A stretch of DNA of 64,000 nt from Lactobacillus sp. PV034 (GTDB taxonomy: Bacteria; Bacillota; Bacilli; Lactobacillales; Lactobacillaceae), in the NCBI RefSeq assembly GCF_014522305.1, contig NZ_CP041982.1, forward strand, positions 1,183,001 through 1,247,000, written 5' to 3'. Each line of letters begins with the position of its first letter. The first letter of the stretch is position 1. The position numbers and the translations under genes were made by a program. Below, in pieces: positions 1-64,000 of the stretch. The notes below the pieces were generated by a model, which made no database searches, was not told the origin of the DNA, and was given only the letters and a program-made list of their open reading frames with translations.

Positions 1-618
1 GTGAGTTGGATGTAAAATTTCATTTACTACCAAGCGAGCCATTGTACCTGAGGTAACTTTTGATTCGCCTTTATCATTGTAAAGTAAATCATCTCCACCT
101 AAAGCATATTCAGCAGCTTCTGGGCCTGCTTCAAACATCATTGAAGGTGAAATACCAACCCAATCTACGTCATTAACGCCACGTAAATATTCAAGCTCCT
201 TTAATTGTTGCTTTGGTGTATTAAGCCAAGCATCGCTTCCGGCCATCTTTTCAATATCTTCTACTACTAGGTGATCATCATCACCAGTGTGAAGACTTCC
301 TGCACCTAAAATAAAGATAATGCGCTGCTTAGTACCCTTACTTAAATTAATTAATTTTTTAGCTAGGTCTATTTGTTGTGCAGCATCTTTTGGAGCAGTA
401 CCAAAAGCATCGACAATTACATCAAAATCCTTAAGCAAGGCATCATCCATGGTTAAGACGTCCCCCACTAATAAATGGGCATCTTTACCTAGAACTTTTT
501 CTGCCTTATCTTTATCGCGAATAATTCCAGTTACTTCCAAATCTGCCTGTTGATTAGCTAACTTATAAATCGCACTTCCTGCCATTCCAGAAGCACCAAT
601 AATTCCGACTTTAATCAT
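1..618 (-). CDS. NAD(P)-binding Rossmann protein (NmrA/SDR-like), 3' end cut off
   Basis: The gene starts with ATG at 616-618 behind an AGAGG ribosome site and stays open for 206 codons to the window edge, so its C-terminus is missing. The N-terminus reads MIKVGIIGASGMAGSAIYKL, a dinucleotide-binding GxxGxxG turn, followed by alternating strands and helices (VIVDAFGTAP near residue 70, IIFILGAGSLH near 100) as in the atypical SDR / NmrA-like NADH-binding family. Such proteins act as cytoplasmic redox sensors or small-molecule reductases. The substrate cannot be read from sequence. It is divergent from nothing nearby and seems monocistronic. Confidence 0.8.
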   Translation of the reverse strand, partial: MIKVGIIGASGMAGSAIYKLANQQADLEVTGIIRDKDKAEKVLGKDAHLLVGDVLTMDDALLKDFDVIVDAFGTAPKDAAQQIDLAKKLINLSKGTKQRIIFILGAGSLHTGDDDHLVVEDIEKMAGSDAWLNTPKQQLKELEYLRGVNDVDWVGISPSMMFEAGPEAAEYALGGDDLLYNDKGESKVTSGTMARLVVNEILHPTH

Positions 619-727
619 TTTGCAAAGCCTCTTTTCTTTAATCTATTCACCCTTACTTTACCGCAAAAATAATTAAAGGTGTTAAATTAAGCTTATAAAA
701 TGTAAGTATAAAATTTAAAACTAGCTT

Positions 728-1831
728 TTATTCAACTTCAAACTCTTCCATTTCAGCTATAAATTCTTTAAAGTATGGCAAGGTAAAAGTTACTTTGCCA
801 TACCCATTGCTTTCAATTACTTGAGCATCTAATAAGCGTCTCCGATACATTGAAATATAACCGCTGCTTTTTCCCATTTTATTTCTAATTTCAGTTATCG
901 AAACAGTAGTTTTATTAATAGCAGCCATCGCCTTTAGAAATAGCCGATCTTTTTCAGAAAACTCTTGATATATCTTTGAATAAGAATTTTTTTCTAGTTC
1001 AGCTATATAAGTTGGAAGAAGCTGATGCAACATTTTGGCAGTTATCTTTCCCGTCTCTCGGCCATCTTTCCAAGCTAAATAACCTAATAATTGAAAGGCA
1101 TAGGAATAGCCCTTCGTCATTTTAGCCATTTCTCCGGCTATCTTATCGCTAATCTTAATCTCAGATTTTTCGAAGATCTTTTTATAGGTTGCCTTTATTT
1201 CAAAAAGACTAAGTGGTGAGAGGCCTATACGTGGACTTCTCAATAAAAAGGTAAGTACATCTTCATTTTGTAATTCAGAAATATTCTCTGGAAGGCCAGT
1301 CATTAATAAATTTACAAACAGATTCTTTCTAATCAACAATTGATAAAAAGCTGCAAAAGAACGCAACTCTTTGGTAGCTTTTACTTCATCAATAGTTATC
1401 AAAACATGGATCCCTTGATCAGTTAATGTAGTAAGGATACTTTGTAAAATACCTTGATAAGTTGAAACTGTTGGTTTACCTACAGAAGCAGATATTTGCA
1501 AGCCTACTGCAGAAAAACTAATTCCCTTTAATGAATCTAGCATTTTTTGGACTTTACTTGTTGATTTACGATATAAATCATCGATTAAATTTTCTAGTAA
1601 ATTTGTTCCCATTGCTAAATCAACTACAAGCCAGTCTTCTTTTTCAGACAATTTTTGACTTACTTCTGTTAAAAAAGTAGTTTTTCCTACTCCTCTCATG
1701 CCATAAACAATTGCCGTTTGATAAGGAGTATTGGGATTATTTAGCTCTTCTTCGTAATCTTCTCGAATTTCTTTTCTCCCCAATAAAACTGGGGGAATTT
1801 TTCCAAAACTAGGATTAAATGGATTATGCAT
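728..1831 (-). CDS. AAA ATPase with C-terminal winged helix (paralogue 1)
   Basis: A 367-residue P-loop protein of the family usually labelled 'ATP-binding protein'. Walker A is GMRGVGKTT at about residues 44-52, Walker B is VLITIDE at about 143-149, and a sensor-like LLMTGLPENI follows near 176. The last 70 residues (from about 300) look like a winged helix-turn-helix ending in a YRRRLLDAQVI segment. The layout recalls Orc1/Cdc6-like or STAND-type regulatory ATPases, but no function is established. A close paralogue lies at 10156-11262; both begin with the same NPFNPSFG motif. Its ribosome site lies inside a block of 10-bp repeats just upstream, suggesting self-regulation (inference). No transmembrane segment is seen. 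Confidence 0.8.
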   Translation of the reverse strand: MHNPFNPSFGKIPPVLLGRKEIREDYEEELNNPNTPYQTAIVYGMRGVGKTTFLTEVSQKLSEKEDWLVVDLAMGTNLLENLIDDLYRKSTSKVQKMLDSLKGISFSAVGLQISASVGKPTVSTYQGILQSILTTLTDQGIHVLITIDEVKATKELRSFAAFYQLLIRKNLFVNLLMTGLPENISELQNEDVLTFLLRSPRIGLSPLSLFEIKATYKKIFEKSEIKISDKIAGEMAKMTKGYSYAFQLLGYLAWKDGRETGKITAKMLHQLLPTYIAELEKNSYSKIYQEFSEKDRLFLKAMAAINKTTVSITEIRNKMGKSSGYISMYRRRLLDAQVIESNGYGKVTFTLPYFKEFIAEMEEFEVE

Positions 1832-1837
1832 TTTATT

Positions 1838-1895
1838 TTTATATCTCTTTATATCTTTATTTTGTTTTTATATCTCTTTATATCTTTTTATATCT
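1838..1895 (-). repeat. Five iterons (TTTATATCT) abutting the ATPase start codon
   Basis: Five exact copies of TTTATATCT (plus-strand reading) start at 1838, 1848, 1867, 1877 and 1887, so they are 10, 19, 10 and 10 bp apart and lie on one face of the helix. They begin 7 bp upstream of the ATG of the ATPase. The paralogous ATPase gene has an equivalent block with a different core sequence (11302-11360). Likely operator for a DNA-binding protein; the ATPase itself is the obvious candidate. Confidence 0.75.
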
Positions 1896-1959
1896 TAACA
1901 TTATTTTACCTAAATATCTTCTCCTTAACTTGATTTTCTAAGACCTATCCCTAAAGTCA

Positions 1960-1988
1960 TTGCCTTCTGGTTTTATCCATGCTATTCT
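1960..1988 (+). promoter_or_regulatory. Sigma-A promoter of the leader peptide/permease unit
   Basis: TTGCCT at 1960-1965 and TATTCT at 1983-1988 are separated by 17 bp. Transcription would begin near 1995, about 28 nt ahead of the leader-peptide ATG at 2023. Confidence 0.55.
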
Positions 1989-2022
1989 TTTTTATAAGAT
2001 TATGAATTAAAGAGGTACACCT

Positions 2023-2088
2023 ATGATTTACACCATTATCAACGTAAATTCATCTTCCTCCTCAATCTCCTCTAGTGAGATTGAGTGA
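2023..2088 (+). CDS. Serine-rich leader peptide (21 aa) of an attenuator
   Basis: ATG at 2023 sits 8 nt after an AGAGG ribosome site and is followed by 20 sense codons and TGA at 2086-2088. The peptide reads MIYTIINVN then SSSSSISSSEIE: eight serine codons (TCA, TCT, TCC, TCC, TCA, TCC, TCT, AGT) within nine positions. A run of codons for one amino acid in a short ORF directly ahead of a terminator and an amino-acid transporter is the hallmark of ribosome-mediated attenuation. The 3' half of the ORF forms the first hairpin of the switch. The peptide itself probably has no function beyond sensing charged tRNA-Ser. Confidence 0.7.
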   Translation: MIYTIINVNSSSSSISSSEIE

Positions 2089-2174
2089 TTTGGCGTACTT
2101 AAAATTAATTTTAAAGCCCAATTCACTCTTAATACTTTAACTAAAGTAGTGAATTTGGGCTTTTTCTTTTTGTT
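2061..2174 (+). promoter_or_regulatory. Transcription attenuator (pause, antiterminator and terminator hairpins)
   Basis: Three mutually exclusive pairings are visible. Region 1:2 is a perfect 9-bp stem, CTCAATCTC (2061-2069) with GAGATTGAG (2077-2085), inside the leader ORF. Region 2:3 pairs GAGTGATTTGGC (2083-2094) with GCCCAATTCACTC (2116-2128), 10 pairs with one mismatch. Region 3:4 is the terminator, AAAGCCCAATTCACT (2113-2127) with AGTGAATTTGGGCTTT (2148-2163), followed by a T-rich tract to 2174. A ribosome stalled on the serine codons would cover region 1, free region 2 to pair with 3, and block the terminator, so the permease would be expressed on serine limitation. No T-box motif is present. 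Confidence 0.7.
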
Positions 2175-2190
2175 TTAGGAGGGAATTAAA

Positions 2191-3522
2191 ATGAATAATC
2201 AACCGCCTGCTGATAAACTTAAACGCTCAATTGGCTTTTGGTCAGCACTATCAATTGTTATTGGAACCATCATCGGATCAGGAATCTTTTTTAAGCAAGC
2301 TTCTGTTTTAGATAGTGCCAAAAGTTCAACAATGACCATTTTAGCCTGGGTCTTAGGTGGATTAATCACTTTAACTGGTGGATTAACCATTGCTGAAATT
2401 GGTGCTCAAATGCCTTATACTGGGGGACTTTACGTTTATATTGAACGACTTTATGGGCGAATCATCGGCTTTTTAGCCGGCTGGATGCAAGTTATTGTCT
2501 ACGGTCCCGCTATTATTGCTTCAGTGGCTGGTTTTATGAGTATTCTAATGGTCAATTTCTTTGGTTTATCCAGTGCTTGGCGCATTCCTTTAGCTCTCAT
2601 CACCATCATTCTTATTGGTATTTTGAACTTTTTTGATAACAAAGTTGGTTCTGCATTTTCTGTAATTACCACCATCGGAAAAATGGTTCCCATTGCCGCT
2701 ATCATTATCTTTGGCATCTTTTGGGGTAAACAAGATGCCTTTGGGCAGACTCTTACCCAGCTCAATCACACTAGTGGCGGTTTTGGAGTAGCTATTTTAG
2801 CAACTTTATTTGGTTATGATGGTTGGATTTTAATTGCTACTTTAGGAGGAGAAATGAAAAATCCTCAAAAAGTTTTACCAAAGGCAATCATCTTAGGGAT
2901 CAGTGCAGTTTTAATTATTTACACTTTAATTACTGCCGGTATTTTACGTTTTATTCCAGTCAACTTAATCCATCGTCTTGGAGAAAACACAACGGCTTAC
3001 TTAGCTACTAAGGCTTTTGGTAAGATTGGTGGGAAACTACTAACTGCCGGCATTATTATCTCAATGATGGGAACCCTAAATGGAAAAATTATTACTTTTC
3101 CTAGAATTGTTTATGCCATGGCAGAAAGACAAGACTTACCATTTTCAAAATTTCTTTCTTACTTAACCCCTAAAGGCAAATCTCCCTTAGTAGCTACTGC
3201 ATTTATCGTCCTTTTAGCTACTGTTTTAATGATCTTCTTTGATCCAGACCACTTATCAGATTTGTGTGTATTTACTATTTATTGTTTCTACGTGTTAGCC
3301 TTCTTTGGAATTTTTATTTTAAGAAAGAAAAACAGTCAGCGCCCGTTTAGTACACCTTTATACCCACTAGTTCCAATTGTTGCTATCATTGGTGGACTTT
3401 ATATCATCGTCAGTGAAATTATTAATGATCCAGCAGGTGTTGGCTTATTCTTAAGCATGGTAATTATTGGTTTACCAATTCTCTATCTTGTTAAAAAATA
3501 TTACTCACAAAAAGAAAATTAA
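2191..3522 (+). CDS. APC-superfamily amino-acid permease, probable serine/threonine type
   Basis: A 443-residue membrane protein with about 12 hydrophobic segments. The APC signature is present at the N-terminus (SIVIGTIIGSGIFFK, residues about 21-35), followed by AWVLGGLITLTGGLTIAEIG. Overall it resembles the LAT-like/SteT branch of amino-acid exchangers in the plasma membrane. The ATG at 2191 follows an AGGAGGG site. It is transcribed behind the serine-codon leader peptide and attenuator at 2023-2174, which suggests serine (perhaps serine/threonine exchange) as substrate; that assignment is inference from the leader. The next gene on the same strand is an unrelated antitoxin with its own promoter. 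Confidence 0.85.
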   Translation: MNNQPPADKLKRSIGFWSALSIVIGTIIGSGIFFKQASVLDSAKSSTMTILAWVLGGLITLTGGLTIAEIGAQMPYTGGLYVYIERLYGRIIGFLAGWMQVIVYGPAIIASVAGFMSILMVNFFGLSSAWRIPLALITIILIGILNFFDNKVGSAFSVITTIGKMVPIAAIIIFGIFWGKQDAFGQTLTQLNHTSGGFGVAILATLFGYDGWILIATLGGEMKNPQKVLPKAIILGISAVLIIYTLITAGILRFIPVNLIHRLGENTTAYLATKAFGKIGGKLLTAGIIISMMGTLNGKIITFPRIVYAMAERQDLPFSKFLSYLTPKGKSPLVATAFIVLLATVLMIFFDPDHLSDLCVFTIYCFYVLAFFGIFILRKKNSQRPFSTPLYPLVPIVAIIGGLYIIVSEIINDPAGVGLFLSMVIIGLPILYLVKKYYSQKEN

Positions 3523-3545
3523 CCGAAAAGCAATTAATTAGCTGC

Positions 3546-3567
3546 TTCATAAGTAATTACTTATGAA
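3546..3567. promoter_or_regulatory. 22-bp perfect palindrome, probable antitoxin operator
   Basis: TTCATAAGTAA is followed directly by its reverse complement (TTACTTATGAA). A further half-site, ACTTATGA, lies at 3582-3589 immediately before the ribosome site of the AbrB-type gene, and TTACTT-16-TATACT could serve as the promoter. AbrB/MazE-type antitoxins usually repress their own promoter through such palindromes. Confidence 0.55.
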
Positions 3568-3599
3568 ATTAAATATAATATACTTATGAGGTGAATATA

Positions 3600-3926
3600 A
3601 TGGACATATTAAAAGCACGTAAACAAGGAAATTCTCTTATGGTTGCCATTCCAAAGTCATTTAACATTTCCTCAGGAACAAAACTTAGACCTAAATTAAC
3701 CAAAAAAGGAATTTACTATGAATTCGTAGATGAAGATAACTTTTTTGATTTCGATGAAGATATTTTAAAAGATTTAATTACCCAAGGATATGAAGGTGCT
3801 GATCTTATTAAACAATTTCATAAGATGAAAAAAACTATTCCTGCAGCCCTCAATACCTTAGTTACTGAAACTGAAGATACCACTCCACTTACCAAAGAGG
3901 AGGCGGCAAAAGAGTTTGGCATATAG
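3600..3926 (+). CDS. AbrB/MazE-type antitoxin, orphan
   Basis: A 108-residue protein beginning MDILKARKQGNSLMVAIPKS, the swapped-hairpin AbrB fold (residues about 1-48), followed by an acidic linker and a helical tail ending PLTKEEAAKEFGI, typical of antitoxins whose C-terminus binds a MazF/PemK toxin. The ATG at 3600 is preferred over the upstream GTG at 3591, because GAGGTG at 3588-3593 is then 6 nt from the start. A 22-bp palindrome lies upstream. No intact toxin gene follows: 3927-4101 holds only stop-riddled sequence. It is therefore either an orphan antitoxin or the survivor of a broken toxin-antitoxin pair. Confidence 0.75.
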   Translation: MDILKARKQGNSLMVAIPKSFNISSGTKLRPKLTKKGIYYEFVDEDNFFDFDEDILKDLITQGYEGADLIKQFHKMKKTIPAALNTLVTETEDTTPLTKEEAAKEFGI

Positions 3927-4101
3927 TGTATTAATTAACCACAGAGTTAGAAAAATTGAACGCTTCAAATATTCCTGAAAATTAAAGAATCTATTATGAT
4001 TGGCACTTCTGCTGCGAATTGAAGTTGTCTCAAGTTTATTGATGATTATTGTTTTCCATATTCGCACCAAGAAATAACTTTATCTTGAACCTGAAATCTA
4101 A

Positions 4102-4127
4102 AAAAAGCACCCACATGGGTGCTTTTT
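4102..4127. terminator. Bidirectional rho-independent terminator
   Basis: AAAAAGCACCC (4102-4112), loop ACAT, GGGTGCTTTTT (4117-4127). It overlaps the stop codon of the minus-strand histidine kinase and also faces the antitoxin transcript. Confidence 0.85.
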
Positions 4128-5166
4128 ACTTAGGTAAGATAATTTCAAAAAATGTACCTTTATTATTTTGATAATCAGATAAAATATTGATCTTACCGTT
4201 CAATAAATTAATTATCTTGCTTACGATTGCTAAACCTAAGCCCAGTCCTTGACTTTTAGCATCAGTTTCCCCTTGATAAAATTTATCAAAAATCTTCTGT
4301 TTATCTTCTTCACTAATTTCTGGGCCATTATTTCCAATCAGCACCCTGACCTGACTTTTATTTTCTTTGCAGGCCACAAAAATCGTGCCACCTTCTGGGG
4401 TAAATTTAATCGAATTATTGATTAGGTTAATCCATACTTCTTTTAGTAATTCTGCATTAGTGTGATAACTAATTTTTACAAGATTCAATTCATAATTAAG
4501 CTTTTTTGCTTCAATTGCTGGTAATAAAGAAATTATTGTTTTACGTAATTCTTCATCAATTTCGATATTTTCTTTTTTAGTTACGATTGACCTATTTTCT
4601 AAGTTAGTCAACATCATAACTTGTCCCGATAATTTGCTTAATCTTTCTGATTCTTCTGCAATGATTGCTGCATATTCTTCTTTTTTAGTAGCTGGAACAT
4701 TCTTATCAGTCAGTAATTTTGCAAAGCCATTAATTGAAGAAATTGGTGTTTTAAACTCATGCGAAAATTGACTAACAAAATCTTCCTTCAATAATTCTGT
4801 GCTATCTAATTCAGCTGCCATTTTATTAAAGTTCTCAAATGGTTTCTTAAGTAAACGACTAGATTTATCAGGTAAGCGCGTCTTTAAATCCCCATCAGCA
4901 ACTTTTTGCATTCCTACTACTAATTTGTTCAATGACCTGAGCAATGGATTTAAAATTAGGTAAACAATAATAAATACTAAAACAAATAAGCTTACCGTTG
5001 CACCTCCACCTACAATATAGGGAGCACCATTCTTGGGCATTATTCCATAAGGTGCATATACTATAATCCCATAAAGCAGCACGCAAATAAGACATACAAT
5101 AATAAAAGCTATTACACTTGAATAAATAATCGTTGATCGCGAATATAATTTTTTCTTATTTTTCAA
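4126..5166 (-). CDS. Sensor histidine kinase, intact (second kinase of the locus)
   Basis: A 346-residue membrane kinase: two transmembrane helices (about 13-37 and 50-73) with a very short extracytoplasmic loop, a HAMP linker (about 74-124), a DHp domain with SQFSHEFKTPI (His136), and a HATPase domain with N box NLINNSIKFTPEGG and G boxes IGNNGPEI and GLGLGLAI. The short loop suggests membrane-stress or intramembrane sensing. It is downstream of, and clearly paralogous to, the interrupted kinase at 5182-6192. Both lie behind one response regulator, so the locus has a duplicated kinase with only this copy intact. It starts 15 nt after the preceding gene ends. Confidence 0.9.
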   Translation of the reverse strand: MKNKKKLYSRSTIIYSSVIAFIIVCLICVLLYGIIVYAPYGIMPKNGAPYIVGGGATVSLFVLVFIIVYLILNPLLRSLNKLVVGMQKVADGDLKTRLPDKSSRLLKKPFENFNKMAAELDSTELLKEDFVSQFSHEFKTPISSINGFAKLLTDKNVPATKKEEYAAIIAEESERLSKLSGQVMMLTNLENRSIVTKKENIEIDEELRKTIISLLPAIEAKKLNYELNLVKISYHTNAELLKEVWINLINNSIKFTPEGGTIFVACKENKSQVRVLIGNNGPEISEEDKQKIFDKFYQGETDAKSQGLGLGLAIVSKIINLLNGKINILSDYQNNKGTFFEIILPK

Positions 5167-5181
5167 TATATTATTCCTAAC

Positions 5182-6192
5182 TTACAAAGTGATTTCAAAA
5201 AAAGTACCTGCGACGTTTTGATAACTTGATTTGATATCAATCTTTCCACCAATTAATATTAAAACTTGTCTAACAATCGCTAAACCTAAGCCAAGTCCCG
5301 CATGTTTTTCAGTTGTATCTCCTTGATAGAATTTATCAAAAATCTTTTTTCGATCTGCTTCTGCAATTTCAGGTCCATCATTACCAATTACTATTTCAGG
5401 TTGTCCCTCTTTTTCCTTACAACTCACATAAACTGTACCACCAATAGGTGCAAATTTAATAGAATTATTGAGTAAATTTAACCAAACTTCTTTTAATAAT
5501 TCTGGATCTGTATGATAAGTAACTTTTTGTAAATCCAATTTATAATTAAGCTTCTTGTTTTCCATCAATGGGAGCAAAGAAATAATACTCTTTCGCAGTT
5601 CCTCATCAATCTCACCCATTCTTTGATTAGTAATAATCTTTGTATTTTCCAAATTAGTTAAATTCATAATCTGACTTGATAATTGTGTCAATCTCTTAGA
5701 TTCTTCAGCAATAATCTTTAGATACTCTACTTGTTTTTCTTTATCCAGCTTTTTTGTTAACAACAAATTAGCAAACCCATTAATCGAAGTAATTGGAGTC
5801 TTAAATTCATGCGAAAATTGACTAATAAAATCTTCCTTCATGATTTTAGTACTATCCAATTCAGAAACCATCTGGTTAAAATCTCAAAAAGTAGTAGCCA
5901 ACGGATTAAAACGTCGACTCTTTAATCGAATACTAAAATCTCCTTCTGCCACTTGTTTAATTGCCTTAGTTAAATCTTTAATATAAGCAAATAAATAAGC
6001 TATAACAATATAATTAATTAAAAAGCTAGCTGTAAATATTGCTCCCAATATAACTCGGCTCATGATATAAGTACTTGTACCCATATGGACAGAGATACCT
6101 ACCGCGGCACCAAATAAAGGTGTAGCAATTAGTGCAAGAAGGGCTGCATAAATAACTACTAAAAATGAAAAAGATACCTTTTTATTTTTCAA
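5182..6192 (-). pseudogene. Sensor histidine kinase split by an in-frame TGA
   Basis: Reading from ATG at 6192, the frame gives two transmembrane segments and a HAMP region, then meets TGA at 5884-5886. The next codon continues the same frame (DFNQMVSELDST...) through a complete DHp (SQFSHEFKTPI) and HATPase domain to 5182. Alignment with the neighbouring paralogue (PFENFNKM versus TF*DFNQM) shows that the stop replaces one residue and that nothing is frameshifted. The product would be a 102-residue membrane fragment unless read through, or the catalytic half might restart at ATG 5871. Its ATG overlaps the response-regulator stop by 11 nt. A sequencing error remains possible. Confidence 0.8.
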
Positions 6193-6859
6193 TTATTTCT
6201 CCTTTATATCCCAAACCTCTGACAGTGGTAATTTTAAATACATCCTCAAAAGGAGCACATAGTTTTCTCAATTTACTAATATGAGTTTTGACAGTATCTC
6301 CCGTGCTAAAAGAATCTTCTCCCCAGACTGCATCCAATAATTGTTCTTTATTAAATATTTGATTAGGTGAAGAAAGTAACTTATAGAGTAATTCAAATTC
6401 TTTCTTTGAAAAATCTATTTCTTTTCCATCACGTTGAGCTGTATAAGTTTGCTTATCGATAATTACATTACCGATTTCTAATTTTTGAGGATTTTCTCTC
6501 TTAGTTCTACGTGCCAATGCTAACAAACGCAACTTTAATTCTTGATAATTAATTGGTTTACTCATGTAATCATCTACACCATTAGTAAACCCGATTGTCT
6601 TATCTTGAATACTATCTTTAGCCGTTAACATTAGAATTGGAAAATCATATTTTTCTTGTCTTAGAACTTTAACAAGTTCGAAGCCATCCATCTTAGGCAT
6701 CATTACATCAGTAATTAAAAGATCAATCGAATTTTTATGGATGTAATCTAGCGCTTCTTGCCCATCATATACTTGCGCAACTTCATACTCTGCTTCTAAA
6801 TAAACTTTTAGCAATTTTTGAATATTTTTATCGTCTTCAACTATTAGTAATTTCGTCAT
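6182..6859 (-). CDS. OmpR/PhoB-family response regulator
   Basis: 225 residues. The receiver domain (1-115) has the acidic pocket VEDD (8-10), the phospho-acceptor Asp51 in LLITDVMMPKMDG, and the conserved LTAKD and KPI segments. The winged-helix Trans_reg_C domain (about 128-222) contains FSKKEFELLYKLL and TVRGLGYKGE. It is the first gene of an RR - broken HK - intact HK unit on the minus strand. The promoter at 6909-6937 is strong. Target genes are not evident; the SMR pump and permease nearby are possibilities only. Confidence 0.9.
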   Translation of the reverse strand: MTKLLIVEDDKNIQKLLKVYLEAEYEVAQVYDGQEALDYIHKNSIDLLITDVMMPKMDGFELVKVLRQEKYDFPILMLTAKDSIQDKTIGFTNGVDDYMSKPINYQELKLRLLALARRTKRENPQKLEIGNVIIDKQTYTAQRDGKEIDFSKKEFELLYKLLSSPNQIFNKEQLLDAVWGEDSFSTGDTVKTHISKLRKLCAPFEDVFKITTVRGLGYKGEIIEK

Positions 6860-6908
6860 TTTATATTTTTCTTTATTATTTTACGTTAATTTTACATTTA
6901 CCCTTTAT

Positions 6909-6937
6909 ATTATAGTTGTAAGTTAATTAGTAAACAA
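6909..6937 (-). promoter_or_regulatory. Sigma-A promoter of the two-component operon
   Basis: On the minus strand, TTGTTT (6932-6937) and a consensus TATAAT (6909-6914) are 17 bp apart, about 50 nt upstream of the response-regulator ATG. Confidence 0.65.
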
Positions 6938-7014
6938 TTATGTCTACAAACATAAAAAAATAAATTTTATATATAAAATCGCAATATTGATGAAAATATC
7001 ATATAGAAGGAGTA

Positions 7015-7566
7015 GTGATCAATAACGTGAGTAAGTTCACCTTTGAAGAAAAACAACTAGCTGTTAAATTATATTTACAAGGTACTAGTTCAGAAAAAAT
7101 CATTAAAGAACTCAAAGTAGCTTCACATTCTCAACTTTTATTTTGGGTAAAGCAATACAAGGAACACGGTTCAAGTGCTTTACGTGAAAAACGTAGCCAC
7201 CAAGAATACCCTTATGAGTTTAAACTTGAAGTTTTAAAATGGAAAAATGCAAATAATGCTTCTTATGAAGCTACTGCTTTGCATTTTGGTATTTCTAGTT
7301 CATCTTTGGTTTATAAATGGAATAAGCAACATGAACAGGGCACTTTAGCAGTGCCTGCAAGAAGAGGTCGCCCACGAAAAAAAGACTCGATCCCTCCTCA
7401 TCAAGAAGAATTAATCCAATTACGTAAACAAAATCAAGCTCTTTTAGAAGAACTCAACCGCCTCAAGCAAGCGCAAAAAATTTCGGGGGGGGAAATGATC
7501 AACCCAACTTTTTTGATCTTGCCTTTTAAACAAGAAAAAATCCAAGAATTAATGAGAAATCACTAA
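7015..7566 (+). CDS. IS3/IS150-type OrfA (transposase HTH subunit), orphan
   Basis: 183 residues with two helix-turn-helix units (FTFEEKQLAVKLYLQG near 8 and YPYEFKLEVLKW near 66), a basic RRGRPRKK stretch (about 115-122) and a C-terminal leucine-rich coiled coil (about 130-153). This is the architecture of IS3/IS150 OrfA. GTG at 7015 follows AAGGAG. No orfB with a DDE catalytic domain follows; the gene runs into a terminator at 7536. It cannot transpose by itself and is an insertion-sequence relic or a domesticated DNA-binding protein. A G8 run near 7483-7490 is noted, but there is no downstream frame to shift into. Confidence 0.75.
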   Translation: MINNVSKFTFEEKQLAVKLYLQGTSSEKIIKELKVASHSQLLFWVKQYKEHGSSALREKRSHQEYPYEFKLEVLKWKNANNASYEATALHFGISSSSLVYKWNKQHEQGTLAVPARRGRPRKKDSIPPHQEELIQLRKQNQALLEELNRLKQAQKISGGEMINPTFLILPFKQEKIQELMRNH

Positions 7567-7583
7567 TTTTTGGATTTTTTTTT
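7536..7583 (+). terminator. Rho-independent terminator inside the OrfA 3' end
   Basis: AAAAATCCAAGAATTA (7536-7551) pairs with TAATTTTTGGATTTTT (7564-7579), followed by a T run. The hairpin includes the last codons of the OrfA gene. Confidence 0.75.
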
Positions 7584-7587
7584 GCTT

Positions 7588-7911
7588 TTAATGGCCTTTT
7601 GCAAAAAAATTAGTTATTACTACTCCAATAACAATTAAAACAATACCGAATAATTGTGGTAGATTGATTCCTTGTTTCCAGTAAACTACTCCTACAACAG
7701 TAGTTAAGATAATTCCTACTCCGCCCCATGTTGCATAAGCGACACTAAGATTGAGAGTTTTCAAAGATAGAGAGAGTGCATAAAAGCAAATAATATAAGA
7801 GATTATTGTTGCAACTGCTGGTACCAATTTTGTAAAGCCTACTGAAGCTTTCATCAAATTAGTACCAATCACCTCTGCTACAATTGCAATTGCCAATTCT
7901 AAATATCCCAT
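7588..7911 (-). CDS. Small multidrug resistance (SMR) family transporter
   Basis: 107 residues with four hydrophobic helices. The EmrE-type helix 1 carries the essential acidic residue (AIVAEVIGTNLMKAS; Glu at about residue 12), and YATWGGVGIILTTVVGVVYW corresponds to the conserved helix 3 segment. These proteins export lipophilic cations or guanidinium by proton antiport as dimers in the plasma membrane. Start choice: the ATG at 7911 lies 7 nt from AAGGAG, whereas the ATG at 7917 would be only 1 nt away. It appears to be a single-gene unit; whether it is a drug or a guanidinium exporter cannot be decided. Confidence 0.85.
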   Translation of the reverse strand: MGYLELAIAIVAEVIGTNLMKASVGFTKLVPAVATIISYIICFYALSLSLKTLNLSVAYATWGGVGIILTTVVGVVYWKQGINLPQLFGIVLIVIGVVITNFFAKGH

Positions 7912-7998
7912 TTTCATGCTCCTTTTCTAGTTTTTTCTATTATAATTAAGTAATTTTTAAAAAACTAGACTTGTATTTTTGATTTTTCTCGCGTGGTT

Positions 7999-8014
7999 AG
8001 TTTCACGTGAAACT
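7999..8014. promoter_or_regulatory. Near-consensus parS site (ParB binding)
   Basis: AGTTTCACGTGAAACT is a perfect palindrome and matches the Firmicute parS consensus TGTTNCACGTGAAACA at all but the two outermost positions. It is intergenic and about 27 kb from oriC, the zone where parS sites cluster. A second site is at 19266. Confidence 0.6.
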
Positions 8015-8016
8015 AA

Positions 8017-8051
8017 AAATAGAGCTTCAATTTAACTTTGAAGCTCTATTT
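8017..8051. terminator. Rho-independent terminator
   Basis: AAATAGAGCTTCAA (8017-8030) pairs with TTGAAGCTCTATTT (8038-8051). It overlaps the stop of the minus-strand 68-residue membrane protein gene. Confidence 0.8.
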
Positions 8052-8256
8052 ATTTACTTTTTCTTAAAGAAAACAACCAAACAATATGAACCAGAAGAAC
8101 AATCATACCAAAACAGGCTAAAATTATTAGTCCATTTTGTTTTATTGTCATTGCATCCTCTACTTCTATATCCTGGCTAGTTTGCATTAATATCATGCCA
8201 GCTCTTACGGAGAACAGAGCTATCCATGCGAACATGCTCGTAATCCAATATTTCAT
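8050..8256 (-). CDS. Small two-helix membrane protein, unknown
   Basis: 68 residues with two hydrophobic segments (about 4-24 and 44-64) separated by an acidic linker (QDIEVEDAMTIK), ending in basic RKSK. A good AGGAGG site lies 6 nt before the ATG. No family is recognised. The charge pattern suggests both termini inside the cytoplasm. It has its own terminator; the parS-like site lies just beyond it. Confidence 0.65.
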   Translation of the reverse strand: MKYWITSMFAWIALFSVRAGMILMQTSQDIEVEDAMTIKQNGLIILACFGMIVLLVHIVWLFSLRKSK

Positions 8257-8430
8257 TTATCTCCTCCAAGATTAATTACCAATTTTATATCTTATCCTTA
8301 CCCTTTATTTTCTCATAAATCCCACAAAATTTCTTCCTTTAAAACTGTAAAGTAATTTTGAAATTATTTGATATAAAAGAAAGATATTTATAGTACTATA
8401 TTTTAACATTTAGTACCTTTTATTAAGACG

Positions 8431-9477
8431 CTAATTAATTGCATCTACTACTTCTTTTAATAATTTATATGAATAGTACTGTGCCTTAATATCATAAATA
8501 TAACTATTAACCATTAATTCATCGAATTGAACATACTTTTGAAGATATTCAATTTGTTCTTTCACACTAGCCTTATCACCGATAAAAGTTACCTTTGCCA
8601 TATTTTCAGCGATTTGTCTTTTTTTATGAATAATTGCGTCGGCATTAAACCGTACTGGTCCAAAATTTGGTACATCTTTATTATCTACCTCTCTTATTTT
8701 GTCCCAAACTTGATCATCATTATCAACAGGTGGTTGTAAAGGCAAAAAATTATTAGATACTAAACCAGCAAGGGCTTGAGTCTGAGTAGTGCTTAAGCGC
8801 TCAGCTTCTTCATTTGTATCAGCCAAATAAGCATTAGCCCCTACAATTACATAAGGGTTTTCTAGTTCTTTTGATGGTTTAAATTCGTCACGATAAATTT
8901 TTACTGCATCAATCAACATATCAGGGGCAAAATGTGAAGCAAAAGCATAAGGCAATCCCAATCGTGCTGCCAAATGCGCACTATCAGTACTTGATCCCAA
9001 AATATAAATAGGGACTTTTACTCCAGCAGCTGGATAAGCATGAACTGAATTTGTATCATCAAAATATCCTGCTAATTCTTGTACCTCTTCTGGAAAATGA
9101 GCAGTTGTTTCAGTTCTTCTTAAGGCTTGTGCTGTTCTCATATCTGTTCCAGGAGCACGACCTAGTCCCAAATCTACTCTATTAGGGTAAAGAGTAGCCA
9201 AAGTTCCATACTGTTCAGCCACGATATAAGGACTATGATTTGGTAACATTACCCCACCAGAGCCAACCCTAATTTTCTTAGTTGCCATTAAAGTTTGATC
9301 AATTAAAATTTGCGTAGCTGAACTAAGAATTGACTTGCTATTATGGTGTTCAGCAATCCAGTAACGTTCATAGTCCAAGTCTTCTGCTTTTTGAGCTAAT
9401 GCAATCATATTTTCAATTGCATCACGTTGAGTATCACCTTGTCTTAAAGGCACCAAATTTAAAATAGATACTTTCAT
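8431..9477 (-). CDS. LLM-class flavin-dependent oxidoreductase (luciferase-like monooxygenase)
   Basis: 348 residues beginning MKVSILNLVPLRQGDT, with RYWIAEHHN (about 40), GSGGVMLPNHSP (about 74-85), EQYGTLATLYPNRVDLGLGRAPGT (about 88-111) and IYILGSS (about 157). This is the MsnO8/YhbW-like group of bacterial luciferase-fold enzymes that use FMNH2 or F420-like flavins. Soluble, cytosolic. The substrate is unknown; in lactobacilli these are annotated only by family. It is monocistronic on the minus strand. Confidence 0.85.
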   Translation of the reverse strand: MKVSILNLVPLRQGDTQRDAIENMIALAQKAEDLDYERYWIAEHHNSKSILSSATQILIDQTLMATKKIRVGSGGVMLPNHSPYIVAEQYGTLATLYPNRVDLGLGRAPGTDMRTAQALRRTETTAHFPEEVQELAGYFDDTNSVHAYPAAGVKVPIYILGSSTDSAHLAARLGLPYAFASHFAPDMLIDAVKIYRDEFKPSKELENPYVIVGANAYLADTNEEAERLSTTQTQALAGLVSNNFLPLQPPVDNDDQVWDKIREVDNKDVPNFGPVRFNADAIIHKKRQIAENMAKVTFIGDKASVKEQIEYLQKYVQFDELMVNSYIYDIKAQYYSYKLLKEVVDAIN

Positions 9478-9707
9478 TTTCTTTCCCCATTCTCTATACT
9501 CTTTTTCTTCATTGTATTGACTTACAAAAAGTTAGTCAATTAATTTGATTTTAGGAAAAGAAAAATGCCAAATAAGCTATTTATCAATAAAGGATAATCA
9601 ACTCTATAGTAATTATCGACAAATCGACGTTTTATTAATTAAGAGTACTAAAAATCTATCCTTTTATTCTCAAAAGAGTCTTTTGTTTTAGATACCCAAT
9701 TATTTTC

Positions 9708-10100
9708 TTACTTATGTTTTACAAAATAATTGTTATCTTTTATCTTGCCTGTTTTATAGAGATCAATTTTATAACTAAGACGTTCAATAGAATTATCTAA
9801 TTCTTCTCTTTTTTGTTTTAAATTATCTAGCTGTTCTTGCAATAATTTTTCTCTAGCCTTTAGACTTGCATCCCCCAAAGAGAGCAAATGAGCATAGTCA
9901 ATTAACTTTTCAATTGGTACGCCAGAATGTCGCAGGCAAACAACTAATTCTATCCAATCTATAATTTCTTGTGGGTAATAACGATTGCCATTTTTTTGGC
10001 GCGGAACAGTCGGTAATAAACCAATTCGTTCGTAATATCTTAAGGTGTCAGTAGTTAAGCCAAATTTTTTGCTAACTTGAGTAATAGTTAAAGCTGTCAT
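9708..10100 (-). CDS. MerR-family regulator, NmlR/AdhR-like
   Basis: 130 residues: N-terminal winged HTH (TITQVSKKFGLTTDTLRYYERIGLL, 4-28), then the effector-proximal helix with VVCLRHSGVPIEKLIDYAHLL (about 53-73) and a long dimerisation coiled coil (about 80-115). It lacks the metal-binding cysteine loop and fits the NmlR/AdhR subgroup that senses aldehydes or electrophiles. Its own promoter carries a 19-bp spacer with a CTGAAGTTAACTCCAAG dyad, so it is likely autoregulated. Two more GAGTTAACTC dyads at 12356-12409 may belong to its regulon. Confidence 0.85.
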   Translation of the reverse strand: MTALTITQVSKKFGLTTDTLRYYERIGLLPTVPRQKNGNRYYPQEIIDWIELVVCLRHSGVPIEKLIDYAHLLSLGDASLKAREKLLQEQLDNLKQKREELDNSIERLSYKIDLYKTGKIKDNNYFVKHK

Positions 10101-10118
10101 TGTATCCTCCTTAAATTT

Positions 10119-10149
10119 AGCTTACTACTTGGAGTTAACTTCAGGTCAA
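10119..10149 (-). promoter_or_regulatory. MerR-type promoter with 19-bp spacer and operator dyad
   Basis: Minus-strand TTGACC (10144-10149) and TAAGCT (10119-10124) are 19 bp apart, and the spacer holds TGAAGTTAACTCCAAG. A 19-bp spacer with a central dyad is the standard geometry for MerR-family activation by DNA untwisting. Confidence 0.75.
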
Positions 10150-10155
10150 TAGTTT

Positions 10156-11262
10156 TTACTCTAATTCCTGTTCAAACTGATACTGCTTAAGTACATAGTC
10201 TTTAAAGTAAGGTAGTATAAATGCTACTTCTCCATAACTTGTAGCTTGAATAACCTGATCATCTAATAAGCGTCTACGATAATTAGCTACAAAATTACTT
10301 GGTCGTTGTAATTTCTCACGAATTTCTTTAATTTGAACATGATTTTTATCGCTTTGTGCCATTGCATATAAAAAGTTTTTATCCTGCTTTGATAAACTAT
10401 CAAAAATTTTTGTATAAGCATTTTGATCTAATTCCAACAAATACTCTGGCATAATTTTATCAATTATTTCTTGATTAATTACTTTCTTATCTTTTGCACC
10501 ATTCCACACTAAATAACCTAAAAGTTGGAAAGCATATGAATAACCCTTAGTCATGATTGCCATTTTATGCAAAATATTTGGTGCTATCTCATAATTCCCT
10601 GCATTAAATACAGTTTGATAGCTATATTCAATTTGACTCAAATTTAACGAAGATAATGCTATTCTTTTACCTCTTAATAAAAAAGTCATTACGTCTTCAT
10701 TCTGAAGCTCTGAAATATTTTCTGGTAATCCCGTCATCATTAGTGCAACAGGAAAATCTTCTCGATTTAATAATTGATAATAAGAAGCAAAATTTTTTAA
10801 TTCTTTCGTACTTTTAACTTCATCAATTGTAATTAATACTTTTATTCCTTCTTTTCTTAATTGTGAAAGCATTTGAGTTAGAATACCTTGATAAGTTGAT
10901 AATGTATGCTTTATTTGAGTAGATAATTCTAAACCAAAAGCAGAAAATGATAAGCCATCAATAGACTGAAGAATCTTTTTTAACTTTGAAGAAGAATTAA
11001 TATACAAGTTATCAATTAAAGTAGCTAACAAATTTGATTCCATTGCCAGATTAACTACTATCCAATTATCTTTCTCCTTAATTTTGCGTCCAACTTCAGT
11101 TAAAAAAGTTGTTTTCCCTACTCCACGTGTTCCATACACAATGGATATTTTATACGGACTATTAGGATTCTCTAATTCATCAGTCACTTCATCAATTAAT
11201 TGGCCACGATTTAGGAATATCTCTGGTATTCTTCCAAAGCTTGGATTAAATGGATTATTCAT
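10156..11262 (-). CDS. AAA ATPase with C-terminal winged helix (paralogue 2)
   Basis: 368 residues from ATG 11262 (MNNPFNPSFGRIPEIF), matching the start of paralogue 1 and following GGAAGTGGAAGAAA. An in-frame ATG at 11298 would add 12 residues (MVRYMKERKWKK). Walker A is GTRGVGKTT, Walker B VLITIDEVK, then LMMTGLPENISELQNEDVMTFLLRG, and a C-terminal winged helix ending in YRRRLLDDQVI. The two ATPases share this layout throughout, but their upstream iterons differ in sequence. Role unknown; a self-regulating DNA-binding ATPase is the simplest reading. The MerR gene lies downstream on the same strand. Confidence 0.8.
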   Translation of the reverse strand: MNNPFNPSFGRIPEIFLNRGQLIDEVTDELENPNSPYKISIVYGTRGVGKTTFLTEVGRKIKEKDNWIVVNLAMESNLLATLIDNLYINSSSKLKKILQSIDGLSFSAFGLELSTQIKHTLSTYQGILTQMLSQLRKEGIKVLITIDEVKSTKELKNFASYYQLLNREDFPVALMMTGLPENISELQNEDVMTFLLRGKRIALSSLNLSQIEYSYQTVFNAGNYEIAPNILHKMAIMTKGYSYAFQLLGYLVWNGAKDKKVINQEIIDKIMPEYLLELDQNAYTKIFDSLSKQDKNFLYAMAQSDKNHVQIKEIREKLQRPSNFVANYRRRLLDDQVIQATSYGEVAFILPYFKDYVLKQYQFEQELE

Positions 11263-11301
11263 TTTCTTCCACTTCCTTTCTTTCATATATCTTACCATTT
11301 T

Positions 11302-11360
11302 TTGTGTATCTTTATGTATCTTTGTGTATCTTAATTTATTTTGTGTATCTCTGTGTATCT
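11302..11360 (-). repeat. Five iterons (TTGTGTATCT) upstream of the second ATPase
   Basis: Copies of TTGTGTATCT or one-base variants (TTATGTATCT, CTGTGTATCT) start at 11302, 11312, 11322, 11341 and 11351, spaced 10, 10, 19 and 10 bp. This is the same number of copies and the same 10/19-bp phasing as the block at 1838-1895, with GTGTATCT in place of TATATCT. Confidence 0.75.
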
Positions 11361-11447
11361 TACAAAATACTTACCAAACTCACTTAAAATAAGGCATAAT
11401 TTACAGTAATGATACTCACCAAATTAGAAAAGTTAGGACAAAAATTA

Positions 11448-12167
11448 ATGAATAAAGTTAAAAAAATTATTATCGGTATTATTAGTACAATTGCAGTTTT
11501 ATTAGTAGTTGCAGCTGGATGGGTACATTTTTCAACTTATCGTCCTTCTGCTTCAGCTCAAAGAGTAGCTCGCAGTGCCCAACATGTAGACAATACCACG
11601 ATCTTTCCAGCCAAACACAACAAAATGACAGTTATTTTCTACACCGGAGCTCTCGTTGCACCAGACTCTTATTCAATCTGGGCTAAACAAGTTGCAGCTG
11701 CTGGTTATAGCGTTAAAATCGTTCACTTTCCTTTAAACATGGCATTTTTTAACGTTAATGCTGCTGACAAATTAGCTGGTAAAAATAACAATTACGTTGT
11801 TGGTGGTCACTCTTTAGGTGGAGCAATGGCTAGTCGGTATGCTCATAACACCCATAACAAGCATCTTCGTGGTATTTTTTTACTTGGTGCTTATGCAGAT
11901 GAAAAAGGACGCTTAGATAAAACTAATTTAAATGTTCTCTCCATTACTGCTAGTCATGATAAAGTTTTAAATTGGCAAAAATACCAAGCAAATAAAAAAT
12001 ATCTTCCTAAAACTACTAGTTATCAAACAATTAAGGGTGGTAATCACGGTGGTTTTGGCTCTTATGGTCAACAAAAAGGTGACGGGCAAGCTACTATTTC
12101 CAATGCTAACCAACAAAAACAAGTGGCTAGCTTGTTAATTAATTGGCTTAATAAGGTTAGTAAATAA
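11448..12167 (+). CDS. Membrane-anchored alpha/beta hydrolase
   Basis: 239 residues: an N-terminal membrane anchor (about 7-27), then an alpha/beta-hydrolase domain outside the membrane with GGHSLGGAMA (nucleophile Ser122) and a C-terminal GGNHGGFGSYGQQKGDG loop supplying the catalytic His. The ATG at 11448 is preferred over 11409, because an AGGA site precedes it and the protein then starts with a basic n-region (MNKVKKIII). Substrate unknown; such extracellular carboxyl-ester hydrolases are common in lactobacilli. A second, truncated copy of its last 56 codons sits at 13752-13922, beyond the inserted ATPase gene. Confidence 0.8.
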   Translation: MNKVKKIIIGIISTIAVLLVVAAGWVHFSTYRPSASAQRVARSAQHVDNTTIFPAKHNKMTVIFYTGALVAPDSYSIWAKQVAAAGYSVKIVHFPLNMAFFNVNAADKLAGKNNNYVVGGHSLGGAMASRYAHNTHNKHLRGIFLLGAYADEKGRLDKTNLNVLSITASHDKVLNWQKYQANKKYLPKTTSYQTIKGGNHGGFGSYGQQKGDGQATISNANQQKQVASLLINWLNKVSK

Positions 12168-12355
12168 AAAATATTCTGAAGCTAAGTTTTTCTGACGATC
12201 AAGAGCAGCAATATGTAATCAAAACATTTTTTAATCTTACTGGTTACGAAAAGTATCTATCTAGTTTGATGCTAGAGTAGATGCTTTTTATGTAATTTGT
12301 AAATATTTATTTCATTATAGTTTATTAAAAAATATATCCTCCTCATAAAAATTTA

Positions 12356-12409
12356 GAGTTAACTCCAAAAAAATGCTATTTTTATGATTTATTTGGAGTT
12401 AACTCCAAA
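12356..12409. promoter_or_regulatory. Two GAGTTAACTC operator dyads (NmlR-like)
   Basis: GAGTTAACTC at 12356-12365 and a perfect 18-bp palindrome TTTGGAGTTAACTCCAAA at 12392-12409, centres 40 bp apart. The cores match the dyad in the MerR promoter at 10125-10143. They lie 55-110 bp upstream of the DUF4143 ATPase. The rest of the gap 12168-12463 holds a stop-ended open stretch without a start codon (to 12279) and nothing else recognised. Confidence 0.6.
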
Positions 12410-12463
12410 TAATGATAATATTTAAATAGATCTAGTACATTATGTTTAAGTGCGGGGTGTCTT

Positions 12464-13687
12464 ATGGAAAAATATGTTGCTCGTCCTGAATATCTTGATT
12501 TCTTAACTCGATGGAAAGACAAAAATATTATTAAAGTAGTATCAGGTGTTCGACGAGCGGGAAAGTCTACTCTATTTTATCTTTTCAGAGAACAATTAAA
12601 ATCTCAAGGAATAGCTGAGAATCAACTGATAAACATCAATTTTGAAAATATGAAATACGACGAACTGCGTAATCCATATAAACTTTATGATTACTTAGAA
12701 TCAAAAATTAAAAATGATAAACAATACTATATCTTCTTAGATGAAATTCAACATGTCAAAAATTTTGAACGAGTTGTAGATTCCTTATTTTTGAAAAGTA
12801 ATGTTGATATTTATTTAACCGGATCCAATGCGTATTTCTTAAGTGGTGATATAGCTACGCTATTAACAGGAAGATATGTTGAACTTAAAATCTTACCATT
12901 ATCTTTCTCAGAGTTTGTAATTTGGCATAAACAAAATAATCTGTTCACCGATAACAATGATATGTTCAATAAATATCTTGAGAGCTCATTTCCTTATACC
13001 TTGTTTACAGATAATTCTAAGGAAAGAAATGAATATTTACAGGGAGTATATTCGACAATAGTGTTAACAGATATTGTATCAAGATTGAACGTAAAAGATA
13101 CACCAATCTTGGAAAGATTAATACAAAGTCTTTATTCCAATATTGGTAGTCAAATTTCGATTAACAAGATAACTAATACATTAAAAAGTGGTGGATATAG
13201 CACAAGTAATAAAACAATTGATCGATATTTGGGTGGAATTCTTGATAGTTTGTTAATGTATGAAGCACCAAGATATGATGTACATGGCCGACATTTATTA
13301 AATAGTCCAAGCAAGTATTATGGTGTTGATATGGGAATTAGAAATATTCTTTTGCCAGATCACCAACAAGACTTTGGACATATTATTGAGAATATCGTCT
13401 ATTTAGAATTATTAAGACGCTTTAAAGCTGTTTATGTTGGTGAGAACAAGCGATATGAAGTAGATTTTGTCGGTATTGATATTGATAATCATCCAACTTA
13501 TTATCAGGTAGCACTTTCAACTTTAGATGAAAATGTATTAAGCCGAGAACTGCGTTCTTTAGAGATGATAAGGGATTCTTATCCAAAATATTTATTAACG
13601 CTTGATTCATTTAATAAGACAGCAAATTATAATGGAATTCAGAAGCTCAATTTGATCGATTGGTTGCTAAATAAAAGGAAAGATTAA
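12464..13687 (+). CDS. AAA_14/DUF4143 ATPase
   Basis: 407 residues with Walker A GVRRAGKST (28-36), Walker B YYIFLDEIQHV (about 87-97), LTGSNAYFLSG sensor (about 117) and the family's LTGRYVELKILPLSFSEF signature. The C-terminal DUF4143 part has ENIVYLELLRR and YEVDFVGID, a PD-(D/E)XK-like segment. The family is abundant and mobile in bacteria, with no agreed function. It sits between an intact hydrolase gene and the tail of a second one, so it probably arrived by insertion. Its promoter region holds two NmlR-like dyads. It is not closely similar to the two AAA ATPases at 728 and 10156. Confidence 0.85.
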   Translation: MEKYVARPEYLDFLTRWKDKNIIKVVSGVRRAGKSTLFYLFREQLKSQGIAENQLININFENMKYDELRNPYKLYDYLESKIKNDKQYYIFLDEIQHVKNFERVVDSLFLKSNVDIYLTGSNAYFLSGDIATLLTGRYVELKILPLSFSEFVIWHKQNNLFTDNNDMFNKYLESSFPYTLFTDNSKERNEYLQGVYSTIVLTDIVSRLNVKDTPILERLIQSLYSNIGSQISINKITNTLKSGGYSTSNKTIDRYLGGILDSLLMYEAPRYDVHGRHLLNSPSKYYGVDMGIRNILLPDHQQDFGHIIENIVYLELLRRFKAVYVGENKRYEVDFVGIDIDNHPTYYQVALSTLDENVLSRELRSLEMIRDSYPKYLLTLDSFNKTANYNGIQKLNLIDWLLNKRKD

Positions 13688-13751
13688 TGAAAAGCAATTG
13701 AAGTAAAATATTTTGTCTCTCCATACTACTTAAATTGAAATTTAAGTAAAA

Positions 13752-13922
13752 AAATATCTTCCTAAAACTACTAGTTATCAAACAATTAAGGGTGGTAATC
13801 ACGGCGGTTTTGGCTCTTATGGTCAGCAAAAAGGTGACGGGCATGCCACTGTTTCCAATGCTAACCAACAAAAACAAATTGCCCGTTTGCTCATTACTTG
13901 GCTTAATAAAGTAAACAAATAA
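13752..13922 (+). pseudogene. 3' fragment of a second alpha/beta hydrolase
   Basis: The frame starting KYLPKTTSYQTIKGGNHGGF and ending LLITWLNKVNK-stop repeats the C-terminus of the hydrolase at 11448-12167 (which ends LLINWLNKVSK), with scattered silent and replacement changes. No start codon or nucleophile region remains. It is therefore a diverged paralogue whose 5' part was lost when the DUF4143 region entered, rather than a very recent duplication. Confidence 0.8.
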
Positions 13923-14004
13923 GTAATTCAATTTACCTTGATTATCTAGACAAGGATTATTTCATAAGTTATAATCATCTCATCAATTGAAATTTACTAA
14001 AGAA

Positions 14005-14126
14005 AGAAGGATTGCCGTTGCGTTATTTAATCTTGCAATAAGTGTAGTTAAATAATTTTTCTTTTATTTAAGAGACTACTATGCACTTTTGCCAAGATTA
14101 ATGTAGACGGTAATCCTTCTTTTTTA
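14005..14126 (+). promoter_or_regulatory. Long structured leader ending in a terminator, upstream of the ABC-F gene
   Basis: The outer stem pairs AGAAGGATTGCCGT (14005-14018) with ACGGTAATCCTTCT (14107-14120), 14 bp with one G-U, followed by six T. An inner stem pairs TTAATCTTG (14027-14035) with CAAGATTAA (14093-14101), extended by an imperfect match. The outer stem buries the ribosome site of a short leader ORF (14018-14041). ABC-F resistance genes are commonly controlled by drug-stalled ribosomes on such leaders. Confidence 0.6.
14018..14041 (+). CDS. Candidate ABC-F leader peptide (7 aa)
   Basis: TTG at 14018 follows AAGGA by 6 nt and encodes MRYLILQ then TAA. An in-frame TTG at 14012 would give MPLRYLILQ. 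The sequence recalls the msr(D) leader peptide MYLIFM, known to stall ribosomes with macrolides. Its codons form one arm of the inner leader hairpin. Short length and the rare start make this a hypothesis supported by position rather than by coding statistics. Confidence 0.4.
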   Translation: MRYLILQ

Positions 14127-14157
14127 TACATAAAATATCTTTAATTATCTTAAGGGG

Positions 14158-14193
14158 AAGAGTCTATACTTGTGCAAAGTGTAGGCTCTTTTT
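14158..14193 (+). terminator. Second terminator/attenuator just ahead of the ABC-F start
   Basis: AAGAGTCTATACTT (14158-14171) and AAGTGTAGGCTCTT (14177-14190) form a 14-bp stem with two G-U pairs and a GTGCA loop, followed by T residues. It ends 18 nt before the GTG start codon, so transcription must pass it to reach the gene. Confidence 0.7.
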
Positions 14194-14211
14194 GCATGAG
14201 GTGATTAATTA

Positions 14212-15714
14212 GTGAGCAATATCAGAATTAGCAATCTTTCATTTAGATATGAAGACAATAGTAAAAATATTTTTAATAATCTTAACCTTAATTTAGACAG
14301 TGCTTGGAAATTAGGCTTAGTAGGACGAAATGGCCGTGGTAAAACAACCTTTTTGAACTTATTATGTAAAAAGCTTAAAGGTCACGGGAAAATCCAATCA
14401 AAATTAAACTTTTCCTACTTTCCAATTAAAATTAAAAATCCTACTAATATCGTATTGTATGAATTACAAGAGCAAATAGAATTTGAAGTATGGCAGTTAC
14501 AACGTGAATTAAATTTAATGAATATAGATACTGATCTGCTTTGGCAACCATTTAATACTTTAAGTGGTGGTGAACAAACTATGGTTCTCTTGGCCTTATC
14601 CTTTGTAGATCAAAATTCATTTACCTTAATTGATGAACCCACTAACCATTTGGATGAAAACAATCGTATTCAGATCATAAATTATCTGAAAAAGCATAAA
14701 TCAGGCTACATTGTCGTAAGCCATGATCGTGAATTTTTAAATAAAATCAGCGATCATATTTTAGCTATCGAAAATAGTGAAATTCACTTATATCAAGGTA
14801 ATTTTGCAGCTTATGAAGATACTAAAAAGAAGCGTGATGAATTTAACCAAAGCAAAAATGTTAAGCTAAAACATGAAATTGCCTCCCTAAAAAAGAGTGC
14901 AGCTCAAGTTAAACAATTCTCTAAAAAATCTGAGAAAAACAAAACTGCGGCTGCCCATAATAATGAGATTCATGCTGATATTAATAAGGGATACTATGGG
15001 CATAAAGCTGCCAAAATTATGAAAAGATCTAAGACGATGGCGCATCGTTTAAATAAAAAAATTGATGACAAAGAAGGCTTGCTCAATAATATTGAACAAG
15101 CTCCTGCCCTATCAATGAATTTTGTTCCAAACTATCATCAAACCTTACTTGAATTGCAGCATTTTGGTTTAAAGATTTCAGAGAAAAAGTTATTTACAGA
15201 TTTAAATTTACTAATTAAAAATCATGGAATTGTTGCACTTGAAGGACAACACGGTTCAGGCAAGTCCTCCCTTTTAAAATTTATTCAAAATAAAAATACG
15301 TTCCAGGCTTCAGGAAAAGTTATTCTAAGTAATAATTTGAAAATTTCTTACTTACCCCAAGACTTCTCTAGTTATACTGGTACATTAGAAAATTTTGCTA
15401 ATAAATATCATATTTCCTACAATGACTTACTCAATATTTTAAAAAAGATGGGATTTCCTCGAAAAGATTTTTAACTTAAGATCGAAGCCATGAGCATGGG
15501 CCAACAAAAAAGAGTTGCCCTTGCTAAATCATTAGTGGAGGAAGCGAATTTATATTTATGGGATGAACCGGCTAATTATTTGGATATTTTTAATCAAGAT
15601 CAACTTATTAAATTATTAAAGGAAAAACAGCCGGCGATGCTTTTAATTGAACACGACCAATACTTCATTAACCAAGTAGCTAAAACCAAAATCAATTTAA
15701 AACCGACAAAATAA
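14212..15714 (+). pseudogene. Lsa-like ABC-F ribosome protection protein, interrupted by in-frame TAA
   Basis: Two ABC domains on one chain without membrane segments. NBD1 has GRNGRGKTTF, LSGGEQ and TLIDEPTNHLD; the linker is long and basic; NBD2 has GQHGSGKSS, then TAA at 15472-15474, then in the same frame LKIEAMSMGQQKRVALAKSL and LWDEPANYLD to 15714. The order and motifs (SMGQQKR, IEHDQYFINQVA) are those of Lsa-type ABC-F proteins, which dislodge lincosamide, pleuromutilin and streptogramin A drugs from ribosomes. The stop removes the second signature and Walker B, so the product should be inactive unless read through. GTG start after GAGGTG. Leader structures at 14005-14193 imply inducible control. 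Confidence 0.8.
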
Positions 15715-15743
15715 AGCATAAATTGAGTATTTAGCCAGTATTA

Positions 15744-15780
15744 AAAGGGTCACAAAAGCACTAAACTTTTGTGACCCTTT
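15744..15780. terminator. Bidirectional terminator
   Basis: AAAGGGTCACAAAAG (15744-15758) and CTTTTGTGACCCTTT (15766-15780) form a perfect 15-bp stem between two convergent genes. Confidence 0.85.
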
Positions 15781-15787
15781 ATTAATT

Positions 15788-16744
15788 CTACTTTTCTACC
15801 ACAACAACTTTTCCAAAGCTATTTTGTCCCTCTAAATAGCGATGAGCATCAGCTACATGCTCAAGGTCAAAGACTTTTTCTGGTTTAACATCAACATGAT
15901 ATTTTTCTATATAAGCAAACATTTCATTAATTCTATTCTGATCAACATTATCCGAATAGAAACTTGTTAAATAGCCATTTGGCGATATATCCATGATAGG
16001 ATCAAAGTGATTTAGGTACCATTCATTACCAAGCTCACCTGTTGAACAAACTATTCCGCCTTCATTTGTATGCTTAAAACTATCTTTAATAGTTTTCGGA
16101 CCAATTAATTCTAGAATTTTATCAAATTTCTTAGAAGTTTGTAATTTTCCATCTTTATCTACTACAACTTCTTCATAGCCAACTTCTCTCATAGCCTCAG
16201 CTTTAGCTAAGCTACGTGACGTACCAGCAATTTTAATTTGAGGATATTGTGCCTTAATTAATTTTGTAAACGCAATTCCTACTCCACTAGTACCTCCACG
16301 AACAAGAATAGTGTCACTAGGCTCTATTTTTAAATTAAGTAATGACCCAAAAGCGGTGTAGTATGTTTCCGGTATGGTTGCTAAGCTTGCCCAGTCTAAA
16401 TTAGTAGTAATTGGATAAATTTGTTTATTTGGTAAAAGTGCATATTCTGCATAGGAGCCATCAAAATCTCGTCCCATTTCTCCCATGATAGAGATTACCT
16501 TTTGTCCTACTGGTAAACGTTCAGGATCAGTAGTTTCGGCAATTACTCCGACACATTCAATTCCCAAAACTCGAGGAAATTCAACAGTTGGTGATAAGCC
16601 CTTACGGGTAAAAATTTCTGAATGATTAATTCCGAAACCCTTTATTTTTACTAAAGACCATCCTGGCTTAATAGTGGGTGTTGGGACATCTTCATACATT
16701 AATTTTTCCGGGCCACCTGGTTCATGAATTATAACAGCTTTCAT
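15788..16744 (-). CDS. Quinone-reductase-like MDR oxidoreductase (NADPH-dependent)
   Basis: 318 residues of the zinc-independent medium-chain dehydrogenase family. It begins MKAVIIHEPGGPEKLMYEDV, has GIECVGVI (about 62), and a Rossmann motif VRGGTSGVGIAFTKLIKA (about 148-165) with the GTSRSLAKAEAMREVG NADP-binding segment. It should be a cytosolic reductase of quinones or alpha,beta-unsaturated carbonyls. The catalytic zinc ligands of alcohol dehydrogenases are absent. Aldehyde or electrophile detoxification would suit the NmlR-like regulator nearby, but no operator dyad is seen at its own promoter. Confidence 0.85.
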   Translation of the reverse strand: MKAVIIHEPGGPEKLMYEDVPTPTIKPGWSLVKIKGFGINHSEIFTRKGLSPTVEFPRVLGIECVGVIAETTDPERLPVGQKVISIMGEMGRDFDGSYAEYALLPNKQIYPITTNLDWASLATIPETYYTAFGSLLNLKIEPSDTILVRGGTSGVGIAFTKLIKAQYPQIKIAGTSRSLAKAEAMREVGYEEVVVDKDGKLQTSKKFDKILELIGPKTIKDSFKHTNEGGIVCSTGELGNEWYLNHFDPIMDISPNGYLTSFYSDNVDQNRINEMFAYIEKYHVDVKPEKVFDLEHVADAHRYLEGQNSFGKVVVVEK

Positions 16745-16774
16745 TATAAAGCCTTCCTACTTTATATTTATGTT

Positions 16775-17155
16775 CTAATCCTTTCGCTTATCCCAAAAAG
16801 TCGTTATCTCTTTTTTATCCTCAATAATATAATTAATTATCTTAGTAAGTAAATCATGGGGAATTTCATCTGTGAGGGCAATTTGAAAAGTATTCGTGCC
16901 ATGCTTAATTCCCTCTTGCTCTAAAAGAGGAACAAAATGTTGTAAACTTCTAGTTTCTAGTCCAACTGTAAGATGTTTTTTAGCTACACTAAAACCAATA
17001 ATATAAGTATCATGATCCGTAAAAACCGGCTGCTTCCATTTAATTTGTAATTCTAAATTAGGAAAAGTTTTTGTTACCCACTTTAAAAGCTTACTTAATT
17101 TTGCACGTTGATTTTCTTCAGAAATATTTGCCAAATATTCATCAATTTGATTCAT
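16775..17155 (-). CDS. DUF1801 / YdhG-like protein
   Basis: 126 residues matching the DUF1801 fold, a small frataxin-like alpha/beta domain: MNQIDEYLANISEENQRAK, ELQIKWKQPVFTDHDTYIIGF (about 35-56) and HLTVGLETRSLQHF (about 61-74). Proteins of this family have been linked to iron binding, but the function is not settled. It lies 30 nt upstream of the oxidoreductase gene on the same strand, and the two may be co-transcribed. Confidence 0.75.
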   Translation of the reverse strand: MNQIDEYLANISEENQRAKLSKLLKWVTKTFPNLELQIKWKQPVFTDHDTYIIGFSVAKKHLTVGLETRSLQHFVPLLEQEGIKHGTNTFQIALTDEIPHDLLTKIINYIIEDKKEITTFWDKRKD

Positions 17156-17275
17156 TTAAAACTTCCTTTCGCCAAGAATATAATTTTATTTAGTTTACCA
17201 TATTTTCTAAAACGCCTATATTAATATTCAAAAAAGGGCTACAATAAAGACCAGTATGTAACAAAAGGAGAATTT

Positions 17276-17977
17276 ATGTCTGTATTTACTTCATTTTCAA
17301 CCGAAATAGATTGGTTCTGTCGTCTTTTAATTGCGGCACTTTGTGGTGGAGCAATTGGTTATGAAAGAGCTACTCAGCGTAAAAGTGCTGGTATGCGTAC
17401 ACACATGGTGGTTGCTGTAGCAGCAGCTCTATTCATGTTAGTTTCTAAATACGGTTTCTTTGATATTTTGAACCTACATAACATTGCCCTTGATCCTTCA
17501 AGAATTGCTGCTCAAATCGTTACCGGTATTTCCTTCATTGGTGCAGGTACAATTTTAGTTCGTAAAGAGCAGGTTTCTGGATTAACAACTGCCGCTGGAG
17601 TTTGGGCAACCGCTGCTATTGGTATGGCAATCGGTGCTGGCATGTACTTCATCGGTATTATTTGTACCGTTCTCCTCTTCTTTATTCAAATTCTTTTCCA
17701 CGATGATTCTTTCATCAACTTTATTATCTTGCATGTTCGTTTCAATGCGAAGATTGATGCTAATAACAGTCCTAACATCTTACAAGATGTCAAAAAACAG
17801 CTTCAAGAAAATGAAGTTGAACAAATTAGTATGAAAATCTTAGATGTTTCATCTGACCATATTTTGATTAATGTTGATGGTGTTATCAAAAACCGTAAAG
17901 ATGAAAATGACATTATTATGTCACTTGAAAAATGCCAAGATATTCACCGCGTAATTCATAATCGTGGCGGAATGTAA
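17276..17977 (+). CDS. MgtC/SapB family membrane protein
   Basis: 233 residues. The N-terminal membrane domain (four to five helices, to about residue 145) holds the family motifs RLLIAALCGGAIGYERATQRKSAGMRTHMVV and IGAGTILVRKEQVSGLTTAAGVWATAAIG. The C-terminal soluble part (about 150-233) is ACT-like. MgtC proteins are involved in magnesium or phosphate homeostasis and membrane energetics rather than direct transport. AAGGAG precedes the ATG. Monocistronic, closed by the hairpin at 17998. Confidence 0.88.
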   Translation: MSVFTSFSTEIDWFCRLLIAALCGGAIGYERATQRKSAGMRTHMVVAVAAALFMLVSKYGFFDILNLHNIALDPSRIAAQIVTGISFIGAGTILVRKEQVSGLTTAAGVWATAAIGMAIGAGMYFIGIICTVLLFFIQILFHDDSFINFIILHVRFNAKIDANNSPNILQDVKKQLQENEVEQISMKILDVSSDHILINVDGVIKNRKDENDIIMSLEKCQDIHRVIHNRGGM

Positions 17978-17997
17978 AAATTATTTAACTCATTACT

Positions 17998-18027
17998 AAC
18001 TGACAGAGTTTTCTGCCAGTTTTTTTG
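17998..18027 (+). terminator. Terminator of the mgtC-like gene
   Basis: AACTGACAGA pairs with TCTGCCAGTT (one A-C mismatch) across a GTTT loop, followed by seven T. Confidence 0.65.
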
Positions 18028-18110
18028 TACTTTTAAAGTCTTTGTACTAACTATATTCACAAAAAACTATTAGAATTAATTTGTCAGAAAAAATCAGAAA
18101 GGAGATTATT

Positions 18111-19265
18111 ATGCCAAAATTACTTGATTATGTTCGCTGGCGTGGCGACCTTACTTTTGAACAAGATCCATTTAATAGTCTTGATGCAGCATTTTTTGCT
18201 ACATTTTCTTATCTTCCTTTCGATGAATCAGTTGCTAATCATACCCTTGAAGAAGCTTCTAAAAGATTACTTTACAAACGTACTAAGCCTTATCAACTTA
18301 ATACTACTGATACCACTACCCTACATTTAATACCGCTTAGTGCTCGCTACAAAGATCTAGAAATTCTTGATTGGACCGATAAGCAACAAAAAGAACCAGC
18401 AGTACAATTTACAGCTATGACTTTACGTCTAGATAAAAATACAATTCTCGTAAGCTTTCGTGGTACTGATGGTTCAATGATTGGTTTAACTGAAGATATT
18501 AATATGTCTTATCAACCACAAATTGTTGGTCAAACAGTTGCAGCAGACTATTTAAAAGAAATTGCTACTCGTTTTCCTAATGATCGAATTTACACTACTG
18601 GGCACTCTAAGGGTGGTAATTTAGCTACTTATTCTGTCACAGGTTTACCAATTGGTGATGAAGATCGCATGATTAAGGCCTATAGCTTTGATGGTCCTGG
18701 CTTTATGAAATCTACTTATTCTTCTCCTGCCTTTCAACGAATGATTCCAAAGATGATTACCTATGTTCCAGAAGGTTCGATCTTTGGTATGATGTTAGAC
18801 CACCCAGAGCGTACATTGGTAGTATCCAGTGATGTTCATATGGTCAACCAACATGATCCACGTCGCTGGCGAGTAGCTCGTAACGGTTTTGTTTTAGCCC
18901 CTAAAGGCTTAAATACAGCTAGTCGCGTAATCCGTCATTCGCTAATTTCATGGAACACTGCTATTCCACGTGAGCAACGCGAAGAACTTTGGATGGCACT
19001 CTTTACTACTCTAGAAGATGAAAACATTACTGAATTAAATCAACTAACTGCCCACAAATTACGTGGCGCTATTCAATTTAGTCATGCTTATTTAGCTCTT
19101 GATCCTGAAATTCGACTTCTAGCTAATAAGATAGTTACTGATCTTGCTTCTACTAGTCGTGGTCATATTCATATCCCCTTCATTCACAAAGGTGAACTAC
19201 TTGATCCTTTAAGTAACGACTCAAGTAAAGGACCAATCGTACTTGATTCATACGAAGGTTCATAA
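18111..19265 (+). CDS. Mbeg1-like (DUF2974) lipase-fold protein
   Basis: 384 residues from ATG 18111, preceded by AAAGGAG at the proper distance; an in-frame upstream TTG at 18081 is not needed. Family features: MPKLLDYVRWRGDLTFEQDP at the N-terminus, VSFRGTDGS (about 114-122) and TGHSKGGNLATY (nucleophile Ser166), as in class-3 lipase-like hydrolases. No signal peptide is seen, so a cytosolic or peripheral enzyme is likely. Substrate unknown. It is widespread in lactic acid bacteria. A parS-like site begins at the base after its stop codon. Confidence 0.8.
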   Translation: MPKLLDYVRWRGDLTFEQDPFNSLDAAFFATFSYLPFDESVANHTLEEASKRLLYKRTKPYQLNTTDTTTLHLIPLSARYKDLEILDWTDKQQKEPAVQFTAMTLRLDKNTILVSFRGTDGSMIGLTEDINMSYQPQIVGQTVAADYLKEIATRFPNDRIYTTGHSKGGNLATYSVTGLPIGDEDRMIKAYSFDGPGFMKSTYSSPAFQRMIPKMITYVPEGSIFGMMLDHPERTLVVSSDVHMVNQHDPRRWRVARNGFVLAPKGLNTASRVIRHSLISWNTAIPREQREELWMALFTTLEDENITELNQLTAHKLRGAIQFSHAYLALDPEIRLLANKIVTDLASTSRGHIHIPFIHKGELLDPLSNDSSKGPIVLDSYEGS

Positions 19266-19281
19266 TGTTACACGTGAAACT
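19266..19281. promoter_or_regulatory. Near-consensus parS site
   Basis: TGTTACACGTGAAACT matches TGTTNCACGTGAAACA at 15 of 16 positions. It is intergenic, between a stop codon and a terminator, about 16 kb from oriC. Confidence 0.65.
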
Positions 19282-19315
19282 AAAAAATGCTTCCTAAATA
19301 GGAAGCATTTTTTAT
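19282..19315. terminator. Bidirectional terminator
   Basis: AAAAAATGCTTCCT pairs with AGGAAGCATTTTTT around AAAT, between the convergent lipase-like and fructokinase genes. Confidence 0.85.
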
Positions 19316-19320
19316 TAGAT

Positions 19321-20205
19321 TTATTTATTTTCTAAAGCTTGTTTAGCTAATTCAAAATCACCTAAAGTAGCTGAACCATTATCAGCAACAGCCGGACGAA
19401 CAATAAGTTCATCTAAATCAGGTGTAGCAACATAGTTGTTGTTAAATTCATCAAAGTATTTTCTGACTTGCTTTAAGTCATCTTCATTTAATACCGAACC
19501 ACCAACAACCATTACATCAGGACGCATTGCCATGTATGAATTGTAGAGCACTTGGGCCACATAATAGTTTAAATAAGTGAAAACTTTATTGTCTCTTGGT
19601 AGATCTTCACCAGCAATGCCAGTGCGTCCTTTAAGAGTAGGGCCAGCAGCCATCCCTTCAGCACATTTATTACCATGGAATGGGCAATTACCAGCATAAT
19701 CATCCCCTGGATAAGTACGAATAAACATATGACCAATTTCTGGGTGATTATTTAAACCAACAAACTTACCACCCTGAACAATTCCGGCTCCGATTCCAGT
19801 ACCAATTGTAATGTAGTAATAAGTCTTGTCATTATCTTTTCCACGAGCAATGTATTCGCCATAAGCTGAAGCATTAACATCAGTAGTCATTACTACTGGA
19901 ATATGTAGATTATCTTCAAAAAATCCCTTAAAGTTAGTGCCAGACCAGCCACGCTTAGGAGTATCTAAAATATATCCAAAAGTACGAGAATTTTGATTAA
20001 TATCAATTGGCCCAAATGTTCCAATTCCCAATGCATCAACTGGATGCTCTTTAAAAAAGTCCAAGCTCTTTTGTAAAGTTTCTTTAGCATTAGTAGTAGG
20101 TACTCGTTTTTTAGCTACAATTTCTCCGGTTTCAGTATCCTTAACGGCTAAAATAAATTTAGTTCCGCCAGCTTCAATACTTCCTAAAAAGTTTTTTTGA
20201 GGCAT
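19321..20205 (-). CDS. scrK: ROK-family fructokinase
   Basis: 294 residues. ATP-binding GSIEAGGTKF (9-18), TTDVNASAYGEY (catalytic Asp region, about 104-115), ITIGTGIGAGIV (about 130) and the ROK zinc site HMFIRTYPGD...CPFHGNKCAEG (about 157-181). The size and GSIEAGGTKF start are those of ROK fructokinases, which convert fructose to fructose-6-phosphate in the cytosol. It is a single gene; a cre-like site lies about 50 bp upstream, in keeping with CcpA control. Substrate breadth (mannose, glucose) cannot be decided. Confidence 0.88.
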   Translation of the reverse strand: MPQKNFLGSIEAGGTKFILAVKDTETGEIVAKKRVPTTNAKETLQKSLDFFKEHPVDALGIGTFGPIDINQNSRTFGYILDTPKRGWSGTNFKGFFEDNLHIPVVMTTDVNASAYGEYIARGKDNDKTYYYITIGTGIGAGIVQGGKFVGLNNHPEIGHMFIRTYPGDDYAGNCPFHGNKCAEGMAAGPTLKGRTGIAGEDLPRDNKVFTYLNYYVAQVLYNSYMAMRPDVMVVGGSVLNEDDLKQVRKYFDEFNNNYVATPDLDELIVRPAVADNGSATLGDFELAKQALENK

Positions 20206-20255
20206 TACTAATCTCCATTCTTCTTAATTAATTATTTATCACATTATATCAGTAA

Positions 20256-20269
20256 ATGTAGCGCTTTCA
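20256..20269 (-). promoter_or_regulatory. cre-like site (CcpA)
   Basis: On the minus strand TGAAAGCGCTACAT matches TGWAARCGYTWNCA at 12 of 14 positions, with a perfect first ten bases. It lies 51-64 bp upstream of the fructokinase start. Confidence 0.4.
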
Positions 20270-20273
20270 AAGG

Positions 20274-21653
20274 CTAATTATTAGGTACATCATGAGCATA
20301 GTCAAGATTAGAAAAGCGATTATACGGCTTGGAGAACATCAATTTTACTGTTCCTCGACTACCAGAACGATTCTTTTCAATAATTACTTCAACTTCGCCA
20401 TTATCATCTTCAGGTGTAATTTCTCCGCTATCTTGTTCTTCACCTTCATCACGATAATAATCATCACGATAGAGGAAAGCAACAATATCAGCATCCTGTT
20501 CGATAGATCCAGATTCACGAATGTCAGATAAAACCGGTCGCTTATCTTGACGTTGTTCCACTGAACGTGATAACTGTGACAAAGCAATAACAGGAATTTT
20601 AAGTTCCTTAGCTAACTTCTTTAATTGACGTGAAATAGCTGAAACTTCTTGTTGACGTGACTCACTACGTGGTCCTTCAATTAATTGTAAATAATCAATT
20701 ACAATTAAACCTAGATTGCCTTTTTCCTTAGCCAATCTACGTGATTTAGCCCTAATTTCGCTCATCTTAATTCCAGGCGTATCATCAATATAAATATTGG
20801 TTCGATCTAATGATCCAGCGGCAACTACTAGCTTACGCCATTCTTCTTCAGTCAACTGTCCTGTACGTAAATGCTGCGAATCAATTAATCCTTCTGATGC
20901 CAGCATTCTTTGTACTAATTGGTCAGCCCCCATTTCCAAAGAAAACATGGCCACAGTCTTATCTGTGTGCAGGCCTACAAATTGTGCTACATTCAAGGCA
21001 AACGCAGTTTTACCTACACCAGGACGAGCAGCCAAAATAATTAGCTCATCTTCATGAAAACCGGTAGTCATTTTATCTAGCTCTTGGAACCCGGTTGGTA
21101 AGCCCGTTACCGCATTGCCGTCTTCAGGAATATTATTAATGGCCTCTACAGTGTCATTTAAGACCTCATGGATAGACTTAAAGCCCCCTGCATTATTTTC
21201 TTGAGAGACGTTCAAAATAGCACTCTCAGCATCATCGAGAATGTCAGTAACATCATCAGACCCACTAATAGCATTTTGAATAATTCTTTGACTAGTAGTT
21301 ACTAGATTTCGCAACAGCGCTTGTCTTTTTACGATGTTCGCATAATAAGTAACGTGGACAGCAGTTGGCGTTGCTAGAGTAAGCTCTGAAACATAAGCAA
21401 TACCACCAATATCTTCAAGCTGATTATTCTTTTTTAGTTCATCCTGCAATGTAACAGGATCAATTTCATCCCCACGATCTGCAATATTGAGCATCGCCTG
21501 AAAAACGATCCGATTAGCTCTTTCATAAAAATCGTCCGGTTGCACAATATCTGAAGCCTCAATAATTGCCTCAGGATTTAAAAAGACGGCACCTAAGACC
21601 GCCTTTTCTGCATCGCTATTATGTGGAATTTGTTGGGAAACAAGATTGTCCAT
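20274..21653 (-). CDS. dnaB: Replicative DNA helicase
   Basis: 459 residues (named dnaC in Bacillus). The N-terminal domain starts IPHNSDAEKAVLGAVFLNPEAI; the RecA-like core has Walker A ARPGVGKTAFALN (about 210), Walker B LIVIDYLQLI and the arginine-finger region NRSGSRGTVKLMF at the C-terminus. The hexamer unwinds DNA at the fork. It follows rplI by 5 nt, so gdpP-rplI-dnaB form the conserved Firmicute unit. No intein is present in the P-loop or DYLQ region. Confidence 0.97.
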   Translation of the reverse strand: MDNLVSQQIPHNSDAEKAVLGAVFLNPEAIIEASDIVQPDDFYERANRIVFQAMLNIADRGDEIDPVTLQDELKKNNQLEDIGGIAYVSELTLATPTAVHVTYYANIVKRQALLRNLVTTSQRIIQNAISGSDDVTDILDDAESAILNVSQENNAGGFKSIHEVLNDTVEAINNIPEDGNAVTGLPTGFQELDKMTTGFHEDELIILAARPGVGKTAFALNVAQFVGLHTDKTVAMFSLEMGADQLVQRMLASEGLIDSQHLRTGQLTEEEWRKLVVAAGSLDRTNIYIDDTPGIKMSEIRAKSRRLAKEKGNLGLIVIDYLQLIEGPRSESRQQEVSAISRQLKKLAKELKIPVIALSQLSRSVEQRQDKRPVLSDIRESGSIEQDADIVAFLYRDDYYRDEGEEQDSGEITPEDDNGEVEVIIEKNRSGSRGTVKLMFSKPYNRFSNLDYAHDVPNN

Positions 21654-21658
21654 TTTAT

Positions 21659-22114
21659 TTAATTTTGCTCCGTAATATGTACTCTAATGGTTGATTCAAT
21701 ACCTTTAAATAATTTAACTGGTACGTTAGTGTAACCTAATGCCTTAATTGGTTCCGGTAATGCTAATTTATGTTTATCGAGTTTAATTCCAAATTGCTTA
21801 TCTAAGCCTTCAATGATTTTCTTCCCAGAAATTGAACCAAATAAACGTCCATCAGTGCCAGCCTTTGATTTAAATTCAACGACCGTTTTATCATCCTCAA
21901 GCTTACTTTTAATTTTTTGTGCTTCTGCCTTTTCTGCTTCATAAGCATCCTTTTCAGCCTTTTCAACACGTTTTAAGGTATTTAAATTGCTACTAGTAGC
22001 TTCTTTGGCAAAACCACGTTTAATTAAAAAGTTTTGTGCGTAGCCATCGGGAACGTCTTTAACGTCTCCTCTTTTACCTTTACCCTTCATGTCTTTTACA
22101 AAAATAACTTTCAT
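21659..22114 (-). CDS. rplI: 50S ribosomal protein L9
   Basis: 151 residues. The N-terminal domain [31 protein letters not shown] is diagnostic, followed by the long central helix (about 45-75) and the C-terminal domain ending [13 protein letters not shown]. It is encoded between gdpP (11-nt gap) and dnaB. Confidence 0.97.
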
Positions 22115-22125
22115 TTTATGCCCTC

Positions 22126-24144
22126 CTATTCATTTTCTGCGCTATATTCATTAATTGCTTTTAAGAGTTGATTTTTTGCATCTTCAACACTGACATCTTT
22201 TAATTGAGCGGCTGCATTGGATAAGTGTCCTCCGCCACCTAGTTTTTCCATTATAATTTGAACATTAATTTTACCAGTAGAACGCGCAGAAATTCCAACC
22301 TCATCTTTACTACGACGCGCAATAGCAAAACTTGCTTCTACATCTTCTAAGGATAAAGCTGTATCGGCTGCCTGAGCGACAATAACTGAATCATAGATTT
22401 TATCATCTTCACCCGTTAATAAAGCCATTGTTGAATTCATCATTTCAATTGTAGAAACTAAGTGACTACGTTGTAAGTAATTATTAATGTTTTCTTTTAA
22501 TAATTCTGCTACCACTTCTGAATTAGCACCAATTGATCTTAAATAACTTGCTGCATCAAAGGTTCTAGTTCCAGTTCGTAATGAGAATTCCTTAGAATCA
22601 ACTGTGATACCAGCTAGCATTGCTGAAGCTTCAAGATTATTAAGAACTCCCTCACCACCTTGTGGCTGATACTCTATCATTTCTGTTACTAGCTCACAAG
22701 TTGATGAAGCATAAGGCTCAATATAAACCAGCATTGGATTTTCAGGAAATTCTTCTCCCCGACGATGGTGGTCAATAATAATTAAGCGACTCTTTAAGCG
22801 TTCATACACATCTTGACTATAGGTAATTGATAATTTTGAATGGTCTGTTAATACCAATAATGAGTCATCTGTTGCCTTATTAAGAGCCTCAGCTGGTGTC
22901 ATAAACATATCTTTATCTACTCCAGCATCCTTCATCTTTGCAAGCAAACGACCAACATCATAGTTAACATCCCCTGTATCCAATACCACATGTGCATCTA
23001 CGCCATGAATTTTGGCAATTTTAACAATTCCGATAGCAGAACCAATGGCGTCGAGATCAGGATTCCGATGTCCTTGAACAAAAACATGGTCTACGCCCTT
23101 GAATAATTCTTCAACTGCTTGCGAAACCATTCGTGCTCTAACTCGAGTTCGTTTCTCCATTGGGTTAGATTTCCCACCATAAAAACGAGCATTTTCCCCA
23201 GGCTGTCTAACAACAACCTGATCTCCTCCTCGACCTAAAGCCAAATCAAGATTGGATTGTGCTTGTTTAGCAATTTCATTTAAGCTTTCTGATCCAAATG
23301 CAATTCCTACAGAAAGTGTTAACGGTGTATTACGGCGACTTGAGTCCTTTCTAACTTTATCTAAAATAGAGAATTTGTCTTCCTCCATCTTTTTTAAGTC
23401 TGCCATATGAGTTAAAAGAATAAAGTGATCCTCATCAATTCGTTTTAAATAAGCATGAAATTGTTTTACATAAGCATTTAGTGCTTTTTGCACATATGAA
23501 CTCATATCAGTAAGATTTTCATCACTCATTGATTGGCTTAATTCATCATAATTATCAATAAAGATTAAGCCAATTGCCAAACGTTGTTCTTTGTATTTTT
23601 GTTCAATATTGGCATATTTAGTTACATCTAAAAGATATACAACACCTAAATCATCTTGTACGATCATTTGGAACTTATGATTAGCCAAATCAATTACTTT
23701 ACTTTGGATTGTTTTATCAGTAATTGCATCTTGAATATATTCATAAAGTTCCGGATCAACTGATTTAATTGAAGAACCAATTAAATCCTTATTCTTTAGG
23801 TAAAGTTGTAAATATGGGTTAACCCACTGAATTTGTTCATCTTTATCATAAAGCAAAATACCCAGAGGCATTTTTATCATCGCTTCTTGCTCTCCTCGTT
23901 TAATACGATAAGACAAGTTAGCGGCATAATTATTTGCATTATTAGCTAAAACGTAGGTTCCATAAACTGCAAAAATACAGGTTAACAAGAACAACAGTAA
24001 CATAGCTATTCCATATAAGGGACTAATAATAAATCCAATAATTGCTCCCAACAATGAAAGAGCTAGGACAATAAAAATTGATGCTGTTAATCTTGAATCC
24101 TTAATAAATGCAGGTAATTCTAATTTTCGTAAAAAATCTTTCAT
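22126..24144 (-). CDS. gdpP: Cyclic-di-AMP phosphodiesterase GdpP (YybT)
   Basis: 672 residues: two N-terminal transmembrane helices (about 18-60), a PAS-like domain (about 85-150), a degenerate GGDEF domain (about 175-300), then DHH ([28 protein letters not shown]) and DHHA1 ([13 protein letters not shown]) domains that hydrolyse c-di-AMP to pApA. It sets c-di-AMP levels, hence potassium and turgor control and cell-wall stress tolerance. First gene of the gdpP-rplI-dnaB unit. All metal-binding residues seen in the DHH motifs appear intact. Confidence 0.95.
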
Positions 24145-24212
24145 AAAGATTCCTTCCTAATTACTGTACGCTGCGTTAACTTATATTATACCCTATCAAA
24201 GCCGTAATAAAA

Positions 24213-24256
24213 AAAGAAGATAAGCCATCCATTTTTAAGATCAACCTATCTTCTTT
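24213..24256 (-). terminator. Terminator of the corA-like gene
   Basis: AAAGAAGATA (24213-24222) and TATCTTCTTT (24247-24256); on the minus strand the stem is followed by a run of seven T. Confidence 0.65.
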
Positions 24257-24266
24257 ATATTATTTT

Positions 24267-25187
24267 TTAAAACATATTATGACGCTTTAAATACCAAAGC
24301 AGCCAAGCCATTACAGCAATTGTACCAATCGTAATAATTACCCAATCAATTGGCTTATTTAAAATTGGTAAAGATACATTCATTCCAAAAAATCCAGTTA
24401 CAATAGTTGGAACAGTTAAAAGCAATGACCAGACAGTCAAAAACTGCATTGTGTCATTTAGGTTATTATTCAAAATATTATTTGAGGTTGCTGAAATTTC
24501 TTCAGTAACTTCGTTATAGATCTTTACCGTTTGTGAAGCCTGCTGTACCTCAATGATAATATCGTCACACATTTCTTCTTCCGAAGCATTCATATGTAAG
24601 CCTGATTTTTTATTTTTTAAACTTTCAAGCATCATTAAATTAGTTCTAATTGAACTTGAAAGGAAAACCAAACTTTTTTCTACTTGTGCTAGTTCTTGAA
24701 GATCACGATTTTTAATTTTACTACCACTCAAATGAGCATCAAGTACAATACGTTGACTATTCAATTGACTTAAAGCTCTTTGGAAATACTTAGTGACTGA
24801 AAACAAAATCGCAAATACCAATTCTTTATTGCTATGAATATCTTTTGGAGCGGTGTTTTTAAACTCCTCAATCATATAAGTCGTTTCCGGCGTATGAACC
24901 GTAAATAAAATATCATGAACCATTAAAAATTTTATTGGTAAACTCGTAAAGTGATCAGTATCTGAAGTTGGCCAAAGAGGGACATCATAAACAAATAAAT
25001 CACTATTAGTTATGTAATCGTGATCAAAGTGAGGACGTTCATGAATATCCGAAATATAAGATATTATTTCACTCGTTAAATGAAATTTATCTTTCAAAAT
25101 CTCACTATCATGTTCATCAAGATTATAAATATCGAACCATTTATAATCAAAATCATAATCCCCAGGTAAGGTTTGCTTAATAATCAT
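24267..25187 (-). CDS. corA: CorA-family magnesium/divalent cation transporter
   Basis: 306 residues with an N-terminal cytosolic domain, a long helix (about 140-240), two C-terminal transmembrane helices and the pore signature GFFGMN (Gly-Met-Asn) at about residue 265, followed by a basic end (YLKRHNMF). Pentameric channel for Mg2+ in the plasma membrane; related members carry Co2+ or Zn2+. Monocistronic between rpsR and gdpP with its own terminator. Confidence 0.88.
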   Translation of the reverse strand: MIIKQTLPGDYDFDYKWFDIYNLDEHDSEILKDKFHLTSEIISYISDIHERPHFDHDYITNSDLFVYDVPLWPTSDTDHFTSLPIKFLMVHDILFTVHTPETTYMIEEFKNTAPKDIHSNKELVFAILFSVTKYFQRALSQLNSQRIVLDAHLSGSKIKNRDLQELAQVEKSLVFLSSSIRTNLMMLESLKNKKSGLHMNASEEEMCDDIIIEVQQASQTVKIYNEVTEEISATSNNILNNNLNDTMQFLTVWSLLLTVPTIVTGFFGMNVSLPILNKPIDWVIITIGTIAVMAWLLWYLKRHNMF

Positions 25188-25244
25188 CCCTATCCCTCTT
25201 TTCTTTTAATACACTAATTTATAATACCTTAGAAAAATCAAATT

Positions 25245-25279
25245 AAAAAGAGCACACAATAACTTTGCGTACTCTTTTT
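25245..25279 (-). terminator. Terminator of the rpsF-ssb-rpsR operon
   Basis: AAAAAGAG and CTCTTTTT close a hairpin of about 35 nt just beyond rpsR; the minus-strand product ends in a U-rich tract. Confidence 0.65.
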
Positions 25280-25303
25280 ATAATTTGTTTTGATCTGTAT
25301 TGC

Positions 25304-25540
25304 TTAGTCTTCTGCAACAAATGGCAATAAGCCCATAACGCGAGCTCTCTTAATAGCAACAGTCAACTTACGTTGGTTCTTTGCGCTAGTGCCAGTTACA
25401 CGACGTGGTAAGATCTTACCTCTTTCTGAGATAAAACGTTTCAACAAATCAACGTCTTTGTAGTCGATGTAGTCGATGTGGTTAGCAGCAATGTAGTCAA
25501 CCTTACGACGACGACGGCCACCTCTTCTTTGTTGAGCCAT
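25304..25540 (-). CDS. rpsR: 30S ribosomal protein S18
   Basis: 78 residues: [20 protein letters not shown], then [25 protein letters not shown] and the conserved [22 protein letters not shown]. Third gene of rpsF-ssb-rpsR; it forms the S6:S18 heterodimer in the platform of the small subunit. The spacing of 24 nt from ssb supports co-transcription. Confidence 0.97.
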
Positions 25541-25564
25541 GTCAAAGATCCTTTCTATCTAAAA

Positions 25565-26086
25565 TTAAAATGGAAGATCATCATCTGAAATATCAATTGA
25601 ATTGCTTGAATCTGCAAATGGATCTTGTGGTTGTGGGGTAGAACTTGGAGTAGCATTATTAGTGCTTGGAGCACTATTGCCTCCAAAGTTATTTGTGCTT
25701 GGGGCATCATTACTTTGTGGAGCAAAGTTTGTGTTACCACCATTAGCTTGACGATTCTCACGATCACGTCGTGATTCTAAAAATGAGAAGTTATCTACGA
25801 CTACTTCAGTCACATAAACACGTTGCCCATCTTTATTATCATAGCTTCTACTTTGCAGTCTACCCTGAATTCCAACAAGTGATCCTTTTGAAGTAAAGTT
25901 TACAAAATTCTCTGCAGCTTTACGCCAAATTACACAGTTGATGAAATCAGCACCACGTTCTCCTTGGCTATTGGTATATTGTCGATCCACAGCAAGGGTA
26001 AACGTAGCAACTGAGATTCCACTCCCAGTAGTACGTAAATCAGGATCACGTGTTAAACGGCCAACAAGTACAACATTATTAATCAT
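25565..26086 (-). CDS. ssb: Single-stranded DNA-binding protein
   Basis: 173 residues. The OB-fold domain (1-105) begins [20 protein letters not shown] and holds [14 protein letters not shown]; a Gln/Asn/Ser/Pro-rich flexible linker follows (about 112-160); the acidic tip is DISDDDLPF, the docking site for replication and repair proteins. Located between rpsF and rpsR as in most Firmicutes. Confidence 0.97.
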
Positions 26087-26121
26087 ACTTTTGTCCCCTT
26101 TCCTAATTCACGAATAATCAA

Positions 26122-26418
26122 TTACTTGTCTAATTTAACAGTCATTGAACGAAGAATTGAGCCATCAATACGTGAAAGACGACCGAATTCGTTAACGGCA
26201 TCTGCGTTTTCAGCAGTAAAAGTTAAAATGTGGTAAGTACCTTCACGGTATTTTTCAATTTCGTAAGCGAAACGTCTCTTACCCCAATCTTTTGAGTCAA
26301 GGTCTTCAGCACCATTGTCTTTAACAACCTTGTCATAACGTTCAACTAATGCCTTCTTTGAATCTTCATCAATATCTGGCTTGATGATGTAAGTAACTTC
26401 GTACTTAGTCTTTGCCAT
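26122..26418 (-). CDS. rpsF: 30S ribosomal protein S6
   Basis: 98 residues, [20 protein letters not shown], with the conserved [21 protein letters not shown]. Start: ATG at 26418 is used rather than the adjoining TTG at 26421, giving a normal distance to GGAGGTG. First gene of the operon; the leader hairpin at 26427-26475 may be the S6:S18 autoregulatory site. Confidence 0.95.
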
Positions 26419-26426
26419 CAAAATGC

Positions 26427-26475
26427 ACCTCCTCTTGGACTAAATGGTTCTTGTAAATCAAGAACAAGGAGTAAT
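26427..26475 (-). promoter_or_regulatory. Candidate S6:S18 autoregulatory leader hairpin
   Basis: On the minus strand GTTCTTG-ATTTA-CAAGAAC forms an apical hairpin, and flanking CTCCT/AGGAG can pair so that the rpsF ribosome site is occluded. Its position directly ahead of rpsF matches the known S6:S18-binding leader of this operon. The characteristic bulge was not verified. Confidence 0.35.
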
Positions 26476-26593
26476 GAATATTATTACTCACAATGCTTGA
26501 TTTTACCATAATTCTAAAAATTTACAAACCTTTTTTCACGTGATCCTGAGCACATTGCTCATTAATTATTACGTAAAATGATTCTTTTTTCTT

Positions 26594-29086
26594 TTATTCT
26601 TCAGAATTCTCACTATTATTTTCTGAAGTATCATTATCCTCATCGTCTTCTGTTGAGGCCACACGAGTTATACTTGCTACTTTAGCACCATCATCAACTT
26701 TAATTAGACGAACACCCAAAGTGGCACGACCTGTTTGAGAAACATCATTTACGTCAAATCTAATCATGACGCCAGCATCAGTGATTAACATGATATCTTC
26801 ATCTCCATTAACCACCGTTACACCAGCTAATGGACCATTCTTTTCAGTCACATTGATGGTTTTAATACCTTTACCACCACGACCCTTAACTGGATACTCG
26901 CTCGCTGCAGTACGTTTTCCATATCCATTTTCTGAAATAACTAATACTTCAGATTCTGGATCCAGTACTTCTGCACCAACAACATAATCGTTATCACGTA
27001 AATTAATACCACGTACCCCAGCAGCCGTACGTCCCATTGCACGAACATCATTTTCATTAAAGGTTACAGCGTAACCCAAATGAGTTCCAATGAAGATATT
27101 TTGATTACCATCAGTAGTTAAAACATTGTTTAACTCGTCATGATCACGCAATGTTAATGCAATCAAACCACTTCGTCTAATATTTTCAAATTCAGAAACT
27201 GGCGTACGCTTTACAGTACCTAATTTAGTTACAAAGAATAAGTAGTTATCATCAGCTTCTTCCGGAATATTAATAACTGCTTGAATCTTTTCGCCCTTAT
27301 CTAATTGGAGTAAGTTGACAATTGGTAAACCTTTAGCATTACGCCCAAATTCTGGAATTTCATAGGCTTTCTTAGAGTAAACTTTACCAAGATTAGTAAA
27401 GAACAGAAGGAAATCATGGGTACTTGAGAAGATTAAATGATTAATAAAGTCATCATCTTGCACACCCATACCTTTAATTCCACGACCACCACGGTTTTGA
27501 ACCTTAAATTCACTAGCTGGCATTCTCTTAATGTATCCGTTATGGGTTAAAGTCAAAAGTACATCTTGTCTTTCAATTAAATCTTCATCTTCAATTGAGA
27601 CAACTTCACTAGCTGCAATTTCAGTTCTACGTTCATCACCAAAGCGTTTTTGAATATCAAGTAATTCATCATAGATAATTTTATCAATACGTTCTGGTTT
27701 AGCTAAGATATCCTTGTAATCAGCAATTTTTGCTTGTAAATCTTGGTATTCGCCCTCAATCTTATCTCGTTCTAAGCCAGTTAAACGAACTAAACGCATA
27801 TCCAAAATAGCTTGTGATTGACGATCGTCTAAACCAAAGCGTGAAATTAATTGGGCCTTAGCAATGTCACTAGTCTTTGAACCACGAATGATAGTAATAA
27901 TTTCATCAATGTGATCCAGTGCAATTCTCAAACCTGCAAGAATATGAGCTCGAGCTTCTGCTTTCTTGAGGTCAAATTTTGTTCTACGAGTAATTACATC
28001 TTCTTGGTGGTCTAAATAGTATTGCAACATTTCTTTAAGAGTCAAGAAATGAGGAGCGCCATTAACAATGGCCACCATATTAATACCGAAGTTTGCCTGC
28101 ATTTGAGTTTCCTTAAATAGATTATTTAAGACAACGCTAGCACTAGCATCTCTTCTAATGTCAATTGTTACCCGCATACCAGTCTGGTCGGATTCATCAC
28201 GCACGCCAGTAATACCATCGATTACTTTTTCACGTGCTAATTCTGCAATCTTTTTAACTAATTCTGCCTTATTGACTAAATAAGGTAGTTCAGTCACAAC
28301 TATTCTTTCGCGACCATTTTTTTCGGTTTCAATGTTAGTTTTGGCCCGTACTACGATATTACCTTTACCACTTTCATAAGCATGGTAAATACCACTACGT
28401 CCCATTACAATCCCACCAGTTGGAAAGTCTGGTCCTGGAATTACTTGCATCAATTCTTTCACTGTTACGTCTGGATTTTCCATTAACATGTGAAGTCCAC
28501 TAATAATTTCAGCTAAGTTATGAGGCGGGATATTAGTAGTCATACCTACCGCAATACCACTAGCTCCGTTAACCAAAAGATTAGGAATACGAGCTGGTAA
28601 AACTTCAGGTTCATTTTCAGTTCCATCATAGTTAGGAACCCAGTCAATAGTTTCCTTATTGATATCACGAAGCATTTCTAGCGTGATTTTACTCATTCTT
28701 GCTTCGGTATAACGCATGGCAGCTGGCTCATCACCGTCGACAGAGCCAAAGTTTCCGTGTCCATCAACTAGCATATAGCGATAAGCAAAATCTTGCGCCA
28801 TGTGAGCCATCGCTAAGTAAATTGATGAGTCACCGTGAGGGTGGAACTTACCCATTACATCCCCAACAATTCTGGCAGATTTTTTGTAAGGCTTATCTGG
28901 TGTAACTCCTAATTCATTCATACCGTACAAAATACGACGTTGAACGGGCTTCATTCCATCACGAACATCTGGTAAAGCACGGGCCACAATAACTGACATA
29001 GCATAGTCTAAGAAAGAACTACGCATAGTTTGAGTTAAATCAACATTTCGAATTCTATGGTCTTGCATTTGATTATCATCAGCCAT
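26594..29086 (-). CDS. gyrA: DNA gyrase subunit A
   Basis: 830 residues. The breakage-reunion domain has the active tyrosine in [11 protein letters not shown] (Tyr126) and the quinolone-determining segment [13 protein letters not shown] (81-93). The beta-pinwheel domain from about 510 contains [11 protein letters not shown] and [11 protein letters not shown] repeats; the acidic tail is [18 protein letters not shown]. In the quinolone segment Ser87 is wild-type, but the position equal to E. coli Asp87 is leucine. Introduces negative supercoils with GyrB. It starts 14 nt after the gyrB stop. Confidence 0.97.
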
Positions 29087-29100
29087 TTACTACTACCCTC

Positions 29101-31062
<1,962 letters not shown>

Positions 31063-32187
31063 TTAATTCTCCTCTTTCGTCACAACACCATTACTAATTT
31101 GGAAAACATTGGGAGCTTTAACAATTTCCCAAGAAATACCTTCTAAATCAGTAGTAGTTATAAATGTTTGCGTCTTTCCATGGATATAACTTAACAAACT
31201 ACTCTGTCTTGTATGATCAAGCTCACTCATAACATCATCTAACAATAAAATGGGGTATTCATTTGTTAATTGATGAACCACATTAATTTCAGCTAACTTC
31301 ATGCTTAAAGCAATTGTCCTTTGTTGCCCTTGAGATGCATAGTCATGAGCATTTTTCTCATCAATAAAAAATTCTAAATCATCTCGATGCGGTCCAGTCA
31401 GAGTAGTGCCCTTTCGAATTTCCGTATTCTTATTTTTTTGAAAACTATCTAAAACCTTATGGTAGATTGTTTCAACGTTATCATCTACTTCAATTCCAGT
31501 AATTGAAGGCCGATATTGCACTAATAAATTTTCCTTTTTCCCACTAATTTGTTGATGGGCTTCATGAGCATATTTGTTTAACAAACTTACATATTTTATT
31601 CTTCTAGAAATAATTTCTGCGCCCACACCAGCCAATTGATCAGACAATACGTCTAAAAATAATTTATCTTTAGCTTTTCCAATTGAAAGTTGCTTTAGAT
31701 AATTATTTTTCTGTTGTAATATCTGACGATATTGGCTAGAGAAGTACAAATATTCTGGATTAATTTGGCCAAATTCCAGATTCATAAAATGTCGTCGAAT
31801 TGAAGGAGCACCCTTTACTAATGCCAAATCTTCTGGTGAAAATAAGACCGCATTCATTTGGCCCACATAACCAGACAGCTTTTTTTGTTCTAAGCGATTT
31901 ACCCATGCTTTCTTCCCTTTAGAAGTAAGTCTTAAACGTAAATCTACTTCAATTTGGCTTTTATGAAGATGTCCTTGCATCCCAGCAAATTTACTTCCAA
32001 AGCGAATCAATTCTTTATCATTATTGGTTCGATGAGATTTAGTTAGTGCTAAAAAATATATTGCTTCAAGTAGATTAGTTTTACCTTGGGCATTTTGACC
32101 AATAAAAATATTTATATTCGGATCAAAATCTATTTGAAGATCAGAAAAATTACGAAAATCCTTTAAAGTTAAATTTTCAAGATACAT
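31063..32187 (-). CDS. recF: DNA replication and repair protein RecF
   Basis: 374 residues. [21 protein letters not shown], Walker [20 protein letters not shown] (about 29-47), ABC-like signature [19 protein letters not shown] and Walker [14 protein letters not shown]. It loads RecA at gapped DNA. It lies between yaaA (3-nt gap) and gyrB (no gap), the standard Firmicute order. Confidence 0.96.
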
Positions 32188-32190
32188 TAA

Positions 32191-32412
32191 TTATTCCGTA
32201 ATAAACTTGTACTCTTCCCCTTGAATTTCTAAAGTATCACCTGCATGTAACTTTTTTCCACGACGATTTTCTAGTTCGCCATTTAGTCTGACAGGATTAT
32301 CATGCAGATACCACTTCGCTTGTCCACCCGACGAAATGATTGCTTCTTCCTTTAAAAATTGGGCTAAAGTAATAAATTCACCTTTAACTATAAATTCTTT
32401 AATTGTACTCAC
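32191..32412 (-). CDS. yaaA: S4-domain RNA-binding protein YaaA/RlbA
   Basis: 73 residues with an S4 RNA-binding fold: ITLAQFLKEEAIISSGGQAKWYLHDNPVRLNGE and GKKLHAGDTLEIQG. Start codon GTG at 32412, with only a weak GGGG ribosome site close by. It is always found between dnaN and recF in this phylum and is thought to bind the large ribosomal subunit or RNA. Only 3 nt separate it from recF. Confidence 0.9.
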   Translation of the reverse strand: MSTIKEFIVKGEFITLAQFLKEEAIISSGGQAKWYLHDNPVRLNGELENRRGKKLHAGDTLEIQGEEYKFITE

Positions 32413-32524
32413 CCCATTACCTTGTTACAACACGTTATTATACAGTTTTTTTTAAGCTTTCGCAATGTGATTAAGCCTTCTGAGCGGCTTTTAGGCTTCG
32501 TAATATCCCTGTATTAAAACCAAC

Positions 32525-32566
32525 AAAAAAAGCTGAAAAAGGCTAAATTTGCCTTTTTCAGCTTTT
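32525..32566 (-). terminator. Terminator after dnaN
   Basis: AAAAGCTGAAAAAGGC and GCCTTTTTCAGCTTTT form a 16-bp stem around TAAATTT, between dnaN and the yaaA-recF-gyrBA block. The gap 32413-32601 holds a further small AAGCC/GGCTT hairpin (32472-32498) and nothing else recognised. Confidence 0.85.
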
Positions 32567-32601
32567 AAAACAAAAATCATAGATTTAATATTCACAAAAA
32601 A

Positions 32602-33732
32602 TTAGAAAGTTCTTACTGGAGTAATTAATTGGGTATATTCCACGTCATCTTTGCCAGGAATCACAGTAAATGGACGTAAAGGCTGAGTGAAATTCATGAC
32701 TACTGAATCAGTAAATGAAGCTCTTAAAGCATCACGCAAGTAATCTGGATTAAAAGCAATTAATAAACTTTCACCAGTCAATTTTTTAAAGGGAAGTTCT
32801 TCTTCTACATTACCAATTTCAGCAGAATCACCAGTCATCTTAACTGTTTGATTTTCAGTATCTAAGTTCAATTTAACCACATTATTACGACTTTCGTGGG
32901 TTAACAAACTTACACGATCAAGTGCACGAGCAAGCGTTGATAAATCAAATTCTACTTCTGTAGTAGATTCAGTAGGAATTAAACGATCAGTATCTGGATA
33001 TGAGCCCTCTAGTAAACGAGAATAGAATGCTAAGTTTCCAATAGTGAATAATACTTGGTTTTCTCCAGGGGTTACTGTGATTTCTGGATCACTTTCACCA
33101 ATAATACGTGAAAATTCAACTAAACTATTTCCTGGAATTACCAATGTTGCATTAGTCTCAGGACCATTTTCTAATTTAATTGTCCTTTGCGCTAAACGGT
33201 GACTATCGGTCGCTACAGCTTTAATTTGGTCTTTACTAAAGTTAAAGTTTACACCATTTAAAGTTGGACGACTTTCTTGATTAGCTACTGCGAACACTGT
33301 TTCATTAATGATATCTCTAAAAGTCTTTCCAGATAATGTAAAAGCAGAATCATTAGGGATTTCTGGTAATCGTGGATAATTATTTGCATCCAAACCATTA
33401 ATCATAAACTCTGTATTTTCTGAAGTGATTTTTGTTTGAAAACTTTCTTTAACTTCAAAAGAGAAGTCTTTACCAGGCAACTTTTTAACGATTTCACTAA
33501 AAAAACGAGCAGGTAAAACTATAGATCCCGTTGATTTAACTTTTAAATCATCATTAACTGGAATTTTTATTTCAATAGAAATATTAGTATCGCTACCAGT
33601 TAAAACTAGTTCTGTTTCGGATAAGTCTAATTTAATACCACTTAAAATTGGAATAGTGGTTCTTGAAGAAATTGCTCGCATAACATTATTTAAATTTTCC
33701 AGGAACAAATTTCGATTGATTGTAAATTGCAT
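32602..33732 (-). CDS. dnaN: DNA polymerase III beta sliding clamp
   Basis: 376 residues, three clamp domains: MQFTINRNLFLENLNNVMRAISSRTTIPILSGI, central ATDSHRLAQR (about 175-184) and C-terminal TQLITPVRTF ending. The ATG lies 7 nt after AGGAGG. The gap to dnaA (175 bp) carries the DnaA-trio element and unwinding region. Confidence 0.97.
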   Translation of the reverse strand: MQFTINRNLFLENLNNVMRAISSRTTIPILSGIKLDLSETELVLTGSDTNISIEIKIPVNDDLKVKSTGSIVLPARFFSEIVKKLPGKDFSFEVKESFQTKITSENTEFMINGLDANNYPRLPEIPNDSAFTLSGKTFRDIINETVFAVANQESRPTLNGVNFNFSKDQIKAVATDSHRLAQRTIKLENGPETNATLVIPGNSLVEFSRIIGESDPEITVTPGENQVLFTIGNLAFYSRLLEGSYPDTDRLIPTESTTEVEFDLSTLARALDRVSLLTHESRNNVVKLNLDTENQTVKMTGDSAEIGNVEEELPFKKLTGESLLIAFNPDYLRDALRASFTDSVVMNFTQPLRPFTVIPGKDDVEYTQLITPVRTF

Positions 33733-33764
33733 CGTTTACCTCCTGTTTTTTCGAATACCTTTTA

Positions 33765-33900
33765 TTTAATTATATATTAAATATATAGAAGTAGTAGTAG
33801 GTCCAGTGGATTATGTTGAAAACTAGAGCTAACTATAAAGAATAAAGCAAAGTGCTTGTAAAAAACGTGTGGAAAAACTCAAAAGTTATCCACATGTTAT
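33765..33900. other. oriC, downstream half: DnaA boxes, DnaA-trio and unwinding region
   Basis: Between dnaA and dnaN: consensus box TTATCCACA (33886-33894), opposed box TGTGGAAAA (33868-33876), a weaker box GTGGATTA near 33805, then TAGAAGTAGTAGTAGG (about 33784-33799), a run of TAG/AAG triplets equal to the DnaA-trio described in Bacillus, next to a 20-bp all-A/T stretch with TATATATTTAATATATA on the minus strand. In Bacillus this arrangement marks where DnaA opens the duplex. Confidence 0.75.
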
Positions 33901-33907
33901 TAACTTC

Positions 33908-35272
33908 TTAGTGATCTAACATTGCTCTTAAATCATACACAGCAGATTTAATTTCAGCATCAGTTTTTAGGGCACGACTAATTTTATCGCAAGCATGCAT
34001 AACTGTTGTGTGATCTTTTCCGCCAAATTCTTGTCCAATTTTTGGCAAACTTGAATCTGTCAATTCACGTGATAAATACATAGCGATTTGACGTGGAATA
34101 ACGATTTGCTTGACACGCTTTTTACCCTTTAACTCTGTAGTAGAAGTTTGGAAATAGTTAGCAACAACTTCTTGAATCTTAGAAACTTGGAGACCACGAT
34201 TTTTTTGTACTAATTTTAAATCAGCTAAAGCTTCTTTAGCTAAATCGATATTAATGTCCTCTTTTTCGATGGTTGCATGTGCCTGAACTTTTACAAGCGC
34301 ACCTTCCAGTTCCCGGATATTGGTATCAACTTGAGAGGCAATATAGTCCAATGTATTATCGTCGATGGAAAGTCCATCAGCTTCAGCCCTCTTTCGTAAG
34401 ATAGCGATTCTGGTTTCTAAATCTGGTGGGGTAATTTCAACTTGAAGCCCCCAAGTAAAACGCGAAACTAATCTTTCAGACAAAGCAGGAATTTCATTGG
34501 GGAGACGATCACTAGTCATAACGATTTGTTTTTGATCGTTATAAAGAGTTTCAAATGTATGGAAGAATTCTTCTTGAATTCCTTCTTTTTTTGCAAAAAA
34601 TTGAATATCGTCCACTAGTAAAAGATCACAGGTTCGATATTTTTCGCGAAATGAATCTTGGGTCTTATTTTTTATGGAGTTGATGAAGTCGTTGACAAAG
34701 GTCTCACTTTGAATGTAAACAACTTTAGCGTTTGGCTTTTCAGCAAGCATTTGATGACCAATGGCTTGCATGAGGTGTGTTTTACCAAGACCAACTCCTC
34801 CAAAAATGAATAAAGGATTATAAAAGCTACCAGGATTATCGGCTACTGCCAGAGCAGCTCCTGCCGCAAGCTTGTTGCCTTCGCCTTGAACAAAAGTATC
34901 AAATGTGTAGTTACTATTCAGTTGCAGATCCTTTGTAAATTCATCAGGTTGCTCTGGTGAAGTACTGTGAGGCACCGGTTTAGGGATTGAAGGAGTAACT
35001 AGTCTTTCTGGACTCTTTGTACCTGCAACTTCAAATACAGGGGAAATTTCCATATCAGCATAAGCATAGGCCTCTTGTACTAATTGGGAAGCAAGATTTT
35101 TTTCCCAATAACCCTTGGAAACTGGTGATTCAACTGAAATTACTATTTCTTTGGTATTTTTATTAAAAGAAAGAGGCTTTGTGTTTTTAAACCAAGCATT
35201 GTAGGCAACTTCACTATAGCGAGATTTCATCTCTGAATTAAAAAATTGCCAAAATTTATCTAAATCAAACAA
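33908..35272 (-). CDS. dnaA: Chromosomal replication initiator DnaA
   Basis: 454 residues. Domain I (1-80), a short variable linker (about 85-115), AAA+ domain III with Walker A GGVGLGKT (158-165), Walker B LLVDDIQF, and domain IV with the box-binding signature GGKDHTTVMHACDKI. The start is TTG at 35272, 7 nt after GGAGG. The boxes on both sides of the gene form oriC and also imply autoregulation. Confidence 0.97.
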   Translation of the reverse strand: MFDLDKFWQFFNSEMKSRYSEVAYNAWFKNTKPLSFNKNTKEIVISVESPVSKGYWEKNLASQLVQEAYAYADMEISPVFEVAGTKSPERLVTPSIPKPVPHSTSPEQPDEFTKDLQLNSNYTFDTFVQGEGNKLAAGAALAVADNPGSFYNPLFIFGGVGLGKTHLMQAIGHQMLAEKPNAKVVYIQSETFVNDFINSIKNKTQDSFREKYRTCDLLLVDDIQFFAKKEGIQEEFFHTFETLYNDQKQIVMTSDRLPNEIPALSERLVSRFTWGLQVEITPPDLETRIAILRKRAEADGLSIDDNTLDYIASQVDTNIRELEGALVKVQAHATIEKEDINIDLAKEALADLKLVQKNRGLQVSKIQEVVANYFQTSTTELKGKKRVKQIVIPRQIAMYLSRELTDSSLPKIGQEFGGKDHTTVMHACDKISRALKTDAEIKSAVYDLRAMLDH

Positions 35273-35339
35273 AAAAATACCTCCAATAACGGATGAATCA
35301 AATAATAAAGCAAAATAAGTTTAGCATTTTTTATAATAG

Positions 35340-35618
35340 TTTTCCACAAGGTGAAAAATGAAAATAACAAATTAACAAGTATGTGGAAAATTTTTTTGAG
35401 AAATGCACAGATAAAATAAAGTAATACAAAAAAATATAGTTATACACAACATATTTGTGGAAAAAGTTTTCTTTATTTGAAAGGGATTAAGTCACTTTTA
35501 AAAAATTATTTCCACAGGCTGTGAATTAACTTTTTCACACGATGTTAATTGTGCATAAATTTGGGTATTACCCTGTTGAAAAGAGTTTTGTGATTTTTTC
35601 ATGCTCAAGATATCCACA
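35340..35618. other. oriC, upstream half: DnaA-box cluster
   Basis: Intergenic region between dnaA and rpmH. Boxes seen: TTTTCCACA 35340-35348, TGTGGAAAA 35382-35390, TTATACACA 35440-35448, TGTGGAAAA 35456-35464, ATTTCCACA 35508-35516, TGTGCATAA 35550-35558 and ATATCCACA 35610-35618. Gene orientation changes across this region (dnaA side minus, rpmH side plus), as expected for a bidirectional origin. Confidence 0.9.
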
Positions 35619-35670
35619 AAAATAAAAAGATAAAAAATTTTATCTTGAGTCTTTTTTCCTATAGAACGTC

Positions 35671-35699
35671 TTGGTTTTTTAAAAAAACTATGGTATTCT
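35671..35699 (+). promoter_or_regulatory. Promoter of rpmH-rnpA
   Basis: TTGGTT (35671-35676) and TATTCT (35694-35699) with a 17-bp spacer, 54 nt upstream of the rpmH ATG. Confidence 0.6.
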
Positions 35700-35752
35700 T
35701 TTTAGTAAATTGTGCGTAAAGTACTAAAAACGGAAAACGGAGGTGCAAATAA

Positions 35753-35893
35753 ATGACCACTAAAAGAACTTACCAACCTAAGAAACGTCACCGTTCACGT
35801 GTTCACGGTTTCATGAAGCGTATGGCTACTTCAAATGGCCGTAAGGTTTTAGCAAGACGCCGTAAAAAAGGTAGAAAAGTTTTATCTGCTTAA
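35753..35893 (+). CDS. rpmH: 50S ribosomal protein L34
   Basis: 46 residues, [20 protein letters not shown] then [20 protein letters not shown] and KVLSA. The TYQP(K)KRKR...GRKVLARRR pattern is unmistakable. GGAGG precedes the ATG by 7-8 nt. First gene to the right of oriC. Confidence 0.98.
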
Positions 35894-35918
35894 ACCACTG
35901 AAACCCAGTGGTTTTTTT
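35892..35918 (+). terminator. Hairpin between rpmH and rnpA
   Basis: AAACCACTG and CAGTGGTTT with a short AAAC loop and a run of eight T directly after the rpmH stop. It probably reduces rnpA expression relative to rpmH. Confidence 0.8.
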
Positions 35919-35941
35919 TATCTAAGTTAGGATGATTTATT

Positions 35942-36310
35942 TTGAGAAAATCCTATCGAGTTAAATCCGAAAAAGATTTTCAAACAGTTTTTGAAAAGGG
36001 CGAATCGATGGCAAATCGAGCTTTTGTTCTATATACACTACCTAAGGAAGGTCAAAAACATTTTCGTGTTGGCATTTCGGTTGGAAAGAAGGTAGGACAT
36101 ACTGCTGTTGCTCGAAATCGGCTTAAAAGATATATTCGCGCTGTTCTTACAGAAATAAAACCTACTATAAAACCTGATTTAGATTTTTTAGTAATTGCTC
36201 GGCCCTATGCTCGTGATTTTAATATGGAACAAACAAAAAAGAATCTTGAGCATGTGATGAATTTGGCACATATCTTAACGATTAAAATGACGGAAACAGA
36301 GGAAAAATAG
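35942..36310 (+). CDS. rnpA: Ribonuclease P protein component
   Basis: 122 residues, [20 protein letters not shown], with [25 protein letters not shown], the RNR motif that binds RNase P RNA. TTG start at 35942 with AGGA 9 nt upstream; the nearby ATG at 35933 is out of frame. It ends 1 nt before yidC. Confidence 0.96.
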
Positions 36311-36311
36311 A

Positions 36312-37184
36312 GTGAAAAACCTTTTAACTAAAAAGAATTTCAAAAGGTTAGTATTAATTCTTGGAATGGCTATATTAGTCTTAACCTTAAGTGGATGTGC
36401 TACTAATACAGGTCATGTTCAACCAGTTTCTCACACCAGTGGAAGTTGGTGGAGTAGATATGTTATTTACTATCTATCACAATTTATTCTTTGGATTGCT
36501 AACTTAGTAAACAATTCATATGGTTGGGCAATTGTAATTTTTACTCTGATTATTAGAATTCTTTTATTACCATTGAATGCCATTTCGATTAAAAGTATGG
36601 CTAAACAACAGCAAGTACAACCTCAAATGGAGGCTTTGCGTAAAAAATATAATGGTAAAGATATGGAGTCTCGTCAGAAACTCCAAGAAGAAACTAGTAA
36701 ACTCTATAAAGAAGCTGGAGTAAATCCGTATGTAGGATGTTTACCATTATTGATTCAACTTCCAATTATGTGGGCTTTATATCAAACTATTTATAGAACT
36801 CCAGAATTGATGAATGGTAAATTTCTTTGGATGGATTTAGGTCATCCCGATCCATTCTTTGTAATGCCGGTATTGGCAGCTGTATTTACGTTTCTGTCTT
36901 CTTATATTAGTCAATTGTCGCAACCAAAATCATCACAAAATGGTATGACAAAATCAATGACTTATGTAATGCCAGTTATTATTGGTATTTCAGCCGTTGG
37001 AATCCAATCAGCAATTGCTCTGTATTGGGTTATTTCTAACTTATTCCAAGTTGTTCAAACTTTCTTTCTTCAAAATCCATTTAAATACCAACGTGAAATG
37101 GAAGCAAAAAAAGAACAGGAAAGAGAACGTCAACGTCGTATTAGAAAGACTTATAAACGATTAGGTCGCAAGAGAACTAAATAA
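36312..37184 (+). CDS. yidC: Membrane protein insertase YidC/OxaA
   Basis: 290 residues: lipoprotein signal with lipobox LTLSGC (Cys at about 29), then five transmembrane segments including WAIVIFTLIIRILLLPLNAISIKSM with the conserved hydrophilic-groove Arg, and a basic tail RQRRIRKTYKRLGRKRTK that contacts ribosomes. GTG start at 36312, 1 nt after rnpA. It inserts membrane proteins with or without SecYEG. Confidence 0.95.
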   Translation: MKNLLTKKNFKRLVLILGMAILVLTLSGCATNTGHVQPVSHTSGSWWSRYVIYYLSQFILWIANLVNNSYGWAIVIFTLIIRILLLPLNAISIKSMAKQQQVQPQMEALRKKYNGKDMESRQKLQEETSKLYKEAGVNPYVGCLPLLIQLPIMWALYQTIYRTPELMNGKFLWMDLGHPDPFFVMPVLAAVFTFLSSYISQLSQPKSSQNGMTKSMTYVMPVIIGISAVGIQSAIALYWVISNLFQVVQTFFLQNPFKYQREMEAKKEQERERQRRIRKTYKRLGRKRTK

Positions 37185-37211
37185 TTATCTAAGTTTATAG
37201 ATAAAGTAGTG

Positions 37212-37260
37212 AAAGTGCTTTATCCATCATTATTTTTATTGATGGAATTAGCGCTTTTTT
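37212..37260 (+). terminator. Terminator of rpmH-rnpA-yidC
   Basis: AAAGTGCT..TCCATCA pairs with TGATGGA..AGCGCTTT in a long stem, followed by T residues. Confidence 0.75.
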
Positions 37261-37288
37261 TATTTAAAAAATAGTTAAGGTGATAAAA

Positions 37289-38674
37289 ATGGCACAAGTT
37301 TTAACTCAGTTTGATACTATCGCAGCAATTTCTACGCCAATTGGTGAAGGAGGCATATCAATCGTTCGTCTATCAGGTGAAGAAGCTGTAAAAATTGCAA
37401 ATAACGTTTTTAAGGGTGCAGATTTAGCCAAAGTTCCCACTCATACAATTCATTACGGACATATTGTTGATCCTCAATCAAATGAAGTGATTGATGAAGT
37501 AATGGCTACAGTGATGTTGGCTCCCAAAACTTTTACAAGAGAAAACACTGTGGAAATTTCTTGTCACGGTGGAATGGTTGTAACAAACGAAATTTTGCAG
37601 TTGTTATTGGCTAATGGAGCGCGCATGGCAGATCCTGGAGAGTTTACACGCCGGGCTTTTATGAATGGAAGGATCGATTTAACGCAGGCAGAGTCTGTGA
37701 TGGATATGGTGCGAGCAAAAACTGATAAAGCTCGTTCGGTTGCAATGAATCAGCTTGAAGGTGGTCTAATGACACAAATAAAAAATTTGCGTCAGGAATT
37801 ACTTAATACAATGGCACAGGAAGAAGTGAATATTGATTATCCAGAATATGATATGGATGATATGACTGGTCAGGAAATGAAGCAAAAAGCTATTTCAGTA
37901 TCTAAAAAAATCGATCATTTACTTGAAACTGCGAAAGAAGGAAAAATTATACGTTCTGGCTTGGCTACAGCAATTGTTGGGCGACCAAATGTTGGAAAAT
38001 CATCATTACTTAACTATTTATCACAAGAAGAAAAAGCCATTGTTACTGATGTGGCAGGAACTACACGAGATACTCTGGAAGAATATGTTTCTATCAAGGG
38101 GATTCCTTTAAAATTGATTGATACAGCTGGAATTCATCAGACTGATGATAAGGTAGAAAAAATTGGTGTCGAACGATCTAAAAAGGCTGTTGATGAAGCT
38201 GATCTGATTTTACTTTTATTAGATGCTAGTCGTGAACTTTCTGAAGAAGATAAAACCCTGTTAGAGCTCACTAAGCATAAAAAACGTATTATTGTCTTGA
38301 ATAAAAATGATTTAGGAGTCAAAATTTCCCGGGAAATGATTGAAGCTATTTCAGATGATCCAGTTATTGAAATCTCAATTTTGCAAAATGAAAATATGGA
38401 TCAACTGGAAAGTGCAATTGAGCAATTATTCTTTAGTGGAATTGAAAATAAAGCTAATGAAGTAATGGTTACTAATCAACGCCAAGCATCCCTTTTAACT
38501 AAAGCAAAACAATCTTTACAAGAAGTAATTAATGGAGTAGATAATAATATGCCATTAGATCTAGTTCAGATAGATTTAACTAATGCGTGGGATGAACTAG
38601 GTGAAATTACAGGTGAAAGTGCACCTGATGAATTAATTACAGAACTATTTAGTCAATTCTGTCTTGGAAAATAG
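37289..38674 (+). CDS. mnmE: tRNA modification GTPase MnmE
   Basis: 461 residues from ATG 37289 ([30 protein letters not shown]); the GTG at 37280 is part of the AAGGTG ribosome site. Folate-binding domain, then the GTPase with [24 protein letters not shown] and NKND, and the C-terminal FCLGK with the reactive cysteine. With MnmG it makes the 5-carboxymethylaminomethyl group on wobble uridine. Followed 9 nt later by mnmG. Confidence 0.96.
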
Positions 38675-38683
38675 GAGTATAAA

Positions 38684-40609
38684 ATGAAAACTTATGATTC
38701 AAAAGAATATGATGTAATTGTAGTTGGAGCTGGACATGCAGGCAGTGAAGCAGCTTTAGCAGCAGCTCATATGGGCCAAAAAACTCTCTTATTGACAATT
38801 AACTTGGATATGGTTGCTTTTATGCCATGTAATCCATCAGTGGGAGGACCGGCTAAAGGAACAGTAGTACGTGAAATTGATGCCCTGGGTGGTCAAATGG
38901 GTAAAAATATTGACGCTACCTACGTACAACTGAGAATGCTTAACACAGGGAAAGGACCTGCTGTGCGTGCATTGAGAGCACAGGCAGATAAGTGGCAATA
39001 CCATGAACACATGAAGGATGTAATTGAAAACACACCTAATTTGACTTTAAGACAAGGTATTGCGAATGAGTTAATTGTTGAAGATGGCGTATGCAAGGGG
39101 GTAATCACCAATACGGGTGCGCGTTACTTAGCTAAAAGTGTAGTTTTAACTACTGGTACTGCAGCGCGTGGAAAGATTATTATTGGGGAACTTTCTTATT
39201 CATCTGGTCCCAATAACTCTATTCCTTCAATTAAACTTTCAGAAAATTTAGAAGAATTAGGCTTTAAGCTAAGAAGATTTAAGACTGGAACCCCACCTCG
39301 TGTGGATGGAAATACTATTGATTATTCAAAGACTGAAGAAGAGCCAGGAGATGAGGAACCACGTCACTTCTCTTACACCAGTAAAGATGAAGACTATATT
39401 CCAGTAGAAGAACAAATGTCTTGTTACATGACTTATACTAATCCAACAACTCATGAAATTATTCGTGAAAATTTGGATCGGGCACCAATGTTTTCTGGTG
39501 TAATTAAGGGAGTAGGCCCACGTTATTGCCCTTCAATTGAAGATAAGATCGTCCGTTTTGCGGATAAAGATCGTCACCAAATTTTCTTGGAGCCAGAAGG
39601 TCGTAATACCAAAGAGGTTTATGTAGGTGATTTTTCAACTTCCATGCCAGAAGAAGTTCAGTTAAAGATGTTGCACTCAGTTGTTGGGTTAGAAAACGCT
39701 GAATTAATGCGTCCGGGCTATGCAATTGAATATGATGTAATTGAACCATGGCAACTTAAGCACACCCTTGAAACCAAGAATATCAAAGGCTTATTTACAG
39801 CAGGTCAAATGAACGGAACTTCAGGTTATGAAGAAGCAGCTGGTCAAGGGTTAATTGCTGGAATTAATGCCGCCTTAAGTGCAGAAAATAAACCTGGTTT
39901 TACTTTAGATCGTGATGAAGCTTATATCGGTGTCTTGATTGATGATTTGGTTACTAAGGGAACTAATGAACCATATCGTTTGTTAACCTCACGTGCTGAA
40001 TATAGATTACTCTTACGTAATGATAATGCTGACCTGCGTTTAACTGAAAAGGGTCATGATTTGGGCTTAATTGATGATGATCGTTATGAAAAATTTGTTG
40101 AAAAGCGTGCGGCAATTGAGGCTACTTTAAAGAAAATGCACCAAGTTAAGATTCATCCAACTGATGAAGTTCAAGAATATTTAGCAAGCATTAACCAAGA
40201 TAAGTTAAATGCTGGTGTGACCGCTGCTGACTTTTTGAAGCGTCCAAGAGTTACTTTTGATGCAATTGAAAAGATTATTGGTGAACAACTTGCTGAAGAC
40301 CGCTATGTCAAAGAACAAGTTGAAATTGCCCTTAAATATGAAGGCTACATCAAGAAAGAACAAAAGTTAGTTGAACGTCTCCACCGTTTAGAATCTAAGA
40401 AAATTCCTGAAGGAATTGATTATTCTGCAATTTCTAGTTTGGCAACTGAAGCTCGTCAAAAATTTGAAAAAATTCGTCCAGAATCAATTGCACAAGCTGA
40501 AAGAATTTCAGGAGTTAATCCAGCTGACTTAGCTATTTTAACAGCTTATATTCAACAAGGAAGAATAGCTAAATTACCAGGCTATCGTCCTGAAGATAAG
40601 AAAAATTAA
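38684..40609 (+). CDS. mnmG: tRNA uridine modification enzyme MnmG (GidA)
   Basis: 641 residues. FAD-binding [45 protein letters not shown], the TGTPPRV motif, and [23 protein letters not shown]. It works in complex with MnmE. The gene after it is not rsmG/parAB but metabolic genes, so the chromosome-partitioning genes usual at this spot are elsewhere or absent. Confidence 0.97.
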
Positions 40610-40631
40610 GATAAATAACAATTTGAAAAGA

Positions 40632-40667
40632 GAGCAAGTAGAATTTAAATTTTACTTGCTCTTTTTT
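40632..40667 (+). terminator. Terminator of mnmEG
   Basis: GAGCAAGTAGAATT pairs with AATTTTACTTGCTC, followed by six T. Confidence 0.85.
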
Positions 40668-40820
40668 GTTGTAAACCAAATTTTTTCAAGCTAAAAGACG
40701 TCTTCATGATCAATTAATCACAACTAAAAATGGCGAGTTCCGGCAAAGTTTACCCGGATTAATTATAATAATTGTGAAAAAAATTATCTTTTAGTTGAAA
40801 AAATATTGCTATATCACAAA

Positions 40821-40834
40821 TGCAAACGCTTTTA
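40821..40834 (+). promoter_or_regulatory. cre-like site ahead of pyruvate oxidase
   Basis: TGCAAACGCTTTTA matches TGWAARCGYTWNCA at 12 of 14 positions. A TTTACT-17-TTAATA promoter candidate overlaps its end, so CcpA binding would interfere with transcription. Confidence 0.4.
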
Positions 40835-40898
40835 CTTTGTGAATGAAAGTGCTTTAATAATGAGTGTAAAGAAAATGGAAATAAGGAGATGCTTTAAA

Positions 40899-42701
40899 AT
40901 GGCAAAAATTAATAGTGCTGATGCTATGTTCCAAGTAATTTATGATTGGGGTATTGATCACATTTATGGTTTCCCTGGTGGTTCTTTTGATTCAGGGATG
41001 AATGCTATTCATGATTGGAAAGATAAGATTAAGTTTATTGAAGTTCGTCATGAAGAAGCTGGTGCTCTAGCAGCTTCAGCTGAATATAAATATACTGGTA
41101 AGCTTGCTGTCTGCTTTGGCTCAGCAGGTCCTGGTGCCGTTCACTTAATGAATGGTCTTTATGATGCAAAATACGATAAGGTGCCTATGGTAGCGATTGT
41201 TGCTAATGTGCCAATGAATCGTCAAGAAATAGATTTCTTCCAAGCCTTTGATGAAAAGCCGTGGTTTGAACCAGTAGCGGTTTGGAATCGTGAAGCTAAA
41301 ACTAAGGAACAGCTTCCAGTATTAATGGATGAAGCTATTCGTCAAGCTTATGCTAAGAAGGGTCCTGCTGTAATTATTGTACCTAAGGACTTTGGTTGGG
41401 ATAAAATTGAAGATAATTTCCGTGTAAATGCAAATGCTCACCGTGTAAATACACCAGATCCTAAGAAAGAATCAATTGAAGAAGCTGTTAAATTAATTAA
41501 AGAAGCTAAGAACCCAGTAGTTTACTTTGGTTTAGGTGCAAAACATGCACGCAAGGAATTAGAAGAATTTTCTGATAAGTTTAAGATGCCATTAATGTCA
41601 TCTGTTCTTGGTAAAGGAATTGTGCCAGATGAGTTCCCAGCATATATGGGTTCAATTGGACGTGTTGCACCAAAGCCAAGTGATGATATTCAAACTCATG
41701 CTGATTTGGTTGTGTGGGTTGGTAATAACTCACCATTCTCACTTTTCTTCTTCAATCCAAATGCTAAAGTAATTCAAGTTGATACTGATTCAGAAAAATT
41801 AGGTAAACGTCACAAGGTCGATGTGCCAATTTTAGCTGATGCAAAGAAGACTTTAAGAGCTTTGATTGAAGGTGGGGATGAAAGAGAAGAATCACCACTT
41901 TACAAAGCTGCCTTAGCTGACCGTAAGAACTGGAATGAATGGCAAGATAGCTTTAAAGATTCTGATCAAATGCCAGTAAGACCTGAACCAATCTTTGATA
42001 TTATTAACAAATATGCTGATGATGATGCTATTTTTGCTATTGATGTTGGTAATGTAAATATCGATTTTGATCGTTTAATGAACTTGCATGATAAACAAAA
42101 GTGGGCAACTTCTGGTTTGTATGCAACAATGGGATTTGGTTCTCCAGCTTCTTTAGCCGCAGCTACTGCCTATCCTGATCGTGAAGTATGGCAATTAGCT
42201 GGTGATGGTGGTTTTGCCATGATGAACCAAGAATTGCTTACCCAAGCTCGTTACAACATGCATGTTTTGAACATCGTATTTACTAATGAAACTTTGGGTT
42301 ACATTCAAGCTGAACAAGAAGATGAATCTCACCAACCATTATCAGGTGTCTTACTTCCAGACAATGACTGGGCAAAAGCTGCTGAAGGTATGAATGTTAA
42401 GGGTATAACTGTTCGTACTAAGAAAGAATTCGAAGATGCAGTTAAGAAATTTAAGAAGATGGATGGACCAATGTTAATTGACATTAAGTTCACTCACAAT
42501 ATGCCTTACTCAACTGAATTGAATGATTTAGATAATCCAGAATTCGTTCAAAAGTATCAAGCTCAAGCTTTGAAGCCATTTAGCTACTTTGCTGAAAAGT
42601 ATGGCGTAGATCTTGATGCTGAAACTGGTGCTTCTGAACATGATGATAAAGATGAAAAAGAAGAATCTGTTGATACTTCAAGCGGTGCCTCAAGACACTA
42701 A
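40899..42701 (+). CDS. Pyruvate oxidase (TPP/FAD, H2O2-forming)
   Basis: 600 residues from ATG 40899 (MAKINSADAMFQVIYDWGID), 10 nt after AAGGAG; the open frame extends 31 codons further upstream without a ribosome site. The TPP enzyme layout is complete: EVRHEEAGALAAS with the catalytic Glu (about 48), central FAD-binding domain, and TPP motif AGDGGFAMMNQELLTQARYNM (about 434). It is in the POX/SpxB group, converting pyruvate, phosphate and O2 to acetyl phosphate, CO2 and H2O2. The tail after about 575 is acidic (DDKDEKEE). It may explain hydrogen-peroxide production in this genus. Confidence 0.9.
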   Translation: MAKINSADAMFQVIYDWGIDHIYGFPGGSFDSGMNAIHDWKDKIKFIEVRHEEAGALAASAEYKYTGKLAVCFGSAGPGAVHLMNGLYDAKYDKVPMVAIVANVPMNRQEIDFFQAFDEKPWFEPVAVWNREAKTKEQLPVLMDEAIRQAYAKKGPAVIIVPKDFGWDKIEDNFRVNANAHRVNTPDPKKESIEEAVKLIKEAKNPVVYFGLGAKHARKELEEFSDKFKMPLMSSVLGKGIVPDEFPAYMGSIGRVAPKPSDDIQTHADLVVWVGNNSPFSLFFFNPNAKVIQVDTDSEKLGKRHKVDVPILADAKKTLRALIEGGDEREESPLYKAALADRKNWNEWQDSFKDSDQMPVRPEPIFDIINKYADDDAIFAIDVGNVNIDFDRLMNLHDKQKWATSGLYATMGFGSPASLAAATAYPDREVWQLAGDGGFAMMNQELLTQARYNMHVLNIVFTNETLGYIQAEQEDESHQPLSGVLLPDNDWAKAAEGMNVKGITVRTKKEFEDAVKKFKKMDGPMLIDIKFTHNMPYSTELNDLDNPEFVQKYQAQALKPFSYFAEKYGVDLDAETGASEHDDKDEKEESVDTSSGASRH

Positions 42702-42728
42702 GAATAAATAGTTAAAAAATATTGATTT

Positions 42729-42763
42729 AAAAAGTCTGTCTCTTGAATTGAGACAGGCTTTTT
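42729..42763 (+). terminator. Terminator of pyruvate oxidase
   Basis: AAAAAGTCTGTCTC pairs with GAGACAGGCTTTTT. Confidence 0.88.
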
Positions 42764-42868
42764 ATTATGATTTATTAATAACTAAAAGTAAGTAAAAAGT
42801 TAATAAATTTTAAGAAAAAAACGGTTATACTATATAACTAGAGATATTAAGATTATGGAGGCGCAATT

Positions 42869-44257
42869 ATGCAACAATTTGGTGTTATTGGTCTTTCAGT
42901 TATGGGAAAGAACCTAGCTCTTAATGCAAAGAATCATGGCTTTTCTGTCGCAGGCTATTCAATTGATAAGCCTGAAGTTGATGCTTTAGCAAAATATGAA
43001 GATAAAGACCTTAAACCTACTTATACTTTAGAAGACTTTGTAAATTCTTTAGAACGTCCACGCAAAATTTTAGTACAAATTATGGCAGGCGCACCAGTTG
43101 ATGAAGTTATTCAAAGACTTATTCCTTTGCTTGATAAGGGTGACATTATCATTGATGGGGGTAACTCTAATTTCCACGATACTGTTCGTCGTTCACGTGA
43201 ATTAGAATCAAAGGGAATTCACTTTATCGGTATGGGTGTATCTGGTGGTGAAGAAGGTGCTCTTAACGGTCCAGCTTTAATGCCAGGTGGAGATGAAGAA
43301 GCTTATAAAGAAGTAGCTCCTATTTTGGAAGCAATGGCTGCCAAAACTCCAACTGGCCAAGCTTGTGTTGGTTACATTGGGCCTGAAGGTAGTGGACACT
43401 ATGTCAAGATGGTTCACAATGGTATTGAATATGGTATTATGCAAATCATTGTTGAAGTGTATGACATCTTGCGTACCATTGGTAAATACTCAAATGAAGA
43501 AATGAGTGATATTTTTGCCAAGTGGGATGAAAGTGCTCTTAAGAGTTACTTGATTGAAATTACTGCTAAAGTTTTGAAACAAAAAGATGATTTAACTTCC
43601 GGCTATGTAGTTGATCACATTTTAAATGAAGCATCTTACAAGGGAACTGGTAACTGGATGCTCGAAGATGCAATTAAATTGGGTGTTCCAATTACTGTAA
43701 TTGCTGAAGCTGTTATGGCGCGTTTCATGTCAAAAGCAACTTTTAGAGATGATCCTGAACTAGCTACTGTTCCTGAAAAGGCACCTAAGGATTTAGTTGA
43801 AAAGTTGGGCAAAGCTCTTTACTTAGCTACCGCTGTTTCTTATGCTCAAGGTTTTGAACAAATGACTGCAGCTGCTAAGACTTACAGTTGGGGCCTTCAC
43901 TACGATACAATTGCTCAAAACTGGGAAGCTGGATGTATCATTCGTTCAGAAATGTTACAAGATATTAAGTCTGCTTACCGTGCTGACGAAAACTTGCAAA
44001 ATCTCTTTAAAGCTCCATTCTTTGATAAAGTGAAGAAGGAAGATATTGGTGCTTTACGTGATATCATCAAATTAGCTACTGATGCTGGCATTCCAACCCC
44101 AACTTTAAGTGCAGCGTTGAATTACTTAGAATCAATTTTCAATCCAAACTTGCCACAAAACTTACTTCAAGCACAACGTGATTACTTTGGTGCTCATACT
44201 TACCAAAGAAATGATCGTCCAGGTACTTTCCATACTGAATGGTATGAAGAAAAATAA
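42869..44257 (+). CDS. gnd: 6-phosphogluconate dehydrogenase (decarboxylating)
   Basis: 462 residues. NADP-binding IGLSVMGKNLALN, IIDGGNSNFHDT, substrate-site GMGVSGGEEGALNGPALMPGG, KMVHNGIEYGIMQ and C-terminal AQRDYFGAHTYQRNDRPG. Oxidative pentose phosphate pathway: 6-phosphogluconate to ribulose-5-phosphate, CO2 and NADPH. GGAGG precedes the ATG; single gene. Confidence 0.96.
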   Translation: MQQFGVIGLSVMGKNLALNAKNHGFSVAGYSIDKPEVDALAKYEDKDLKPTYTLEDFVNSLERPRKILVQIMAGAPVDEVIQRLIPLLDKGDIIIDGGNSNFHDTVRRSRELESKGIHFIGMGVSGGEEGALNGPALMPGGDEEAYKEVAPILEAMAAKTPTGQACVGYIGPEGSGHYVKMVHNGIEYGIMQIIVEVYDILRTIGKYSNEEMSDIFAKWDESALKSYLIEITAKVLKQKDDLTSGYVVDHILNEASYKGTGNWMLEDAIKLGVPITVIAEAVMARFMSKATFRDDPELATVPEKAPKDLVEKLGKALYLATAVSYAQGFEQMTAAAKTYSWGLHYDTIAQNWEAGCIIRSEMLQDIKSAYRADENLQNLFKAPFFDKVKKEDIGALRDIIKLATDAGIPTPTLSAALNYLESIFNPNLPQNLLQAQRDYFGAHTYQRNDRPGTFHTEWYEEK

Positions 44258-44336
44258 TTATTTCACACGAAACAATGAAAAACTCATAATGAGATAGAGT
44301 CTGAATTTAGGATATATCATTTATGAGCTGCTAATT

Positions 44337-44375
44337 AAAAGCCATATGTCGATATTGAGTTGATATATGGCTTTT
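44337..44375. terminator. Bidirectional terminator between gnd and the MFS gene
   Basis: AAAAGCCATAT (44337-44347) and ATATGGCTTTT (44365-44375). A weaker CTCATAA/TTATGAG hairpin precedes it at 44284-44327. Confidence 0.8.
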
Positions 44376-44414
44376 AATTTAATATTTTTTAAAGTTAAAA
44401 ATTAATATTACAAG

Positions 44415-45686
44415 TTAGTCATTAATTACAGTGGGTACTTTAACTTCAACATTTACTTTATCTTTAGCATATAATTTAATAGCTACGAATAAAATAATAA
44501 TTTCAACTACTAACAGTGTAAGTAATGCATATTTAACATTAGTTGAACCGGAAATGGTTGTTAATATTGTAGTCATTACTGGTGCTGTAGCCATAACAAT
44601 TGTATTAAGCAGGCCCACACTTGAAGCTAAAATCTTCTGATCAATTGTAGTAACTAACCATTGTTGCATTTTTAGGGAAGCAATACTTACAACTGCAGCT
44701 AATAAAAAGTAAAAAGGCAAAATTATAAGAATATTAGCAAATAAACCAGCTACTGTAGTCATTACACTTAAAGCAATTGCTATAAGAACCATAAAAAATA
44801 CTGTCTGCTTTTTAAATAATTGTAGTCCAAGAGTACTACCCAAGATCGCACCAGCACTTACTATTAGTCCAATTAATGCGAGAGTGAAACTATAAGTAGA
44901 AATAAGCATAGTTGAACGATGAGCGGCCATTACTATTGGTAATAATGAACCGATGGCAGATAAAGCTCCATTAAGAAGTGCAATTACTAAAACTACCGAT
45001 AATAAGCCTGAAGATTTTCTTATTTGAATATATGAAGACTTCATTGTAGCCCAAAATTTTTGCTCATTTACTTCTTGTGCATCTTGGAAGCTTATTTCTT
45101 TTTTACGACGAAGTCCTACACTAGCGTATAAAAAGCCTGCAAATAAAAATGTAAATGCATTAACGAATGCTAGATTAGAGTAAGACAGAAAAAGTAACAA
45201 GCCTGATCCAATAAATTGAGCCACAGTAGTAATAACTTGACTGATCCCATTGGTAAAACCCTCAGCTTCTGCAAATTCTTCTTGGCCAACTACTTCTACG
45301 ATTAAAGGAACATTGAGTCCACCCGAATAAGCACCAACTGTATCAGAAATAAAATTAATAATAACTACAGCAATTACTAGGCTCCATTGAGATATATTCG
45401 TAACGAATAATATTCCTACTAGTCCATAAAGAATGAATCTAACGACAGCCATTAAGAAGATATTTTTGAATTTATTGTGTGTTTTATCAGCTAAATAGCC
45501 ACCAAAAATATCAAATAATCTAGGAATAGATTCTGAAATTGCAATTAATGATAGTGCTAGGGAATAATTCTTTAATTTACTTGCGTAAGTCATAAATGCC
45601 AAATAAAAAAGAATATCTCCGGCACTAGATAAGAAATTAGCGATTGATAGTCTGCGGTAATCTTTATTTTTTAAAAATACATTCAT
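44415..45686 (-). CDS. MFS transporter (exporter type)
   Basis: 423 residues from ATG 45686 (MNVFLKNKDYRRLSIANFLS), with AAGGAAG 9 nt upstream; the open frame runs on to 45827 without a ribosome site. About 12 hydrophobic segments; RLFDIFGGYLADKTHNKFKN is the MFS loop 2-3 signature. It fits the MFS_3/enterobactin-exporter-like group often found beside peptide or macrolide genes. It is divergent from the 17-bp inverted repeat promoter at 45747 and from tiny ORFs and an M16 peptidase remnant, so export of a small peptide is a reasonable guess. Confidence 0.8.
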   Translation of the reverse strand: MNVFLKNKDYRRLSIANFLSSAGDILFYLAFMTYASKLKNYSLALSLIAISESIPRLFDIFGGYLADKTHNKFKNIFLMAVVRFILYGLVGILFVTNISQWSLVIAVVIINFISDTVGAYSGGLNVPLIVEVVGQEEFAEAEGFTNGISQVITTVAQFIGSGLLLFLSYSNLAFVNAFTFLFAGFLYASVGLRRKKEISFQDAQEVNEQKFWATMKSSYIQIRKSSGLLSVVLVIALLNGALSAIGSLLPIVMAAHRSTMLISTYSFTLALIGLIVSAGAILGSTLGLQLFKKQTVFFMVLIAIALSVMTTVAGLFANILIILPFYFLLAAVVSIASLKMQQWLVTTIDQKILASSVGLLNTIVMATAPVMTTILTTISGSTNVKYALLTLLVVEIIILFVAIKLYAKDKVNVEVKVPTVIND

Positions 45687-45746
45687 AATGTTTAACTTCC
45701 TTTTTGATGTTAAACACATAATATCTGCTTTATAATGAAAACATCG

Positions 45747-45816
45747 AAATAGTCGTATTTGAAAGCAAAATTCAAATACGACTATTTTATTTCTCTTATA
45801 TTTTCTTAAATATACT
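45747..45816 (+). promoter_or_regulatory. Inverted-repeat promoter A (probable Rgg box)
   Basis: AAATAGTCGTATTTGAA (45747-45763) and its exact reverse complement (45771-45787) are separated by AGCAAAA. TATACT at 45811-45816 begins 22 nt after GACTATTTT. Promoter B at 50710-50785 (minus strand) repeats the arms, the 7-nt spacer and the 22-nt gap. A dyad upstream of an extended or -35-poor promoter is how Rgg-type regulators act. GGAGG at 45840-45844 is followed 8 nt later by ATG (45853), which opens only four codons. Confidence 0.7.
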
Positions 45817-45927
45817 AAGACTATCAAGTTTAAATGTTTGGAGGTATTAGAAATGGGAGAAAGTTAAGTTATTTAATTTATAAATTTATATTAGGAGATT
45901 GTTATCATAAATAGGAGACTTATGTAA

Positions 45928-45972
45928 ATGGGACATCGTAATGGACCAGCTCCATATATTGGAACTTGGTAA
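45928..45972 (+). CDS. Candidate 14-residue peptide downstream of Rgg-box promoter A
   Basis: ATG at 45928 follows AGGAG by 10 nt and encodes MGHRNGPAPYIGTW then TAA. It is the last complete ORF before the M16-peptidase remnant. An alternative 26-codon ORF (45834-45914, starting MFGGIRNGRKL) precedes it but has no ribosome site. Small, Gly/Pro/aromatic-rich peptides beside peptidases and exporters are typical of secreted signals or modified peptides, but no family is recognised and coding is unproven. Confidence 0.35.
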   Translation: MGHRNGPAPYIGTW

Positions 45973-45997
45973 AAGTATATTATCTTAATTAATAATC

Positions 45998-46870
45998 ATA
46001 GCGGAAAAAGCTGTAATAGTGCAAGAAATTAAGCAATATGGAAATAGTAGACTAGAAAAATTTGCTAATATTGCGAGAAATTGTTCCTTTAAAAGTTCTA
46101 ATTTATTTGATGATGAAGTATTAGGCAGTATAACCGATATTTCAAATTTTTCGATGCAAGATGTTCGTAAATTTCTTAATACTCACTTAGTAAAAGAAAA
46201 TATTTCTATATTAATTGCTGGGAATAAGCATTCCTTATATCAAATTAAATCCATTTTAAATAGATATAACTTAAGAAAAGCAACATTTTCTTCGTTAATA
46301 ATTAATTCATCTGAATCACAATCTCTTTCTTTAGAAAAAATAATAATTGGGAATCAGAAAAATAAAGAACTTGCTCAATTATCTACTATATTTAAAATTT
46401 GTCATAAGCCACTAAATGAAAATAAAATCTTAGCTTTAAGTATGTTATTTTCTATTTTAAATTCAGGAAAATATTCATTATTATCTCAAATGCAACATTT
46501 TGTACCTGAACTATACTTTTTTCAAGCTATTCCAATTTTTAGAAAATCAGGCATTTATATACAATTATTAACTTCGTGTAGTATTCAAGATACAAAAGTA
46601 ATTGAAGAAAATATAAATAAAATATTTGTAACTCTATCAAATTTAAGTGTAGCTACTTTAAAAGATATTATTCATAATTTGTATTTTCATCAAAATTTAT
46701 TATTTGATGGAGTAGAAAAAAGCATTTCGTCTTTTGCAAATATGCAAGCTGAACAGGAGAAAATTATAAATTTACATAATATTGATTCAATTGCTACAAT
46801 TAATAAATTTAAAGAAATAGTCAATAAATTAATAGATCATGCTGGAAGTACTGTGATTGCTTATATTTAA
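45998..46870 (+). pseudogene. M16-family peptidase remnant (N-terminal catalytic part missing)
   Basis: The frame reads IAEKAVIVQEIKQYGNSRLE, the standard segment after the HxxEH helix of M16 (insulinase-like) peptidases, then VRKFLNTHLVKENISILIAG, the C-terminal M16 fold. The HxxEH zinc site and roughly the first 100 residues are absent, and the only start is a GTG at 46019 without a ribosome site. A deletion seems to have joined the small-peptide region to the middle of the peptidase gene. M16 peptidases mature peptides in several bacteriocin and RiPP clusters. Confidence 0.65.
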
Positions 46871-46886
46871 AAAGGGAGTATTTGTT

Positions 46887-47669
46887 ATGTTTATTTCTGA
46901 AAAAATTTTCTTATCATCAATTGCAATTGTTTTAACTTTGTTCAGTGGTGGTATAGCGATTCAAAATGTTTCTGCTGCAAATTACCAATCTAAGAACACT
47001 ACAATTACTAGTCTGCCTTCCCAAGTGATTAACCAAGTATCAATTTCTAGTATTAATGATAATGTTTATGTTAAAGTCGGGAACAAACTAAAGGTAAATT
47101 ATGATGGCCCTCAAAAATATGCCCCAACAGTGCAAGTTAAAAATAAATGTTTAGAGATTTCTTCTTCTCGTCATTTTGCTTTTAATTTCTTCTCAAAAAA
47201 GAATTATAATATCACTATTACTCTGCCAAAAGATTACTTACAAAGTTTTTCAATTAATTCATCAAATGGAAACGTAACTGTAGAACAAATTAATACCCAA
47301 AAGGGTTCAATTTCAAGTTCAAATGGCGATGTTAATATCTCTAATCTTACTTCACAATTAGGATTTGACTTATCAAGCTCAAATGGTGATATCGTAGTAG
47401 AACACCTTAATGCTAAAAAGGGTTCAATTTCAAGTTCAAATGGCGATATTAATATTTCAAATCTTACTTCACAATTAGGATTTGAATTATCAAGTTTAAA
47501 TGGTGATATTGTAGTAAAAAATACTAATGCTTCAAGATATGACCTTTCGAATTCTAAAGGGCAAAATAGATTTAAAAATATGGATGTATCAGAATCATTT
47601 TCAAAAGGGAAGTCAAGAATTAATTCATTAAAAGTTGATAACTCAAATGGTGATATCACAGTAGATTAA
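46887..47669 (+). CDS. Secreted DUF4097-like repeat protein
   Basis: 260 residues with a signal peptide (hydrophobic 8-28, likely cut after NVSA) and no cell-wall anchor or membrane tail. The body is a DUF4097-like beta-solenoid: repeated SSNGD(I/V) turns (SINSSNGNVTVEQ, SISSSNGDVNISN, LSSSNGDIVVEH, SISSSNGDINISN, VDNSNGDITVD). ATG at 46887 follows AAAGGGAG and the gene starts 17 nt after the M16 remnant, so both share a transcript. Function unknown; similar solenoids occur in envelope-stress proteins. Confidence 0.75.
   Translation: MFISEKIFLSSIAIVLTLFSGGIAIQNVSAANYQSKNTTITSLPSQVINQVSISSINDNVYVKVGNKLKVNYDGPQKYAPTVQVKNKCLEISSSRHFAFNFFSKKNYNITITLPKDYLQSFSINSSNGNVTVEQINTQKGSISSSNGDVNISNLTSQLGFDLSSSNGDIVVEHLNAKKGSISSSNGDINISNLTSQLGFELSSLNGDIVVKNTNASRYDLSNSKGQNRFKNMDVSESFSKGKSRINSLKVDNSNGDITVD
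47301..47534 (+). repeat. Two 117-bp tandem repeats in the DUF4097-like gene
   Basis: AAGGGTTCAATTTCAAGTTC recurs at 47301 and 47418, and the following sequence stays nearly identical for the full 117 bp (39 codons), giving two copies of a two-coil solenoid unit. Confidence 0.8.
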
Positions 47670-47752
47670 AGTAAGTGGTCTATTGTAACGCTTTGAAAAG
47701 ATTAGAAAAATATCAACAGCATATCTCAAAAAATTAAATTTAGTAATAAGAC

Positions 47753-47780
47753 AAAAAGGCAGCCTAAATGGCTGCCTTTT
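47753..47780 (+). terminator. Terminator
   Basis: AAAAAGGCAGCC, loop TAAAT, GGCTGCCTTTT. Confidence 0.85.
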
Positions 47781-47913
47781 CAGATGCAATAAAAATAGCG
47801 AAATTATTCTCCTAGTTTCATAGTTTATATTAAGAAATTTTCTATGAGTTTTTTATTTTGGCTTATAATATGAAGGGTACAAAAATAGAGTAATAAAAGT
47901 TATGGATTAAGTT

Positions 47914-49473
47914 ATGAAAAAAACACTTACAGCTATATATTGGAAGCTTATTTTTCAATCAATTATTGTCGGTGCACTAGTTGGTGCAGTCGTTGGTGCC
48001 TTTCGCTGGGGGCTAGAATATGTAACAAATTGTTGGCAAAAGGTATTTTCAAATGCACATGAGAATGCTGTTTGGTTCGTAGTAATTGTTATTGGTTTTA
48101 TTTTAATTAGTGTGATATCTGGTTTGCTAGTAAAAAGACATCCCCATGTGGGTGGTTCTGGGATTCCAGAAGTTAAGTTAGAATTAGCTGGTAAATTATC
48201 TTTGAATTGGTGGCCAACTTTGTGGCGCAAGTTTATTGGTGGAATTTTAACAATTGGTTCGGGACTTTTTCTTGGACCAGAAGGTCCATCTTTGCAGATG
48301 GGAGCAATGGTTGGTAAAGGTGTAGCTCAAGGGTTTAAGCAATCTAAAACTAATGCCAGAGTGTTACTCGCTAGTGGGGGTGCTAGTGGCCTAGCTGCTG
48401 CTTTTGGGGCACCTTTAGCTGGGAGTATGTTTATTTTAGAAGCAGTCTTTCGTGATTTTGCACCTCGTGTTTGGATGACGGCACTAGCAGGTGCGATTTC
48501 AGCTAATTTTGTGGTATCAAATATGTTTGGTCAACATGAAGCCTTACCACTACATTATGGACATATGTTACCGCTGAATTTATATTGGCACTTAGTAATT
48601 TTAGGTTTATTAATTGGACTTTTAGGTCACCTATATAAAGTTGGTTTATTTAGTATCAAAAAGATTTACGCTAAAATTACTTTCTTGCCTAGTTGGTTAT
48701 ATAGCTTGATTCCTTTAGCAATTTTAATTCCAATTGCTTACTATATGCCAGCTATTACAGGATCAGGTAGCCGCTTAATTATGGCACTTAACAAAATGAT
48801 TGGGCCATTGGGATGGACGGTTGTAGGGATGTTAGGAATTTACTATTTGATTCGGTTGGTATTTTCAATTGTATCCTACGATTCAGGTGTACCAAGTGGT
48901 GTCTTCTTGCCGGTTTTAACGTTGGGAGCCGTGATTGGTGCAACTTATGGCGCCTTTATGGCGCAATTAGGTTTATTGCCCGAGCGTTATATCATTAATT
49001 TGATTATCTTTTCTTTAGCTGGTGCATTTGCTTCAGTAATTCATGCTCCATTTACAGCGATTTTATTAATTGCTGAAATGGTTGGCTCAATTTTCCAATT
49101 AATGCCACTAGCTGTAGTAGCCTTTATTGCCTTATTGGTAGATGACTTTATGGGTGGCCATCCAATTTATGATCAATTGGCTAACTTGATGGAAAAATCA
49201 GGCGATTATCATGAAGAAAGAACTGGCAGACAAGACCAGATAACGTTACCTGTCTATGAAGATAGCAAGCTAGTAGGTAAAAAGATTGCTGAGATTAAGT
49301 GGCCGGAAAATACTTTGGTCCGTATGATTAGACGTAACAGTGAAGATTTAATTCCAGTAGGAAAGACAATCATTCAAGCTGGAGATATGTTAGTAATCGA
49401 GGTAGATGAAGGTGAACGAGGTAAAATTTATAATGCAATGAAGAAATTACAAGGTGTTGAATTAGACGGATAA
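47914..49473 (+). CDS. ClC-family chloride channel/transporter with RCK C-terminal domain
   Basis: 519 residues. ClC selectivity motifs in order: GSGIPEVKL (about 85), GPEGPSLQMG with the gating Glu (about 122), FILEAVFRDF, and SGVPSGVFLP (about 325). The C-terminal 85 residues (about 430-515) form a TrkA_C/RCK_C domain, as in Lactobacillus and Enterococcus homologues, suggesting ligand control. It probably exchanges Cl- (or F-) for protons in acid stress. Single gene between the peptide locus and mleP. Confidence 0.88.
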   Translation: MKKTLTAIYWKLIFQSIIVGALVGAVVGAFRWGLEYVTNCWQKVFSNAHENAVWFVVIVIGFILISVISGLLVKRHPHVGGSGIPEVKLELAGKLSLNWWPTLWRKFIGGILTIGSGLFLGPEGPSLQMGAMVGKGVAQGFKQSKTNARVLLASGGASGLAAAFGAPLAGSMFILEAVFRDFAPRVWMTALAGAISANFVVSNMFGQHEALPLHYGHMLPLNLYWHLVILGLLIGLLGHLYKVGLFSIKKIYAKITFLPSWLYSLIPLAILIPIAYYMPAITGSGSRLIMALNKMIGPLGWTVVGMLGIYYLIRLVFSIVSYDSGVPSGVFLPVLTLGAVIGATYGAFMAQLGLLPERYIINLIIFSLAGAFASVIHAPFTAILLIAEMVGSIFQLMPLAVVAFIALLVDDFMGGHPIYDQLANLMEKSGDYHEERTGRQDQITLPVYEDSKLVGKKIAEIKWPENTLVRMIRRNSEDLIPVGKTIIQAGDMLVIEVDEGERGKIYNAMKKLQGVELDG

Positions 49474-49588
49474 TTAAAAATAAGTCTTTAAAAATTTTTA
49501 AAAAGTGTTATAAATAATTCGTCCGGGAAATGCACATATAGGCATTTCATTACACTAATAAAATTTTATTTATATGAGAGGGGATTAG

Positions 49589-50557
49589 ATGCAAGCATTT
49601 CTATCATCTATCCAAAGTGTAGTCGTTATCGTTTTGATTATGCTTCTAGGATACATTCTTAGAAAACAAAGATGGCTCGCAGATTCATTTGGTGGCAATG
49701 TTTCTAAGTTAATTACTCAAATTGCCTTGCCTGCTTCCATTTTTATGTCTGTTCAAAATAACTTAACTAGAGGTAAGTTATTTAACTTATTTGCAGGCTT
49801 ACTTTTACCATTTATTGGGGTAGTTATTTCCTACATTGTAGCCTTTATTTTAGTTAAGGTTCTTAAGGTTAAGGTTGGTCGTCGAGGGGTATTTATCAAC
49901 ACCATTGCCAACGCCAACACAATCTTTATTGGGATGCCTTTGAACTTGGCACTTTTTGGTAGTGCTGCAACTTCATACTTCTTAATCTACTACATCATTA
50001 ATACCGTTTCTACTTGGGCATTTGGTGTGTTCTTGATTAAGAATGATGATCCAACTTTAGTTAAGGCTGAAAAGCAACATAACAAGATTAATTGGAGAAA
50101 GATTTTACCAATGCCTTTGGTTGGTTTCTTCGTAGCTGTTATTTGGTTATTAACTGGAATTCAATTACCTAAATTCCTTGGTGATACCTTTAACTACGTT
50201 GGTAGCTTAGTTACTCCATTATCATTAATCTATATTGGTATTGTGTTAGCTAATGCAGGTCTTAAGAGTATCCACTTTGATAAAGATACAATCTTTGCTT
50301 TACTTGGACGTTTTATTTTAGCTCCAGTAGTAATGATTTTATTGGTTAAGTGGTTTGGACCTTCAGTACTTCACTTAGATATTGCAAGCCTAATGGGTAA
50401 GACATTTATTGTTCAATCTGCTACTCCAGCGCTTGCTGTTCTTCCAATCTTGGCTGGTGAAGCACATGGTGATGTTGACTACGCAACTAACGTTGTTGTT
50501 TTGAGTACTTTGCTCTTTATCATCGTAGTACCAGTTTTAATGTTTATCATTGGTTAA
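49589..50557 (+). CDS. mleP: AEC-family transporter, probable malate permease
   Basis: 322 residues, about ten hydrophobic segments, auxin-efflux-carrier fold: LIMLLGYILRKQRWL at the N-terminus, NTIFIGMPLNLALFG (about 108-122) and QSATPALAVLPILAGEAHGD (about 272-291). Its closest functional context is mleR/mleS at 53.6-56.3 kb, so malate uptake or malate/lactate exchange is likely (inference). An rgg/IS110 block now separates it from mleR. Confidence 0.8.
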   Translation: MQAFLSSIQSVVVIVLIMLLGYILRKQRWLADSFGGNVSKLITQIALPASIFMSVQNNLTRGKLFNLFAGLLLPFIGVVISYIVAFILVKVLKVKVGRRGVFINTIANANTIFIGMPLNLALFGSAATSYFLIYYIINTVSTWAFGVFLIKNDDPTLVKAEKQHNKINWRKILPMPLVGFFVAVIWLLTGIQLPKFLGDTFNYVGSLVTPLSLIYIGIVLANAGLKSIHFDKDTIFALLGRFILAPVVMILLVKWFGPSVLHLDIASLMGKTFIVQSATPALAVLPILAGEAHGDVDYATNVVVLSTLLFIIVVPVLMFIIG

Positions 50558-50563
50558 TCAACT

Positions 50564-50637
50564 AAAAAATAAGGCTTCAAATGAAGCCTTATTTTTTACG
50601 TTAAAATGTTCCATAGTGTTTCTTTTATAGTATAAGT
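50564..50637. repeat. Direct repeat L: terminator plus degraded mleR 3' end
   Basis: AATAAGGCTTCA/TGAAGCCTTATT (arms 50564-50579 and 50582-50597) terminates mleP. It continues into CGTTAAAATGTTCCATA, and the minus strand reads YTIKETLWNILT-stop, homologous to the mleR C-terminus KEEVLWNILTQKK. The same order is present at 53613-53680, so this is one copy of a direct repeat bracketing the rgg block. Confidence 0.75.
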
Positions 50638-50670
50638 TTAAATAAGGATAGTAAGAGTACCTGTGTTCAT
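50638..50670 (-). CDS. Candidate 10-residue peptide under Rgg-box promoter B
   Basis: ATG at 50670 lies exactly 8 nt after GGAGG (50679-50683) and encodes MNTGTLTILI then TAA. It is transcribed from promoter B just downstream of the rgg stop. Its hydrophobic C-terminal end is in keeping with a short hydrophobic pheromone, although it is shorter than known SHP precursors. Low coding evidence; the promoter and ribosome-site geometry are the support. Confidence 0.4.
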   Translation of the reverse strand: MNTGTLTILI

Positions 50671-50709
50671 AAGTTTTTCCTCCAATTAAATAAATATTTA
50701 TTGGAATTA

Positions 50710-50785
50710 AGTATATTAGTAAATGATTAAGAAAATTAAAATAGTCATATTTGAATTTAAGTTTCAAATATGACTATTTTAATTT
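50710..50785 (-). promoter_or_regulatory. Inverted-repeat promoter B (probable Rgg box)
   Basis: A perfect 23-bp inverted repeat with a 7-nt spacer (arms 50733-50755 and 50763-50785; core TAGTCATATTTGAA), overlapping the rgg stop codon. On the minus strand GACTATTTT is followed after 22 nt by TATACT (50710-50715). Relative to promoter A the arms differ by a compensated G/A-C/T pair. It may also end rgg transcripts, since a short T-rich stretch follows. Confidence 0.7.
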
Positions 50786-51478
50786 ATTTATATTTAAGTA
50801 GAAGACGCTGTAAAGTCGCTCCATATTGTGACATATCAATACTTATTAATATATTTACTACCTCTTTACTTTTATTAAAAAATTTAGTATTTTTTGTTGT
50901 TCTGTAATTTATCATATTTTCAAAAAATGATAATGCTAATTTGTAGAAAACTAATTCAGGTCGTATTTTTATCTTTTTAGCATTAGTAATAAAGTAATTA
51001 ACGTCTTTTTCATTATTTTCATCAAGTGAAACGGCTAAAACATTTACAATGATAGCGGATAAAGCAATCTGCATTTTAATATTATTACTTAATATATATT
51101 GATTAATAATTTTTTTAGCAATTATCTTGTTACTTTCTAAGTCATAAAAAGGCATAAAATTACAAAATAGAGCTACCTTGTTTTCGTTAAAGTTGGGAAT
51201 GCTAAAAATTTTTTCTTTAACTTTATCTCTAAGCTGTTTGTCAGGTTTTTCAGTTGTCTCTTTCATTATTTCTAGCCAAGCATCAATAAGTAATAGTTCC
51301 TCTTTTTTCTACGTAAAGTCAAGCACAATACGATGTTTGACTATGTTTTTAGCTTGAATTTTAGTTTAAGTAGCTATTAATGTCGATATATTTTTGGAAT
51401 TAAGCACGATAAATAAGCCCAAGTTTATATCTGATTTTTGGGCTTAGCGTTATAATGTAGTTGATCAATTAATTACGA

Positions 51479-52686
51479 CTAAAGTCTTTTTTGGTTATGT
51501 GTGGCTACGTTGTAATCATATAGTTGATCATTAATAATCAGGGCATAAATTGTTCTGATTAGTTTATGTATTGAAGCAATAGCTATCTTTTTAAACCCTT
51601 TGGTTTGAGAAGATAGCTTTTTGCTTTCATAATAATCTGCTATGTGACACGGATTAGTCTTAGCCGCATTATCAATTTGACCAATAGCACGATAAAGCAA
51701 TTTACGTGCTATTGCATTACCATGCTTAGTAATACTTAAATTAGAATCCATTTCACCTGACTGATATCTACCTGGATCTATGCCAATAAAAGCATTAATT
51801 TTATTGGGATTGCTAAATCTGCGTACATCTCCCAATTCTGCTAAAACTCTAACTGCAGTAGTTTGGGCAAAACCTGGAATACTTTCTAGATTTTCTAAAT
51901 CATGATTAGGTAAAGTCTTAGCGAGTTTAACCATTCTTGTAATTAATTGTTCTCTTTGCTTACTTAGATTAAGTAGTCTTTGGGTATAATATTGTACTTG
52001 TTGAACTTCTATACTAGTCTCGGAGACAACTGGATAAGCTTGATAAGCTAATTCAATAAGTTTATCAGCAGTTTTTTGAGCATGTTTAAATGCAATACCT
52101 TTTAAATTCATTAGCCAATTAATAATTTGATTTTTGTTCTCTTGTCTTACTAAATCGCAATGAGGGTAATGAGCAACTATTTGCCAGTAATTATTACCTT
52201 TAGCAGTAGAAAATAGATTTTCAATTTCGGGAAAAGTTGATTGTAAAGCCTGGTGAAGTCTATTTTTAGCTGTGACTAAATCATCTGTTAGCTGGTCATA
52301 GAAACGACTCAAAGCATTGAGTTGCTTATAAGACTGAGACTGATTTTGACTAACTGGATGATGATAAAGTCTTTGAATTAAGGCTAAATGATAAGCATCA
52401 GTTTTATCAGTCTTATTATGACGTAGTCCCAAATCCATTTCTTTTTTTGCTTTAAGAGGATTAAGCACAACATATTCATAACCGTAATCTTCTAGAAAAG
52501 CTTGTAGTCTGCGTGAATAAACACCAGTAGCTTCTCTGGCTGTTTAGTAAAAGCAGCTAATTCGTGCAGTAATTTAATAAAACCAGGACGGTCGTTAGTA
52601 ATGGTAAATTCATTTTTACTTTCACCAATTAGCTCACAAATAGTAGAAGTAGACTTACTTACATCAATTCCAAAAGTAATTTGCAT
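51479..52686 (-). pseudogene. IS110-family transposase, frameshifted
   Basis: N-terminal RuvC-like part MQITFGIDVSKSTSTICELI from ATG 52686; the frame is lost near 52540, where EATGVYSRRLQAFLEDYG continues in another frame and joins the C-terminal part (from about 52530). That part carries ESIPGFAQTTAVRVLAELGD and FIGIDPGRYQSGEMDSNLSITKHGN, the transposase_20 motif with its catalytic serine region. The loss of a few bases at CAGCCAGAGAAGC explains the shift. The element is probably immobile without help in trans. Confidence 0.8.
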
Positions 52687-52875
52687 TATATAACCCCCTA
52701 AGCTTAAGTAGTAAAACGTATTTACTTAAGAAATCAGATCTAATTTTCTAAACTCGACATCAACGTGTCCACATTCTTCGAAGAGATTATTGATAGCCTA
52801 AGTAAAACTGCCAGTTTTGTCTACGACATCAAGTGTCTAAAAAGGCTTTGACATATCGTTTTACTACTACTTAAA
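52687..52875 (-). ncRNA. Candidate IS110 bridge RNA (seekRNA) region
   Basis: IS110 elements carry a guide RNA in the noncoding stretch ahead of the transposase. Here about 250 nt lie between the IS end and ATG 52686, bounded by near-inverted repeats TTAAGTAGTAAAACG (about 52704-52718) and CGTTTTACTACTACTTAA (about 52857-52874). On the minus strand TTGATGTCG occurs twice. GTTTTGTCT (52814-52822) also occurs at the right junction (52947-52955), as a target guide should. The RNA itself is not demonstrated. Confidence 0.4.
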
Positions 52876-52892
52876 TTCTACAAGAGAATAAA

Positions 52893-52936
52893 AAATAGTG
52901 AATTAATTATCCCGTCGGATAACTAATTCACTATTT
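52893..52936 (-). terminator. Strong hairpin at the IS110 5' end
   Basis: A 20-bp stem with one G-U pair: arms 52893-52912 and 52917-52936 around a 4-nt loop, followed on the minus strand by T residues. It would stop rgg transcription entering the element. Confidence 0.7.
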
Positions 52937-53310
52937 AGCTTAGAATGTTTTGTCTTTTTCAGAAAGATTACTTTCTTTTACTAGTGGCCGTAATCTTATT
53001 ACTTTCTGTTTATTATTTTCATAATAAGCTTCAATTAGTGTATTATTAAAATCTTGAATTTCTTGATGCTTAATTTCATCATTTTGATTTAATCGACTAA
53101 AGAATTCCCATAAAGGAATGTTATTGTAATGAAGAAGATCAATTAAACTATCAGCCGTAATTCTATGAGCATTCTTTTCTACTTTAGAGTAATAAGATTG
53201 ACTTATAATTGTGCCTTTGTTAGTAAATTCTTTTTGTTTCTTCGCTTGTGCAATTCTGTATTCCTTAAGTAACTCTCCGATTGTCATAATTGTATGCTCC
53301 ATATAAATTT

Positions 53311-53340
53311 AAATACGACTTTTTCATTAATTATATTATA
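53311..53340 (-). promoter_or_regulatory. rgg promoter with half Rgg-box
   Basis: Minus-strand TATAAT at 53335-53340 is followed by AAAAAGTCGTATTTAAA (plus-strand AAATACGACTTTTT at 53311-53324), which matches one arm of the inverted repeats at 45747 and 50733. Its place just past the -10 suggests negative autoregulation. Confidence 0.5.
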
Positions 53341-53514
53341 AAACTAATATCGTTAGATAAGTTTAAAAGGAAAATAAAGAAAATTAATGCATTTTAAAAA
53401 CATAATTATTAACATACAAAAGTAAGAAGTTAAAATTTCCCTATTTACGTAAAAGCTTATTAAGCTCTCGTGCAGAATTTCACGTACGAGTAGTAAAAAC
53501 AAGATAATATAAGG

Positions 53515-53590
53515 CGTGCATAGTGTCCTTTGGTGGTTCTTAGGACGGGCAAGGTCTTGCAGGGACGGTCAGATGCCCGTCTTTTTTGCT
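53515..53590 (+). ncRNA. Candidate small structured RNA
   Basis: A GC-richer stretch in an AT-rich gap: GTCCT/AGGAC hairpin (53525-53546), then GACGGGCA (53544-53551) with TGCCCGTC (53574-53581) and a T6 tract, with a GATAAT -10 at 53503-53508. No ORF and no known riboswitch core was recognised. It points toward the mleR 3' end and lies inside the right edge of the rgg block. The rest of the gap 53341-53514 shows only an imperfect CTCTCGTG/CACGTACGAG hairpin. Confidence 0.45.
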
Positions 53591-53612
53591 AAAAATATCT
53601 AAGGAAAGAATA

Positions 53613-53680
53613 AAAATAAGACTTCAAACGAAGCCTTATTTTTTTTGCGTTAAAATGTTCCATAATACTTCTTCTTTTGC
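53613..53680. repeat. Direct repeat R: terminator plus mleR 3' end
   Basis: AATAAGACTTC/GAAGCCTTATT with a T run ends mleR, followed by GCGTTAAAATGTTCCATA inside the gene. It is the partner of the repeat at 50564-50637, with several base differences, so the duplication is not recent. Confidence 0.75.
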
Positions 53681-54514
53681 AGTAAGAAGATGATTTTTTC
53701 TTGTTGCAGCTGCGAAAAGAAATTCTGGTTGATCCTTATCTAAAAGTGGGATAGAAACTACATTATCATTGTCATGAATAGAAAGAGTAGTTACATAAGA
53801 AACACCCAAATTTTGCGCAACTAATGACTTAATTACCGCAACATCAGGACTACGATAAATGGTATTAAGTGTAATATGATTTTGATGTGCCAGCTTTTCT
53901 AAAGCTTGAGTATGGATGTAGTCTTGAGTCATGCCAATGAAGTTTTCTTGAGATAATTCTTTGAAATAGATTCCTTTTTTTTGAGCAAAGGGATGATTTT
54001 TTGAAACAATTACTTCTATTGGATAGCGGTCGATTACATGAACTTTAATAATTGGTTCAATATCTAAAGAGGCAAGACCAAGTAAGGTAAGATTAATTTC
54101 ACCTTCAATTAGCATTTTACGTAAATCATTAGAACCACGTTCTACTACATTTAAACGAGGTAAAATTCCTTTTGAAAAAAGCGTAGGTGCGATAGTAGGT
54201 AAGTAGTTACGACCAATAATTGGTGGTAGTCCAAATAAAATATCAGGGTTAGGTTGAGCCTTAACCTCAGCTTCCGCAATTGAAACTTCATTCAAAATAG
54301 CTTGAGCATGTTCATCGAATTGACGGCCGAGACTAGTGATAATGATACTTTTATGTGATTGATCACGGATAATGAATTGGCCACCGAATTTTTTCTCTAA
54401 ACGTTTGATGGCGGCTGTGATAGTTGGTTGACTCACATTAAACTGTTCTGCGGTTTTGGTATAGCTCTTTAGATTTATTAAAGCATGAAAATATTTGAGA
54501 TCTTGAATATTCAT
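53636..54514 (-). CDS. mleR: LysR-family regulator of malolactic genes
   Basis: 292 residues. Winged HTH (MNIQDLKYFHALINLKSYTKTAEQFNVSQPTITAAIKRLEKKFGG) and a LysR effector domain (about 90-290). Divergent from the malolactic enzyme gene with a 128-bp gap, the normal mleR arrangement; malate is the expected inducer. It would bind the ATAG-N12-CTAT dyad near the mleS promoter. Confidence 0.88.
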   Translation of the reverse strand: MNIQDLKYFHALINLKSYTKTAEQFNVSQPTITAAIKRLEKKFGGQFIIRDQSHKSIIITSLGRQFDEHAQAILNEVSIAEAEVKAQPNPDILFGLPPIIGRNYLPTIAPTLFSKGILPRLNVVERGSNDLRKMLIEGEINLTLLGLASLDIEPIIKVHVIDRYPIEVIVSKNHPFAQKKGIYFKELSQENFIGMTQDYIHTQALEKLAHQNHITLNTIYRSPDVAVIKSLVAQNLGVSYVTTLSIHDNDNVVSIPLLDKDQPEFLFAAATRKNHLLTAKEEVLWNILTQKK

Positions 54515-54547
54515 AATCCAGCCTCCTCATATAAACAAAAGTTTAGG

Positions 54548-54589
54548 ATAGCCTATTCTTTGACTATAAATTTTTAACCAGTCTATACT
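54548..54589 (+). promoter_or_regulatory. mleS promoter with LysR-type dyad
   Basis: TTGACT (54560-54565) and TATACT (54584-54589), spacer 18 bp. ATAG-N12-CTAT (54548-54567) overlaps the -35, a plausible MleR site. Confidence 0.5.
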
Positions 54590-54642
54590 AGGTTATGATA
54601 CAAGAAAAAAGTTAGAATTACCAAGGCTAGGGAGGCAATATA

Positions 54643-56280
54643 ATGAGTAATGCATGGTCAATTTTAAACAATCCTTTTAAAAATAAAGGGACTGCCTTTA
54701 CTAATGAAGAAAGAAAGAAACTTGGTTTAGTTGGTACTTTACCAGTTGAAGTTGAAACTATTGAACAACAAGCTAAGCGTGTCTATGACGAATACAAGAA
54801 TCGTCCTGAAGGCTTGCAACAACGTCAATACTTGATGGAAGTTTTTGATACTAATCGTACTTTGTTCTACTATGTGATGCAACACCACATTGAAGAATTA
54901 ATGCCAATTATTTACGATCCAATTATTGCACCTGCAATTGAAAAATACAGCGAAATTTTCCAAAGACCTCAAGAAGCAGCCTTCTTATCAATTGATGATG
55001 AAGCTGATATTAAGGAAAGCTTGAAGAATGCAGCTGCTGGACGTAACGTTAAATTAATTGTTGCAACTGATGCAGAAGGTATTTTAGGTATTGGTGACTG
55101 GGGCACTAATGGTGTAAACATTGCCATTGGTAAATTAATGGTTTATACTGCTGCAGCTGGAATTGATCCTAGCGAAGTATTACCAGTTTCTTTAGATGTT
55201 GGTACTAACAACGAAACTTTATTAAACGATCCATTATACTTAGGTTTGAGAAAGAAACGTGTTTACGGTGACAAGTACTACCACTTCGTAGATTCATTTG
55301 TTGCAGCTGCACGTGAAGTATTCCCAGATGTTTACTTACACTTTGAAGACTTTGGTCGTGATAATGCCACTAAGATTTTAAAGCAATACCAAGACAAGAT
55401 TCCTGTCTTTAACGATGATGTACAAGGTACTGGTATTGTATGTTTAGCTGGTGTACTTGGTGCCTTAAATATTTCTAAGCAAAAATTCACTGATCAAGTA
55501 TTCTTAACTTATGGTGCTGGTACTGCTGGTATGGGTATTGCCAACATGATGTACCGTGAAATGCGTATGGAAGGTTTAAGTGAAGATGAAGCCAAGAAGC
55601 ACTTCTACTTAGTAGATAAGCAAGGTCTTTTATTCGAAGATACTCCAGGCTTAACTCCAGAACAAAAACCATTTGTACGTAAGAGAAGTGAATTTGCTAA
55701 TGCTGATGAATTAACTAACTTGGAAGCAGTAGTTAAAGCGGTTCATCCTAGCGTTATGATTGGTACTTCTACTAACCCAGGTGCCTTTACTGAAGGTGTT
55801 GTTAAGGCAATGGCAGCTGGTACTGAACGTCCAATTATCTTCCCAATTTCTAACCCAACTAAGTTAATCGAAGCTCATCCAGAAGACATTATTAAATGGA
55901 CTGAAGGACGTGCTTTAGTTGCTACTGGTATCCCATCAGCTCCAGTAGAATACAACGGTGTAACTTACCACATTGGTCAAGCTAACAATGCTTTGATTTA
56001 CCCAGGTTTAGGTTTAGGTGTATTGGCAAGTAAGACCAGACTTGTTAACGATGAAATTTTATCAGCTGCAGCTCACTCACTTGGTGGTATCGTTGATACT
56101 TCTAAGCCAGGTGCAGCAGTATTGCCACCAATCTCAATGCTTCAATCATTTACTAAGACTGAAGCTCGTGCAGTTGTTCAATCTGCCATTGACCAAGGTT
56201 TAGCCGGTGAAGGTGTTACTGATCCTGCCAAGGTTACTGAAGAAATGCAATGGACTGCAGAATATACTAACGAAGACTAA
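54643..56280 (+). CDS. mleS: Malolactic enzyme
   Basis: 545 residues of the malic-enzyme family. Substrate/metal region FEDFGRDNATKIL and NDDVQGTGIVCLAGVLGAL (about 247-266), NAD site TYGAGTAGMGIANMM (about 289-303), and second motif PISNPTKLIEAHPEDI. It converts L-malate to L-lactate and CO2 without net redox change, helping acid tolerance. The start AWSILNNPFKNKGTAFT and length fit malolactic rather than malic enzymes. Its stop codon lies in a 27-bp tandem duplication. Confidence 0.92.
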   Translation: MSNAWSILNNPFKNKGTAFTNEERKKLGLVGTLPVEVETIEQQAKRVYDEYKNRPEGLQQRQYLMEVFDTNRTLFYYVMQHHIEELMPIIYDPIIAPAIEKYSEIFQRPQEAAFLSIDDEADIKESLKNAAAGRNVKLIVATDAEGILGIGDWGTNGVNIAIGKLMVYTAAAGIDPSEVLPVSLDVGTNNETLLNDPLYLGLRKKRVYGDKYYHFVDSFVAAAREVFPDVYLHFEDFGRDNATKILKQYQDKIPVFNDDVQGTGIVCLAGVLGALNISKQKFTDQVFLTYGAGTAGMGIANMMYREMRMEGLSEDEAKKHFYLVDKQGLLFEDTPGLTPEQKPFVRKRSEFANADELTNLEAVVKAVHPSVMIGTSTNPGAFTEGVVKAMAAGTERPIIFPISNPTKLIEAHPEDIIKWTEGRALVATGIPSAPVEYNGVTYHIGQANNALIYPGLGLGVLASKTRLVNDEILSAAAHSLGGIVDTSKPGAAVLPPISMLQSFTKTEARAVVQSAIDQGLAGEGVTDPAKVTEEMQWTAEYTNED

Positions 56281-56325
56281 TGAAAAATTAACTATAATGA
56301 AGACTAATGAAAAATTAACTATAAT
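56272..56325 (+). repeat. 27-bp tandem duplication at the mleS 3' end
   Basis: GAAGACTAATGAAAAATTAA plus ACTATAAT occurs at 56272-56298 and again at 56299-56325. The first copy contains the mleS stop. Confidence 0.9.
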
Positions 56326-56332
56326 ATAGTAG

Positions 56333-56366
56333 AAAAGTTCCAAGATTTATTCTTGGAGCTTTTTTG
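56333..56366 (+). terminator. Terminator of mleS
   Basis: AAGTTCCAAG pairs with CTTGGAGCTT around ATTTATT, followed by T6. Confidence 0.8.
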
Positions 56367-56396
56367 TTAAAGAGGATAAAATAGGAGTGAAAAGGG

Positions 56397-56567
56397 ATGA
56401 TTCAAATGGGATATAAACCAAAACATGAAAAAAAGAGAAAGAGTTTACTAGAAAAAACAGAAGAATTTCTCGAAACAACTGAAGATGATAAAGCAAATGA
56501 TGAATTAATAGATACGATCAAAAAAGATCAAGCTTCTCGCTTAGAAGATGGAGATTTTTATCGGTAA
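56397..56567 (+). CDS. Small charged hypothetical protein (56 aa)
   Basis: ATG 56397 lies 9 nt after AGGAG; a second ATG at 56406 is possible. The product begins MIQMGYKPKHEKKRKSLLEK and ends KDQASRLEDGDFYR. It is lysine/glutamate-rich, predicted helical and soluble, with no recognised domain. It has its own promoter-sized gap from mleS and a terminator at 56571. Confidence 0.65.
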   Translation: MIQMGYKPKHEKKRKSLLEKTEEFLETTEDDKANDELIDTIKKDQASRLEDGDFYR

Positions 56568-56570
56568 AGA

Positions 56571-56602
56571 AAACTGCTACTTAAAAAAGTAGCAGTTTTT
56601 TT
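56571..56602 (+). terminator. Terminator of the 56-residue gene
   Basis: AAACTGCTACTT pairs with AAGTAGCAGTTT around AAAA, followed by T residues. Confidence 0.85.
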
Positions 56603-56637
56603 GTTGGAATTAAATAGTTATTTTTAATTACTTAGGG

Positions 56638-56672
56638 TTGTTGTTTAATAAATAAAAAATATAAAACAACAA
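56638..56672. promoter_or_regulatory. Inverted repeat in the adhesin upstream region
   Basis: TTGTTGTTT (56638-56646) and AAACAACAA (56664-56672) frame a 17-nt A/T-rich spacer. The gap 56603-56833 also has a possible GATAAT -10 near 56757, and a GC-richer segment CCCCGTAAGCACTGGGAGGG without a clear role. Confidence 0.35.
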
Positions 56673-56833
56673 CATTAAAAATCAAGAACCCCGTAAGCAC
56701 TGGGAGGGTTAAGAGTCATTTTAAATAACACTAGACATTTTATTTTTTAGTATTAAGATAATACTGTTGTTATAAATCTAATAGATTTATAAGAAAAAAT
56801 ATTATTTATTAAACATCAGGGGGAGTTTATTAG

Positions 56834-59800
56834 ATGTTATCAAAAAATAATTATCAAGAACGTCTTCGTAAGATGGAACGTAAACAAGAACGTTTCTCAA
56901 TCAGAAAGTTTAGCGTAGGTGCTGCTTCTGTTCTTATCGGAGTATTGTTCTTTATGAATGAAGGACCAACTAATCACGTAGTTCACGCTTCTGAAGTACC
57001 TGGTCACAATGTTACTGTTAAAAGCGATACAGGAAATGCTTCAGCTAAAAATGAAGTAACTCAACCTAAGACTGAAACACCTGCACAAACTACAGGTAAT
57101 CAAGTAGCACAAAAACAAGAAGCCAGTCCAGCTTCAGTTGCACCTACTAAAGCTGTTACTGAAGCAGTTAACTCTGATGCTGCTAAATCAGACGCAGCTA
57201 AAGAGGTTAAATCTCCTGCACCAGCTTCAGAAGCCAAAGCTACTGATAAGAAGAATGCAAATACACTTACAGTAAATACTAAGGATTTAGCAAATGCTAA
57301 TGGTTCATTAAATGCTTTAGCTGATAAGAATGCTTTAAATGCAAGCAAGGCTGCTGTTAAATCTGTAGCTACTGATGAACATACTGCTGATGTAGATAAC
57401 TTTGCTGATCTTTCAAGAGCTATTGCAAACAAAGATATCAATACTATTAACCTTACTAAGGATATCGACTTAACCAACATGACTGAAGAACAAAGTCAAG
57501 TTGATGGTGGTTTAGTATCTGGTGGTACTGGTTTAACTGGTGATAACTGGTTACAACCTTATGAATTAGCCGCAAACAAGAATTCAAACAGTCCATATAC
57601 TGGAATTGCTCGTGATTTAACTGTTAATGGTAACGACCACACTATTAACACTGGTAAGTGGTTTATTTCATTATGGAATCAAAACCAAGATGGTAACGAT
57701 GGTTGGCACTTAACTTTCAACGATATGACAGTTAAGAATAACGCAACCAGTACTCGTTACACTCCAATTTACTTTGGTAACATGAATGATGCTAATAAGA
57801 AGAAAGTTAGTCTTACATTCAACAACTTTACTGCTGATTTAAACACACCATTAACTAACGATGAAGATGGTGTAGATGTTATCTTCAAAGGTAAAGATGT
57901 AATCAATGTTTCTCCTTTAGCAAATAATTTTTCTGGTTCAATTGAACAAGGTGCTGATAGAAACATTATTTATGCTAGAAATGTATTAATTGATGATAAT
58001 GCCGATGTAAGTATTACTGCATCAATGACTGGCTCATTCGGTATCGGTGGTGCTACTGCTGGTGTTCAAGATGAAGAACACAACATCATTAAGCTTAGTC
58101 CTGATACCAGTGATAAGAACGACCCAGCTGGTAACATGGCTGTTGGTAAGAATGCTAAGTTAACTATTAATACTAATGGTATTGATGGTAAGGGAAGTAC
58201 TACAAGTTTACGTGGTATTGTTTCACGTAATACTAATGGTACGTTAACTTTAAATGAAGGTGCTACTGTTAACATGACCTTAGGTAAAGGTCACTCGTCT
58301 GCCGTGCTTTTGTCTAACTTAGACTTAAAGAAAGGTTCAACTCTTAATATTGATACCATGCAAGACAACGGTGGTTTCTCTCAAAGAATGTCTGGTAACA
58401 TGGGATCAGATGGTTGGATTTATGCTCCAATTGCTTTAGGTGCGATTAGTTTCTCACAAACTGGTAATGCACGTTTAACTGTTGCTGATGGTGCCACTTT
58501 GAAGATGAAGCGTGGAAATGTAAAAACTTCTACTGCTATGATTCAACTTGGAGGAAGTACCGTATTTGGTGGTCAAGCTTACGACTTAGAGTTTGCAGAT
58601 GGCTCAACCATTGATATTCAAGATGCTTCTGACAATGAAGGTATGACTCTTGGTGTAGGTAATATTGGTATTGCTACTGGTAAGAAAGAGGCTTATAGTC
58701 CATTAATTAATATTATGAAGACCTCAAAGGTTGGAACTATTGGTCAAGTTAAATACTTAAACCTTCAAAGAACCAACCCTAATGGTTACTCAGTTGGTAA
58801 TTTAATTGCTGCTGAATCAGGTCTTCATATGGACGCTGGTAAGTTTGGTGGCGTTGACATCAAGCAATGGGATAAAGGCAATAACAATACTGAGCCAAAC
58901 AAGACTTGGCAAGTACAAAACTTTAGTGAAGAATCTAGCGGTAAGATTAATGCCGCTGGTATGGCACCAGTTGATAACAACAAGTTAAACGATTTCCTTT
59001 CAAGTGTTAACTTTGTTAAGGGTACGCAACAACGTTTAGTAATGACTTCAATGGATCTTGAAGCTTACAACTACGATGCTCGTTACAAGGATTCAACTGC
59101 TAAAGTTGGCGAAACTATTAACATTGATTCACCAACCTTCTACCAAGTAGGTGAAGATGGAACTCTTACTCCAGCAAATCCAAATCCTGATTTACTTGAT
59201 AACACTGCAACTGGTCACCCATACCAATTAGGTTGGGCACAAACTGGTAATGTAGCAGTTCCTCAAGGTGCATCTATTGACTTTGCAACTGGTAAGATTA
59301 CTTTTGCTGCTAACGAAGGCCAAGTTGGTACTGTTGTAAACATTCCTGTAACTGTAACTTACAAGGATGATTCAATTGACCAAGTTATTGCTCCAGTTTA
59401 TGTTTTAGGTAACGATACTACTCCTGTATGGCAAAAGGATGATAATGGTAACACTACTGGTGCTGTTGCAATTCAATATGCTGCAGGTAACTTACCAGAA
59501 ACTACTGATAAATCAGCACAAGTAGAAAACATTGCTGATAACTACAAGTTAACTTACTACGCTGTTCCAACTAAGGATAACCCTGAAGTTACTCCAGTTG
59601 ATATTACTAGCTACGGTAAAGTTTCATGGGCTAAGGCTCCAACTACTGTAGTAGATACTCCAAGTGACAAGACTACTGTTACTGCTCCTGTATCTATTAG
59701 CTTTGCACCTGATTCAACTGTTGTTAAGAATGGTTACGTTAAGGGTGGTACTCAAACCGTTGACTTAAACTTAGACTTAACTGGTGCTACTGCTAAGGAT

Positions 59801-62800
59801 ACTAACCTTGGCTTCTCAAAGAAGAGCATTGATAACGGTTTAACTCAAACTCAATTCAAGCGTTTAGTTGATACTACTGCTTTAGACAACGCAGGTATTG
59901 ATTACACTTTAAGTTGGGCACAAACTCCAACTACTAAAGCTCAAAACACTGGTGTTGTTCGTGTAACTTACCCATCTGTAATGCAAGCTGATGGTAGTAC
60001 TCCAGCTTACTTAGATATTCCAGTTCAATACAAAGTAAACGATCCAGTTCAAACTGCTGACGATGTTGATGTAACTTACCCAACTACTGCAGTTGAAGCT
60101 AACAAGCCAGCAACTATTGCTCCAGTAATTACTGATAATGATGGTAAGACAGTTGATGTACCAGAAGGTACTAAGTTTGCAATCGATGGTAATGCTCCAG
60201 CAGGTGCAACTATTGATCCAGCAACTGGTGTTGTTACTATTCCAGCAACTAACACTACTGGTGTAACTACCGTTCCTGTAACTGTAACTTACCCAGATGG
60301 TTCAACTACTCAAACTACTGTTAAGAGTGTATCTGTTGCAACTAATGATGATGTCAAGAACCCAACTTCTCCATATGACATGATCAAGGATCCAGCTAAC
60401 TTACCAGCAGGTACTAAGGTAACTTGGGCAGATGATAATACTCCTGCAGCAGGTGACAATGTACCAGCTAAGGTTATCGTTACTGTTCCAGGTGCTGAAC
60501 CAATCGAAGTGACTGGTACTGCTCATTACGATGACAATGCTATTTACACTCCACAAGTTAAGAACCCTGTTCAAGCTACTCCAGAATCATTACCTGATGC
60601 AGCAGCTCAAATTATGAACATGGACAAGTTACCAGAAGGTACTACTGCAGCATGGCAAGATGGCCAACAAGTTCCAGTTACTGCAGGTCAAACTATTCCT
60701 GGTACTATTGTTGTAACTTACCCAGATGGCTCAACTGATAAAGTTTCAACTACTCTTACTACTACTGGACTTACTGATGCAGATCAATATACTCCAGAAC
60801 CAGCAGCTGACTTAACTACTGAAGTTGGTAAAGTTCCAGAAGCAGCTAAAGCAATTGCTAATGCAGATCAAATGCCAGAAGGTACAACTTACACTTGGAC
60901 TAAAGAACCAGATGTAAGTAAGGTTGGTGATACTACTGGTGAAGTAACCGTAACTTATCCAGATGGAACAACTGATACAGTAACAGTACCTGTAACAGTA
61001 ACTGGAGAAAAAGTAGATAAGACCGCATTACAAAAGGCTGTCGATGAAGCTCCAACTGTTGAAAAGACTCCAGCTTACGAAAATGGTACTCCAGAAGCTA
61101 AAAAGGCATATGATGATGCAGTAGATGCAGGTCAAAAAGTTTTAGATGATCCAGCAGCTACTCAAGATCAAGTAGATAAAGCTACTAAGGCAATCGAAGA
61201 TGCTAAGAAGGGCTTAGATGGCAAGATCAATGTAACTCCATATGAACCAGCAGCCTCAAGTTCAGCTTCAGAAGCATCAAGTGCCGCAGATGTAGCTAAG
61301 AGTAATGCAAGCTCCGCAGCATCAAATGCTTCAAGCGCAGCTAGTGCTGCATCAGTAGCTTCATCAGCTGCAGACAAGAATCCAGCAGCTAAGAGTGATG
61401 CCGACAAGGCAAGTTCCGCAGCAAGTGTTGCAAGTTCCGCAGCAGATAAAGCATCAAGTGCCGCTTCAGTAGCATCAACTGCCGCAAGTGATGCACAAGA
61501 TCAAAAGAGCATTGCAAGTGAACAAGATTCAATTGCAAGTTCCGCAGCCTCAGCAGGCAACAGCTCCGCAGCCAGCGAAGCACAATCAAAGGCATCAGAA
61601 GCAGCTAAGAAGGCAAGTGAAGATGCCGATATTGCTAAGAGCGCAGCTAGTGAAGCTTCATCAGCACAATCAACTGCTTCAAGTGCCGCTTCAACTGCTT
61701 CATCAGCAGCAAGTGCTGCAGAAAGTGAAGCAGGCATAATTCCTGTAACACCATATGAACCATCAGCATCAAGCTCAGCATCCGAAGCTTCAAGTGCTGC
61801 AAGTCAAGCAAAGAGCAACGCAGATAAAGCAAGTTCAGCAAATAGTGATGCACAAAGCAACGCAGCTAAGGCTTCAAGTGCTGCAGAAAAGAACTCAGCA
61901 GCTAAGAGTGATGCAGATAAGGCAAGTTCAGCCGCATCAGTAGCATCTTCAGCAGCAGCTAAAGCTTCAAGTGCCGCTTCAACTGCTTCATCAGCAGCGA
62001 GTGATGCTAAGGACCAAAAGAGTATTGCAAGTGAACAAGATTCAATTGCAAGTTCCGCAGCCTCAGCAGGCAACAGCTCCGCAGCCAGCGAAGCACAATC
62101 AAAGGCATCAGAAGCAGCTAAGAAGGCAAGTGAAGATGCCGATATTGCTAAGAGTGCTGCTTCAACCGCATCAGATGCACAATCAGCAGCCTCAAGTGCC
62201 GCTTCAACTGCTTCATCAGCAGCAAGTGCTGCAGAAAGTGAAGCAGGTGTAATTGATGTAACACCATATGAACCTAAAGCATCAAGCTCAGCCTCAGTAG
62301 CTTCAAGTGCTGCAGATGTTGCAAAGAGCAACGCAAGTTCCGCAGCATCAAATGCCTCAAACGCCTCAAGTGCAGCATCAGCCGCATCATCAGCTGCAGA
62401 AAAGAACTCAGCAGCTAAGAGTGATGCCGACAAGGCCAGCTCAGCAGCAAGTGTAGCTTCATCCGCAGCTCAAAAAGCTTCAAGTGCCGCTTCAACTGCT
62501 TCATCAGCAGCGAGTGATGCTAAGGACCAAAAGAGTATTGCAAGTGAACAAGATTCAATTGCAAGTTCCGCAGCCTCAGCAGGCAACAGCTCCGCAGCCA
62601 GCGAAGCACAATCAAAGGCATCAGAAGCAGCTAAGAAGGCAAGTGAAGATGCCGATATTGCTAAGAGTGCCGCAAGTGAATCATCAAGTGCAGCCTCAAC
62701 AGCAAGTTCAGCTTCATCAACAGCATCATCAGCAGCCAGTGAAGCAACTTCAATCGCTAATAGCTCAGCTTCAAGTGACTACGCAAGTCAAGCAAGTTCT

Positions 62801-64000
62801 GCAGCTAGTGAAGCAGGTAGCCACGCAAGTGATGCTTCAAGCTCATCAAGCAACGCATCAAGCGCAGCTAGCGAAGCCAAGAGCAATGCAGATAAGGATC
62901 CAAACAATTCTAAAGCAAGCTCAGCAGCCTCAAAGGCCAGCTCAGCTGCTTCAACAGCATCATCAGCCGCAAGCGAAGCTTCAAGTGCCGCAAGTGATGC
63001 ATCAAGCGCAGCATCAAAAGCCTCAAGTGCACAAAGTGCTGCCTCAAGTTACGCAAGTGAAGGCAACTCAAGTGCCGCAAGTTCAGCAGAATCAGAAGCT
63101 AAGAGTGCCGCAAGTCAAGCTAAGAAGGATGATTCAGTAGCAAGCTCAGCAGCTTCAAAGGCCAGCTCAGCTGCTTCAACTGCTTCATCAGCCGCAAGCG
63201 AAGCTTCAAGTGCCGCAAGTTCAGCTTCATCATCAGCAACTCCAGGTTCAAGCTCAGCTTCAAGTGATTACTCAAGTGCCGCAAGTTCCGCAGCAAGCGA
63301 AGCAGGTAGCCATGCCAGTGATGCTTCAAGTTCATCAAGCAACGCATCAAGCGCAGCTAGCGAAGCCAAGAGTAATGCAGACAAGGATCCAAACAATTCT
63401 AAAGCAAGTTCCGCAGCTTCAACCGCCTCAAGCGCAGCAAGCGAAGCATCATCCGCAGCCTCAACTGCCTCAAGTGCTGCTAGTGATGCCTCAAGCGCAG
63501 CATCAAAAGCCTCAAGTGCACAAAGTGCTGCCTCAAGTTACGCAAGTGAAGGTAACTCAAGTGCCGCAAGTTCAGCAGAATCAGTAGCATCAAGTGCTGC
63601 AAGTCAAGCTAAGAGCGATGATTCAGTAGCATCAAGTGCTGCCTCAAAGGCCAGCTCCGCAGCCTCAACTGCCTCATCAGCAGCCAGCGAAGCCTCAAGT
63701 GCCGCAAGTTCAGCTTCATCATCAGCAACTCCAGGTTCAAGCTCAGCTTCAAGTGATTACGCAAGTCAAGCAAGCTCAGCAGCTAGCGATGCTAAGAGTC
63801 ACGCAAGTGATGCCTCAAGCTCAGCTTCAACAGCCTCAAGTGCTGCAAGTCAAGCTAAGAGTAACGCAGATAAGAATCCTACTGATTCAGCAGCTAAGAG
63901 TGATGCAGATAAAGCAAGCTCAGCAGCCTCAAAGGCCAGTTCCGCAGCATCAACAGCTTCATCCGCAGCCAGTGATGCCTCAAGTGCCGCAAGTTCAGCA
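56834..64000 (+). CDS. YSIRK serine-rich repeat surface adhesin, 3' end beyond the window
   Basis: Open for 2389 codons to the window edge. The ATG follows GGGGAG by 8 nt. N-terminus: basic region and FSIRKFSVGAASVLIG (YSIRK/G-S signal), cleavage likely near VHA (residue 52). Next come a Lys/Ala/Thr/Ser stretch, a Gly/Asn/Asp-rich right-handed beta-helix-like region (about 190-760) as in SRRP binding domains, several Rib-like modules with VTYPDGTTD motifs (about 1150-1390), one FIVAR-like helix bundle (about 1395-1465) and an Ala/Ser repeat region from about 1468. Such proteins are O-glycosylated and exported by SecA2/SecY2; neither those genes nor the LPXTG end is in view. Host-surface or biofilm adhesion is the expected role. 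Confidence 0.88.
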   Translation, partial: MLSKNNYQERLRKMERKQERFSIRKFSVGAASVLIGVLFFMNEGPTNHVVHASEVPGHNVTVKSDTGNASAKNEVTQPKTETPAQTTGNQVAQKQEASPASVAPTKAVTEAVNSDAAKSDAAKEVKSPAPASEAKATDKKNANTLTVNTKDLANANGSLNALADKNALNASKAAVKSVATDEHTADVDNFADLSRAIANKDINTINLTKDIDLTNMTEEQSQVDGGLVSGGTGLTGDNWLQPYELAANKNSNSPYTGIARDLTVNGNDHTINTGKWFISLWNQNQDGNDGWHLTFNDMTVKNNATSTRYTPIYFGNMNDANKKKVSLTFNNFTADLNTPLTNDEDGVDVIFKGKDVINVSPLANNFSGSIEQGADRNIIYARNVLIDDNADVSITASMTGSFGIGGATAGVQDEEHNIIKLSPDTSDKNDPAGNMAVGKNAKLTINTNGIDGKGSTTSLRGIVSRNTNGTLTLNEGATVNMTLGKGHSSAVLLSNLDLKKGSTLNIDTMQDNGGFSQRMSGNMGSDGWIYAPIALGAISFSQTGNARLTVADGATLKMKRGNVKTSTAMIQLGGSTVFGGQAYDLEFADGSTIDIQDASDNEGMTLGVGNIGIATGKKEAYSPLINIMKTSKVGTIGQVKYLNLQRTNPNGYSVGNLIAAESGLHMDAGKFGGVDIKQWDKGNNNTEPNKTWQVQNFSEESSGKINAAGMAPVDNNKLNDFLSSVNFVKGTQQRLVMTSMDLEAYNYDARYKDSTAKVGETINIDSPTFYQVGEDGTLTPANPNPDLLDNTATGHPYQLGWAQTGNVAVPQGASIDFATGKITFAANEGQVGTVVNIPVTVTYKDDSIDQVIAPVYVLGNDTTPVWQKDDNGNTTGAVAIQYAAGNLPETTDKSAQVENIADNYKLTYYAVPTKDNPEVTPVDITSYGKVSWAKAPTTVVDTPSDKTTVTAPVSISFAPDSTVVKNGYVKGGTQTVDLNLDLTGATAKDTNLGFSKKSIDNGLTQTQFKRLVDTTALDNAGIDYTLSWAQTPTTKAQNTGVVRVTYPSVMQADGSTPAYLDIPVQYKVNDPVQTADDVDVTYPTTAVEANKPATIAPVITDNDGKTVDVPEGTKFAIDGNAPAGATIDPATGVVTIPATNTTGVTTVPVTVTYPDGSTTQTTVKSVSVATNDDVKNPTSPYDMIKDPANLPAGTKVTWADDNTPAAGDNVPAKVIVTVPGAEPIEVTGTAHYDDNAIYTPQVKNPVQATPESLPDAAAQIMNMDKLPEGTTAAWQDGQQVPVTAGQTIPGTIVVTYPDGSTDKVSTTLTTTGLTDADQYTPEPAADLTTEVGKVPEAAKAIANADQMPEGTTYTWTKEPDVSKVGDTTGEVTVTYPDGTTDTVTVPVTVTGEKVDKTALQKAVDEAPTVEKTPAYENGTPEAKKAYDDAVDAGQKVLDDPAATQDQVDKATKAIEDAKKGLDGKINVTPYEPAASSSASEASSAADVAKSNASSAASNASSAASAASVASSAADKNPAAKSDADKASSAASVASSAADKASSAASVASTAASDAQDQKSIASEQDSIASSAASAGNSSAASEAQSKASEAAKKASEDADIAKSAASEASSAQSTASSAASTASSAASAAESEAGIIPVTPYEPSASSSASEASSAASQAKSNADKASSANSDAQSNAAKASSAAEKNSAAKSDADKASSAASVASSAAAKASSAASTASSAASDAKDQKSIASEQDSIASSAASAGNSSAASEAQSKASEAAKKASEDADIAKSAASTASDAQSAASSAASTASSAASAAESEAGVIDVTPYEPKASSSASVASSAADVAKSNASSAASNASNASSAASAASSAAEKNSAAKSDADKASSAASVASSAAQKASSAASTASSAASDAKDQKSIASEQDSIASSAASAGNSSAASEAQSKASEAAKKASEDADIAKSAASESSSAASTASSASSTASSAASEATSIANSSASSDYASQASSAASEAGSHASDASSSSSNASSAASEAKSNADKDPNNSKASSAASKASSAASTASSAASEASSAASDASSAASKASSAQSAASSYASEGNSSAASSAESEAKSAASQAKKDDSVASSAASKASSAASTASSAASEASSAASSASSSATPGSSSASSDYSSAASSAASEAGSHASDASSSSSNASSAASEAKSNADKDPNNSKASSAASTASSAASEASSAASTASSAASDASSAASKASSAQSAASSYASEGNSSAASSAESVASSAASQAKSDDSVASSAASKASSAASTASSAASEASSAASSASSSATPGSSSASSDYASQASSAASDAKSHASDASSSASTASSAASQAKSNADKNPTDSAAKSDADKASSAASKASSAASTASSAASDASSAASSA
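61235..62773 (+). repeat. Three 513-bp tandem repeats in the adhesin
   Basis: TPYEP coding sequence recurs at 61235, 61748 and 62261, and ATTGCAAGTGAACAAGATTC at 61511, 62024 and 62537: each exactly 513 bp (171 codons) apart. The inner unit KSIASEQDSIASSAASAGNS is nearly invariant, including synonymous positions, pointing to recent homogenisation. Confidence 0.9.
62760..64000 (+). repeat. 489-bp tandem repeats in the adhesin, array cut by window end
   Basis: A second unit, marked by SHASDASS, recurs at 62822, 63311 and 63800, spaced 489 bp (163 codons). It shares the Ala/Ser texture but not the TPYEP or DQKSIASEQ segments of the 513-bp unit. The third copy is incomplete. Confidence 0.9.

Follow-up and report, generated by a model that had tools for sequence, protein, structure and literature searches.

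At two places in a 64,000-nucleotide stretch of Lactobacillus DNA, here called the window, an inverted repeat precedes a promoter-like element and a very short open reading frame (ORF), and one of these repeats lies at the 3′ end of a gene of the rgg regulator family. This arrangement raises the question whether both repeats are operators of a single regulator and which genes it would control. In an earlier note on this DNA the two promoters (A and B) had been read as targets of one quorum-type circuit in an undescribed kind of Rgg-controlled small-peptide locus. The region contains the following features.

44415..45686, minus strand: MFS transporter gene, a relative of the MFS genes often divergent to rgg in related loci
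45747..45787, plus strand: candidate operator dyad A, 17-nt arms, 7-nt spacer
45811..45816, plus strand: −10-like TATACT of promoter A, 29 nt past the right arm TTCAAATACGA
45853..45867, plus strand: 4-codon ORF MGES, GGAGG 8 nt upstream
45928..45972, plus strand: tiny ORF MGHRNGPAPYIGTW, the next after MGES, preceded by an SD-like AGGAG
45998..46870, plus strand: M16-type peptidase remnant, part with the HxxEH motif missing
46887..47669, plus strand: secreted DUF4097 (toastrack) protein
50638..50670, minus strand: 10-codon ORF MNTGTLTILI, candidate leaderless signal, GGAGG at 50683-50679
50710..50715, minus strand: −10-like TATACT of promoter B, 29 nt past the right arm
50739..50779, minus strand: candidate operator dyad B at the rgg 3′ end, coordinates for the core arms
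50784..51300, minus strand: C-terminal part of rgg (Rgg_C domain), upper edge approximate
51290..52953, strand not assigned: IS110-family element splitting rgg, edges approximate, aligned to other copies
52953..53287, minus strand: N-terminal HTH part of rgg, likely start ATG at 53287, lower edge approximate
53308..53319, minus strand: half-site GTCGTATTTAAA, one mismatch, 20 nt upstream of the rgg start

Dyads A and B and the genes behind them

The arms of dyad A (45747-45763 and 45771-45787), taken from the letters and from a repeat search, are 100% complementary, and the full arms of dyad B found by the repeat search are 28 nt long (50728-50755 and 50763-50790; 93%, 7-nt spacer). Regions A and B were recovered by the same search as inverted copies, 74% over 93 nt. 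The geometry described in the earlier note was confirmed: the G/A change in the arm core is paired in the opposite arm (TAGTCGTATTTGAA/TTCAAATACGACTA versus TAGTCATATTTGAA/TTCAAATATGACTA), the spacer is 7 nt in both dyads, which the repeat search recovered independently, GACTATTTT is followed after 22 nt by TATACT at both sites, and GGAGG, 8 nt and an ATG follow both (ATG at 45853 on the plus strand for A, at 50670 on the minus strand for B). Folded as RNA, dyads A and B gave −21 and −24 kcal/mol (z −8.5 and −10.5), and both passed a terminator scan on both strands; across 44300-53700 no Rfam match was obtained at the gathering threshold.

Promoter B had been described as serving a 10-residue ORF at the end of rgg, and the first ATG behind it indeed opens MNTGTLTILI. 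For promoter A, the claimed tiny ORFs, M16 remnant and secreted protein were found beside the exporter gene, but the first ATG gives only MGES, which is probably a decayed first ORF. The following tiny ORF, MGHRNGPAPYIGTW, belongs to a GPxPxIGT family common to L. kalixensis and the genomes G021 and G072. The M16 remnant corresponds to residues 106-396 of a 396-aa relative in G035 (61% identity). There, too, the gene after M16 encodes a DUF4097 protein; in G008 a look-alike ORF stands in this place.

The split rgg, its paralogue and the proposed circuit

Both parts expected of an Rgg regulator, the N-terminal HTH and the Rgg C-terminal domain, were found when the two halves in the window were searched separately (HTH_3 24.4 bits, Rgg_C 42.2 bits, both above cut-off), and the Rgg of L. 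kalixensis lies above the cut-offs of HTH_3, Rgg_C and TIGR01716. In L. kalixensis the locus is uninterrupted and consists of the MFS gene, rgg, a dyad at the rgg end, the 9-residue MTNTGGITI and more tiny ORFs. A profile of 13 Rgg proteins matched Rgg2 (4yv6) at 2e-13 and Rgg3 (7ji0 group) at 4e-12, and RopB at an E value of 0.0015.

The half-site reported in the rgg promoter is present with one mismatch, but lone half-sites are no commoner than chance: with up to two mismatches 10 were found in the window against 7.5 expected, and the exact 11-mer has 12 matches in the genome, four of them in the dyads, compared with five for the reversed control. Among 71 fetched rgg genes, the arm GTC(G/A)TATTTGAA stands just upstream of the start in exact form in 13 and with at most one mismatch (at least 11/12) in 36. 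Because the half-site precedes rgg, it suggests that the gene may be autoregulated.

A second rgg without stop codons lies 65 kb away (G000:C1:1163072-1163923); its promoter contains GTCATATTTGAA, which is an arm of dyad B, and its HTH segment closely resembles that of the rgg in the window. The dyads could thus be real operators that are served mainly by this intact gene instead of the split copy, and may still be active. This is unlikely, since its product shares 51% identity with the L. kalixensis Rgg, and since the second rgg has no operator dyad behind it and no SD-preceded ORF of fewer than 20 codons among those listed there; nor need peptide specificity match.

Rather, A and B are probably operator-promoters of one Rgg-family activator in a quorum circuit with a short leaderless peptide, similar to the leaderless communication peptide (LCP) systems, which would control tiny-peptide and RiPP operons. 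Rgg together with the short peptide would bind the inverted arms of 11-12 bp and recruit RNA polymerase to TATACT at the fixed distance of 29-30 nt. Promoter B at the rgg end would yield the leaderless MNTGTLTILI, a signal that induces its own production; it would be exported, perhaps via the MFS pump, and taken up again. Through A the same Rgg would drive a second operon of tiny-peptide ORF, M16 peptidase and secreted DUF4097 protein, a step that comparison with relatives supports; the second operon of G021 is a RiPP operon of graspetide-like type that opens with tiny ORFs. The two-operator layout is repeated independently in G021, which supports the earlier reading of one circuit with two target promoters; the signal role of MNTGTLTILI and the DNA binding are inferred. 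The sequence shows that this circuit is broken here, because the IS110 element splits rgg, no ThiF relative was found in the genome at E 1e-10, and the M16 gene is without its HxxEH part.

Putative operators and tiny ORFs in related loci

Most dyads have 11-bp arms separated by a gap of 7-8 nt. In 15 of 20 chosen promoters (14 without L177, whose arms are divergent) the right arm is followed by a TATACT that begins at +29 or +30, whereas it falls there in 0.4-0.5% of shuffled A and B stretches; L178 is without a clear −10 element and L045 has TATAAT at +26. By a strict rule, under which L135 with its wider spacing was scored as lacking a dyad, 13 of 68 rgg genes have one, and these are scattered over the tree with nine changes, a number as low in 4 of 500 shuffles. 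Linkage to a divergent MFS gene was rejected as a marker of the dyad, as it was seen for 10 of 13 rgg with and 28 of 55 without a dyad (Fisher p 0.12, not significant).

Many related dyads directly follow the rgg stop codon and are T-rich on their right side. Together with the strong RNA folds and the terminator scan passed on both strands, this would suit intrinsic bidirectional terminators, of which B ends rgg transcription and no regulator takes part. Such an explanation is improbable, since dyad A and the second G021 dyad are flanked by genes that start divergently, with no gene end at either site, the same 12-mer recurs upstream of rgg starts, and the motif itself is conserved beyond its pairing, with TATACT usually at a fixed distance. 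Dyad B may well do both jobs, as terminator and as operator.

In G021, a second species, one operator lies where rgg ends and the other precedes a distinct operon, which begins with the tiny ORFs MYLLFLPPWITPYK and MHRVIIFGKGRCW and contains an ATP-grasp enzyme (TIGR04187 at 2e-32, below the curated cut-off of that model; 5.7e-16 against the CdnC structure), an ABC exporter and an ORF of 50 aa that resembles a precursor. Behind the dyad, the L. helveticus plasmid (pFAM8105, strain FAM8105) carries 8 tiny ORFs and the L. crispatus plasmid (strain DC21.1) 9. G035 encodes an E1-like (ThiF) protein with MccB as best solved-structure match (8e-19) and an MFS gene nearby; the 5′ part of the ThiF gene and the upstream ORFs are apparently deleted, and no Asn-ending tiny precursor was seen adjoining it. 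G026 has MINISIKIKIVKN and no ThiF match. In G007, G150, G061 and G046, genes related to the ThiF-M16 pair adjoin 38-40-aa precursors and an ABC exporter. The dyad loci of G035, the second rgg of G008, L174 and L175 are without an intact tiny first ORF. Candidate first ORFs behind dyads have 9-17 codons, and MNTGTLTILI (10 residues), MTNTGGITI (9) and MTHLGGIIV (9) are each preceded by GGAGG, 7-8 nt before the ATG.

The C-terminal motifs of the tiny peptides include LPPWIxPxK, GPxPxIGTW, HTIEPFK, FGKGRCW / FGDRPWQRRGL, YDPWWRINL and VQPNxHIxI, and peptide motifs recur across species, each time behind this operator. The YDPWWRINL pattern was found in none of 75 genus genomes; therefore this peptide was seen here only on the two plasmids. 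The tiny peptides are absent from the plasmid gene tables, which are incomplete, and their genes are apparently unannotated. AT-rich DNA readily yields ORFs of 9-17 codons, and under a simple SD rule not every one of these ORFs is preceded by a site (5/8 in L. helveticus, 7/9 in L. crispatus, 7/7 in G026 and 3/4 in the first G021 operon), so they might be a transcript spacer or an attenuator and encode no peptides. Little credence is given to this explanation in view of the motifs shared between species and of pN/pS values of 0.34 over 116 codons (L. helveticus versus L. crispatus plasmid) and 0.31 over 43 codons (G026 versus G021), with Fisher p of 2e-5 and 3e-4 when sites are taken as independent and the second table is rounded. 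These values support protein-level selection on the putative peptide genes. For more distant tiny-ORF pairs the ratio was no lower than 0.60 over 305 codons; between the two plasmids, the LPPW pair had pN 0.36 against pS 0.34. For the signal ORF alone, no selection was detected in three pairs of 7-8 codons each (pS 0.23-0.59, pN 0.21-0.64).

The dyad pattern occurs in the 1.58-Mb genome only at A and B (reversed control 0). In the genus search that the earlier note had proposed, with a dyad widespread beside genes unrelated to rgg as the contrary outcome, a strict pattern gave 3 sites in 2 of 75 genomes and a looser one 7 sites in 6 of 75 (reversed control 0/75), all seven 15 nt to 5.0 kb from an rgg relative or rgg remains. 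The bare core palindrome was also found in 38 viral-contig stretches; TC precedes the arm in none of 76 oriented matches there, and no Rgg-like ORF was found in these stretches. Two of the 38 have TATACT at +33. A phage origin was rejected, as no Rgg match at E 1e-5 was present among 50,697 phage records. That the dyads are a dispersed repeat, e.g. derived from a mobile element, lying beside rgg by chance is highly improbable despite the viral palindromes and the several loci on plasmids or on a contig with mobilisation-like genes, and is largely refuted by the genome and genus counts, which together with the position of the dyads also oppose a terminator family.

Since the operator motif is clear, the targets of leaderless-peptide Rgg regulators become findable by sequence search. 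In this case the operator points to conserved peptides arranged in strings, most of them 9-17 residues long, as well as to RiPP enzyme operons of two kinds. Which genes the lactobacillar Rgg regulators control, and with which peptide, is thereby a directly testable question. Tentatively, the loci might represent a new kind in Lactobacillus: a quorum-controlled operon of up to nine separate small peptides, mostly leaderless and 9-17 residues long. Each peptide would end in a conserved motif, most would have an SD of their own, and a single MFS pump would export them. The plasmid versions of this operon without modifying enzymes could then supply a cocktail of short antibiotics, or of cross-talk signals acting via the peptide permeases of neighbours.

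Comparison with known systems

In the streptococcal Rgg/SHP and RaS-RiPP circuits an Rgg adjoins a small-peptide gene and RiPP operons are among the targets, as in the loci described here. The SHP pro-peptide has about 20 or more residues and an N-terminal leader, whereas the candidate first ORFs here have 9-17 codons and no leader; RaS-RiPP operons encode a radical SAM enzyme, whereas the RiPP enzymes identified here are ThiF/E1-like or ATP-grasp proteins. The second G021 operon resembles graspetide (ATP-grasp RiPP) operons in its ATP-grasp enzyme, 50-aa precursor-like ORF and ABC exporter, and differs from them in being headed by an Rgg operator and the two tiny ORFs. A microcin C operon was first suspected from the ThiF protein of G035, the only relative shown to have an MccB-like E1 enzyme; an MFS gene lies nearby. 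In contrast to microcin C operons (PMC7136475), no Asn-ending heptapeptide was identified here, and an M16 peptidase and an Rgg operator are present; the analogy is lowered because the ThiF-M16 relatives adjoin 38-40-aa precursors and an ABC exporter instead.

The proposed circuit resembles the LCP/RopB-clan quorum systems, a class recognised in 2023, in which an Rgg-family receptor is encoded next to an ultrasmall, leaderless ORF (about 8-10 codons) preceded by a strong SD, the peptide promoter contains an inverted-repeat site (12-4-12 in S. salivarius), the secreted peptide acts through the receptor to activate its targets, biosynthetic and transporter genes among them, and a peptide ORF divergent from the receptor is preferred but not obligatory (PMC10518010). 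Since this class has been described, a circuit of this type is no novelty as such; on the operator and tiny ORFs found here, no paper appeared among the matches listed (titles and starts of abstracts, few subscription journals). An adjoining leaderless ORF of this size with a strong SD is present here in MNTGTLTILI, MTNTGGITI and MTHLGGIIV. In contrast to the LCP systems, this ORF lies downstream of rgg and co-directional with it, the Rgg profile scores nearer to Rgg2/Rgg3 than to RopB, of which the matched chains comprise only the C-terminal domain, and the operator motif is distinct, with its 7-8-nt gap between 11-bp arms in most cases. Moreover, G021 and the window have two operator-promoters per regulator, and several loci carry further strings of tiny ORFs.

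Two putative operator dyads and a split rgg gene

A recheck of the sequence confirmed the positions, arms, 7-nt spacers and compensated G/A change of two inverted repeats, the putative operator dyads A and B, as claimed in the earlier note, together with the distance of 22 nt from GACTATTTT to the -10-like TATACT and the GGAGG-8-ATG arrangement at both. A and B are the two matches, and the only ones, to TAGTCNTATTTGAA-N5-9-TTCAAATANGACTA throughout the 1.58-Mb genome. The locus is arranged as follows.

45747-45787, plus strand: dyad A, with TATACT behind it
50739-50779, minus strand: dyad B, with TATACT behind it
50784 (gene end), minus strand: rgg, Rgg_C part
about 51290-52953: IS110-family element splitting rgg, 86% identical to an L. 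crispatus plasmid copy
53287 (likely ATG), minus strand: rgg, N-terminal HTH part

Aligned separately with the L. kalixensis protein, the two rgg parts together cover it except for at most about one residue. On the minus strand, rgg is followed 3' by dyad B, TATACT and the ORF MNTGTLTILI. Behind dyad A, on the plus strand, lie MGES, MGHRNGPAPYIGTW, an M16 peptidase remnant and a gene for a DUF4097 secreted protein, and the adjacent MFS gene points away from the dyad. The remnant covers only residues 106-396 of a 396-aa relative (61% identity) and therefore lacks the portion bearing the HLIEH motif. No ThiF relative was found in this genome at E 1e-10; the order in a relative (G035) is rgg, dyad, TATACT, ThiF-like gene, full M16 gene and DUF4097 gene. 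The window locus is a damaged copy from an Rgg/short-peptide family in which fuller copies precede tiny-peptide strings and RiPP operons.

Additionally, the DUF4097 gene of the window contains a tandem duplication of 117 nt (85% identical, 47262-47495). A CLC-type channel gene, identified by a Pfam match in the window and as look-alike sequence only in G021 and G070, adjoins the locus in three genomes (window 47914-49473; L040 1338-2672; L131), as if the island favoured that location. Outside the window, 65 kb from dyad A, the same genome has another rgg free of stops (L046, G000:C1:1163072-1163923), which comes with a divergent MFS gene and the half-site GTCATATTTGAA and might serve dyads A and B.

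Distribution and geometry of the operator

Among 75 genomes of the genus Lactobacillus, the strict dyad pattern occurs in one further genome only, that of L. kalixensis DSM 16043 (G026). The looser CRTATTTGAA-N3-10-TTCAAATAYG gave 7 sites in 6 of the 75 genomes, and its reversed form, used as control, gave none; the nearest rgg relative or remains were 15, 17, 24, 28, 1705, 4271 and 5007 nt away. Counted in the window and its genome, the half-site alone is not more frequent than by chance. Within 110 nt upstream of rgg starts, GTC(G/A)TATTTGAA was found exactly in 13 and with at least 11 of 12 positions matching in 36 (all 13-41 nt from the start) of 71 genes, which are those with enough upstream sequence among the fetched relatives, biased to this Rgg family and partly redundant.

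Twenty operator promoters were picked by hand (17 from one locus list, window A, the second G021 site and the G070 site). A script placed the start of TATACT 29 or 30 nt past the right arm in 14 of them, and a separate check added L177, whose diverged arms had escaped the script; four of these 15 (L049, L136, L174, L175) are close relatives of one another. Near forms occur at 29-30 nt in three more (TATATT in L047, CATAAT at the G021 and G070 sites, which are homologous), TATAAT lies 26 nt past the right arm in L045, and no clear -10 was found in L178, also among the 20. Rgg would bind this operator and activate the promoters behind it. Under a strict rule the dyad accompanies 13 of 68 full-length rgg genes, scattered over their tree with 9 changes versus a shuffled mean of 12.1, as frequent decay and recombination of such loci would predict; damage is visible in G057, G008 and the window.

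Cargo of related loci and conservation of the tiny ORFs

The L. kalixensis locus comprises an MFS gene pointing away, the half-site TAGTCGTATTTGAA, rgg, the dyad directly 3' of its stop, TATACT, GGAGG and the 9-codon MTNTGGITI, followed by tiny ORFs including MNKIFLHTIEPFK, MRIIFGKGRCW, MINISIKIKIVKN, MKIEVSIKITFGK and MKHIHIGPAPHIGTW. The first operon of a second species (G021) has the same layout, with MTHLGGIIV, MSLLHYIIYY, MRKLFPHTIEPFK and MNLHHIGPAPFIGT. Its second operator, 4.3 kb beyond the first, precedes MYLLFLPPWITPYK, MHRVIIFGKGRCW, MFPRIEWHKI, a 50-aa precursor-like ORF, an ATP-grasp enzyme resembling graspetide maturases (TIGR04187, 2e-32, under the model's curated cut-off; CdnC structure, 5.7e-16) and an ABC exporter. 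The proposed layout of one rgg with two operator-promoters therefore recurs in another species with different cargo. In the incomplete G070 genome, rgg is followed by an ABC exporter gene with its operator 1.7 kb away, and no operator was found at the rgg end.

G008 carries two rgg genes with an operator each (L123, reverse complement, 1795-6968). Behind one of them lie MKPLDLALMKFHVNTEE and MTLLSLPPWIIPYK; the second resembles the window in having an M16 remnant and a DUF4097-like ORF behind it. A RiPP-type operon in G007, G150, G061 and G046 (L120 6788-11023; L121 5711-9999; L122, reverse complement, 3846-7883; L126 5605-9671) encodes 38-40-aa precursor(s) ending EVR...NW(Y/F)FI, a ThiF/E1-like enzyme, an M16 peptidase of the same family as the window's remnant and an ABC exporter; the ThiF and M16 genes of G046 look broken.

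Plasmids pFAM8105 (L. helveticus) and pLcDC21.1_1 (L. crispatus) carry an MFS gene, rgg, dyad, TATACT and then 8 and 9 tiny ORFs, respectively, of 13-17 codons except for one of 34-35 codons per plasmid, in a stretch of about 0.8-0.9 kb for which the incomplete PLSDB table lists no gene. A simple SD rule was passed by 5/8 (pFAM8105), 7/9 (pLcDC21.1_1), 7/7 (G026) and 3/4 (G021 first operon) ORFs. Several tiny ORFs are conserved at the protein level: seven homologous pairs of the two plasmids (116 codons) gave pN 0.121 and pS 0.353 (ratio 0.34, Fisher p 2e-5), one of them, the LPPW pair, showing no excess of pS (pN 0.36, pS 0.34), and four G026/G021 pairs (43 codons, signal ORF included) gave pN 0.166 and pS 0.528 (ratio 0.31; p 3e-4 from rounded counts). 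For all other pairs, which are more distantly related (305 codons), pN/pS was 0.60. In ungapped comparisons anchored at the C terminus, 157/200 matched over the final 8 residues and 92/244 over the rest; pairs of one family are not independent.

The GPxPxIGT DNA pattern matches in 6/75 genomes. Four copies lie behind an operator (window A, G021, G026, G072), the G057 copy, behind a broken rgg, is fused to a half-operator, and around the G027 copy the 9 kb fetched contain no half-site (at most 1 mismatch), nor does that genome contain a dyad. This G027 fragment, GPPPYIGT, has a class III-like lanthionine synthetase gene (LanKC) and an ABC exporter in its vicinity (L081 2195-4585 and about 6660-6720). 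The LPPW pattern occurs in 2/75 genomes, both times behind operators (control 0), and YDPWWRINL in 0/75. On the L. helsingborgensis plasmid pIBH003-4, the operator is followed first by a degenerate copy of MNTSTFGWVVIIHS and then by three tandem copies of it (L136 after 4855).

The observations of the earlier note were right, and its reading as one quorum-type circuit largely so. The sequences themselves show the operator motif, the spacing, the gene order, the conservation of several tiny ORFs as proteins and the breakage.

Comparison with known systems

With a profile of 13 Rgg sequences, Rgg2/Rgg3 structures scored far above RopB, the matched RopB chains spanning the C-terminal domain only. 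The strict output of RRNPP_detector takes Rgg pairs only where the peptide fits the SHP model, and six Lactobacillaceae biosynthetic clusters are described as possibly RRNPP-controlled, according to the accessible text (PMC10075063). The accessible part of PMC9765709 states that no propeptide genes adjoining Rgg genes were found. The available text of PMC10518010 defines leaderless communication peptides (LCPs) as signals without a leader, mostly of 8-10 residues, next to receptors of the RopB clan; LCP signalling was tested there in four more species, among them Limosilactobacillus reuteri. The main text of that paper, as available, does not mention L. crispatus, helveticus, gasseri or MFS. 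MNTGTLTILI, MTNTGGITI and MTHLGGIIV are candidate signals, and the MFS pump may export the peptide. The Rgg/tiny-ORF systems described above seem to operate in the manner of LCPs.
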